Under the pieces are notes generated by a model. The model saw nothing but the letters and a program-made list of their open reading frames with translations, did no database searches and was not told the origin of the DNA. Shown here piece after piece: positions 1 through 40,619 of a stretch of 40,619 nt of DNA. Within the stretch, counting starts at the first letter, position 1, and each line of letters starts with the position of its first letter. Source of the DNA: Kangiellaceae bacterium (GTDB lineage: Bacteria > Pseudomonadota > Gammaproteobacteria > Enterobacterales > Kangiellaceae); assembly GCA_026196875.1 (NCBI GenBank), contig JAPHTP010000123.1:1-40619 (forward strand), in the 5' to 3' direction. A program made the position numbers and the translations under genes.

Positions 1-225
1 AAATCATCTAATGGACTCAAATTTCCGTCAAGTAAACGAAACTCCCCATTTTGGGAACATGATACGAGTAATATACATAAGGATATTAGAATTGTACGTA
101 AGAAATATGCTATAGTTTTCATTAAGTTGGTAATATTTCCCTTGTTTATCATCTTGATTTTGAATGAAAAGTTCGAGTTCTCGGTGCATAGCGAGGATAT
201 TGACTACAAAAACAACTTGATTTAA
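1..225 (+). CDS. C-terminal end of an unidentified membrane protein (partial)
   Basis: The first reading frame is open from the first base to a TAA at 223-225 and gives about 74 residues, so this is the 3' end of a gene that starts outside the window. It contains one clear hydrophobic segment (about residues 45-60, around the motif IFPLFIILIL), preceded by a basic stretch (RIVRKK). That suggests one membrane helix with the basic side in the cytoplasm and a tail of about 20 polar residues outside. I do not recognise the family. An AT-rich inverted repeat lies about 110 bases downstream and could end its transcript. Confidence 0.5.
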   Translation, partial: KSSNGLKFPSSKRNSPFWEHDTSNIHKDIRIVRKKYAIVFIKLVIFPLFIILILNEKFEFSVHSEDIDYKNNLI

Positions 226-335
226 GAAACGGCCAAGTTTATACAGTTAACATGTTAATTTACAGGCTATAAAGTTCGTCTTAATAATCAAAGTTAAGTA
301 CTATTAATCAATCGGGTCGACAGCATAAGTAGGAA

Positions 336-380
336 AATAAAGGAAAACAAGATAAAAAGCACTTGCTGATTTCCTTTATT
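336..380. terminator. AT-rich inverted repeat, possible transcript end of the left-edge gene
   Basis: A perfect 11-base inverted repeat, AATAAAGGAAA (336-346) and TTTCCTTTATT (370-380), flanks a 23-base loop. It lies in the 299-base gap between the partial left-edge gene and the next gene. The stem is AT-rich and has no strong U-run beyond it, so a terminator is only a guess; it could equally be an operator or an RNA element for the downstream gene. I see nothing else definable in 226-524. Confidence 0.35.
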
Positions 381-524
381 GAGAAATTTACCTTCAATGA
401 TAGATAGCCTGAATAGTTATCTATAAATATTAGTGTCGGTATTAAACACAGTATTTATACAATCAAAATTTAACAGCTGGGAAAGTTTACAGTTAGATTA
501 TAGGTAAAGAGTAGTAATCAAAAC

Positions 525-2285
525 ATGGATAGCCTTAGATTAACCATTCCTTCACAACAAGAAGGACAACACATATTAGTAGAAACGGATCCGGGCAAGT
601 TGCAAACTTGGCTGAAGTCTCTGCCGCTTGCTGATATGTCTAAAACTCTACCCGAAATAACCCGTGCTATTTCGAGTCTTAACAGAACTGAGCTTCCCTA
701 TAAGCAACGAGCAGAGCTAGTCTCTTTATTCGACTCTACTTACCGTTTAATCCACGATTACTTCAGACCAAAAAAAATCATCACAACAGTTTCCGGTCAG
801 GATAATGAGAACCTTGAGCGCTTACATAATCTGACCCGCGAAATGGCTTACGCACACAAAATAGTCGTAAATGATAGCCAACACAAACGTACTTTTTGGA
901 GTAAAAACAAAATTAAGGCTAAGGCGACCGCTCATGCTATTCACTATTTAGGAATCATGCTGATCGAGCAATATGAGCTTTATACCCCTGTTCCAATTTA
1001 CCTTTGGCGCGAAATAAACGCTTTGTATGCCCATGCTGGAAAAGAAGAAGTGGAACATATGGATGTGGCGCCAAATCCAGACACTAACTGTCTCGCTACA
1101 GTCGAGCAAAACTATATTCGAAATTGCTTAATTGCTTTAGCAGACCCATACCATTTAGATAAAAGCGAACATTGGCAGATATTCTATTACCTGCAAAACT
1201 GGATACATTTATCAAGAATTTCGGAAGATCCTGACGACTTTCGCAAAGAAGAGTGCTTCATTATCGATGTAACTAGTGAAAACAAACCTAACTTTGTTAC
1301 TAGTGAACTTGATGATCCGGAGGATCCCAAAATACGCTTGTTATTGACCAATGACCTTATACGCCAGATGAAATACGATCTGGAGAAATACGAACAAGAT
1401 GGCAAAATTCCTGAAAACTCATTCCACCGTTCAATAAGCAAAACCTCAGCTAAATACCTGTGGGAGCATCTTAGCAATCATTGGCGAGCAAGGGTCGAAA
1501 GAAGCTCTAGACGTTACCCTATTGTCACTAAAGTCGACGTAGTTTGGGGTTTAGCTGACGTATGTCGCGTAATTGGCAGAGCACAGCAAAGTGGTAGGAC
1601 TGCGCTTACTTTTGATGAGATTAAAACCGTTACTTCCATTAAGCAGCCAGAACACCTAACCTGGGACGCGATAAATGTAAGCAGCGGCGGCATCGGGCTT
1701 TGTTCGCGCCAGTATATGATCCCCAAAATAACACTTGGTGACATAGCGCTTATCAGAGAGTACATGGACGGCAAACCTGCTCCTCATTGGCGTTTAGCGG
1801 TTTGTCGTTGGCACACTGGCGATAAGCACAACGGTACGATGCTGGGGCTTAAATACGTTGAAGGTAAGTACAGCCCTGTTCGTCTAATACTTTATCAAGG
1901 TCGCAATGAAAAAGGTGGCCAGCCAGGTATTGTTATTTCTGATACCATGATTGAAGGTAGTAATTCGGCGACAATAATTACCTCAAAAGGCTCTTCTCAG
2001 GGAGATAGAGTTTATGCCATGCTTGGCTTAGAGCAACCAGTTGAAGTACGCCCAAGAGTCAAGGTTGAGGTCACTCCATGCATCGAAAGATTCTTCTTCC
2101 AGACTTATGACTTAAGGGATGAATTGGCGGAAGAAGTTCAAGATGAAGTGCATGATATTATCCCTTGGACCGCAGTACCTCATGAAAAAGGCGATGTTGA
2201 TGATGAGTTTGGTATTGATATTGATGAAGACGAAATGACTAAACAGTTGAGTCTTGACGATGTTCGATTACCAGGTGACCACTAA
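525..2285 (+). CDS. PilZ-like domain protein of unknown role (586 aa)
   Basis: This is a soluble, largely helical protein with no signal peptide or membrane segment. Its C-terminal third (about residues 380-500) has the layout of a divergent PilZ-type beta barrel: an 'INVSSGGIGL' turn, then a 'LGDIALIRE' strand and a 'WRLAVCRW' strand. This resembles a large family annotated in pseudomonads as PilZ or cyclic-di-GMP-related proteins. The usual RxxxR of c-di-GMP-binding PilZ domains is not evident, so ligand binding is unproven. The extreme C-terminus is very acidic (residues about 550-575). The ATG has only a weak, distant AAGAG upstream. Its last 47 bases overlap the 3' end of the convergent YihY gene. 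Function is inferred only from architecture. Confidence 0.75.
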   Translation: MDSLRLTIPSQQEGQHILVETDPGKLQTWLKSLPLADMSKTLPEITRAISSLNRTELPYKQRAELVSLFDSTYRLIHDYFRPKKIITTVSGQDNENLERLHNLTREMAYAHKIVVNDSQHKRTFWSKNKIKAKATAHAIHYLGIMLIEQYELYTPVPIYLWREINALYAHAGKEEVEHMDVAPNPDTNCLATVEQNYIRNCLIALADPYHLDKSEHWQIFYYLQNWIHLSRISEDPDDFRKEECFIIDVTSENKPNFVTSELDDPEDPKIRLLLTNDLIRQMKYDLEKYEQDGKIPENSFHRSISKTSAKYLWEHLSNHWRARVERSSRRYPIVTKVDVVWGLADVCRVIGRAQQSGRTALTFDEIKTVTSIKQPEHLTWDAINVSSGGIGLCSRQYMIPKITLGDIALIREYMDGKPAPHWRLAVCRWHTGDKHNGTMLGLKYVEGKYSPVRLILYQGRNEKGGQPGIVISDTMIEGSNSATIITSKGSSQGDRVYAMLGLEQPVEVRPRVKVEVTPCIERFFFQTYDLRDELAEEVQDEVHDIIPWTAVPHEKGDVDDEFGIDIDEDEMTKQLSLDDVRLPGDH

Positions 2286-3453
2286 GCGCTTTTTCTAACC
2301 GCTGTACAAAGTACTTAATATCTTTTTTGGTTAGTTCTGGCAACTGGGAATCGTCCACTGCCTGCTCACTCGGATAACAATTACCACTCACTTGATAGAT
2401 CATCTGCAAGTCTAGTTTTTCTGCCGACTTTTGCAAACAGTAAGCTTGGTCTTGAGTTTTTACGACAATGCCTTCTTCGATTAATTTTTCTAACCACTCA
2501 ACATTAACTTCTCGCTTCCCTTTTTTTGAAATAAGTTTGAGTTGGCCTTCGTCTAAACTCTTACCTTGATGTTGAAACTCTGAGAGCAAAATAAGCAAAC
2601 CTGTTAGCTCAATAAACGGATGCTCACGATTCCTTTCGCTATATAGTTCGAACGCTTCTAAGCCATGACACAATTCAGCACCGAGTAAAACAATTCCCCA
2701 TGATAAATAAATCCAGATCAAAAATAACGGTACAGCAGCTAACGCACCAAAAATTATTTGATAAGTAGAAAAGCTCGTAACAAAAACGCCAAAAAAGAAC
2801 TTGGCAACCTCAAACAAAACTGCGGTTACTGCTCCCGAAATCACAGCATGGCTAATTGGTACCCTACGATTTGGGATTACATAGTAAATAACGCTAAATG
2901 CTAATGCCGCCATCAAAGCCGGTAACCATAAGGTAAACCAACGGCCATGCTCTTCGACAACATCAGAGATTATAGGCAAGGATTTTAAATAAGACGTAAT
3001 TAATAGACTGGAACCAAGCAAAATAGGCCCTAAAGTAAGCACCGCCCAATATACTAAAAAGGTTCTTAAAAATGACTTGTTTGATTTAGCATGCCAAATT
3101 TTATTGAAGCTGCTGTCAATTGTGCGCATCATTAACAATGCTGTCACCAGCAACATTAAACTTCCAACCCCGGAAAGCCCCCTGGCCTTGCCGACAAACT
3201 CATTGATATACCCCTGCACCGTTTCTCCAGTACCTGGCACAAAGTACTTGAAAAGCAATGTTTGAAGTTGCTCTCCCATTTCCTGAAAACTCGGTATAAA
3301 CGCTAGCAAAGCAAAAATCACCGAAGTTAGCGGGACCAGTGCGAGTAAACTTGTCACCGTTAACTCAGCAGCAATTGACGAGCAACGGTCTTGTGAGTAT
3401 TGCCTGAAAACGAAGGGAATAAACGCTTTTAAATATTTAATCCTTTCTTCCAC
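2239..3453 (-). CDS. yihY: YihY/BrkB (former 'ribonuclease BN') family inner-membrane protein
   Basis: This is a polytopic inner-membrane protein of 404 residues. The N-terminal about 280 residues carry six hydrophobic helices, with family-like features such as 'AAELTVTSLLALVPL' near the start and 'GALAAVPLFLIWIYLSWGIVLLGAELC' split over the last two helices. The C-terminal about 120 residues are soluble and resemble a winged-helix-like tail. The family was once misnamed ribonuclease BN; its true role is unknown. The start is a GTG at 3451-3453 with AGGA about 10 bases upstream, which is a slightly long spacing. It is divergent from arsC, with 67 bases between them, and convergent with the PilZ-like gene, overlapping its 3' end by 47 bases. 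Confidence 0.9.
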   Translation of the reverse strand: MEERIKYLKAFIPFVFRQYSQDRCSSIAAELTVTSLLALVPLTSVIFALLAFIPSFQEMGEQLQTLLFKYFVPGTGETVQGYINEFVGKARGLSGVGSLMLLVTALLMMRTIDSSFNKIWHAKSNKSFLRTFLVYWAVLTLGPILLGSSLLITSYLKSLPIISDVVEEHGRWFTLWLPALMAALAFSVIYYVIPNRRVPISHAVISGAVTAVLFEVAKFFFGVFVTSFSTYQIIFGALAAVPLFLIWIYLSWGIVLLGAELCHGLEAFELYSERNREHPFIELTGLLILLSEFQHQGKSLDEGQLKLISKKGKREVNVEWLEKLIEEGIVVKTQDQAYCLQKSAEKLDLQMIYQVSGNCYPSEQAVDDSQLPELTKKDIKYFVQRLEKALSGHLVIEHRQDSTV

Positions 3454-3520
3454 CGGTAGATGATCCTAAAATAACGACTTTCTGATTTTAGATACTACCT
3501 AAGCGAAAGGTTAATCACAA

Positions 3521-3874
3521 ATGTCCCAATACAAAATTTATCATAACCCTCGTTGCTCAAAGTCTCGTCAAACATTGGAGATCCTCAATGAGAAAGGCGT
3601 TGATGTTGAAATCATTGAATATTTGAAAACTCCACCTACTGCTCAAGAATTAAACAAGGTGATCTCGGCACTAGGCGCAGAACCACAAGAGGTTATGCGT
3701 AAAAAAGAAGCCGAATATAAAGAAGCGGGACTAGATAATGCTTCATTATCTCGAGCTCAACAAATCGATTTAATGGTTGCAAACCCGAAAGTTATCGAAC
3801 GCCCGATTGTAGTCAAAGACGATAAAGCAGTTGTTGGTCGCCCACCAGAAAACGTTTTTGACCTGATCAAATAA
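3521..3874 (+). CDS. arsC: ArsC-family reductase (thioredoxin fold, arsenate-reductase-like)
   Basis: The protein is 117 residues with the ArsC signature: NPRCSKSR near the N-terminus (active-site Cys12) and the distal Arg motif 'ERPIVV...VGRPPE' near the C-terminus. Family members reduce arsenate with glutathione/glutaredoxin, or are Spx-like paralogues of unknown substrate. It is shorter than plasmid-type ArsC (about 140 residues), as chromosomal members usually are. No ars operon gene (arsB, arsR) is nearby; it leads a three-gene run with wrbA and a DUF2069 gene. A physiological role in arsenic resistance is therefore uncertain, while family membership is clear. Confidence 0.9.
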   Translation: MSQYKIYHNPRCSKSRQTLEILNEKGVDVEIIEYLKTPPTAQELNKVISALGAEPQEVMRKKEAEYKEAGLDNASLSRAQQIDLMVANPKVIERPIVVKDDKAVVGRPPENVFDLIK

Positions 3875-3929
3875 TTAAAATTCTTGTGACGGGTCCTCTT
3901 GTGACAGCATAAACTTTACGGAAACTTCA

Positions 3930-4520
3930 ATGACCAAAATCCTAGTTCTCTATTACTCCGCCGGCGGTACGACCTCCTTGTTAGCAAAGTTAATTGCACG
4001 CGGAATTGAAGAACAAGGGGCAGAGGCGGTACTCAGAACAGTACCGCGAGTATCGGCAAACTGCGAAGCAACCGACCCAGAGATTCCCGCTGAAGGGGAT
4101 TTGTATGCTCAAGCCTCCGACTTGGAAACTTGCGATGGACTGGTAGTTGGTAGCCCGACTCGTTTTGGCAATATGGCGGCCCCGCTCAAGTATTTTATCG
4201 ACCAGACCAGTGAAATTTGGATGAATGGAAAACTGGCAGGCAAACCTGTTAGTTTCTTTACGGGAAGTGGCTCTATGCACGGAGGTCAAGAATCCACCCT
4301 GCTGTCAATGATGATCCCTTTTTTACACCATGGCATGTTGATTTGTGGTATACCCTACAGCGAGACTGAATTGCTACATACCACAACCGGCGGCTCACCC
4401 TATGGCGTAACACATTGGAACGGGCCACAAAACGATCAACCAATAAGTGATTCAGAAAAAGCCTTGGCTATTGCTCAAGGAAAACGTGTCGCTTCAATAG
4501 CGAATAAACTAAGCTCCTAG
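3930..4520 (+). CDS. wrbA: WrbA-type NAD(P)H:quinone oxidoreductase (flavodoxin fold)
   Basis: This is a 196-residue FMN-binding flavodoxin-fold protein. The phosphate-binding loop is YYSAGGTTSLLA near the N-terminus. The WrbA-type motifs follow: 'GSPTRFGNMAAPLKYFID' at about residues 73-90, 'TGSGSMHGGQE' at about 112-122, and 'HHGMLICGIPYS' further on. Family members are tetramers that carry out two-electron reduction of quinones and protect against oxidative stress. It lies 55 bases downstream of arsC and 27 bases upstream of the DUF2069 gene, so co-transcription is likely. Confidence 0.93.
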   Translation: MTKILVLYYSAGGTTSLLAKLIARGIEEQGAEAVLRTVPRVSANCEATDPEIPAEGDLYAQASDLETCDGLVVGSPTRFGNMAAPLKYFIDQTSEIWMNGKLAGKPVSFFTGSGSMHGGQESTLLSMMIPFLHHGMLICGIPYSETELLHTTTGGSPYGVTHWNGPQNDQPISDSEKALAIAQGKRVASIANKLSS

Positions 4521-4547
4521 CATTAACAAACTATTATTTAGAAATTC

Positions 4548-4952
4548 ATGAGTGAACAAAAACCAATTGAGCCACCAACACCTCAAATGTTGTTGGCTCA
4601 CAGAATTACCTTAATCGGATACTTTGGTCTGATCATATTTATCCCTGTGTGGAATCTATTGTGGTATCCATCAACTCAATTTAATAATGAAGTTATCACC
4701 GGATTCTGGTTATTTCCTTTGATCTTCCCGTTTATTGGCTTAGTTAAAGGCAAAGCCTATACTCACGCCTGGTCAGGTTTCCTAGCAGTGATCTACATTT
4801 GCCATGCACTTACTTGCTTGGTTACCAACTTAAATGAATGGCCGGCGATAATTATAGAGTTAGTTCTTGCCAGCATGTTTTTATTTGGCGGGATGTACTT
4901 TGCAAAATGGCGTGGTGAACAGCTTGGTTTGCAATTACCCAAGAAAAAATAA
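4548..4952 (+). CDS. DUF2069 family small inner-membrane protein
   Basis: A 134-residue protein with four predicted membrane helices: about residues 18-37 (ITLIGYFGLIIFIPVWNLLW), 53-70, 76-93 and 102-120. It has a short polar N-terminus and a basic C-terminal tail ending in KK. The family (DUF2069) has no known function. The gene is last in the arsC-wrbA run. Immediately after its stop comes a strong hairpin whose U-run is on the other strand. Confidence 0.85.
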   Translation: MSEQKPIEPPTPQMLLAHRITLIGYFGLIIFIPVWNLLWYPSTQFNNEVITGFWLFPLIFPFIGLVKGKAYTHAWSGFLAVIYICHALTCLVTNLNEWPAIIIELVLASMFLFGGMYFAKWRGEQLGLQLPKKK

Positions 4953-4978
4953 GGGGAGTCGACTCTCCTCCCCTTATT
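4944..4978 (-). terminator. Rho-independent terminator (minus strand; possibly bidirectional)
   Basis: A perfect 11-base stem, AATAAGGGGAG (4948-4958) with CTCCCCTTATT (4968-4978), encloses a 9-base loop. Read on the minus strand it is followed by a run of Ts (from the A-run at 4944-4949), the hallmark of an intrinsic terminator, and it lies about 155 bases beyond the aroC stop codon. On the plus strand it abuts the end of the DUF2069 gene but has only a short T tract, so it may work in both directions, better on minus. Confidence 0.8.
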
Positions 4979-5133
4979 CATTTGATGCAGTTGTTATTAG
5001 AAAGCGTGGTCCCGAAAAACCATTTGCTCCTTCAGGTGAGTTGATTGCTCAAATTCTTGCAAAGCCCAAGTGAATCCTCTCGAAAACGCTAATGCTCTTT
5101 CGAGACTACAGATTATTTACTTTTAAGTTCGTT

Positions 5134-6213
5134 TTATGCGTAAACTTTATTACGCAAAAAGTGATCACAAACAACCAAGGCGGTCATAGCATCGACGATA
5201 GGAACAGCTCGCGGTAACACACACGGATCATGCCGGCCTCTTCCTTGATACTCAATGGGATTACCTTGCAAGTCGACAGTCGCCTGTTTTTGCATCAAGG
5301 TTGCTACTGACTTAAATGCAACCTTAAAGTCCAGCTCCATTCCATTAGAAATGCCACCTTGCACCCCGCCGGAATTGTTAGTGTGAGTTTTGATTTTTCC
5401 ATCGTCATCCTTAAAGAAGATATCATTGTGTTTGCTACCTAACATTTTGGTCCCAGCAAATCCGGAACCTATTTCAAAACCTTTACTTGCATTTATTGAC
5501 AGCATTGCCTTAGCAAGATCGGCTTCCAATTTATCAAATAGCGGTTCTCCTAAACCGATAGGCATATTACGCACGATGCAGCGAACTACACCTCCAATGG
5601 TGTCACCTTGCTTACGTACCTCAAGAATTTTTTGCTCCATTAACTTTGCTGCTTCCTGGTCAGGGCAACGAACAGGGTTACTCTCGACTAGCTCGGTGGT
5701 TACTTTTTCGGTCGCAAGATTTGAATTGATTTCACCAACAGACTCTACCCAAGAAACAACTTCAACTCCTAACTGTGACAATATTTTTTGTGCAATGGCT
5801 CCTGCAGCAACATTAGAAGCCGTTGTTCTCGCGGAACTCCTGCCGCCACCAGATACATCTCGAATACCGTACTTTTGTTGGTAGGTAAAGTCTGCATGGC
5901 TAGGACGATAAAGTTTGGCAAATTCAGAATAGTCTTTTGAACGTTGGTTGCTATTCTCAATGATTAAACTAATTGCAGTGCCGGTGGTTTTTCCATCAAC
6001 GACACCCGATAGAATTTTAACTTGGTCAGCCTCGTTGCGTTGAGTCACTAAATTACTTTGACCTGGTCTGCGCTTATCTAAAAAAGGTTGAATATCAGCC
6101 TCGTTTAAATCCATACCAGGAGGACAACCTTCTACAACACATCCGATGGCAGGCCCATGAGACTCACCCCAGTTAGTTACTCTAAAAATTTTACCAAGAC
6201 TATCGCCCGCCAT
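5134..6213 (-). CDS. aroC: Chorismate synthase
   Basis: This enzyme converts 5-enolpyruvylshikimate-3-phosphate to chorismate, the last step of the shikimate pathway, using reduced FMN. The length (359 aa) matches the family. Visible signatures are 'TNWGESHGPAIGCVVEGCPPG' split near residues 9-30, 'GGRSSARTTASNVAAGAIA' near 125-143, and 'GRGRHDPCVLPRAVPIVDA' near the C-terminus. The second motif reads RTTA where most homologues have RETA; the change falls at a variable position of the signature. It is the last gene of the aroA-tyrA-aroC operon, 42 bases after tyrA, and is followed by a terminator at 4944-4978. Confidence 0.97.
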   Translation of the reverse strand: MAGDSLGKIFRVTNWGESHGPAIGCVVEGCPPGMDLNEADIQPFLDKRRPGQSNLVTQRNEADQVKILSGVVDGKTTGTAISLIIENSNQRSKDYSEFAKLYRPSHADFTYQQKYGIRDVSGGGRSSARTTASNVAAGAIAQKILSQLGVEVVSWVESVGEINSNLATEKVTTELVESNPVRCPDQEAAKLMEQKILEVRKQGDTIGGVVRCIVRNMPIGLGEPLFDKLEADLAKAMLSINASKGFEIGSGFAGTKMLGSKHNDIFFKDDDGKIKTHTNNSGGVQGGISNGMELDFKVAFKSVATLMQKQATVDLQGNPIEYQGRGRHDPCVLPRAVPIVDAMTALVVCDHFLRNKVYA

Positions 6214-6255
6214 TTCTACTCTCTTTGTTACTACTCTAGTTAGTTAATCTTTTGT

Positions 6256-7227
6256 TTACTCGTCTGACTCGCTACTAACTGAATGAGCCGCAGCTAGCAT
6301 TTGTCCACTCTCTACTAAGAATTTATTAGCGTATTCACCAAACCATTCGCGAGTTTGCATAAATGCGTCTTTAAACTCCGCTTTATTTTTATTTTCGATC
6401 AACCCTAACAAATGCTCAAATCGACTGATAAATCGACGCATCATAGAAACGTTTTTGGGGTTCGAAAATATAATCTCAGTATAAAGATCTGGGCTTTGCG
6501 CGAACAATCTCCCAACCATGGCCAACTCGAGTCTGTAAATTGGAGAGCTCATCGCTAGAATGTCTTGCAAACGTCCATCTTCCTCAGCTAAATGGACACC
6601 ATAAGCTACAGTTGAAAAGTGTCTAAGTACTTGAACAATAGCCATGGTTTGGTCGTGCTCCAAAGCTGATACGAAGTGTAACTTGGCCTTCTGTCGTTGC
6701 AATAACTCAATTAACCAACGGAATTTTTCTGAGTCTCGACCTTCACAAACAACAACTGTCTGATCGCAAAAGTCTTCGACGTCTGGACCGAACATAGGGT
6801 GCATTCCAACAACAGGGCCAACATGCACTTCGAGCATCTTTTGTACAGGCATTTGTTTAACGCTGGTGATATCTGCCAGGATACAATCTTCCGGCAGGTT
6901 ATCTAGTTGTGCAATAACGGCCTCGGTCAAATGAATTGGGACTGCGACAACAACCAAATTCGCTTGCGAAAGCATTTCTGCGGATTGAGGCCAGTCATCT
7001 TTTTCGAGTACGCTAGTTTTATGGCCGGCCTGATTAAACACTTCCACAAACCGTTTACCAAGCAGTCCTTTTCCTCCAATAACCACAATTCGGCGACTTA
7101 CTTCGCACTGTGACTTGATTCGTTTCTCTTTTTCCAGCTTTAATAGTTGAGTTTTACGCTCAAGTAGATGCTCAAGTTGCTCATTTACTTGCTCTAATGT
7201 CAGACTTTGGAATTCCGAATCTTTCAT
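6256..7227 (-). CDS. tyrA: Prephenate dehydrogenase TyrA with a residual N-terminus instead of chorismate mutase
   Basis: This is the tyrosine-branch enzyme that oxidises prephenate to 4-hydroxyphenylpyruvate with NAD. The dehydrogenase domain closely follows the enteric TyrA pattern: nucleotide-binding 'VVIGGKGLLGKRF' at about residues 47-59, 'GMHPMFGPD', the catalytic-His segment 'ALEHDQTMA', 'LRHFSTVAYGVHLAEE' and 'SSPIYRLELAMVGRLFAQ'. Enteric TyrA has about 90 residues of chorismate mutase ahead of this. Here only about 46 precede it, a single charged helix. The missing part cannot lie upstream, because the aroA stop is just 23 bases away. Chorismate mutase must therefore come from another gene, presumably pheA, outside the window. 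Confidence 0.93.
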   Translation of the reverse strand: MKDSEFQSLTLEQVNEQLEHLLERKTQLLKLEKEKRIKSQCEVSRRIVVIGGKGLLGKRFVEVFNQAGHKTSVLEKDDWPQSAEMLSQANLVVVAVPIHLTEAVIAQLDNLPEDCILADITSVKQMPVQKMLEVHVGPVVGMHPMFGPDVEDFCDQTVVVCEGRDSEKFRWLIELLQRQKAKLHFVSALEHDQTMAIVQVLRHFSTVAYGVHLAEEDGRLQDILAMSSPIYRLELAMVGRLFAQSPDLYTEIIFSNPKNVSMMRRFISRFEHLLGLIENKNKAEFKDAFMQTREWFGEYANKFLVESGQMLAAAHSVSSESDE

Positions 7228-7250
7228 ATTGGTTTCAAAACTAGATGCAG

Positions 7251-8531
7251 TTAAATCTCTCTACTCTGCAAGCCTACAGCGGACAATAAATTCCAGTAAG
7301 TGGGAAACGACTTTTCGACAACTTCAGCGTTTAAGATCTTAATGCCGTCGATTTTAGTCCCAAGCAAAGCCATACTCATTGCCATTCGATGGTCCTCGTG
7401 AGTTTCTATTTCAGCAGCAACCAAGTTAGCTGCTTCACGACCTCTTCCATGAATTTCAAGATAATCCTCCCCTGCTTCTACCGCAACACCAGTTTTTGCG
7501 ATTTCTCGTGCGGTATCTTTTATCCGATCAGATTCCTTGTACGCTAAGTGAGCAATATTTGTAATCCGCGTGGTACCTTCTGCAAAACAAGCCACTGCGG
7601 CTAATGTTTGTACCGCATCTGGCATTCCGCCCATATCAACCTCTATTGCTTGCAAATTACCATCACTTTTGACGATCAAATCATTATTTTCACGCGCGAT
7701 CGCCACCCCCATTTGTTCTAGGACTTGATAGAAACGCGCTTCACCTTGTACAGATTCAAAATCAAAATGGCGGATCCTGATTTCTCCGCCTGCAATTGCG
7801 GCGATCCCCATAAAATAGGTAGAAGAAACAGGATCACCTGGAATTGTAAAATCTATCCCATTGTATATCTGGCCAGGTTTTACGCTAAAACAATTACCTT
7901 CTTCAATGACTTCAACCCCCATTTTTTGCATCAAGTTGACAGTCATATCTACATAAGCGCGAGAAACTAATTCCCCCGTCAACTGGATTTTTAAGCCATT
8001 CTGCAGAAAAGGCGCCACTATTAATAATGCACTTAAGTACTGACTACTGCGACTGGCATCAAGTTGACACTGGTCACCTTTTAAAGGTCCCTTGATTTGA
8101 GCAGGTAAGCACTGATTTTCGGATTTCACTTCAGCCTTCAATTCTGCTAGCGCCTCAAACAGTTCAATCATTGGTCGCGTTGCCATTTTATCAGAGCAGT
8201 TGATTTGTACTGGAACGGATTCCAAAGCAGCAATGGCGGTTACGAAACGGGAAAAAGTGCCACTATGCGCCGTATACAATTCACACACTGTATTTGGAGC
8301 AGTACCGCGGGGCGTGATCTGTAATTGATCGCCTCGTTTGTTGAATTGATAACCCAACTGAGTTAACCCGGCAATTGCTGTATTAATATCGTTGTTATCA
8401 ACGACGTTGGCTAAGTTAGATTCGCTGCTAGCAAGCGCGGCTAGCGGCACTAAACGGTTGGCTATATATTTGCTCCCTGGTAGCTGAACCGACGCGTTAA
8501 TCGATCCACAAGGGATAATTTCTCTATTCAC
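7251..8531 (-). CDS. aroA: 3-phosphoshikimate 1-carboxyvinyltransferase (EPSP synthase)
   Basis: The enzyme condenses shikimate-3-phosphate and phosphoenolpyruvate to EPSP. At 426 residues it has the usual length and two-domain pattern. Landmarks are 'LPGSKYIANRLVPLAALA' at residues 17-34, 'TAHSGTFSRFVTA' at about 88-100, 'SRSSQYLSALL', 'GDPVSSTYF', and near the C-terminus 'LAYKESDRIKDTA' and 'EDHRMAMSMALLG'. The substrate-binding loop reads TAHSGTFSRF where many homologues have GNAGTAMR, so this is a divergent member. It is first in the aroA-tyrA-aroC operon. The 161 bases upstream, up to the DUF6122 gene stop, must hold the promoter. Confidence 0.93.
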   Translation of the reverse strand: MNREIIPCGSINASVQLPGSKYIANRLVPLAALASSESNLANVVDNNDINTAIAGLTQLGYQFNKRGDQLQITPRGTAPNTVCELYTAHSGTFSRFVTAIAALESVPVQINCSDKMATRPMIELFEALAELKAEVKSENQCLPAQIKGPLKGDQCQLDASRSSQYLSALLIVAPFLQNGLKIQLTGELVSRAYVDMTVNLMQKMGVEVIEEGNCFSVKPGQIYNGIDFTIPGDPVSSTYFMGIAAIAGGEIRIRHFDFESVQGEARFYQVLEQMGVAIARENNDLIVKSDGNLQAIEVDMGGMPDAVQTLAAVACFAEGTTRITNIAHLAYKESDRIKDTAREIAKTGVAVEAGEDYLEIHGRGREAANLVAAEIETHEDHRMAMSMALLGTKIDGIKILNAEVVEKSFPTYWNLLSAVGLQSREI

Positions 8532-8634
8532 TTAGTAGGGTATCCGGAAAGGGTGTCTTCTATTCAGACGTAAAATCTATGGTATGTCCGTTGATTAAAC
8601 CTTTTAGCTAATAGAAAGTAAATTGACTTTTAAC

Positions 8635-8664
8635 TATATAACAAGATTTTATAATCTTAATCAA
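8635..8664 (-). promoter_or_regulatory. Candidate sigma-70 promoter of the aroA operon
   Basis: On the minus strand, TTGATT (8664-8659) is followed after 18 bases by TATATA (8640-8635), about 100 bases upstream of the aroA start. The spacer holds a 6-base hairpin, AAGATT/AATCTT (8643-8658). The match to consensus is moderate, and the position fits the only gap before the operon. Confidence 0.3.
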
Positions 8665-8692
8665 ATATTCAGAAGCTGTTTATCTGATTGAT

Positions 8693-9055
8693 TTAACTAA
8701 AAATTCTTGTGTAAATATCAGATACGCCTTGCCAAATACCGGTAAAAGTAACTTTAAAATGGCAGTCCTGCCAATCAAGCAGCATATGAATCAGCAAACC
8801 TATTGCAATTAATCTCGTCTTAGCAGGAATGAGTAGTCCGACATAAAGCCCGATAGCCCAATAGCTATGAAGTGGATGAAAATTAATGCTACAGCGATTA
8901 GGGTCATATATAGGATCCGCCAATAAATGGTCGAGATCGACTAGCATTGTCGCGCACAGTATTAGCCAAACTTCTAGACGACGTTTGGGATAAAATAGTG
9001 ATGCAACTGCGGCAGGAATTAGAAAGTGAAGTAATATATGAAGCATGTGGCGCAT
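8693..9055 (-). CDS. DUF6122 family membrane protein
   Basis: A small polytopic membrane protein of about 120 residues with family features 'HILLHFLIPAAVASLF', 'LVDLDHLLADPIYDPNRC' and 'FHPLHSYWAIGLY', followed by another hydrophobic helix ending in 'HMLLDWQDC'. The conserved HxxxH, DLDH and HPLH residues suggest a metal site, like the distantly related YdjM/metal-dependent membrane hydrolases, but no activity is known. The start is unsure: the frame opens with a TTG at 9082, but family members begin near 'MRHMLHILLHF', so the ATG at 9055 (or 9046) is preferred. Neither has a strong ribosome site. It is divergent from pabB. Confidence 0.78.
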   Translation of the reverse strand: MRHMLHILLHFLIPAAVASLFYPKRRLEVWLILCATMLVDLDHLLADPIYDPNRCSINFHPLHSYWAIGLYVGLLIPAKTRLIAIGLLIHMLLDWQDCHFKVTFTGIWQGVSDIYTRIFS

Positions 9056-9191
9056 GTTAACCGATCCACTTGCCTCAACCAAGACGTGTCCAAAGTAAAC
9101 ACCATCAAAAGTCTGGATTATGCAAATTGCTGAATTCGACTAACAAATTGAGATACAATGGCTTTGTTAAAATTCGACTGAGTTGTATCGG

Positions 9192-10616
9192 ATGCAAGTC
9201 ACATCTCTCTCCTATATTAGTAGGGCCAACAAATTAGAAAAGTTATCAAGCTTGACGAAGCTCCCATGGAGTATCTTACTTGATAGCGCAGGAAGCGATA
9301 TTAACTACAATCGCTACGATATCTTTGTGGCTGAGCCAAGTGTAAAATTATCATTCAAGGGTAAGACACTTAATCTCGACGCCCTGCCCCACATTCATCT
9401 GCCGAGCCGAACCAATGACTCTCCATTAGAAACCATGCGAAATATCTTAGCTTCGTTACGTTCAAGTGCCCCAGGTAGCAAGCCTACACAACCTTTTAAT
9501 GGTGGCTGGCTTGGATATATAAGCTATGACTTTGGCCGTTACCTCGAAAAACTACCCGACCTTACTGATGATCAAATTCAATTGCCATGGCTTAAGTTCG
9601 GACTCTATCAATGGGCTTTGATTACCGATCATAAGTTGCAACAAACCAATCTGCATAACTTTGGATTATCCGAACCGGAGTGGGCGAAAATTGAACAGAT
9701 GGTCTCAGAAAAGCTTACTGGTTCGCCACTTGATAATACCCGGTTTCAGATTACATCCAACTGGAAAAGCAACACATCCAAGCAAGAATACTCAGATACA
9801 TTTGAAAAAATAAAGCACTATATCTATGCGGGAGATTGTTACCAAGTCAATTACGCTCAACAATTTAGCACGTCTTACGTTGGTGACGAGTTCAAAGCTT
9901 ATAGCAAATTATCTGTAGCCAACAAAGCGCCATTTTCTGCATATATGAACTTCGATGATCATAAAATTCTAAGTCTATCTCCCGAGCGATTTATTGAAGC
10001 CCATGGACGAAAAGTCATTACTCAACCAATAAAAGGAACTCGACCCCGTTCTAGTGATCCGATTGAGGATAAGAAATTGGGGCAAGAACTATGCGATAGC
10101 GAAAAAGACCGCGCAGAGAATCTGATGATAGTCGATCTTTTGCGAAACGACTTGAGCCGCACAGCCGCAAAAGGTAGCGTCAAAGTTAGCGAACTGTTTG
10201 GCCACTATCGCTTTCAATCAGTACATCATTTAATCTCAACAATAGAGTCTAAGCTAAACGACAAATATGATAACTTTGACTTACTGGCAACGACTCTTCC
10301 GGGCGGCTCAATTACCGGCGCCCCAAAAATTCGGGCCATGGAGATAATTGAAGAATTGGAAAAAGTGAAGCGCAACCTTTATTGTGGAGTTATTGGTTAT
10401 ATCGACTTTAACGGCAATATGGACACCAACATTTGTATTCGCACCTTGGTAGCCAAAGATAATAAGCTTTATTGTTGGGCCGGTGGCGGCTTGGTGGCAG
10501 ACTCGGAAATGGAGCAGGAATATCAGGAAACGTTCGACAAGTTGGGTAAAATTCTCCCAGTATTATCGCCCGAGGCGGTTCAGCCTCAGCTTGTGCTAAC
10601 AGAAATGCACGAATAA
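9192..10616 (+). CDS. pabB: Aminodeoxychorismate synthase component I
   Basis: This is a chorismate-utilising enzyme of folate (p-aminobenzoate) synthesis, about 474 residues. The C-terminal chorismate-binding domain shows 'PIKGTRPR', 'CDSEKDRAENLMIVDLLRNDL' (split), 'GHYRFQSVHHLISTIES' and 'TLPGGSITGAPKIRAMEII'. The Lys in PIKGT is the feature that separates PabB from TrpE-type anthranilate synthases, which have PIAGT. The N-terminal domain contains 'FNGGWLGYISYDFGRYLE'. A TTG at 9183 could extend it by three residues, but GAG at 9180-9182 sits at a proper distance from the ATG at 9192. The glutamine amidotransferase partner (PabA) is not in the window. The Nudix gene begins 20 bases downstream. 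Confidence 0.92.
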   Translation: MQVTSLSYISRANKLEKLSSLTKLPWSILLDSAGSDINYNRYDIFVAEPSVKLSFKGKTLNLDALPHIHLPSRTNDSPLETMRNILASLRSSAPGSKPTQPFNGGWLGYISYDFGRYLEKLPDLTDDQIQLPWLKFGLYQWALITDHKLQQTNLHNFGLSEPEWAKIEQMVSEKLTGSPLDNTRFQITSNWKSNTSKQEYSDTFEKIKHYIYAGDCYQVNYAQQFSTSYVGDEFKAYSKLSVANKAPFSAYMNFDDHKILSLSPERFIEAHGRKVITQPIKGTRPRSSDPIEDKKLGQELCDSEKDRAENLMIVDLLRNDLSRTAAKGSVKVSELFGHYRFQSVHHLISTIESKLNDKYDNFDLLATTLPGGSITGAPKIRAMEIIEELEKVKRNLYCGVIGYIDFNGNMDTNICIRTLVAKDNKLYCWAGGGLVADSEMEQEYQETFDKLGKILPVLSPEAVQPQLVLTEMHE

Positions 10617-10636
10617 ACTTATCCAACAGATTCCCT

Positions 10637-11206
10637 ATGATTAATTCAATTAAATCCCAATTATTGCCGGTTGACCATCCCAGTGAAACCAAAGACGCAT
10701 TTAAATGCGCAGCGGTACTAATGCCTCTGGTCAAAAATGAAGTTATGAATCGATGGGAAGTTATCTTCACCAAACGAGCCGAACATCTAAAACATCATCC
10801 AGGACAAATCAGCTTTCCAGGCGGTGGTTATGAATTACAGGACAGCCATTTAAGTGAAACGGCAACCCGAGAAACATTTGAAGAAATAGGAATTGGTCAA
10901 GATAAGATCCAACTGATTGGTCGCTTACCACAACAACAAACGGTCTCTCAATATAACGTGACTCCTTTTGTTGGAGTGATTAACCCTAACTATCAACTCA
11001 AAATTGACCAAAATGAAGTGGCGGAGGTATTTACGGCACCTTTTGACTTTGTTACTGATCTGACCAATCAAAAAAGAGTCTCTGAAACCATCAACGGCCA
11101 TCAATATAACTTCTACGTTATACAATATAAGCATTATAATATTTGGGGCGCGACTGCTAAAATCCTGGTCAATTTTACCCGGCGAATTAATCGCAGCGAT
11201 TATTAA
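10637..11206 (+). CDS. nudL: NudL-type Nudix hydrolase (CoA pyrophosphatase)
   Basis: This 189-residue Nudix protein has the box 'GGGYELQDSHLSETATRETF' running into 'EEIGIG' (about residues 57-82), with the REx2EE catalytic core. It is immediately preceded by 'HLKHHPGQISFPGG', the extra N-terminal motif typical of coenzyme A pyrophosphatases, which cleave CoA to 4'-phosphopantetheine and 3',5'-ADP. It starts 20 bases after pabB and is probably co-transcribed, the same pairing seen in many gammaproteobacteria. About 130 bases separate it from sdaA. Confidence 0.9.
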   Translation: MINSIKSQLLPVDHPSETKDAFKCAAVLMPLVKNEVMNRWEVIFTKRAEHLKHHPGQISFPGGGYELQDSHLSETATRETFEEIGIGQDKIQLIGRLPQQQTVSQYNVTPFVGVINPNYQLKIDQNEVAEVFTAPFDFVTDLTNQKRVSETINGHQYNFYVIQYKHYNIWGATAKILVNFTRRINRSDY

Positions 11207-11256
11207 GCCGGTAGGCAGTGTTTTTTAAACACAGCATTCACAACAATAAGCACGAC

Positions 11257-11300
11257 ACACCCGCTCCGACTCAGGTTCTTTTTCGACCGCATGCGGGTGT
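11257..11300. promoter_or_regulatory. Hairpin in the sdaA leader
   Basis: An 8-base perfect inverted repeat, ACACCCGC (11257-11264) and GCGGGTGT (11293-11300), encloses a 28-base loop that includes a T-run. It lies just ahead of the sdaA ribosome site (AGAGG at 11325-11329). A second small hairpin, GTGTTT/AAACAC (11218-11232), follows the Nudix gene stop. These could form a terminator or leader structure for sdaA; no known riboswitch is recognised. Confidence 0.3.
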
Positions 11301-11336
11301 TCACAACGACATTAATTATAAAAGTAGAGGTATCCA

Positions 11337-12701
11337 TTGGCTGTTTCAGTTTTCGATCTATTTACAGTCGGCATTGGTCCGAGCAGCTCTCACACCGTTG
11401 GTCCGATGCGCGCGGCTAAGAAATTTATTAAACAAGCCTTGGTACTCGACATTCCGGTACACAGAGTACTATCGGAGCTTTATGGCTCACTCGGGCACAC
11501 GGGTAAAGGCCATGGCAGTGACGTCGCGGTATTACTTGGATTAGAAGGTGAAAGCCCACACCTTGTAGATACTGATTCTGTTCCAAGCAGAATGGCGAAT
11601 ATACGCGGAGATAGCCAACTCAATTTAAATGGTGAAAAGACGATTGGTTACAATGATAAGTCCGATCTGATTTTTCATCGCAAGAAAACCCTTCCCGGCC
11701 ACGCAAATGGTATGAAATTCTCTGCCTTTGACGAAGCCGGCAACTTATTGTTAGAAAAAATTTATTATAGCGTCGGCGGTGGTTTTGTTATCGGCGAAGA
11801 TACCAATACGCAACCAATAAAAGATTTGCATTTAAAGCTTCCTTACGACTTCCAAACTGGTGAACAGTTGCTTTCGCTAACTAAGGCCCATGGCTTGAGT
11901 ATTAGCAGTTTAATGTTGGAAAACGAAAAAGAGTGGCGTAGTGAGCAAGAGATAAATGATGGCCTTGATAAAGTCTGGGAGACAATGAGTGCTTGCATTA
12001 ATAAAGGCATGAGAGTAGAAGGTATTCTTCCGGGCGGCTTAAAAGTTAAACGTAGAGCACCTGCCCTACACCGTAAACTTTTATCTCGAGCCGACAATCA
12101 AGATCCTCTATCCGCAATGGATTGGGTTAACCTTTACGCGCTTTCAGTTAACGAAGAAAATGCAGCTGGTGGACGAGTGGTCACGGCACCAACAAACGGC
12201 GCAGCCGGAATTATTCCAGCAGTAATCAAATACTACCAACATTTCTATAAACCCCAAGGCCAGGAAAATATTCGTCGCTTTTTATTGGCCGCTGCAGCAA
12301 TTGGCATTCTGTATAAAATAAATGCCTCTATTTCTGGAGCGGAGGTTGGTTGCCAAGGTGAAGTTGGTGTAGCTTGTTCCATGGCGGCAGGCGGTCTGGC
12401 TGAAGCACTCGGCGCTTCCCCTGCTCAAGTTGAGTGTGCAGCTGAAATTGGTATGGAACACAACCTAGGTCTCACCTGCGATCCGGTGGGCGGGCTTGTT
12501 CAAGTACCCTGCATTGAAAGAAACGCCATGGGCGCTGTAAAAGCAATCAACGCAGCTCGCCTCGCTATGCAGGGAGATGGAGATCAAAAAGTTTCGTTAG
12601 ATAAGGTCATTAAAACGATGCGCGAGACTGGGGCGGATATGAAAACCAAATATAAAGAAACTGCTCGTGGTGGTTTGGCCGTGAATATTATCGAATGTTA
12701 A
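11337..12701 (+). CDS. sdaA: L-serine ammonia-lyase (iron-sulfur type)
   Basis: The enzyme deaminates L-serine to pyruvate and ammonia using an oxygen-sensitive [4Fe-4S] cluster. It is a single-chain, 454-residue type: the beta-like domain starts '[19 protein letters not shown]', and the alpha-like domain shows '[16 protein letters not shown]', '[16 protein letters not shown]' and '[19 protein letters not shown]', which supply the cluster cysteines. The start is a TTG at 11337, chosen because AGAGG sits seven bases upstream and the protein then begins exactly where family members do. It is followed by a GC-rich hairpin. Confidence 0.95.
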
Positions 12702-12712
12702 CGCGTTCAGTT

Positions 12713-12745
12713 CTCCCTGCCGTATTGGCGGGGAATTTCTCCTTA
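12713..12745 (+). terminator. Probable terminator after sdaA
   Basis: A 7-base stem, CCCTGCC (12715-12721) pairing with GGCGGGG (12727-12733, one G-T pair), has a 5-base loop. It lies 14 bases after the sdaA stop and is followed by a modest T-containing stretch. It separates sdaA from the convergent kinase-like gene. Confidence 0.55.
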
Positions 12746-12899
12746 AGCTTTATCTCTCCTTAAGTAACTAGTCATTAACTAATTATTGCCTAACTCCTTA
12801 GCAGTGAAACCTGCGAATAACGGCTTCTTGCAGTTCCGAGTTAGCTTGCGTTCTCTATAGTTCGACTCATAGCATGCACAGATTACAAAACCAGCAAAC

Positions 12900-13583
12900 C
12901 TATTTTTTCAGAGGTAAAACAACAACAAATCCTTCCTCTTCATTCCAGCTCATCTCGCCTTTCATTTGCTCGATAAAGCCTTTTACGAAAGCTAAACCCA
13001 CATCCTTTTTACCTAGCAGGTGTCGGCTAGTGTAGAAAGGGGTAAACAGCGTTTCTTGCTCTTGTTTCGCAAACATTAGCCCTTCAGAAACAAAGCAGAG
13101 CTTGAGCAGTTTTTTATCTTGATACGCCCCTTGGTGAGTAACAGAAATAGAAAGCCTTGCCTCTCGATTATAAGCTTTGCAAAATTGACAAAGCGACTCG
13201 AAGCAATACCACAACCATTGCGCATCTGATTCGACTACCATCGATTGATTAGGTATTTGATAATCCATTTCAATTTGGTGAGCTGCGGAAATTTCATTGA
13301 TGATTTTGTTTAGATCCACATCTGTAAATACAGACTGTAAGCGGGAGATCATTGATAAAAGCTGTTTACCGAATACAACGGCTTCCTTACCCGACGAAAG
13401 CACCAATTCAAGTCGCTCTTTAACATCGTCTTGTTCTGTCTCTAACAGAGAAAGCTCGGTGAATCCCATCATTCCCGCTAGAAAGTTATTGTAAGAATGG
13501 ACAAGTAGTCCAATACCTTCTTCGTCTAGACTTTTTTCATTGCTGTCAGCATTGCTGGTTGTATCGCGCTCTGAACTGGACAT
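12900..13583 (-). CDS. Small degenerate histidine-kinase-like protein
   Basis: This is a 227-residue soluble protein without membrane segments or a sensor domain. Residues about 27-45 ('LVHSYNNFLAGMMGFTELS') look like the H-box of the kinase class that usually reads 'AHDFNNLLTxIxGxxEL', with the His kept. The rest has the length of an HATPase domain: a weak N-box region 'WLWYCFESLCQFCKAYN' lacking a clear Asn pair, and a G2-like 'DVGLAFVKGFIEQMKGEM'. ATP binding is doubtful. It may be a phosphotransfer or scaffold protein. No response regulator is adjacent. The ATG has no good ribosome site. It lies downstream of the universal stress gene but beyond that gene's terminator. Confidence 0.65.
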   Translation of the reverse strand: MSSSERDTTSNADSNEKSLDEEGIGLLVHSYNNFLAGMMGFTELSLLETEQDDVKERLELVLSSGKEAVVFGKQLLSMISRLQSVFTDVDLNKIINEISAAHQIEMDYQIPNQSMVVESDAQWLWYCFESLCQFCKAYNREARLSISVTHQGAYQDKKLLKLCFVSEGLMFAKQEQETLFTPFYTSRHLLGKKDVGLAFVKGFIEQMKGEMSWNEEEGFVVVLPLKK

Positions 13584-13615
13584 AAACTAAAATTACACTT
13601 GGCAGTTATTTTTGG

Positions 13616-13646
13616 AAAAAAAAACGGGACTTTTAAGTCCCGTTTT
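13616..13646 (-). terminator. Strong rho-independent terminator of the universal stress gene
   Basis: A perfect inverted repeat, AAAACGGGACTT (13621-13632) with AAGTCCCGTTTT (13635-13646), is followed on the minus strand by a run of nine Ts (the A-run 13616-13624). It lies about 30 bases past the stop of the minus-strand universal stress gene, the textbook arrangement. Confidence 0.9.
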
Positions 13647-13678
13647 CATACGTATATTTTCAAAATTGATGGCAACGG

Positions 13679-14554
13679 TTATTTGATAACCACTACATCT
13701 GCGGAAACTTTGTGTAGCACGTTTTCAGCAGTATTACCAAGTAAACGACCACGTAAACTGGTACGAGTTTTATTGCCTAATATTACTACGTCAGCATCAA
13801 TGTTCTGACTGATACGGCAGATCTCACGAGCGGGCTTACCTGACACCAAATGCAAATGGTTGCGATCAAGGCCTGCGTCATCGACTAATTTGCGAATCAT
13901 CGGATCTAAAGAAGACTTCATCCGCTCTTCGTAAGTTTTAGGGTCAATCAAATCTAGATCAGCAAGTGCTTTTGGTACTGCAATCGAATAACACGCGTGT
14001 ACGTCACTATTTGTCGCCTTAGCCAACTTAATTGATTGGCGTAAAATATCTTCATTAAGATCTAATGTGCGTTGACTAGTAGAACCCAAATCGAGCGCAG
14101 CTAAGATAACGCCACCTTCTTTCCACTCTTTGTCACCAACAATCATTACCGGCTCTGGACAATGACGCATTAGTTGCCAATCCGACGGTGTGTAAAGGAA
14201 AGTCTCTGAGCGATGCCCCGACTTAAACACCATGTCAAAAGACTTTTGGTCGCATCGAGCGATAACCCAGCGTTCAAACGATTTTTCCCAAACAACGTCA
14301 ACGTGGATTTTAACATCACCAGTATCAATCCCCTCTAAGAAAGAATCTATTTCAGCTTGCTTACCGTCGATGTACTTATGATGGACTTTTCGCTTCTCTT
14401 CATGAGATAAAATTTCAGAGCTATCTACGCCTGGTGCATGCACAAATCCAACGAACTCGATTTTTGCTCCAGTATTCTTGGCAATCTCAAGAGCGTGAAA
14501 AAACGCAGATTGTTTTGTGGTGTCCTTATCTGCAATGACCAGCAATTCTCTCAT
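13679..14554 (-). CDS. uspE: Tandem universal stress protein (UspE-like)
   Basis: A cytoplasmic protein of about 291 residues with two UspA domains: the first starts 'RELLVIADKDTTKQSAF' and the second starts 'GGVILAALDLGSTSQ' and ends with 'ADVVILGNKTRTSLRGRLLG' plus 'NTAENVLHKVSADVVVIK'. The two-domain layout matches UspE, which is linked to stress resistance and motility/adhesion in enterics. The frame could start at 14590, but no ribosome site is there. The ATG at 14554 has GGAG six bases upstream and places the first strand at the N-terminus as in homologues. It is divergent from the GGDEF-EAL gene and ends in a strong terminator. Confidence 0.9.
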   Translation of the reverse strand: MRELLVIADKDTTKQSAFFHALEIAKNTGAKIEFVGFVHAPGVDSSEILSHEEKRKVHHKYIDGKQAEIDSFLEGIDTGDVKIHVDVVWEKSFERWVIARCDQKSFDMVFKSGHRSETFLYTPSDWQLMRHCPEPVMIVGDKEWKEGGVILAALDLGSTSQRTLDLNEDILRQSIKLAKATNSDVHACYSIAVPKALADLDLIDPKTYEERMKSSLDPMIRKLVDDAGLDRNHLHLVSGKPAREICRISQNIDADVVILGNKTRTSLRGRLLGNTAENVLHKVSADVVVIK

Positions 14555-14914
14555 TTCTAACTCCGACAAATGGTTAGTTGTATAATCCATGCTATTCTAG
14601 CAATAAATGCAGGCTAAAGTATAAAAGTTTTGAGAATTTTCTCTTATAATTTAATAACTTTGAACAATATCCCACAATTTGCCTTAAATTTAAAATGGCA
14701 CCGGATTCGGTTCGAATTAATGCATCTGAGATTGGTGAAAATATTACACATTTACGACAATCTAGGCACGAATGGACTATACTTTTTATCAAGAATAAGA
14801 CTAAGATATACCCCAGCCGTAACAACAGTACCAAATCCAATAATTTGAGTGTTAATATTAAAGCTAGTTTTGGCTTTTCGTTAGGGAATAGGCATTAGAA
14901 AATCCAGAGGCAAT
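14555..14914. promoter_or_regulatory. 360-base divergent promoter region (uspE / GGDEF-EAL)
   Basis: This AT-rich gap has no credible gene. The best plus-strand promoter candidate is ACGACA (14754-14759), 18 bases, TATACT (14778-14783), which would give an untranslated leader of about 125 bases before the GGDEF-EAL gene (ribosome site AGAGG at 14906-14910). No clear minus-strand promoter for uspE could be picked out. Confidence 0.4.
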
Positions 14915-17413
14915 ATGACGCAGTTAGCGCCTAAAAAACAGCTCCTTCTTATTAATTCTAATTCAGAACGTCTGGAAACTCTGCGCGAATTACTCGAAAA
15001 AGCTACCGCTTTTAACATTATCGGCGTGTTAAATGCCAAAGAAGCCGTTAGCGCACTCAAACGCGATCCAATTGACTTTATTATCTCAAATATACAGTTA
15101 CCGGATCTGGATGGCTGGCGCCTAGCCAGGCTGGTTCGCTCCGGTGTTTTGAAATGTCCTGCAGAAACCCCTTTTATTGTGGTCGCTAATACCTGGTGCG
15201 AACACATCGCGCAAACCACTGCTAGAGAATTTGGCATCAACGCATTGATATCCTTTGAGGAAAGAGAAAAACTCCCTGCACTTCTTGGTGAAGAGAAAAG
15301 CCAAGCACTCGAAGAGTTACAAAAACAAGCAATATTAGTTGTTGAGGATAATGTCGATACACGCCACTTAGTTGGTCGAATATTAAACAACCGTTTTCAT
15401 ATGGATATGGCTGAAGACGGAGAAACCGGCCTTAAGATGTGGCAGCCGGGAAAATACGCATTAGTGTTGTTAGACGTCATGCTACCTGGAATGTCAGGTA
15501 ATCAAGTTTTGTCTGAAATAATGCAACAAGACCCCAGCCAATCAGTTGTAATCATGACAGCCAATCACGCAATGGAACTTGCTGAAGAATTAATGCTTAA
15601 AGGGGCGGCGGATTTTGTCACCAAGCCATTCAGAGCAGAGCAACTCAGACGGGTTTGCGAAACTGCCGCACGCCGCGAAGATTTTATGATAAGTAATGAT
15701 CAATTTGCAGCCAAAGTCGATTCTCTAAATGAAAGCCGCAAAGAATATAAAAGGATTTTAGATGCCCACCAACACTTGTTAGATCAGCTTGGGAGTGTTG
15801 TTATAGAGTTAAATGCCGATGGCGATATTTGTTTTTTAAATCGAGCATGGGAAAAGCTCACGGGGTATAAAATTGCGGAAAGCCAGCAGCGTTCGCTACT
15901 TGACTTTATGGAGTCACCTGACACGCCCGGCGCATATGTATCCAACGAATTAAACACCATTTTAAATGGAAATGTTACTTCACACCGCTTCGAATTTAGA
16001 CTGAAAAACAAATACAACGAAGAGTTATGGGTCGAGGCTCGATTTGAAATCACTGCGACGAAAGACCACAAGAGCCGCAGTATTTCCGGCACTATAGACA
16101 ATGTAACTGCGCGTAAAAAAGCTCAGCGAGATCTGGAATATCTGGCCATGCATGACGGGCTCACAGGTTTATTTAATCGCCATTATTTCGAAACTGAACT
16201 TAAACAGTTCACTGCTACTGCCTGTAGAGGGAATGGACCACATTCGTTACTCTATATTGACTTAGACCACTTTAAGATAATTAACGATACGTTGGGACAC
16301 CATCAAGGCGATATTGTACTACGCAATATATCCTCTCTAATTTCTACTCGCCTGCGGGATTCCGACATCTTATCTAGAATTGGTGGCGATGAATTCGCCT
16401 TGTTATTACCCAATACCAACCAAGATACGGCATTAATAATCGCCGAAGATATATGTGAACTACTTGACGACTACCAATGTAAGCTCGAAGACCAGGTATT
16501 TCGGATCAATTGTTCAATTGGGGTAGCCGAGATATCGGGCAGCGAATCAAGCCCAGAAGAATATATGAAACGCGCCGATATTGCGCTTTACGCAGCTAAA
16601 AAACAAGGTAGAAATTTAGCCCACATTTACGATATCAACGATCAACACAGCAAAGCGCTACAAGCGAGCATGGAATGGGCACGTAAACTACATCAAGCGG
16701 TAGCCGACGATAATCTTGAACTATTCTTCCAGCCGGTTATCGAAATTGAAACAAAAGAAGTCGCTTATTACGAGGCGCTGGTTAGATTAAAAATTGATGA
16801 TCGTATTGTTTCACCTGGGGAGTTTATTCCCGCGTTAGAGCGCGAAGGTGATATGAGCTTGCTTGATCGACAGGTTATTAGTAAAGCCATCAAGTACATT
16901 CATGATTATCCGCAGCTAGATCGAATTGCCATCAATTTATCAGCACAAGGGTTTAGCGATGAAAGATTAGTACCATTGATCCAGGAAAAACTCGATTTGT
17001 ATAACGTGGAAGGACAGAGGATCATTTTTGAACTCACTGAAACCGCTAGTTTGAGCAATATCACCGCGACCAAGCAAATTGTCTCTAAAATCGGCAAACT
17101 GGGATGTGAATTTTCTATTGACGACTTTGGCACCGGCTTCAGTACTTTTAATTACTTAAAGGAATTACCTGCTCAATCGGTCAAAATCGATGGTTCGTTT
17201 GTCGTTGAGCTGACCAACAATCCGGTTGACCAAGCCTTGGTTAAAGCCATCTACGAAGTCGCCACTGCGTTAAATAAAAAGACTGTTGCAGAATTTGTTG
17301 AAAACGAAAAAACCTTACAGTTACTGCAATCCATCGGTATTACCTATGCCCAAGGTTATCATATTGACAAGCCAAAACCAGTTGATCAAATCGAGGCCCT
17401 GTTGGAAGCTTAG
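14915..17413 (+). CDS. REC-REC-PAS-GGDEF-EAL cyclic-di-GMP response regulator
   Basis: An 832-residue cytoplasmic signalling protein. The first receiver domain (about residues 8-125) is degenerate: the phosphorylation site reads 'FIISNIQLPDLDG', Asn59 in place of Asp. The second (about 138-255) is complete, with 'VVEDN', Asp187 in 'LLDVMLPGMSG' and Lys237 in 'VTKPF'. A PAS domain (about 280-400) and a diguanylate cyclase domain with intact GGDEF at 490-494 and an inhibitory RxxD (RDSD, 481-484) follow. The EAL domain has EAL at 620-622, 'IAINLSAQ', 'FELTET', 'IDDFGTGFS' and 'AEFVE', all catalytic residues apparently kept. It could both make and break c-di-GMP, controlled by phosphorylation of the second receiver. 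It is a single gene with no cognate kinase adjacent. Confidence 0.93.
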   Translation: MTQLAPKKQLLLINSNSERLETLRELLEKATAFNIIGVLNAKEAVSALKRDPIDFIISNIQLPDLDGWRLARLVRSGVLKCPAETPFIVVANTWCEHIAQTTAREFGINALISFEEREKLPALLGEEKSQALEELQKQAILVVEDNVDTRHLVGRILNNRFHMDMAEDGETGLKMWQPGKYALVLLDVMLPGMSGNQVLSEIMQQDPSQSVVIMTANHAMELAEELMLKGAADFVTKPFRAEQLRRVCETAARREDFMISNDQFAAKVDSLNESRKEYKRILDAHQHLLDQLGSVVIELNADGDICFLNRAWEKLTGYKIAESQQRSLLDFMESPDTPGAYVSNELNTILNGNVTSHRFEFRLKNKYNEELWVEARFEITATKDHKSRSISGTIDNVTARKKAQRDLEYLAMHDGLTGLFNRHYFETELKQFTATACRGNGPHSLLYIDLDHFKIINDTLGHHQGDIVLRNISSLISTRLRDSDILSRIGGDEFALLLPNTNQDTALIIAEDICELLDDYQCKLEDQVFRINCSIGVAEISGSESSPEEYMKRADIALYAAKKQGRNLAHIYDINDQHSKALQASMEWARKLHQAVADDNLELFFQPVIEIETKEVAYYEALVRLKIDDRIVSPGEFIPALEREGDMSLLDRQVISKAIKYIHDYPQLDRIAINLSAQGFSDERLVPLIQEKLDLYNVEGQRIIFELTETASLSNITATKQIVSKIGKLGCEFSIDDFGTGFSTFNYLKELPAQSVKIDGSFVVELTNNPVDQALVKAIYEVATALNKKTVAEFVENEKTLQLLQSIGITYAQGYHIDKPKPVDQIEALLEA

Positions 17414-17461
17414 CCATTACCTAACTACAAAATTCACTCCTTAGTTCTGTACTCCCTATTT

Positions 17462-17599
17462 GAATATTTCATCTCGTACTTATTCACTATTTTTATACTT
17501 TTTCTATCTACTTATTGAGATATCTCATAAAAATAACTACACTGTATATTTTTTGTTCTAAACTTAAGTTTCATTTTTACTAATTGAGATGAAATATTC
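17462..17599. promoter_or_regulatory. Long-range inverted repeat and palindrome upstream of the ThDP enzyme gene
   Basis: Within the 272-base gap, GAATATTTCATCTC (17462-17475) is repeated as its exact reverse complement GAGATGAAATATTC (17586-17599), the arms being 110 bases apart. Between them lies a perfect 12-base palindrome, TGAGATATCTCA (17516-17527). This pattern suits a regulator binding two sites with DNA looping, or a large leader hairpin. Confidence 0.55.
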
Positions 17600-17685
17600 G
17601 GACAAAATTAAAACTTTTGTTTCAATCTAGTGAAAATTCCAATTTGTTCTCAGGTTGTTATTGCGCTGAAGTTAAGAGGTAGCCT

Positions 17686-19548
17686 ATGTCTTTATCCACT
17701 AGCAGGGAATTGCATTTAATCCCGAGCGAAGGATCGGAACTCAATATGGATCACTCACCGTCTTCCAATAAACCCACTGTCACTCAGGCTGAATCTCGTG
17801 CCCAAGATAATGCAGATCTAATTATAGAGTATTTAAAGGCTCTGAATGTTGAATATGTATTTGGAGTACCAGGTGGTGCAATAGAGCCCTTGTATAATGC
17901 TCTATCACGTAACCGGGATAGCGGAGGTCCACAAATCATTGTTGCCCGTCATGAAGCCGGTGCGGCATTTATGGCTGAAGGCTACGCAAGAGAAACGGGA
18001 AAAATTGGCGTCTGCTGTGCTACAACAGGGCCAGGAGCAACTAATCTATTAACCGGTGTGGCGTCTGCCTATGCCGATAATGTACCGATGCTGGTGATCA
18101 CTGCACAGACTCCATTGCCGAAATTTGGCAAAAATGCGCTCCAAGAGTCTTCATGTACAGCGATCGATACCGTTGGGATCTTTAGACACTGTACACGCTA
18201 TAACACTTTGGTGTCCCACGCCGAACAGATGAACAATAAGCTGGTTAGTGCGTTAATGACAGCTAACCGCGTTCCGGCTGGGCCGGCACATATCAGCATT
18301 CCGTCCGATATTTTGCGCCAGCCCATATCTGAAGATGTCATAATCAAAACTGACCGTTTAAAGCAAGAATTTGCGCTTACTGACAACGCTGCAGTCGAAC
18401 AATTAACTGAAATGTTATCGGGCTCCTGGCGAGTAGCCTTGTTTCTTGGGAAAGGTTGTGGCCCGGCAATTGAAGAAATCATGGAATTTGCCGAGCTGAC
18501 CCGCGCTCCAATTATGACCGGCCCGGCGGGTAAACGTTGGATTAATGGTTTTCATCCTCTTTATCGAGGCGTATATGGTTTTGCGGGTCACCAAAGTGCT
18601 GAAGAAACTATGAAAGATGAAACCATTGATCTCGTACTCGCTATTGGAACACAAATTACTGAGCTTGGCACAGGAGGCTGGCAATCATCGTTACTCGGCG
18701 ACCGATTAGTTCATATAGATTCGACAGTCGAACATTTCTCTCGCTCGCCGATGGCACAGCTGCATGTTTGTGGCGATATTAAGAGTATCTTTAATCAAAT
18801 AAATGAAAACGTTCGCCTCGGAATTAAATGGGGTCGAAGTTGGGATTCTGTCGATCCGGTTAAACAAAATTTTCTTGATCACCATAAACCAAGTTCAGAT
18901 CATGGGTATCAAATTCGTTTAAACGAACCTGAAAAAGCCCATTCAAATGCAGTGCCATTGAAACCACAGCGTATCGCGACGGAGTTTGCACGACAGATCC
19001 CCTCTTCCTTCCGCATACATTTGGACGCCGGGAATGTTTGGTCCTGGTTTACCCATTATTTTCATCGAGCAAGTGCTAAAGGGCATTACCATATTGCCAT
19101 GGGCTTTGGCTCAATGGGTTGGGCGGTTGGTGCTGCTGTTGGTACCGCTATTGGGAGTAAAGAGCCGAGTGTTTGTATCACCGGGGACGGGAGCTACTTA
19201 ATGGCCGGTCAGGAAATTACTTCAGCACTTCAACATCAAATTCCCGTTATCTATGTCGTATTTAATGATTCCGCTTTAGGAATGGTTAAACATGGCCAGA
19301 GGCTGGGCGGCGCAGAAGAAGTTGGCTTTGAATTACCGGAAATTGACTTTGCGAAAATGGCAGAATCAATGGGAGTTGAAGGAATCACTGTCCGCACGCC
19401 GAAAGAACTGTTGGCAATCGATTGGGTTCGTTTAGGTGAAAAACGAGCGCCTACTATGATCAACATTATTATTGATGGTGAAGAAATCCCCCCCATGGGA
19501 CAAAGAGTTAAAGGCTTGGCTGATCAGTCGGCGACTCCTGGGGGTTAG
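17686..19548 (+). CDS. Acetolactate-synthase-like thiamine diphosphate enzyme
   Basis: A 620-residue three-domain ThDP enzyme of the acetohydroxyacid synthase/pyruvate oxidase superfamily. After a polar N-terminal extension of about 42 residues come 'VFGVPGGAIEPLYNAL', the cofactor-activating Glu90 in 'RHEAGAAFMAEGYA', 'TTGPGATNLLTGVASAYAD', and the Mg-ThDP motif GDGS (500-503) ending at Asn527. No regulatory small-subunit (IlvN/IlvH) gene is adjacent, so a role in valine synthesis is not assured. Catabolic acetolactate synthase, sulfoacetaldehyde acetyltransferase or another 2-oxoacid lyase are alternatives. The ATG at 17686 has AAGAGG six bases upstream, supporting the long form. The gene converges on the citrate-synthase-like pair with only seven bases between stop codons. 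Confidence 0.8.
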   Translation: MSLSTSRELHLIPSEGSELNMDHSPSSNKPTVTQAESRAQDNADLIIEYLKALNVEYVFGVPGGAIEPLYNALSRNRDSGGPQIIVARHEAGAAFMAEGYARETGKIGVCCATTGPGATNLLTGVASAYADNVPMLVITAQTPLPKFGKNALQESSCTAIDTVGIFRHCTRYNTLVSHAEQMNNKLVSALMTANRVPAGPAHISIPSDILRQPISEDVIIKTDRLKQEFALTDNAAVEQLTEMLSGSWRVALFLGKGCGPAIEEIMEFAELTRAPIMTGPAGKRWINGFHPLYRGVYGFAGHQSAEETMKDETIDLVLAIGTQITELGTGGWQSSLLGDRLVHIDSTVEHFSRSPMAQLHVCGDIKSIFNQINENVRLGIKWGRSWDSVDPVKQNFLDHHKPSSDHGYQIRLNEPEKAHSNAVPLKPQRIATEFARQIPSSFRIHLDAGNVWSWFTHYFHRASAKGHYHIAMGFGSMGWAVGAAVGTAIGSKEPSVCITGDGSYLMAGQEITSALQHQIPVIYVVFNDSALGMVKHGQRLGGAEEVGFELPEIDFAKMAESMGVEGITVRTPKELLAIDWVRLGEKRAPTMINIIIDGEEIPPMGQRVKGLADQSATPGG

Positions 19549-19555
19549 TAATTTA

Positions 19556-20368
19556 TTAGATTGTACGTTTTGCCCGTCCTGTATAATTAATGTCATCACA
19601 CCTCAGTGGTAAATAAGTGTTACCACATGATGGTTCATATTCGACATGACAGGCCAAAACTCCTGCATAAGTTGCAACTGACTTCATGACTCTCATCTCG
19701 TCAGGTGTGAAGCCTTGATCGGATAAAAATGCATTTGCATAGCCGCCAAAATTCATAGCCATATTGAAATTCTCGGTCAAATACTCACTGATTTCATAAC
19801 CAAGAGATAAGTGAGGGCCAATTTCAAATCCCATTTCTTTTGAGAGTTTTTCATAAGGAGGAATTCTTTCATCAACTTTATCAACAGGGCGAGCATATCC
19901 ATTAATCATTGGTTTGCCTCCTTTTGAAGGAGCGTTTTTTAGTATATCGCAAACGTTTTTACCCTCTTGAACCTCCTTAAGTGCTCCCTGAATAAAGGTC
20001 ATTCCAACCAATGATGTAATGGAGCCACCATAAGCTCTGGATTCAGATGCAAGTATTCCTGCACATGCAGATGCTGGAGCAGATGCACTTGCGTCTCCTC
20101 CTAAAGCCCCGATAGAATTACACCAAATCCTAGAGTCTGGATAACTAATTCCAATAAAGTTCTGATCCAACCAATATCCAGTTTTTTTATCGATTAACTT
20201 TCCAGTACAACACAATGTCAAGACCTGCATAAAGCTTGCACTACCAAGCAAATCATTTAACAGGTCATGCTGATGCAAGAGAACATATTCTCCTCCTCTC
20301 CATACGCCCGATTTACTCTTAATCTGATCGCGTCTTGTATTCCAGAACATTAATTTGTCATCATTCAT
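19556..20368 (-). CDS. Citrate-synthase-fold protein B (catalytic residues apparently lost)
   Basis: About 270 residues with the citrate synthase/citryl-CoA lyase outline: an N-terminal 'TRRDQIKSKSGVWRGGEY' strand, a helical core, 'MINGYARPVDKVDERIPPYE' in place of the usual GFGHRVY-DPR loop, 'MNFGGYANAFLSDQGFTPDE' where homologues have NVDG...LGFP, and a C-terminal 'LPLRCDDINYTGRAKR'. By eye the three catalytic residues (His in GPLHGG, His in GFGH, Asp in NVD) are replaced by Tyr113, Arg160 and Gly208. The ATG at 20368 is preferred over one at 20383 because GAGG stands at 20377-20380. It overlaps the stop of gene A by 8 bases, so the two are translationally coupled and probably form a hetero-oligomer. 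Confidence 0.7.
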   Translation of the reverse strand: MNDDKLMFWNTRRDQIKSKSGVWRGGEYVLLHQHDLLNDLLGSASFMQVLTLCCTGKLIDKKTGYWLDQNFIGISYPDSRIWCNSIGALGGDASASAPASACAGILASESRAYGGSITSLVGMTFIQGALKEVQEGKNVCDILKNAPSKGGKPMINGYARPVDKVDERIPPYEKLSKEMGFEIGPHLSLGYEISEYLTENFNMAMNFGGYANAFLSDQGFTPDEMRVMKSVATYAGVLACHVEYEPSCGNTYLPLRCDDINYTGRAKRTI

Positions 20369-21161
20369 AAAAATAATCCTCATCTTTTACGAATGGCATC
20401 GATGTAATTGGTTTGTGGGTTTGCTCTAAGCCATGACATACAATAGCTGGCGCCAGCATGATCTGATAAAATCCTGCAGCTTCCCTTGCTCCAAACTTTA
20501 AGTCGCACAAGGTGGCAGCAGTTAATCCACTGGGTAGCCAACCTACTCTCTCATTGTTTATACTCATGATTAAATTATTCACCCAATTAATTGCCTTTCC
20601 ACACTGTGGAAGTTCAAGAAGTGTCTTCGCTAGATTGTGGCTAATCAGATCATGTCCTCCAAAAACGCTACCAATTCCACTCGCTATTCTGAAATCCCCC
20701 TCCAACTCCATGTCTAATTTACTTTCTAACTCTCTAGCTACATCTTTATGCGAGCGTTCCACATTTTGAGAAATAAATTTATATGCATGCATCACTTCAT
20801 CGGCTCCGTTGACCATGCCACTTTGAACTGAAAGCCCTATTGGTAACAAATTAGAATACCGAGTTTTAGATACTCCTGCTGTCATTGCTGCTCTAATTCC
20901 CGAAGTTCTTGGGCCTTGATTGATAAAACCGATCATCAACTTTTCAAGAATTAATTTCTCAGTACTGCTTGGAAGTTCCCCCTTGAACATTAAAAACAAA
21001 ACGTCTAGATAGTCTTTCTTTTCATTCAGTTCCTCAATATCATATCCATACAAAAATTGTTTACTAGCAATATATGGATTACCGGTAGAAGGCTCTTCCA
21101 ACAGGATATCAGTTGAAGTTTTATCAACATACTTAAAGTGTTTCGTTTGCTTTTTACTCAA
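20361..21161 (-). CDS. Citrate-synthase-fold protein A (catalytic residues apparently lost)
   Basis: A 266-residue protein with the citrate synthase pattern: 'SKQFLYGYDIEELNEKKDY' (compare YRGYDIEDLAE), 'LFLMFKGELPSSTEKL' (compare YLLLHGELP), 'VQSGMVNGADEVM' (compare SGPLHGGANEAVM), 'ASGIGSVFGGHD' (compare PGFGHRVY) and 'ERVGWLPSG' plus 'APAIVCHGLEQ'. In these places the catalytic His, His and Asp are Asn118, Ser165 and Gly207, so ordinary citrate synthesis is unlikely. The start is TTG (21161) with AAGGA seven bases upstream, only 14 bases after the stop of the TonB receptor, which places it in the receptor's transcript. Its distal end overlaps gene B. The function is unknown. Confidence 0.7.
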   Translation of the reverse strand: MSKKQTKHFKYVDKTSTDILLEEPSTGNPYIASKQFLYGYDIEELNEKKDYLDVLFLMFKGELPSSTEKLILEKLMIGFINQGPRTSGIRAAMTAGVSKTRYSNLLPIGLSVQSGMVNGADEVMHAYKFISQNVERSHKDVARELESKLDMELEGDFRIASGIGSVFGGHDLISHNLAKTLLELPQCGKAINWVNNLIMSINNERVGWLPSGLTAATLCDLKFGAREAAGFYQIMLAPAIVCHGLEQTHKPITSMPFVKDEDYFYE

Positions 21162-21175
21162 AACCTTTTCCTTAT

Positions 21176-23278
21176 TTAGAAATGATATCTCAACTCAGCA
21201 TGGACGCTTCTACCCGCTAGCGGTAAATCGTTAGGAATACTTGTTTCAAGAGGCTCTCTTAATTCGGCATCAAAAACATTCTTACCAGAGATCGCAAACT
21301 CAATGTCATTTTCATTATTTTTCCAGTGAACATTTAGATCTAGCCATGAGTTATCATCAATTTTTTCTCTAGTATCTGATGAAGCTCTTTTTCGTTCCAT
21401 GACGCTATGGATTTGAAAATTTGAACTCCAATTACTCGAGATTTTCCAATCTGCCATAAGATAAAACTGCTGTCTTGGAACATCAACCAAATCAAATCCC
21501 GTATCATCATCTTCAGAGTCCTGATAAGAAAAATTGGTGCTAAATGTTAAATTTTCAAATGCTTCCCAAGTAGCTTCAACTTCAAATCCTTGGCCAGATC
21601 TCTGACCAATGTTTTTGGCTGTAGTCGTCGTTAAACCTTCATCTGGAGAAAATTGAATTACATCGTCCCAATTATACTTAAAGATGCTAAATACAGTCGT
21701 TAAATCGTCAGTAGGTCGATAATCGAATACTAATTCTAAGGTCTCCATTTTTTCTGGCTGAACATCTGGATTACCTAGTGCCGCGGGATTATTTATTGCG
21801 TACAAATTTGCCATTGATGGAGCTCTAAACGCTTTTCCATATAGTAATTTAGAGGTTAGTTTAAACGAAGTTGACCAAACTACTGCAAACCTAGGGTTTG
21901 TAGTAGTTCCAAAATCAGAATAGTCATCATGTCGTAACCCAAATGTTACTTCCCAATCGTTAGCTACTTGCCAAACATCCTGAATAAATACATATAAATT
22001 CTTTCGATCTTCTTCTGGCAAAAAGACGTAAGGCGTATCTGAAACATCGACTACCGGACTACCTGGAGCTAAGAATTCTCCATTAGGGCCAAGCGCAAAG
22101 TTTTTGCTTTCTTTAGTTTTATATATCTCACTAAAATAGTAGCCAGTTCCCAATCGCAAAGAGTGAGAGCTATATCCACTATAAGTGTAAGTAAAATTCG
22201 CTCGATTATGGTTTTCGAAAACCTCAGGATTTCCTATCACCCCATCTGGAAATGGAGCACCAAAACCAATATCTGATCCTGGAGGAAACAATATTAGATT
22301 TCCGTCTATTTCTAGCGATGTATTAAACCGGCTGATTTGAAAATCAATTTTACTATTATCAGAAATATCAGTTTTATAATTAATATCGAAGTTCCATCTA
22401 TTACTAAAGCTTCTAGAAGTCGGTGTCAATGCTCCTGTTACCCCGATACCTAATCCCCTTTTCCTATATTGTGCTCCAACTCTGATCTTCCAATTATTAA
22501 AGTCTATTTGGCTTCGGAACTCGTGAGTTTCCCTCATATTCGACATAGGGCCCGGGGCATAAGAAGCATCCGTCCCAAATATTAAATCTAATTGAGATTG
22601 TGCGTCAGCCTCTACAATCTCTTCATGACCATCGGTCTGATAATATTGGTAATCAAAACGGACGGCCGCATCGTTTATGGTTCCAGTGGATGTAAGCCAA
22701 ACGCTTTGGCTGTTAAAGCTTCCAATTCTTCCACCCAATTCTACGTGAGACTCTGAAGACGTATCTTTAGTTATTATATTTATTACTCCGGAAAATGCGT
22801 CAGCACCATATAGAGCGGAGCCAGGACCTCTAATCACCTCCACTCTCTCAATACTTTCAACTGGAAATCCGCCCCAGACTTGTCCCCGATTCCCCACATA
22901 TATGTTTGTGAGCGGAATTCCATTCAACAACATCAATACTTGAGGATTAAATCTCGTTGTCACGCCACGAATTACGTATACAGGTTCGTTGCCAGCTTTG
23001 TTTCTACTAACATGGAAACCAGGTATTGTTTCCAAAATCTCATCTAAGTCAAGAAGCCCCATACTCTTAATCTGATCTTTGGTAACTACTGAGGCTACGG
23101 AAGGTGCTTTGTGGATTAACTGCTTAGTTCCTGTTGCCAAAGAAACAAAATCTTCATCACCATAGAAGTCCTCCAGATCTTCCTCAAACTCCTCTTCGTC
23201 CAACTCATCCGCTGCAACCGGCTGAGCAGAAAAAGCAAGAGCAATTGAGAGTGCCAGAAGTTTTAAACGAAAAGCCAT
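21176..23278 (-). CDS. TonB-dependent outer-membrane receptor (proximal copy)
   Basis: About 700 residues. The signal peptide is 'FRLKLLALSIALAFSAQPVA', followed by a very acidic segment (DELDEEEFEEDLEDFYGDED) and a TonB-box-like 'FVSLATGTK'. The plug domain runs from about residue 55 to 175, with 'VYVIRGV', 'GIPLTNIYVG', 'ERVEVIRGPGSALYGADAFS' and 'GVINIITK'. A 22-strand barrel ends in the terminal Phe typical of outer-membrane proteins. The substrate is unknown; siderophore, haem or small organic ligands are possible. A GTG exists at 23287, but the AAGGTGG at 23284-23290 points to the ATG at 23278. The paralogue next door has the same start context, and the two citrate-synthase-like genes follow within 14 bases. 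Confidence 0.93.
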   Translation of the reverse strand: MAFRLKLLALSIALAFSAQPVAADELDEEEFEEDLEDFYGDEDFVSLATGTKQLIHKAPSVASVVTKDQIKSMGLLDLDEILETIPGFHVSRNKAGNEPVYVIRGVTTRFNPQVLMLLNGIPLTNIYVGNRGQVWGGFPVESIERVEVIRGPGSALYGADAFSGVINIITKDTSSESHVELGGRIGSFNSQSVWLTSTGTINDAAVRFDYQYYQTDGHEEIVEADAQSQLDLIFGTDASYAPGPMSNMRETHEFRSQIDFNNWKIRVGAQYRKRGLGIGVTGALTPTSRSFSNRWNFDINYKTDISDNSKIDFQISRFNTSLEIDGNLILFPPGSDIGFGAPFPDGVIGNPEVFENHNRANFTYTYSGYSSHSLRLGTGYYFSEIYKTKESKNFALGPNGEFLAPGSPVVDVSDTPYVFLPEEDRKNLYVFIQDVWQVANDWEVTFGLRHDDYSDFGTTTNPRFAVVWSTSFKLTSKLLYGKAFRAPSMANLYAINNPAALGNPDVQPEKMETLELVFDYRPTDDLTTVFSIFKYNWDDVIQFSPDEGLTTTTAKNIGQRSGQGFEVEATWEAFENLTFSTNFSYQDSEDDDTGFDLVDVPRQQFYLMADWKISSNWSSNFQIHSVMERKRASSDTREKIDDNSWLDLNVHWKNNENDIEFAISGKNVFDAELREPLETSIPNDLPLAGRSVHAELRYHF

Positions 23279-23477
23279 TGTAACCACCTTATATTTTGTT
23301 TTATATGCTCACAGAATAAACCGCTAGCAATAGGTCAATACTTCGTTGAGTGAGATTTTACTAGACTGCCAAATTAAAGTCAGATATGACAACTCTCTGA
23401 TTTTTAATAGTTATTTGATTCAGTTTAGTCCAAATATTTCAATTCACAAGGATAGTTAAGTTGGATTCCCATAACCC
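23279..23477 (-). repeat. Duplicated leader region (copy 1) of the TonB receptors
   Basis: This stretch matches 25729-25936 upstream of the other receptor. The best-conserved block (about 23360-23440 against 25812-25892) is identical over most positions, and the start context AAGGTGGTT-A-ATG is shared. It presumably carries the receptor promoter or a regulatory leader. Together with the kinase-end remnant it shows that the duplication included the region upstream of the receptor. Confidence 0.75.
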
Positions 23478-23488
23478 TTAACTATCCT
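23449..23488. terminator. Hairpin at the end of the kinase remnant
   Basis: A perfect 12-base inverted repeat, AGGATAGTTAAG (23449-23460) and CTTAACTATCCT (23477-23488), with a 16-base loop overlaps the relict kinase stop codon. An imperfect version occurs at the intact kinase stop (25902-25946). It has no U-run on the minus strand, so it may be an attenuator or RNA-processing hairpin rather than a full terminator. Confidence 0.5.
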
Positions 23489-23558
23489 CAGTTTCCTTTT
23501 GATGATTCCTTTGCAAAGACATCTTGACACCTGAAGCAGCTCCCCTCACCTTCTTCAT
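23478..23558 (-). pseudogene. Relict 3' end of the sensor kinase gene
   Basis: Read on the minus strand, about 75 bases match the last 26 codons of the intact kinase gene at 25937. A segment encoding EGEGSCF is followed, after one inserted G that shifts the frame, by SVKMSLQRN and ...KETEDS-stop. The intact gene ends EGEGTCFSVKMPLQKL then ...ETETVDS-stop. The remnant is six bases shorter in its tail and stops matching about 55 bases before the end of the distal receptor gene. A 26-codon ATG frame with a fair ribosome site exists here by chance. It marks the junction of a tandem duplication. Confidence 0.75.
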
Positions 23559-23613
23559 AATAGCTCTTTGCTGAAACTTTAAATATCCTATGGCCGTTCA
23601 CTATTAATTCCTA

Positions 23614-25728
23614 TTAGTATTGATAGGTCATTGCGAACCAAACACCTCTTTCTTCAAGCGGATAATCGCCTAATATCTGACCATCACTAGGTTCAAATGC
23701 GTCTGAATCAGCCAGGTTTCTGATAGTAAGCTGAGTATCAAAGTTAGGAGTAACTTGATACTTGAGAGATACATTTGTCCAGTTATAATCTTTAATTTTC
23801 AGCCTTGAATCAGTACTTAGTCTATTCCTATCTATTATCCAACGTGTATCAAAATACATATTCAAGTCATCAGTAAGTTTCCAATTTAAACTGAAATCTA
23901 TCATTTGACCTGGAGCATCGGCAATTTCTTGATTATTTTCCGCATCTTCAGCATTTTGCCAAGCATAACCAAACTTTAAATCAATTTTTTCAGAATACTT
24001 CCAACGAATTTCTAATTCCGCGCCTGTTCCATCTTGTTTAGCAGTATTCTGAGCGACATTTGTTCCATCTTGCTGAGGCACATAAGTAATCAAATCTTCG
24101 GAGCTATACATATAAAAATTTCCAATCAGCTGCCAGTCAAAACCAGGTCGGTAATCCCAAACAACTTCATATGTTCGTATCTTTTCCGGTTCCAAGTTAG
24201 GATTTCCGATCACGACAGGATTGTTTATCGCATATAACTCTTGAAAAGATGGAGCGCGAAATGCTTCTCCATACAAAAATTTTGTTGTTAAATTGTGTTT
24301 TGTTTGCCAAACAAGCGCAACTCGTGGATTAACAGTACTACCAAAGTCAGAATAATCATCATACCTAATGCCGGTGGTCAATTCCCAGTCGTCAGCTAGA
24401 TGCCATTCATCTTGAAAGCTGAGGAAGTAAAGCTCTCTCTCCTGGTCAAACATATAAATATGTGGAGTCCCTCTTACATTAACGAGGCTTCCATCTCTAA
24501 AGTCTTCCGTCCCATCTAATACGCCTGGACCAAAATTCTTCAATTCTTCCGGTTTAGCTTCGCTTTTCCGATATCCTAACTCTGTTCTAAATAAGTGATC
24601 TTGTATACCGGAATATGTCGAAACCCAATTAACACCCAAATAAGTTTCGTGCGCAATTGGTCGGCCGATTACTCCGTCCGTGAAAACTGTAAACGCGGAG
24701 GGTACACCCTGTGCATCAAATGCTCTTGGTAACGCCATGCCCGGAGGAAAAATAACGAAGTAAGTATCGTCATCGTGAGTCTGATAGTAGCCCTTAATAT
24801 CCATTTTAAGCTCTTCAGAATTACTAAGCTTATAGCCAACGGCGAGAGTCAATGACTCAACTGTTTCGATATCATATAGCGAAAGAGCTTGCGCAGCCCC
24901 CGCCCCTGCACCACCTTCACTCTTTAAATACCAACCGTGCAAATATAGATTCTCGTATGATAATTGAGTATGAAAATCAAACGAGTCATATCTTGTATCT
25001 AAAGGTCCAGGAGCATTTGATAAAAAATCCAAACCTAAAGAGTGCATAGCATCCGTATCAACTATTCTGCTATCATCTCCAGCGGTTTCGTACCACTGAA
25101 CATTAAAGCTATAGTTTAATTTTTCTGAAGACTCCGAATAATTAAACCAACCGCTCTTGGTTTCAAATGAACCGAACTTAATTCCAAAATCAGAACTTTT
25201 CTTTCCACTTTCGCCCTTTGTAATAATGTTTATTACGCCCGAAAAAGCGTCAGCGCCATAAACTGCAGATCCTGGCCCCCGTATGACTTCTATCCTTTCA
25301 ATTATGTTCACACCAAGATTAAATTGTTGCCAACGCGAACCGGTATATTCATAGGTCGTCCTGATACCATTTACTAAAACCAATGTCTGAGGGTTTTCCG
25401 CAGTGTGTAAACCACGGATTGAAAAATTTGGTTTCATCCGATCCAAATTTGATGGATATATATGAATGCCCGTGACAGTCTCTAACACCTCATAAATTGT
25501 GTCAGCTCCCATAGCTTCTATTTCTGCAGCCGTGATTACGGTCGCAACAGATGGAGCTTTATGAATTGCTTTCTTAGTTCCCGTGGCAATACTGACAAAC
25601 TCCTCATCACCATAAAAACCTTCCAAATCGCCCTCAAAATCCTCGTCATCCATTTCGTAGGCATAGATAGGTTGAGTCGGCAAAATTAAGGCAATTGAAA
25701 GTGCTAGAAGTTTTAAGCGAAAATCCAT
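23614..25728 (-). CDS. TonB-dependent outer-membrane receptor (distal copy)
   Basis: About 704 residues and a full-length paralogue of the receptor at 21176-23278. The shared signal peptide is 'FRLKLLALSIAL', then an acidic 'DDEDFEGDLEGFYGDEE' and 'FVSIATGTKKAIHKAPSVA'. The plug has 'NFSIRGLH', 'VLVNGIRTTYEY', 'ERIEVIRGPGSAVYGADAFS' and 'GVINIITKGE'. The barrel has the conserved 'LYGEAFRAPSFQELYAINNP' and ends in Tyr. The plug apex loops and barrel loops differ from the other copy, suggesting a shifted ligand. The frame runs back to 25776, but the AAGGTGG at 25734-25740 selects the ATG at 25728. It lies about 210 bases downstream of the kinase. Confidence 0.93.
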   Translation of the reverse strand: MDFRLKLLALSIALILPTQPIYAYEMDDEDFEGDLEGFYGDEEFVSIATGTKKAIHKAPSVATVITAAEIEAMGADTIYEVLETVTGIHIYPSNLDRMKPNFSIRGLHTAENPQTLVLVNGIRTTYEYTGSRWQQFNLGVNIIERIEVIRGPGSAVYGADAFSGVINIITKGESGKKSSDFGIKFGSFETKSGWFNYSESSEKLNYSFNVQWYETAGDDSRIVDTDAMHSLGLDFLSNAPGPLDTRYDSFDFHTQLSYENLYLHGWYLKSEGGAGAGAAQALSLYDIETVESLTLAVGYKLSNSEELKMDIKGYYQTHDDDTYFVIFPPGMALPRAFDAQGVPSAFTVFTDGVIGRPIAHETYLGVNWVSTYSGIQDHLFRTELGYRKSEAKPEELKNFGPGVLDGTEDFRDGSLVNVRGTPHIYMFDQERELYFLSFQDEWHLADDWELTTGIRYDDYSDFGSTVNPRVALVWQTKHNLTTKFLYGEAFRAPSFQELYAINNPVVIGNPNLEPEKIRTYEVVWDYRPGFDWQLIGNFYMYSSEDLITYVPQQDGTNVAQNTAKQDGTGAELEIRWKYSEKIDLKFGYAWQNAEDAENNQEIADAPGQMIDFSLNWKLTDDLNMYFDTRWIIDRNRLSTDSRLKIKDYNWTNVSLKYQVTPNFDTQLTIRNLADSDAFEPSDGQILGDYPLEERGVWFAMTYQY

Positions 25729-25936
25729 TATAACCACCTTATATTCCGTTTTATTCGCTGACAGAATTAACTGCAAGCAAAAGTTCAGTACTTCTTTGGG
25801 AGAACTTATTTACTAGACTGTCAAACTAAAGTCGGATCTGACAACTCTCTGATTTTTAATAGCCATTTGATTTAATTTAGTCCAAATATTTAAAATCTCA
25901 AGGAGAGTTATAGGTTCGTTTTTGAATAGGCCCCCT
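25729..25936 (-). repeat. Duplicated leader region (copy 2) upstream of the distal receptor
   Basis: This is the counterpart of 23279-23477. It holds the conserved block at about 25812-25892, including TTGACA on the minus strand in 'AGTTTGACAGTC', which could be a -35 element although no convincing -10 follows. Next to the kinase stop is an imperfect hairpin of 13-base arms (25902-25914 and 25934-25946, two mismatches), the counterpart of the perfect one in copy 1. Confidence 0.7.
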
Positions 25937-27523
25937 TTAACTATCCACAGTTTCAGTTTCTTGTTGATAAAGCTTTTGTAAAGGCATCTTGACACTGAAG
26001 CAGGTACCCTCGCCCTCTACACTATCCACTTTGATTTCTGCATCCATCATTTGGCAGAAATTTTGAGTAATTGCCATCCCTAAACCAGTACCTTCAAACT
26101 TACGTGATTGGGAACCATCGACTTGAGTAAATTGTTCAAAGATAAAATCTAATTTATCTTTAGGGATCCCTACTCCCGTATCTGAGACAGAAAATCTCAG
26201 ATATCTATCGTCATTTTCTATCGAGAATTCGACTTTGCCGTTTTTAGTAAACTTGCAAGCATTACTCAAAAGATTCAGGAATACTTGCATGATCTTCTGT
26301 CTATCAAGATTCAGAGTTCTAGATAAACTCCCTTTATTAAGTTTTAATTCGTTACCGTTGGCAGTCGCCATTGGTAATATAGTTTCCATGGTATCGTTAA
26401 CCAAATAGTCAGTATCAACCGCTTGAATGTACAAATCCATTTTACCGGCTTCAATCTTGGCAAGATCCAAAATATTATTGATTAAGCCTAGCAATATATG
26501 AGCACTACGAATGGCTTTCCCCAAATCTTCAGCTTGGGGATCGAGACACTCAAGTTCCAAGTCTTCTTTAACCAAATCTACATAGCCAATAACCGCTTGC
26601 AGCGGTGTTCTTAACTCATGGCTTATGTTAGCTAAAAACTCAGATTTATGTCGGCTCGCAGTTAAAGCAGAATCTCTCGCTACCTTTAATTCTTGAGTTC
26701 TAATTTCAACTTCAGCCTCAAGGTTAGCTCTATGTTTTTCTAACTCTGCTCTTTGCTTTGCCAAACGACTCATCATCTGATTGTAAACAGCGGCCATTTG
26801 CCGAATTTCATTTGCACCGTGAATTTCCGCTAGTAAATAGTCGCCAGAATCACGCGCAGTTTCCATTGTTTGAGAGAGATGTGATAGTGGTGCAGTAAGT
26901 CTTTTAATTCCCCATCCCATTAAAATGGCGAGAATAGCGGTTAGAATTGCACCGATTGAAACATTATTGATAAAAATCGAATTTTGAATTTGCCGAAGTT
27001 CTTGCTTGTTATATTCAACTAACACATAACCTAAAAGTTGCTTGTCTGTTTCTCCTTCGTCGGGCTCAACTAGTTCAGGATCATCTTCTTCATCGACGAA
27101 GTAAACCGGCGCGCTAAACACCCAATAGTCATTCAAGTCTTCAACTAGTGTCGCTTCTTGTTTTATTTTATCCAAATCAAAATAAAACTGAATTTGTTCG
27201 CTCTTTGCGGAGGTTATTAAAACGTCACCGTCTGCTTTATAAACAGCCACTCCATCAACAGGGTTAAAACCTAATGCTCTTTGAACAGCTTCAACCGCAT
27301 TGTCTTCGCTTCCAGTCAACAATGCTAGGACCGCTTGGTCTGCAAAGTTACTAGTGACTTGTAGTCCATTATCAATAGTTGATTGTTCGACCTCTCGACT
27401 GGTTTGCCAGGCAGTAATAATAGAAGTTGTTAATGCGAGAACAAAAGCACTAAAAATAAAAAAACCAAGCAATTGTCTTTTAAAAGTAGATTTGGAATTA
27501 AAAGTAATGTTTCTCACAACCAT
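25937..27523 (-). CDS. Membrane sensor histidine kinase (periplasmic sensor-HAMP-HisKA-HATPase)
   Basis: A 528-residue kinase. A first membrane helix at about residues 18-39 and a second at about 185-205 enclose a periplasmic domain of about 145 residues, similar in plan to CHASE8-type sensors, with an acidic insert (about 144-160, rich in D and E). A HAMP region and coiled coil (about 208-290) lead to the H-box 'FLANISHELRTPLQAVIGY' with His302. The N-box is 'QVFLNLLSNACKFT', the G1 box 'DTGVGIP' and the G2 box 'EGTGLGMAIT', all intact. There is no receiver domain, and no response regulator gene is nearby. Its ATG lies 16 bases after the binding-protein gene stop, so the two are co-transcribed. 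A copy of its last 26 codons persists as a relict at 23478-23558. Confidence 0.93.
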   Translation of the reverse strand: MVVRNITFNSKSTFKRQLLGFFIFSAFVLALTTSIITAWQTSREVEQSTIDNGLQVTSNFADQAVLALLTGSEDNAVEAVQRALGFNPVDGVAVYKADGDVLITSAKSEQIQFYFDLDKIKQEATLVEDLNDYWVFSAPVYFVDEEDDPELVEPDEGETDKQLLGYVLVEYNKQELRQIQNSIFINNVSIGAILTAILAILMGWGIKRLTAPLSHLSQTMETARDSGDYLLAEIHGANEIRQMAAVYNQMMSRLAKQRAELEKHRANLEAEVEIRTQELKVARDSALTASRHKSEFLANISHELRTPLQAVIGYVDLVKEDLELECLDPQAEDLGKAIRSAHILLGLINNILDLAKIEAGKMDLYIQAVDTDYLVNDTMETILPMATANGNELKLNKGSLSRTLNLDRQKIMQVFLNLLSNACKFTKNGKVEFSIENDDRYLRFSVSDTGVGIPKDKLDFIFEQFTQVDGSQSRKFEGTGLGMAITQNFCQMMDAEIKVDSVEGEGTCFSVKMPLQKLYQQETETVDS

Positions 27524-27539
27524 AATTATCTTTCCATAA

Positions 27540-28457
27540 TTACTCAGGAAACGTTACTTTAAAATTTTGCTGCTGTTCATTACTGTACTTCAACCCTAAG
27601 TGCGCAGCAGTTCTTAGATTAACGGCCAATTGCAACGACTGAAGTGCGGCAAATTGTTTTTCCTCCGGCCTTGCCGCCAGTTCGTTGACCATTTTTAATA
27701 GGTGTTTGCCTAACCCCACATTGTCAGGATACGTCGAAAATAGTGCCCCTCTTTTTGCATGCGACGGCTTCGAAGAAAAAACCACAACTTCTTTTGACCA
27801 AGCCTTCTCTAAAATTAACGGCAAAGTAACTTTATCGTGTGAAGAAACTTTGTCTAATGGTAACCATATAGCGTCTTCTTTTGGTCGCGCTTGCTCAAAA
27901 GTTTTATTATAAAATGAGATCGCTTCCGCGGTATTGGCAACCTTCTTATGGATTAAATCGATCCCTAGCGATACAGCTGCTTTTTTGGCAATAGTAATAA
28001 TCCAACTGCTTCTTTCACTGTAAGCAACATGAACTCGTTTAACTGTTGGAGCGACTTGTTCAAGGAAAGCAAATAGGCTTTGTGGATCGGAACGAAGACT
28101 GACTCCAGATACCCCATTGGGGCGAATAGGGAGTGCACCTGATACAACATGGAACTCTTTGGGCAACTGCTTTGCCAATTTAAAGCCTTGACGACCAAGT
28201 ACAATGACTTTAGTAATTTGTTTGGAGCGCAGCTCATCTGCAATCTGATCAGCGTCAAATCCCTTTTTCAATAGAATCTTTTCTATTTCTACTTGTGAGT
28301 CGGCTTCCGAACCAGAAATAATTTCTTCGTAAATAGTGCGATAAGGATTCTTCGCCTCAGGATAAAATAGCGCGATTTTTTCTTTGGAAAATGCGAGTGC
28401 GGGACTTCCTATCAATAGGAATAAGCAACTGATGAATAAACAACCCCTAAATCGCAA
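27540..28457 (-). CDS. Periplasmic ABC-type substrate-binding-like protein (orphan)
   Basis: A 305-residue secreted protein with signal peptide 'GCLFISCLFLLIGSPALA'. Two Rossmann-like lobes follow: 'KIALFYPEAKNPYRTIYEEI', 'VIVLGRQGFKLAKQL', then 'GVSLRSDPQSLFAFLEQV', 'KRVHVAYSERSSWII' and 'VVVFSSKPSHAKRGALFS'. This is the pattern of the ABC_sub_bind family (PF04392). No ABC permease or ATPase gene accompanies it. Instead the sensor kinase follows within 16 bases, so it more likely captures a ligand for sensing. The start is TTG (28457) with AGGT eight bases upstream; an upstream ATG is closed by a stop in frame. The 241-base gap above it, after paaG, should hold the promoter of this module. 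Confidence 0.82.
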   Translation of the reverse strand: MRFRGCLFISCLFLLIGSPALAFSKEKIALFYPEAKNPYRTIYEEIISGSEADSQVEIEKILLKKGFDADQIADELRSKQITKVIVLGRQGFKLAKQLPKEFHVVSGALPIRPNGVSGVSLRSDPQSLFAFLEQVAPTVKRVHVAYSERSSWIITIAKKAAVSLGIDLIHKKVANTAEAISFYNKTFEQARPKEDAIWLPLDKVSSHDKVTLPLILEKAWSKEVVVFSSKPSHAKRGALFSTYPDNVGLGKHLLKMVNELAARPEEKQFAALQSLQLAVNLRTAAHLGLKYSNEQQQNFKVTFPE

Positions 28458-28572
28458 AAATACTACCTAATGTTCCATTTTAGTCATGCACTTTAAGTAT
28501 ACATGCTTTTACTGGAGATCGAGTAATTTTGTTTTTAATTCAAAGTGATAGAAATAGCTGAGAATGGAGTGC

Positions 28573-28594
28573 ACGGGCAACCAATTGCTCCCGT
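28573..28594. terminator. Weak hairpin between paaG and the binding-protein gene
   Basis: ACGGG-CAA (28573-28580) can pair with TTG-CT-CCCGT (28585-28594) around a CCAA loop, with a 2-base bulge. It lies about 105 bases past the paaG stop and has no U-run, so it is only a possible boundary between the paaG transcript and the sensory module. Confidence 0.25.
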
Positions 28595-28698
28595 ATTTGC
28601 TGCATGCTAACTATCCATAAGCTAAAGCGGAATCAAGGCTTTAGATACTTCTAACATTTAACTTCTAAGCTGTAACCTTTCGACTCCGCTTATCGCCT

Positions 28699-29487
28699 CT
28701 ACTCGCCCTTAAACCGAGGCTCACGCTTCTCAATAAACGCCGCCACACCTTCTCTATAGTCATGGCTTCGCCCTAAATGTTGCATCGCTAAGCGCTCTTT
28801 CTCTAGTTGGTCATTTAGACCGAAATCGAATGCATTATGGACCAGTGACTTGATATTGGCCAGAGCTTCAGTCGGCTGTGTAGCGAGATATGCAGCAAGT
28901 TTTTCAGATTCATCTAAGAAAGCGTCATCGTCAGCGACTTGGTAAATTACTCCCCACTGCTCTGCCTGTTCAGCTTTCACCTTGTTGCCCAGCATTGCCA
29001 TCGCTTTGGCTCTGGGTAGTCCAATAGCTCTAGCAAAGTGCCAGGAACTCCCGGAATCAGGCACCAAACCAACTTTAGCAAATGATAAAATAAAGCTAGA
29101 ACTTCGCGCGGCAATGGTAATATCGCAAGCCATAACCAAACTTGCTCCAGCCCCAGCTGCAACCCCATTAAGCGCACAAATTACCGGCATTTTTAGATTT
29201 GTTATGCGGCGAATTAGTGGATTGTAGTATTTTTCAACTGACATACCTAAATCCGGCGCAGCCTGATCGGCGCTAACGGCACGATCGTTCAAATCTTGAC
29301 CAGCGCAAAAACCTCGCCCTGCGCCGGTAATTAATAGGCAACGTGTTTCTCCATCAGTTGCAACCTCATCTAACGCAGCTTGAAGTTCTTCGTGCATCTG
29401 CACATTGAAACTATTTAGTCTATCTGGGCGATTTAGAGTTAACTTGGCGACACCTTCAGATTTTTCCAAAAGGATTGTTTGGTACAT
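28699..29487 (-). CDS. paaG: 1,2-epoxyphenylacetyl-CoA isomerase (PaaG)
   Basis: This crotonase-fold enzyme of aerobic phenylacetate degradation converts ring-1,2-epoxyphenylacetyl-CoA to oxepin-CoA. Its 262 residues follow the enteric PaaG sequence closely: 'LTLNRPDRLNSFNVQMHEEL', 'LLITGAGRGFCAGQDLNDR' (oxyanion-hole segment), 'APDLGMSVEKYYNPLIRRI', 'NGVAAGAGASLVMACDI' and 'KVGLVPDSGSSW', with catalytic Asp144. It is divergent from paaY, with 51 bases between start codons that must contain both promoters. Other ring-opening genes (paaABCDE, paaK) are not in the window. Confidence 0.92.
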   Translation of the reverse strand: MYQTILLEKSEGVAKLTLNRPDRLNSFNVQMHEELQAALDEVATDGETRCLLITGAGRGFCAGQDLNDRAVSADQAAPDLGMSVEKYYNPLIRRITNLKMPVICALNGVAAGAGASLVMACDITIAARSSSFILSFAKVGLVPDSGSSWHFARAIGLPRAKAMAMLGNKVKAEQAEQWGVIYQVADDDAFLDESEKLAAYLATQPTEALANIKSLVHNAFDFGLNDQLEKERLAMQHLGRSHDYREGVAAFIEKREPRFKGE

Positions 29488-29538
29488 TGAATTGCCTCAT
29501 TTATAATTTGTTTTGTTAAAAATGTTTGGAGATATTCT

Positions 29539-30126
29539 GTGCCAATTTATCAAATTGACGACTTTGTTCCCGTAGTACACCCCAATAGCTACGTTCACCC
29601 CAGCGCCGAAATAATCGGTGACGTAATTATTGAGGCAAATTGTTATATCGGCCCATGCGCCGTCTTGCGCGGAGACTTTGGCCGCATTCATGTCTCCCAT
29701 CATAGCAATGTTCAGGACAATTGCGTACTGCATAGTTTTCCTGACAAAGATTGCTTTTTAGAACCATATAGCCATATAGGACACTGCGCGGTATTACACG
29801 GCTGCCGTATCGGCGAAAACTCACTCATCGGTATGAACGCTGTGGTCATGGACGATACGGTTATCGGTAAAGAGTCCATGGTGGCGGCAAGCTCATTTGT
29901 CAGAGCAAAATTCCAATGCGAGCCTCGTTCTATGGTTATGGGCGTTCCGGCAAAAGTTGCTCGTCAACTTAGCGACGACGAGGTGAAATGGAAAAGCCAA
30001 GGGACTCAAGAATATATCGACTTGGCAGTCCGTTCAATTAACACTATGCAGCAAGTAACGCCGCTAACTGAAATTCAGGCAAATCGTCCGCGTTTTGATG
30101 ATTCGATTCATAAAACTAAAAATTAA
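29539..30126 (+). CDS. paaY: PaaY-type gamma-carbonic-anhydrase-fold thioesterase
   Basis: A 195-residue left-handed beta-helix (hexapeptide repeat) protein. It matches PaaY: 'MPIYQIDDFVPVVHP', 'CAVLRGDFGRIHV', 'NVQDNCVLHSFP', 'HIGHCAVLHGCRIGENSLIG' and 'WKSQGTQEYIDL'. The metal-binding His residues of gamma carbonic anhydrases are present (His65, His82, His87). In characterised bacteria PaaY hydrolyses ring-1,2-dihydroxy-type CoA adducts that would otherwise trap CoA. The start is GTG with GGAG seven bases upstream. It is divergent from paaG and convergent with paaZ. Confidence 0.92.
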   Translation: MPIYQIDDFVPVVHPNSYVHPSAEIIGDVIIEANCYIGPCAVLRGDFGRIHVSHHSNVQDNCVLHSFPDKDCFLEPYSHIGHCAVLHGCRIGENSLIGMNAVVMDDTVIGKESMVAASSFVRAKFQCEPRSMVMGVPAKVARQLSDDEVKWKSQGTQEYIDLAVRSINTMQQVTPLTEIQANRPRFDDSIHKTKN

Positions 30127-30161
30127 CCGCTAATTACTCAGCTCTGTCCCCTCTCCCCAGA

Positions 30162-30180
30162 CCTCTCCCAAAGGGAGAGG
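30162..30180. repeat. REP-like palindrome between paaY and paaZ
   Basis: CCTCTCCC (30162-30169), AAA, GGGAGAGG (30173-30180) forms a perfect 8-base stem extended by neighbouring C and G runs. Such CCCTCTCCC-AAA-GGGAGAGGG palindromes are common as dispersed intergenic repeats in gammaproteobacteria. Lying between two convergent genes, it could also terminate both. Confidence 0.6.
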
Positions 30181-30201
30181 GGGTTAGGCCTATCTTATTA
30201 C

Positions 30202-32268
30202 TTAATTGTCTGAATGCTTGCGCTCAACTAAAGTTAAAATATCGTAAATGGCCACCGGGTCATTATGCTGATTGGTCACTTCAACGGCCCAGGCAACAAC
30301 ACCCGTATGGAATTTATCATCGGGCTTTTTACCCTTGTTAATTTTTCTTTTGCAAGTCAATTTAACCTGGATGGTATCGCCGATGGCAACAGGCTCAACA
30401 AAGCGCAAATTATCGATGCCGTAGTTGGCGATAACAGGACCGACTCCAGGGTCAACAAACATTCCCGCAGCGGCAGAAATCACAAAGTAACCATGGGCAA
30501 CTCGTTTTTCGAAGAATGAATCTTCTGCTGCTACTTCATCAAAATGTGCATAGAAGTGATCGCCGGAAACACAACCAAAGTTAACAATGTCTGCTTCGGT
30601 CACTGTACGTCGATGGGTAGTCAATGACTCACCAATTTCTAATTCTTCGAAGTATTTTCTGAAAGGATGAACACGATCGTTTTTAACTTCTGCACCTGGT
30701 GCATATTGATTTGTAATTGCCATCAGTGAAGTTGGTGAACCTTGAATTGCAGTTCTTTGCATATAATGTTTAATCGCACGAGCGCCACCCAACTCTTCAC
30801 CGCCACCAGCACGACCAGGTCCACCATGAACAAGTGGAGCAAGTGGTGAGCCATGGCCGGTGGACTCTTTGGCACAATCACGGTCAATAACAAGCATGCG
30901 GCCGTGATGTGAAGCAGAGCCTAAAATAATGCCACGAGCATTTTCTCGGCTATAGGTAAATACTGATCCCGCCAAGCTTCCTTTCCCCATCTTGGCAAGT
31001 TGAATAGCATCGTCCAAGTTTTCATAAGGCATTAACGTACTAACCGGACCAAAGGCTTCGACTTCATGAGGAGTTACAGCACTTAATGGATTTTTACAAT
31101 GCAAAAGTGTTGGTGACATGAATGCCCCTTTTCCATCTTCGACGCCGATGGTTTTAAATTTATCAAATCCATCTAACACCATTTCGCTCGCTTGTTTTAA
31201 TTGTTCTACAGCCGCGATTACATCTTCTCGTTGCGCTTTTCCAACTAAAGCCCCCATGCGAACCCCTTCTTGAGTTGGGTCTCCAATGACAGTACCGGTT
31301 AATCGCTTGATTAATGCTTCGGTCACTGCATCGACTTTATCTTGCGGAACAATCGCGCGACGAATTGCAGTACATTTTTGTCCTGCTTTAGTTGTCATCT
31401 CTCGAGCAACTTCTTTGATATATAAGTCGAACTCAGGATCTTCGACAGAAACATCGGGAGCAAGAATACAACAGTTCAAAGAGTCAGCTTCCATGGTAAA
31501 CGGAACACTCTTAGCCACAATATTTGGATGCGACTTAAGTTTTTGGCCCGTCGAAGCAGAACCGGTGAAAGTAACAATGTCTTGTTCGTTTACATGGTCC
31601 AAAATATCACCGACACTACCACAAATTAATTGAATACTCCCTTCAGGTAGAATTTTGGATTCGATGATTGCTTTAACAACTACTTCTGTTAAATAACAAG
31701 TTACGGTTCCAGGCTTAACAATTACTGGTACGCCAGCAATTAAAGTCGGAGCAATTTTCTCAAGCATTCCCCACACAGGAAAGTTAAACGCATTAATGTG
31801 GAGAGCAACGCCTTCTTTAGACGTCAAGATATGTTGGCCAACAAAAGTTCCTTTTGCGGATAGCGGCTCAACATTGCCTTCAACAACAAAAGTATCATTA
31901 TTTAATTCACGACGCGCGATTCCGGTATAACTAAAAACAGTCCCAATACCACCTTCAATATCAACCCAAGAATCAGCTTTGGTTGCACCAGTCATATAAG
32001 AAACACGATAAAAATCGTCTTTTCTGTCGAGCAAATACTTAGCTACTAGCTTAAGTTTTTCCGCCCTTTCGTGGGTTGTTAATTTGCGCAACGCTGGACC
32101 ACCAATATTACGGCCATACTCTAGAATTTCCGCAAAGCCGGACGTTAAAGACTTTACTTCACCAATTACTTGGTCGTTAATTGAATTAACTAACGTATCA
32201 CTGCGTCCATCGCCACTGACCCATTCGCCGCCGACGTAACTTTTTATTAGGTTTTCACTGTTGCTCAT
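30202..32268 (-). CDS. paaZ: Bifunctional oxepin-CoA hydrolase / semialdehyde dehydrogenase (PaaZ)
   Basis: The enzyme opens the oxepin-CoA ring and oxidises the resulting aldehyde in phenylacetate degradation. It has 688 residues, the usual fused form. The aldehyde dehydrogenase domain (1 to about 520) carries '[16 protein letters not shown]', '[11 protein letters not shown]', general-base Glu260 and nucleophile Cys299 in '[12 protein letters not shown]'. The C-terminal MaoC-like hydratase (about 540-685) has '[12 protein letters not shown]' with the Asp-His catalytic pair and '[13 protein letters not shown]'. It is the third gene after E1 and E2 of a 2-oxoacid dehydrogenase, 76 bases downstream of E2 on the same strand, suggesting one transcript. 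Confidence 0.95.
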
Positions 32269-32344
32269 TGTTTGTCCTGAAATTGTTTTTTAACTGCCGA
32301 AAAGTATCAGCTTTTAACATTATCCTATTTTACTCTTTAGAGGC

Positions 32345-33658
32345 TTACTCACCCCACTTCTCAATCACGTCAACAAAGTGACTCAAGAATAAATTGGTTT
32401 GGTGGGCATCCAAAGCTCTATGGTCAATGCTTAAGGAAACATAACACATTGGTTTTATCACCATTGTGTCAACGCCGTTGACCTCTCTTACAACAACACG
32501 CTTTTCTAATTTACCAACTCCCAAAATCGCAACTTGAGGCTGATTAATAATAATTGGCGTCGCGAACAAACTCCCACTTACACCATGATTTGAAATGGTG
32601 ATGGTTCCATTCTTCATATCAGCAGGAGTGAGTTTACCGTCTCTAGCTTTGTTGGTCATATGATTAAGGCGTTTTGAGATTTCAAACAAATTCATGTCTT
32701 GAACTTGCTCGACAACTGGAACCACAAGACCAGAATCTCCAAGAGCAGTGCCAACGCCGATATTGATATCAGAGAAGAGCTCTAAAGCATCTTCATGGAA
32801 TCGCGCGTTAACTTGTGGAACTTGTTCAGCTGCTTTCGCCATAGCGGCTAAAAAGTACGACGTAAATGTCAGCTTCACACCCAGTTCTTCGTATTCTTTT
32901 TTGTGCCACTTGCGATGTTCGATAATGTTAGTCATATCCATCTCAAACACACTGGTCACATGTGGAGAGGTTTCCAACAAACTCTCTACCATATGGCTCG
33001 CAATTGATTTGCGCATTTGCGAATGAGGCACCATTTCACCTTGCAGTGGACGACTCTGTCGATTGTCATTAAAACTAAATGGCGATTCGCCAGATGCGGT
33101 AGAAACCGGCTCAGATTTGGGTAGCCCAGCTGGAGTTATCTCTGGCTTTGCAGCACTTTCAACCTTTCTTGATTGAGGATTTTTCAAGAAGTTAATAACG
33201 TCATCTCGAGTTACCCGACCGCGTTTTCCTGTGCCTGGAATTGGTTCAATCGATAGGTCATTTTCTCTGAGCAATCGACGTACTGCCGGGCTGATAAATT
33301 GCCTCGCGCTTTCATCTTCATTTAAAGATACATCAACCATCGGTGCCATATCAGAATCAGTACCCGCTTCGCTAGTCACCGTTTGTTTAGCTGGTTCTTC
33401 CTGAGCAACAGATGCGCCTACTGCTAGCTTTCCAAGTACTTGCTCAGGAGCAACGTCATCGCCAATATTGGCCGAAATTGACTGAATAATTCCGGAATGT
33501 GTAGCGCATACTTCCATTACGACTTTGTCGGTTTCCAATTCAGCTAACGGCTCCCCTTCCTTCACCACAGCACCTTCTTTTACTAACCAAGCTGCTAAGG
33601 TCGCAGAAGTACCTTCAAGCTGGCCTTCAGGTAAAACAATATCAATTACATCACTCAT
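32345..33658 (-). CDS. Dihydrolipoyl acyltransferase (E2) of a 2-oxoacid dehydrogenase complex
   Basis: A 437-residue acyltransferase with one lipoyl domain (residues 3-77, lipoyl-Lys45 in 'ETDKVVMEV'), a linker, a peripheral-subunit-binding domain ('FISPAVRRLLREN...GTGKRGRVTRDDV', about 117-155), a second flexible linker, and the catalytic domain (about 205-437) ending with 'SIDHRALDAH', which carries the His413-Asp417 pair. In E2s the last motif is usually DHRxxDG; here Ala replaces Gly. The substrate (branched-chain, pyruvate or aryl-pyruvate) cannot be read off. The E1 gene ends 14 bases upstream and the start has AAGGAG about nine bases away. No E3 gene is in the window. Confidence 0.9.
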   Translation of the reverse strand: MSDVIDIVLPEGQLEGTSATLAAWLVKEGAVVKEGEPLAELETDKVVMEVCATHSGIIQSISANIGDDVAPEQVLGKLAVGASVAQEEPAKQTVTSEAGTDSDMAPMVDVSLNEDESARQFISPAVRRLLRENDLSIEPIPGTGKRGRVTRDDVINFLKNPQSRKVESAAKPEITPAGLPKSEPVSTASGESPFSFNDNRQSRPLQGEMVPHSQMRKSIASHMVESLLETSPHVTSVFEMDMTNIIEHRKWHKKEYEELGVKLTFTSYFLAAMAKAAEQVPQVNARFHEDALELFSDINIGVGTALGDSGLVVPVVEQVQDMNLFEISKRLNHMTNKARDGKLTPADMKNGTITISNHGVSGSLFATPIIINQPQVAILGVGKLEKRVVVREVNGVDTMVIKPMCYVSLSIDHRALDAHQTNLFLSHFVDVIEKWGE

Positions 33659-33672
33659 GGCATTGCTCTCCT

Positions 33673-35775
33673 TTATACAGCCATTAAATCTTGCATTGCT
33701 GCCTGAATTCTTTCCTGAGTAGGAACTGCTGCAGTTAACAAATGAACATTGTGTGGATTTGGTGTGTCCGGCATGGTTAATCGCTCAATTGGCGTGTCCA
33801 AATCAAAGAAAGCTTCTTTGGCTAAAACCGCGGCAATTTCGGCACCGAAACCAGCTGTTAAGTTATCTTCGTGCACAATTAAACAACGTCCGGTTTTCTT
33901 AACTGATTCTAGTACAGCAGCTTTATCCCAAGGTTGAATGGTGCGCAAGTCGATCACTTCAACACCATCAGCAATTTCGAGTGCAGCGCCTTCACAACGT
34001 TCTACCATAGCGCCCCAAGTCACCACAGTCAGCTTGCTACCACGAGTTAAAAACTTCGCTTTACCGAATGGAAGCGCGAAATCATCTCCTGGATATGGAC
34101 GACGTGCCCAACGGTTATCTAATAATGAGCGATGCTCAAAGAAAATTGTTGGATTGTTGTCACGCAGCGCGGTTCTAAGTAGGCCAACAGCATCTTCTGC
34201 ATTTGAAGGCATGACGACCTGCCATCCTGTTTTATGCGCCCATTCCACTTCATCCGACATTGAATGCCATGGATCGCCGCGTCCCGCAAAACCGCCAGGG
34301 ATCCGCACAACCATTGGCGCAGCAAATTGATTGTTGGTACGCCACCGCATTATCCCAGTATCAGTTAATTGTTCGGCAGCAGGTTCAGCGTACTTTCTAA
34401 ACTGGATTTCCGGAACCGGCATTAATCCAGCCAAAGCCATACCCACCGAGCGGCCGATAATACCCTCTTCTGACAAACTCGTGTCAAATACACGATTATT
34501 GCCGAACTTTTCGTTAAGACCTAATGTTGCCGCGTGAACCCCACCTTTTGGCCCAACATCTTCCCCGAAGACCAAAACTTTATCATTAATACTCAGTTCG
34601 AAGTCCATGGTGTTACGAATAGCGGTTAGCATATTTAAGCGAGGACCTTGTGGGTTCGCTTGCTCAGTCGTTCTCGGAAATTGGTAATCATCTGCGTGTA
34701 ATCCACCGCGCAGCTGAATTTCGGGGTTACCATAGGCGTCTTTTTCCGCGAAAACATACTTTTTGAGTTTGCTCACGTCGGGCTCAGGTCGTTGCTTGGC
34801 TTGTTCTACGGCATCGCGAACTTCGGCATAGGCTTTATCTTCTAAGGCTTGCCATTGCTCAGTATTTATCACTCCGTACTTCTCTAAGTGTTCTTTTAAC
34901 TTAGGCAATGGATCGTTTGCTTGCTCTTCAGCGATCATTTCCGCAGGCTTGTAAGTCTGGGTATCTTGGAAAGTATGTCCGCACAGGCGAGGCACTTTCA
35001 GACGCAATAAGCAGGTGCCTAGCCCTGCGCGGGTATAATCGATTGCTTCTTTGACTAAACGGGGCGCTTCTATCGGACAAGTCCCGTCACCGTCAACGAT
35101 CTTTAGATTTTTATAAGCGGCAAGGTTTGCTACTTGGTCACCACCGGGAGTTTGTACTTCCTGTGGTACTGAAATACCATAACCGTTATCTTCAATGTAA
35201 AAAAGGTGCGGCAAATTATTGGTGGTCGAGATATTCAAGGCAGCCCAGAAACCGCTGGTCGACATAGATGAGTCGCCGCCCATCGACACACCTATAGCAT
35301 TTCGATAAGACTCATCTTTAAGCTCATCACGGTGATATACAATAGATTGAGCCCAACCTGAGATAGGAGAGTATTGAGAACCAACACCACCACACATCGG
35401 AAATAACATCGCCCCTTCTCTTTTGACATTCGGGTAATTACAAACCACACCAATGTCGCGACCATCACTATAACCACCCGATTTAGCCATTGGTGACGCT
35501 ACCGCATCAACAACGTCAAGGCCTAACGACAAAACAAATGGACGAGATCGATAGTATCCGGTTGCGCCATCATTAGGATGAGTTAGCAATGAACCAATTA
35601 AAATTTGTGCCAAGTCATGACCGCGTGCCGAAAATTGGTTAAATACCAATTTTGCCGGCACTAATTCTTGTTCTTCAATATCATCCATAGCTCTTGATAA
35701 GAGCATGGTATAGGCGACTTGTTCCCAATCGTAATGGGGGCTAGGTGCGTTTATATCGACAGCTTCTACGGCCAT
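33673..35775 (-). CDS. 2-oxoacid dehydrogenase E1, fused alpha and beta subunits
   Basis: A 700-residue ThDP enzyme in which the E1-alpha part (about 1-330) is joined to the E1-beta part (about 365-700). The alpha part has 'GYYRSRPFVLSLG', and the ThDP/Mg motif runs from GDS (167-169) to Asn197 in 'IEDNGYGIS'. The beta part shows 'NDKVLVFGEDVGPKGG', 'SLSEEGIIGRSVGMALAG', 'PMVVRIPGGFAGRGDPWHS', 'IFFEHRSLLDN' and 'EDNLTAGFGAEIAAVL'. It decarboxylates a 2-oxoacid and transfers the acyl group to E2. In pathway context with paaZ, phenylpyruvate or a branched-chain oxoacid are the likeliest substrates (inference). It is first in the E1-E2-paaZ run. Confidence 0.9.
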   Translation of the reverse strand: MAVEAVDINAPSPHYDWEQVAYTMLLSRAMDDIEEQELVPAKLVFNQFSARGHDLAQILIGSLLTHPNDGATGYYRSRPFVLSLGLDVVDAVASPMAKSGGYSDGRDIGVVCNYPNVKREGAMLFPMCGGVGSQYSPISGWAQSIVYHRDELKDESYRNAIGVSMGGDSSMSTSGFWAALNISTTNNLPHLFYIEDNGYGISVPQEVQTPGGDQVANLAAYKNLKIVDGDGTCPIEAPRLVKEAIDYTRAGLGTCLLRLKVPRLCGHTFQDTQTYKPAEMIAEEQANDPLPKLKEHLEKYGVINTEQWQALEDKAYAEVRDAVEQAKQRPEPDVSKLKKYVFAEKDAYGNPEIQLRGGLHADDYQFPRTTEQANPQGPRLNMLTAIRNTMDFELSINDKVLVFGEDVGPKGGVHAATLGLNEKFGNNRVFDTSLSEEGIIGRSVGMALAGLMPVPEIQFRKYAEPAAEQLTDTGIMRWRTNNQFAAPMVVRIPGGFAGRGDPWHSMSDEVEWAHKTGWQVVMPSNAEDAVGLLRTALRDNNPTIFFEHRSLLDNRWARRPYPGDDFALPFGKAKFLTRGSKLTVVTWGAMVERCEGAALEIADGVEVIDLRTIQPWDKAAVLESVKKTGRCLIVHEDNLTAGFGAEIAAVLAKEAFFDLDTPIERLTMPDTPNPHNVHLLTAAVPTQERIQAAMQDLMAV

Positions 35776-35867
35776 TATTAGATACCTGTTTTTTTTTCGG
35801 TTAAATTAATTTGATAGCTTTTACGTTATTACCGAGCAATCTATTTGCAACAACAACGGATTTCATT

Positions 35868-35888
35868 AGGTATTCAAAATGAATACCT
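35868..35888. promoter_or_regulatory. Operator-like palindrome upstream of the E1-E2-paaZ genes
   Basis: AGGTATTC (35868-35875), a 5-base spacer and GAATACCT (35881-35888) form a perfect dyad about 95 bases before the E1 start. A second perfect 12-base palindrome, TTGCAGCTGCAA, lies at 35954-35965. The 260-base gap 35776-36035 has no gene. It separates E1 from the mtfA stop and should hold the promoter of the operon. Confidence 0.5.
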
Positions 35889-36035
35889 GAGCTACACTAA
35901 AAAATAATGGCAATAATTATAGGACAGCCTAATTTGTCATTTCAATGATATATTTGCAGCTGCAATGACTTTTATGTGATTTCAACAAATAATTGGTGTT
36001 TAAATAACCAGTTTAACTAAGCTAATTAAACTTGG

Positions 36036-36854
36036 TCACCAAATCGTCGGGTCAATATGATAGAAGCCAGAAAGTTGCCGGTATAAAGCAGGATGCTGTT
36101 TCTGGAGTTGGTACGGTTTCTCGAAAAAGACCTCACTGGCCACAGCAAAAAACTCAGCAGGATTGGTAGCTCCGTAGTGGTCTAATAATGAATGGATACC
36201 TTGCGAAGCCTGCCTTTGCAGGGTTTCGAATTCATTTGCTAAAACTCCAGACCAGCAGCCTTTCTCACGATGCCTTAAAAATGGAGCGCCGTTGGCTACG
36301 CCAGTTTCCTGATCTAGTTGATGCGCAAATTCATGAATAACCACATTTTGACCGTCTTGGTGGTCGGTTCCTCCTTCTTTAGTATCTTTCCATGAGAGGA
36401 TCACCTTTCCAAGCTCCCATGACTCCCCACTTAACACTCTTTGATGTTGCTGCAAAACTCCTGCGGTATCTCGAGAAGAATGCTGAGCGACAAATGCAGC
36501 TGGATAAACATAGATGGACTTTAACTTGGGATAAAAACCGGTCTCACGATTAAGGATTAGCAAACAGGCCTGAGCAGCTATAGTAACTTTAATTTCATCA
36601 TTAATTTCAACACCTTCAAATCCCTCAAACTGCTTTTCGGAAAGAAATATTTGTATATGCTTTTTTAGCTGTAGTTGTAAATCCGCCGGCATTTTATAAA
36701 AGTAAGGAACGTTCTTTTTCAATATCTGACGCCATTCCGCGGGAAAAGGCCTTTTAGCGGCCTGCGCTCTTTTATAGGTGACATAACGCGGTTTTAATAG
36801 TACTAATAAAACCAACACAGTAGTTACTATAGTTAAAATAATAAGCGGATCCAT
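36036..36854 (-). CDS. mtfA: MtfA family zinc metallopeptidase
   Basis: About 272 residues. A hydrophobic N-terminal helix ('LIILTIVTTVLVLLVLL') may anchor the protein in the membrane, unlike the soluble enteric MtfA. The zinc motif HEFAH (residues 174-178) in 'VVIHEFAHQLDQETG', and the downstream 'ATNPAEFFAVASEVFFEKP' with a third ligand Glu, are the peptidase family M90 features. In E. coli MtfA binds the glucose repressor Mlc; no such partner is visible here. The frame extends to a TTG at 36872, but AAGGA five bases before the ATG at 36854 decides the start. It is divergent from the NRPS-like gene. Confidence 0.9.
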   Translation of the reverse strand: MDPLIILTIVTTVLVLLVLLKPRYVTYKRAQAAKRPFPAEWRQILKKNVPYFYKMPADLQLQLKKHIQIFLSEKQFEGFEGVEINDEIKVTIAAQACLLILNRETGFYPKLKSIYVYPAAFVAQHSSRDTAGVLQQHQRVLSGESWELGKVILSWKDTKEGGTDHQDGQNVVIHEFAHQLDQETGVANGAPFLRHREKGCWSGVLANEFETLQRQASQGIHSLLDHYGATNPAEFFAVASEVFFEKPYQLQKQHPALYRQLSGFYHIDPTIW

Positions 36855-36929
36855 TGGTATCCTTGTTAACAATGCTAATGCTTCTAACTCTATTTAGTGA
36901 CGCTTTACCAAATTTCAATGTTTATTTAT

Positions 36930-36960
36930 TTAGTGCTTAAGTCCATAATTACTTTATAAT
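36930..36960 (+). promoter_or_regulatory. Candidate promoter of the NRPS-like cluster
   Basis: A perfect -10 hexamer TATAAT (36955-36960) lies about 90 bases ahead of the GTG start at 37052. The -35 is poor at 17-base spacing (AGTGCT) and slightly better at 19 (TTAGTG, 36930-36935), which suggests dependence on an activator. The ribosome site is AAGGA at 37040-37044. Confidence 0.35.
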
Positions 36961-37051
36961 TATCTCGTGTAACAATTCAAAAACGATTTCGTCTAAAGGA
37001 AACTGGCGGTTTTGGATCTACAATAAGAATATCGGCGACAAGGAAAATGTA

Positions 37052-40000
37052 GTGTCTGATTACAAAGAGAATCGTCCATCATCAGTTGTTAATGAAGGAA
37101 AAACTAAGAGTAAAGACTCCCTCAAGAATAGCAAACATGCTCATTCAGGGCTTTCTAAGCCTTTACCCAAAGAACAATTTAGAAACCTTCATGGGCTTAG
37201 CTCTTGTTTAATTGAACCTATTTGTGAGATCCCTGCCGAGTTGTATCAACAACTGATGATACGGATCGCTGTCTTAGCCGGCCGATATCGGAACACCGCG
37301 AATCAAAATTCTGTATGTTTGACCATCAAAGATAATCAATGTTCTGAATTTAAAATCAATCAATACTCGCTTGAAAACACGACTTTAAAGAAATTAATCA
37401 GGCAGCAGGAGAAAGCGACTACAAACTTAAAGGTTTCAGAGTTCAATCTTGATGAACATAAAGAAAGCTTACTTTTTATCCTCGATATAGATTCTTCAGA
37501 AATTGATTTTTCACAATACAACGAAATACTAAGTCGTTTTATAATAAAAAGTGATTTTGGCTTCTACTGTGTTGTGAAATCGGTAGGCCTGACATCCTGG
37601 CTTTATCTCGTAAGCTCAAATAAAGACAACAAGAAAGTATGGTACTCTTCATTTAAAGAAAACTTGATTTATTTTCTCGCCTCAGAACTAGTTAAGCTAG
37701 ATGAACCGCTTGAAAAACTCAATGTCGTTTCACCGGAGCAGCTTAAAAGACAAAGTGAAACATTGCTTTCCGCGGATAAAATCTATAATGATTTAACTAT
37801 CGCAGAAAGAATCGAAAACATTGCCCAATCAACTCCTGACAATTTAGCCGTGGAGTTTGAACGGGAAAAAATAACATATCTCGAACTCAATAATGTTGCA
37901 AATCAGATCGCCCGCTACCTGATTTCAAGCGGAGCACGCCCAGGCTCTAAAGTTGCAGTTATTTTGGAACCATGCTCAAGCATTGCTTCGGTATTACTTG
38001 CGTGTCTTAAAGCTAACTTAACTTACGTACCTATCGAACCTAGCTTTCCCAAAGAACGCCAACAATTTATCCTAGAAGATACGGGTTGCGAATTTTTAGT
38101 TTCACATAGAGCTCTTTCAAAACATTTAAGCTCCAACAAGTTAAAAGTTATTGACTTAGATTTTACTCGGCAACAGCTTTCGAAAATAAACGGTGAAGAT
38201 CTTGATTTAGCCATAGACAGATCAATAACTGCGTATATTTTTTACACTTCAGGAACAACAGGGAAACCCAAAGGCATATTGGCTAACCACCACAACCTAA
38301 TCCAATATATCAACTCCGCGCAGGACAAATACCATATCAAGCATAACGACGTAATGGGGGCCTGCGCGCGATTCTCGTTTAGTATAAGTTTATTTGAGCT
38401 ACTTTTTCCACTGACTCATGGAGCCACCTTAAAGCTGTTTGAGCGTGAAACCATCCTTAACGTCGGAGAAATGGTTGAACAGTTGACTAAGCTCAGTTTT
38501 TTACACATGGGACCTAGTCTTTTGAAGCTTTTACTCTCCCATATTAAGCAAAACTACACTGACTTAAGTGTTTTTAAAAAGCTTCGTCATTTGTCTTCGG
38601 GTGGAGATATGATTCCATCATCGCTACTCAAAACAGCTCGAGCCTTATTTCCTAACATAGAAATATTCGTGATCTATGGCAGTAGCGAAATCAGTTGTAT
38701 GGGGTGCACATGGGAAGTACCCAGCGCACAACAAATAACTAAAACTTTCGTGGGCAAACCATTTCCAAATACAAAACTGTTACTGCTTGATGATAATGAT
38801 ATGCCTACTCCTTCCGGCGCAATTGGTAACTTGTGTTTTAGTGGCAACGGCGTCATCAACAGTTACTTGAATCGTCCTGAGTTGAACCAGGAAAAGTTCC
38901 TGGGTATTAAGGGTGACAAATACTACCGAATTGGTGATAGAGGCCGCCTTTCTGAGGGCGGCAACATAGAACTCATGGGTAGAGCTGATTTTCAAATTCA
39001 GCTACATGGTCTAAGAATAGAACCGGCTGAAATCGAACATTATTTGAAACAAAATGATCAAATCAAAGATGCTGTAGTTGCATCGCGTTTAAACAATACG
39101 AATGAGCAAATACTTGTCGCTTTTGTAACTTTGAATAATACGACTGATTTGAACAAAACAGAACTCAAGCTGGAGCTAGGCAAATTTCTACCCGACTATA
39201 TGCTTCCAGTTAAATATATTGTCCTAGAAAAATTGCCGTTAAACCATAACTTTAAAGTTGATCGAAATGCACTTCCCCAAGATATTGAACAGCTAGATAC
39301 AGAAAAAAGAACAGGCACCATTCCCATCTCAGATACCGAAAAACAGTTAGCAGATATCTGGGGCGAGGTTCTGGGTATTGAAAAAATATTTTTGGAAAGT
39401 AACTTTCTTGAAATCGGTGGAGATTCACTACTTGCCGTCGCGATGATGGCGAAAGTCAAGGATGAAATGAATGAAGAATTATATGGGCTCGATGTAGCCA
39501 GAGAGTGTTTGGCGGTTATTGCTAGTAAAATTCAAGGTTTTAATTCTCTTGCCAGTGGAGTAGAACTTTCTGCTTCGAGTAAGCCAGCTCATAAGAATCA
39601 CTCCTTTTATTTCGATGAAGATAAATTATATGGCGTTTATCATCCAGTCCAGGGTACTTCGACAAAATCGGCGGTGCTAGTTGTTCCACCGCTTGGTCAA
39701 GAAGCCGTTAGGATACACTTTTTATTTAAAGAAGTAGCTAACTCCTTGGCTTATAAGGGACATGCTTGTTTAAGGTTCGATTTTTTTGGAACAGGGAATT
39801 CTCTTGGTGAAGACAGAGATGCGGACTTCTCCGTTTGGAAGAAGAACTTGCGCTCTGCCCTACGCAAGCTCAGCTCTCTATCAGGGTGCAACAGCGTAAA
39901 GGTATTGGCATCAAGGCTAGGCGCTAACTTAGCTTTAGAGGAGTTCAAAAGCGATAATGTCAAATTGGTTTTGCTAGACCCGATCTTATCGGGAAATTCC

Positions 40001-40393
40001 TACTATCAAAGCAAAGTAGACATGCAACAGAAAGTAGTTTCTTCGCTGTCGTTTATCAAGTTATTCAGAAACTTGTCAGAGCCGAATTTAGAATCCACTC
40101 AACAAGAAATTGTTGGATTTTGCCCAAATAATAAGTTGGTGGAGGATATCAAAAATTTTCATATGAATTTAAACGCTCTTTCTCATGATACTGTGAGATT
40201 GCTTGTCTCGGATTCAAACTCCAATCTATCAATTAATCTGAGCATGTTTGATGATAACCCTCAACTAAAAAACGTAACAATTTTTATTGGAGACGACCTG
40301 CATTGGGACAAGTTTTCTATGCTTGAAAACGCAATTACAAATCAAAAGCTAACCAATCTTTTAATCGAAAGCGTTGAGGAGTTTAAGCCATGA
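37052..40393 (+). CDS. NRPS-like protein: condensation-like remnant, adenylation, carrier, alpha/beta hydrolase
   Basis: An 1113-residue multidomain protein. Residues about 45-240 resemble the C-terminal part of a condensation domain but lack HHxxxDG. The adenylation domain (about 250-740) has 'FYTSGTTGKPKGI' (397-409), 'VIYGSSE', 'YYRIGDRGRL', 'GRADFQIQLHGLRIEPAEIE' and catalytic Lys735 in 'LPLNHNFKVDR'. The motif that normally begins FDxS reads FSIS, so the Asp that holds an amino acid's alpha-amino group is Ser444, hinting at a carboxylic acid without that amino group. A carrier domain with Ser792 ('IGGDSLL') and an alpha/beta hydrolase domain (about 850-1080) follow. Its nucleophile elbow reads ASRLGA with Arg in place of Ser, as in exosortase A hydrolase 2. 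The GTG start has AAGGA seven bases upstream. Confidence 0.88.
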   Translation: MSDYKENRPSSVVNEGKTKSKDSLKNSKHAHSGLSKPLPKEQFRNLHGLSSCLIEPICEIPAELYQQLMIRIAVLAGRYRNTANQNSVCLTIKDNQCSEFKINQYSLENTTLKKLIRQQEKATTNLKVSEFNLDEHKESLLFILDIDSSEIDFSQYNEILSRFIIKSDFGFYCVVKSVGLTSWLYLVSSNKDNKKVWYSSFKENLIYFLASELVKLDEPLEKLNVVSPEQLKRQSETLLSADKIYNDLTIAERIENIAQSTPDNLAVEFEREKITYLELNNVANQIARYLISSGARPGSKVAVILEPCSSIASVLLACLKANLTYVPIEPSFPKERQQFILEDTGCEFLVSHRALSKHLSSNKLKVIDLDFTRQQLSKINGEDLDLAIDRSITAYIFYTSGTTGKPKGILANHHNLIQYINSAQDKYHIKHNDVMGACARFSFSISLFELLFPLTHGATLKLFERETILNVGEMVEQLTKLSFLHMGPSLLKLLLSHIKQNYTDLSVFKKLRHLSSGGDMIPSSLLKTARALFPNIEIFVIYGSSEISCMGCTWEVPSAQQITKTFVGKPFPNTKLLLLDDNDMPTPSGAIGNLCFSGNGVINSYLNRPELNQEKFLGIKGDKYYRIGDRGRLSEGGNIELMGRADFQIQLHGLRIEPAEIEHYLKQNDQIKDAVVASRLNNTNEQILVAFVTLNNTTDLNKTELKLELGKFLPDYMLPVKYIVLEKLPLNHNFKVDRNALPQDIEQLDTEKRTGTIPISDTEKQLADIWGEVLGIEKIFLESNFLEIGGDSLLAVAMMAKVKDEMNEELYGLDVARECLAVIASKIQGFNSLASGVELSASSKPAHKNHSFYFDEDKLYGVYHPVQGTSTKSAVLVVPPLGQEAVRIHFLFKEVANSLAYKGHACLRFDFFGTGNSLGEDRDADFSVWKKNLRSALRKLSSLSGCNSVKVLASRLGANLALEEFKSDNVKLVLLDPILSGNSYYQSKVDMQQKVVSSLSFIKLFRNLSEPNLESTQQEIVGFCPNNKLVEDIKNFHMNLNALSHDTVRLLVSDSNSNLSINLSMFDDNPQLKNVTIFIGDDLHWDKFSMLENAITNQKLTNLLIESVEEFKP

Positions 40394-40619
40394 AAGAGAC
40401 CGCTTGCCAATTCGCTGAGAACAATCGACTACACGGAGTCTTAACCACTCCAAGTAACAATAATAGCAAATTAACGCTAGTACTGATCAATGCGGGATTC
40501 CTTTCAACACAAGGTCCATTCAGGCTTTACACTTTACTTGCCAGGCATCTCGCGTCACTGAATGTCGCAACACTTCGCTTCGACTTGGGCGGTATTGGAA
40601 ATAGTGAAATGTACAATAC
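40390..40619 (+). CDS. Alpha/beta hydrolase, exosortase-A-hydrolase-1-like (partial)
   Basis: This gene begins at an ATG that overlaps the stop of the NRPS-like gene (ATGA), so it is translationally coupled, and it runs off the right edge after 76 residues. The visible part has the alpha/beta hydrolase start: a short N-terminal strand, 'LTLVLINAGFLSTQGPFRLY' with the oxyanion-side loop, 'LLARHLASLNVATLRFDLGG' and 'IGNSE'. This resembles the small hydrolase (type 1) that accompanies exosortase A systems. The nucleophile region is outside the window. Confidence 0.75.
   Translation, partial: MKETACQFAENNRLHGVLTTPSNNNSKLTLVLINAGFLSTQGPFRLYTLLARHLASLNVATLRFDLGGIGNSEMYN

Follow-up and report, generated by a model that had tools for sequence, protein, structure and literature searches.

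A pair of diverged citryl-CoA-lyase-like proteins without a recognisable His/His/Asp triad, and the receptor and signalling module around it, in a Kangiellaceae genome

Described relatives of the locus

The closest solved relatives of the two proteins described here, A and B, are lyases: the citryl-CoA lyase of Hydrogenobacter thermophilus (6hxp), like the ATP-citrate lyase module, resembles both in length and fold and aligns with them over nearly the full length. In contrast to citryl-CoA lyase, A and B of the window (the whole stretch of 40,619 nucleotides that was analysed) lack the His/His/Asp residues, form an obligate pair of unlike proteins, conserve other positions and are encoded among a thiamine diphosphate (TPP) enzyme, TonB-dependent receptors, and a binding protein with a histidine kinase. 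Citrate synthase and 2-methylcitrate synthase (PF00285) belong to the same superfamily, and B retains their DPR arginine as DER (84 of 84 rows of the B alignment); A and B are, however, shorter by about 100 residues or more. The host carries two normal citrate synthases with intact motifs, and a role of the pair as citrate synthase stand-in was thus ruled out.

The TPP enzyme of the module shares three TPP domains, the glutamate of the RHE motif and the GDG...N motif with ScyA and acetolactate synthase, whereas its scores lie far below the cut-offs of the respective models (acetolactate synthase: 310.3 bits versus 538.35; ScyA-related: 276.9 versus 1000). If this enzyme joins acyl units, the alpha-hydroxyketones of LqsA/LAI-1 quorum sensing might be a product class to consider, though as a lead only. 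LqsA and CqsA are PLP enzymes, and to our knowledge their systems contain neither a TonB receptor nor a citrate-synthase-fold pair nor a TPP enzyme. TOL_0244/TOL_0243 (TonB receptor and YfiR-like protein; NF053590, NF053591) are a further point of comparison: the window receptors match the NCBIfam model of TOL_0244 below its cut-off, and a YfiR-like cluster is present near B in 5/84 loci (confirmed by profile in L058). In the window and in 48/84 loci, its place near B is taken by a PF04392 binding protein, and TPP enzyme, A and B are not part of these models. PMC6304351 reports that growth on a long-chain alkane raised a TOL_0244-family receptor seven-fold and that this receptor is similar to one that detects alkanes; the ligand may therefore be hydrophobic. 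No description of a triad-less citrate-synthase-fold pair, or of the module, was found in the open-licence literature (subscription papers and preprints were outside the scope), which agrees with the sequence-only reading of this DNA, whose author knew of no such system. The parts are of known kinds, and their combination and the paired protein are apparently undescribed.

The gene pair, its fold and its active site

Gene A (21161..20361, minus strand; 266 aa) begins with a TTG start codon that is immediately preceded on the 5' side by AAGGAAAAGG, and lies 14 bases behind the stop codon of a TonB-dependent receptor gene, as had been noted from the sequence alone. For gene B (19556..20368, minus strand), two start codons come into consideration: the first in-frame ATG at 20383 (275 aa, 23-base overlap with A) and the ATG at 20368 (270 aa), which is situated behind GAGGA and is the most plausible start judging by this context. 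With the latter, the 8-base overlap of the two genes proposed earlier is obtained (20361..20368, minus strand; ATGAATGA). Residues of B are numbered below according to alignment A3; the numbers increase by one for the protein starting at 20368. As both frames are open and their residues conserved, pseudogenes were ruled out for the window; a decayed B copy exists outside of it (L176, G074). B had no match in the phage collection or in the plasmid collection, in which cargo of either kind had been looked for.

In the Pfam profile search, PF00285 matched A weakly (E 0.002; 17.7 bits versus a cut-off of 27) and gave no match to B. The citryl-CoA lyase models of NCBIfam covered the greater part of either protein (E 1.4e-14 for A, 2.7e-13 for B), with best scores of the PRK06224 models far below the cut-offs (A 54.1 bits versus 212; B 49.7 versus 245); a search with NF004864 returned mostly longer citrate-synthase-like frames. 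The family profiles aligned with 6hxp almost over the full length (A: E 4.4e-27; B: E 8.1e-18), and the same structure was the best Foldseek match in the PDB for both AlphaFold2 models (A: pLDDT 94.0, TMq 0.76; B: pLDDT 92.9, TMq 0.79). Comparison of the A and B family profiles by hhalign gave a probability of 99.1 at 14% identity, and comparison with 19 citrate synthases probabilities of 96.3 (B) and 94.4 (A). Because of the profile matches, the models with 6hxp as best hit and the match between the two family profiles, A and B are placed, as divergent proteins, in the citryl-CoA lyase branch of this superfamily. The homology to the citrate synthase fold that had been recognised by eye is thus borne out by citryl-CoA lyase models, 6hxp profiles and Foldseek alike; of the profile and structure searches, those against structures and 6hxp were clear for both proteins, whereas the one against PF00285 itself was weak for A and empty for B.

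The catalytic triad of 6hxp, identified by the motifs of citrate synthase, is taken to be His (SAHGG), His (GYGHR) and Asp (NVDG). The two histidine places are occupied in A of the window by Val117 and Ser165 (in the alignment to 6hxp as well as in that to the 19 citrate synthases), the aspartate place by Ser211 (6hxp alignment) or Trp208 (citrate synthase alignment). In B, the first histidine place is taken by Ala111 (6hxp), Tyr112 (another alignment) or Gly114 (19 citrate synthases), the second by a gap (6hxp) or Arg159 (19 citrate synthases), and the aspartate place by Gly207 in agreement of both alignments. Residue equivalence is based on sequence and profile alignments, which for three of the six triad places disagree by up to three residues and by at least one; none of the alignments made positions a catalytic His or Asp at the aligned places of A or B of the window. 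In terms of sequence, the loss of the triad in both window proteins can accordingly be regarded as firm, and the identity of the replacing residues as less so. The absence of the triad agrees with the sequence-only reading; regarding the replacements that it listed, Tyr/Arg/Gly in B is one of the supported assignments, and the Asn in A was one residue off.

Among the homologues, the triad places themselves are variable: position 117 of A is His in 34/81 rows, position 165 Ser in 39/81 and position 211 Thr in 43/81, each with a mixed remainder (the adjacent position 210 is Asp in 7/81), and in B position 111 is mixed (His in 1/84 rows) and position 207 mainly Asn (44/84) or Gly (31/84). A is weakly conserved altogether, with six invariant positions over 81 rows, and could be non-catalytic. 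In B, Ser74, Asp77, Ile80, Trp81, Asn83, Arg159, Pro160, Asp165, Arg167, Asn205 and Asp216 are invariant in the 84 rows (three row pairs of which are more than 95% identical), Arg79 is kept in 83 and Tyr112 in 82 rows (Phe in two); each member of the polar set Arg79/Trp81/Asn83/Tyr112/Arg159/Arg167/Asn205/Asp216 is consequently present in at least 82/84 rows. Further B rows confirmed this set (22 matches minus L200, which is identical to L101 of the alignment; the 21 left include two fragments of a single broken gene). Although mostly 33-73% identical to the nearest alignment row (one 86%), they retained Arg79, Trp81, Asn83, Tyr112, Arg159, Asn205 and Asp216 in 20/20 covered rows and Arg167 in 21/21, and Ser74, Ile80 and Asp165 varied. 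The survey of homologues that had been suggested hence revealed a maintained pair with conserved alternative residues in B. Since the triad was lost together with the fixation of a different polar set, the pattern of the B site would be that of a changed rather than an abandoned active site.

Composition and distribution of the module

In the window, the pair terminates a run of minus-strand genes that starts with a binding protein (PF04392 ABC_sub_bind; 27540..28457) and continues with a histidine kinase carrying an sCache_4 sensor domain (25937..27523) and two tandem TonB-dependent receptors of the same cluster (23614..25776 and 21176..23287), the second of which is the one adjoining A and belongs to the family that co-diverges with A and B. 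The TPP enzyme gene (17686..19548, plus strand) is convergent with B, and upstream of it a regulator with receiver, PAS, GGDEF and EAL domains is encoded (14915..17413, plus strand). The sequence-only reading had linked the pair to the TonB receptor, a link that persists; TPP enzyme, binding protein, kinase and GGDEF-EAL protein had not been connected to the pair there, yet are part of the same module. The TPP enzyme looks active by its motifs: the Glu of RHE, presumably the catalytic glutamate, and GDG are kept in 65/65 sequences each and the Asn of GDG...N in 64/65. The window receptors match B12/siderophore models below the cut-offs. Phenylacetate-type genes (PaaG, PaaZ) adjoin the module in the window, and a PaaG cluster was detected in 7/87 loci.

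A genome scan with the B alignment gave 196 relatives, the best 80 of which were analysed. These derive from Aliikangiella, Catenovulum, Colwellia, Rheinheimera, Alteromonas, Cellvibrio, Teredinibacter and Neptuniibacter, and furthermore from Gallionellaceae, Desulfuromonadales, Desulfobulbaceae, Candidatus Electrothrix, Candidatus Magnetaquicoccus and others, with many MAGs among them. In 78 of these best 80 loci, A is located directly upstream of B (in L051 it is cut by the contig start), and in the remaining two (L081, L099) B begins near the contig start with A out of view; the recurrence rules out chance or mis-called reading frames and substantiates the coupling of the genes that had been supposed. 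Clustering of the genes near B (84 loci, with L018-L020 left out as duplicates of L024, L043 and L056) showed, among the 47 loci flanked by 8 kb or more to either side of B, 46 with a TonB receptor, 44 with a kinase or GGDEF-EAL protein, 42 with the TPP enzyme and 35 with the PF04392 binding protein; the respective values for all 84 loci, including those at contig ends, are 78, 69 (signalling), 66 and 48. An ABC ATPase was found by motif test within 8 kb of B in 3/84 loci, contig-end ones included, and in 3/47 with full flanks; an ABC importer for transport past the periplasm is therefore seldom at hand.

The arrangement of binding protein, kinase, TonB receptor, A and B facing the TPP gene, with a signalling gene beyond, was counted by eye in 15 of the best 80 of the 196 relatives; the window has the same order plus the second TonB gene. 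Where the gene preceding A could be read (78 loci), it is a TPP gene of the same orientation in 16. Four genomes that belong to a single genus from another family (L204-L207) carry a head-to-tail run in the order TonB-A-B-TPP-binding protein-kinase, and four of its five junctions overlap in L206 (TGATG at TonB/A and B/TPP, ATGA at A/B and binding protein/kinase).

Within 41 genomes around the host, B is present in seven and A, adjoining, in the same seven (A matched nine; G026 and G034, in which 31-34 residues within 436-aa frames were matched, were dropped). The TPP type (E <= 1e-80) occurs in eight of the 41, namely the seven A/B genomes and G036, whose TPP gene stops at a contig end and which was for this reason dismissed as an exception with TPP enzyme and without A/B; the PF04392 binding protein is present in these eight, in G021 and weakly in G020. 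Among 274 genomes of the class, B was recorded in 33, the TPP enzyme (E <= 1e-150) in 37 and both in 30, and the binding protein (E <= 1e-20) in 37, 29 of them with B. The three scans are taken as one 274-genome set, as the listed handles agree; the co-occurrence is given as counts, since Fisher p-values disregard the relatedness of the genomes. For B, 50 genomes matched at E <= 1e-3 and 33 were retained by hand: short high-scoring pieces (G092, G104) and a broken copy (G074) were kept, and low-scoring matches, mostly long citrate-synthase-like frames and also the short frames G131 (56 bits) and G252 (44 bits), were dropped. In the seven genomes with TPP enzyme only, the A/B slot is replaced (G073, G172), the locus is cut by the contig end (G245), the TPP gene is away from the module (G115, G242, G243) or no module is present on the visible side (G244); the last four cases imply that the TPP type also works without A/B. 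A and B themselves are an obligate pair.

Co-divergence, slot replacement and proposed function

Pairwise distances in the 58 loci with all four genes correlate strongly between A and B (0.85) and clearly between either of them and the TonB receptor (A 0.58, B 0.60), and less with the TPP enzyme (A 0.09, B 0.23; TonB-TPP 0.48). The TPP enzyme correlates with the binding protein (0.86; 42 loci), the kinase (0.84; 32 loci) and the GGDEF-EAL regulator (0.62; 40 loci); the receptor values for the same subsets are 0.60, 0.64 and 0.61, those of A 0.19, 0.45 and 0.24, and those of B 0.27 (binding protein) and 0.45 (kinase). Given TPP, the partial correlations of A-TonB and B-TonB amount to 0.61 and 0.57, each reached in 0/2000 permutations, and the partial A-TPP correlation given TonB to −0.26. 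Removal of the most divergent A/B clade and of the clade of the window does not abolish the co-divergence. In the 13 loci whose TPP gene immediately precedes A, the receptor continues to follow the pair (partial A-TonB 0.75, A-TPP −0.11), which speaks against a coupling by adjacency alone; as the TonB gene touches A or B in 49/58 loci, joint transfer nevertheless contributes. Individual comparisons illustrate the exchange: the TPP enzymes of the window and L023 are 77% identical at 24% (A) and 22% (B) identity of the pair, whereas L059 and L046 share 89% (A) and 82% (B) and have TPP enzymes of 54% identity. Hence, A, B and the receptor diverge together, TPP enzyme, binding protein and kinase represent a second block, and the receptor tracks both. 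The two blocks are not cleanly apart, as seen from the receptor values with binding protein, kinase and regulator and from that of A with the kinase.

The slot of A/B can be occupied by other genes: L179 contains a SAM methyltransferase between TPP and TonB genes, and L180 a 131-aa protein and a ketoacyl synthase III, both followed by TonB receptor, binding protein and kinase. By analogy, the ketoacyl synthase III suggests acyl-CoA-dependent C-C chemistry in this slot, of a kind also carried out by the citrate synthase fold. Clusters near B include SDR proteins (18/84 loci) and amidotransferases (4/84), and the neighbours in other loci comprise, as single examples, an asparagine-synthase-type amidotransferase, an SDR protein, an MFS transporter, an O-methyltransferase, a condensation-like protein and a sulfotransferase; L203 encodes, right behind B, a carrier protein of the phosphopantetheine type together with an AMP-binding ligase. 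The earlier designation of A and B as two dead homologues is not supported in view of the conserved substitute set of B, the enzymes in the slot and the biosynthetic neighbours; of the roles proposed then, an enzyme with new chemistry is tentatively favoured over a sensor or a scaffold.

We infer a catalytic heterodimer, a self-made ligand and signalling by it. A and B would together form one enzyme, as unlike subunits, and derive from a homodimeric citryl-CoA lyase/citrate synthase ancestor whose His/His/Asp chemistry was lost and replaced, mainly in B, by Tyr112, Arg159, Arg167, Asn205, Trp81, Asn83 and Asp216, with Tyr112 presumably at or next to the place of the first histidine and Arg159 at or next to that of the second. 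Together with the TPP enzyme, this heteromer might form or cleave a C-C bond on the way to a small diffusible molecule whose structure would vary with the A/B allele; the cognate TonB receptor would take the molecule through the outer membrane, binding protein and histidine kinase would report it, and the receiver-PAS-GGDEF-EAL protein would convert the report into a c-di-GMP response. The synthesis by TPP enzyme and A/B is proposed on three grounds: enzymes occupy the slot, the additional genes nearby have a biosynthetic look, and A/B are tracked more closely by the receptor than by the TPP enzyme. Such a heteromeric C-C-bond enzyme, acting jointly with the TPP enzyme on a diffusible ligand for the cognate receptor, is in our judgement the likeliest account, at about even odds.

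A catabolic module, in which an exogenous compound is taken up and sensed through receptor, binding protein and kinase and is then degraded by TPP enzyme and A/B, the pair acting as a lyase, appears unlikely. The lyase relatives of A/B, the PaaG and PaaZ genes beside the module of the window and the raised expression on a long-chain alkane of a TOL_0244-family receptor, to which the window receptors show a weak match (PMC6304351), are consistent with it. So is L163, which has the sensing genes but no TPP, A or B in the stretch, and whose genome gave no match to these three either; the ligand may therefore also come from outside. Against degradation stand the rarity of the ABC ATPase and of the PaaG cluster near the pair, and the amidotransferase, carrier-protein, adenylation, ketoacyl synthase III, methyltransferase and MFS neighbours, which look biosynthetic. 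TonB receptors import mostly metal complexes, and in pyoverdines the receptor and the synthesis genes co-diverge; a metallophore or nutrient carrier as product, with uptake as the point and binding protein and kinase merely regulating its genes, would fit this background and the B12/siderophore matches of the window receptors, but the scarcity of ABC ATPases near B and the GGDEF-EAL protein as linked output render it rather improbable. A role of A/B inside the cell as a sensor or adaptor without catalysis, responding to a CoA ester or acid and gating TPP enzyme or kinase, as might be supposed from the missing triad of both window proteins and their location among signal-transduction genes, is very unlikely, since it should stay with the sensing genes, which persist alone in L163, since A/B correlate less with binding protein and kinase than with the receptor, and since enzymes take the slot in L179 and L180.

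The favoured reading, synthesis of a diffusible molecule by TPP enzyme and A/B, would tentatively lead to a new class of bacterial chemical communication, in our view a possible though somewhat doubtful one: a heteromeric citrate-synthase-fold enzyme with exchanged catalytic residues and a TPP carboligase producing a family of allele-specific molecules, a co-evolving TonB receptor, and a readout by binding protein, kinase and c-di-GMP. If the favoured reading is right, a weakly recognised citryl-CoA-lyase-like pair is the variable synthase part of a widespread production-and-sensing module, the citrate synthase fold has acquired another chemistry and thereby a new route to diffusible metabolites, and the locus offers an accessible example of joint divergence between a synthase and an outer-membrane receptor, with a compact testable core of four to six genes that in some genomes is one head-to-tail run. 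The taxa concerned would be Gammaproteobacteria, Gallionellaceae, desulfobacterial groups, cable bacteria and magnetotactic bacteria.

Compact and variant forms of the module

Four genomes from a single distant genus (L204-L207) have most of the module in compact form: there, the genes of the TonB receptor, the paired citryl-CoA-lyase-fold proteins A and B, the thiamine-diphosphate enzyme (TPP), the PF04392 binding protein (SBP) and the histidine kinase (HK) follow each other head to tail as a run of six (TonB-A-B-TPP-SBP-HK; e.g. L206, positions 5504-14251). In L058, the position that the binding protein and the kinase hold at other A/B loci is taken by a GGDEF-EAL protein together with a YfiR-like protein of the periplasm (5465-8488). 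In the magnetotactic-type loci L200-L202 and L101 (L101 and L200 being one and the same contig), the genes that come after TPP-A-B encode a giant protein of approximately 1730-1770 aa and a response regulator; the giant protein of L200 combines domains of the protein kinase, AAA, GAF and histidine kinase types.

Loci with replaced, missing or decayed genes

The place beside the TPP and TonB genes usually taken by A and B is filled by a SAM methyltransferase in L179 (9506-10303), and by a ketoacyl synthase III together with a 131-aa protein without a match in Pfam in L180 (4691-6060). In L163 (1841-11109), the sensing genes (SBP, HK, TonB and GGDEF-EAL) are kept; TPP, A and B are missing, and their place holds an ATPase gene of the AAA_14/DUF4143 type along with an EAL-like fragment. 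A decayed module copy with TPP, TonB and B each in pieces was observed in L176 (genome G074).

Relatives of TPP and of A and B in other contexts

In L183 (8647-12691) and L184 (9399-13440), stretches that contain neither A/B nor TonB, the same TPP type has a histidine kinase as its neighbour along with a protein carrying a FIST domain; this is perhaps another sensory partner. As judged by eye, the short citryl-CoA-lyase-like protein of L137 (1438-2214, minus strand) retains the second histidine of the His/His/Asp triad, with TMEG and NATG at the remaining two places; the triad may thus have been lost in part at other points of this branch too.

Other genes of the window

The window also encodes a 586-aa ORF (525-2285) with zero Pfam matches at E <= 1e-5, and the E2 (32345-33658) and fused alpha-beta E1 (33673-35775) components of a 2-oxoacid dehydrogenase complex. 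The module is bordered by phenylacetate genes of the PaaG and PaaZ type (28699-29487 and 30202-32268); according to the clustering of B neighbours, the PaaG cluster is present at 7 of 87 loci.
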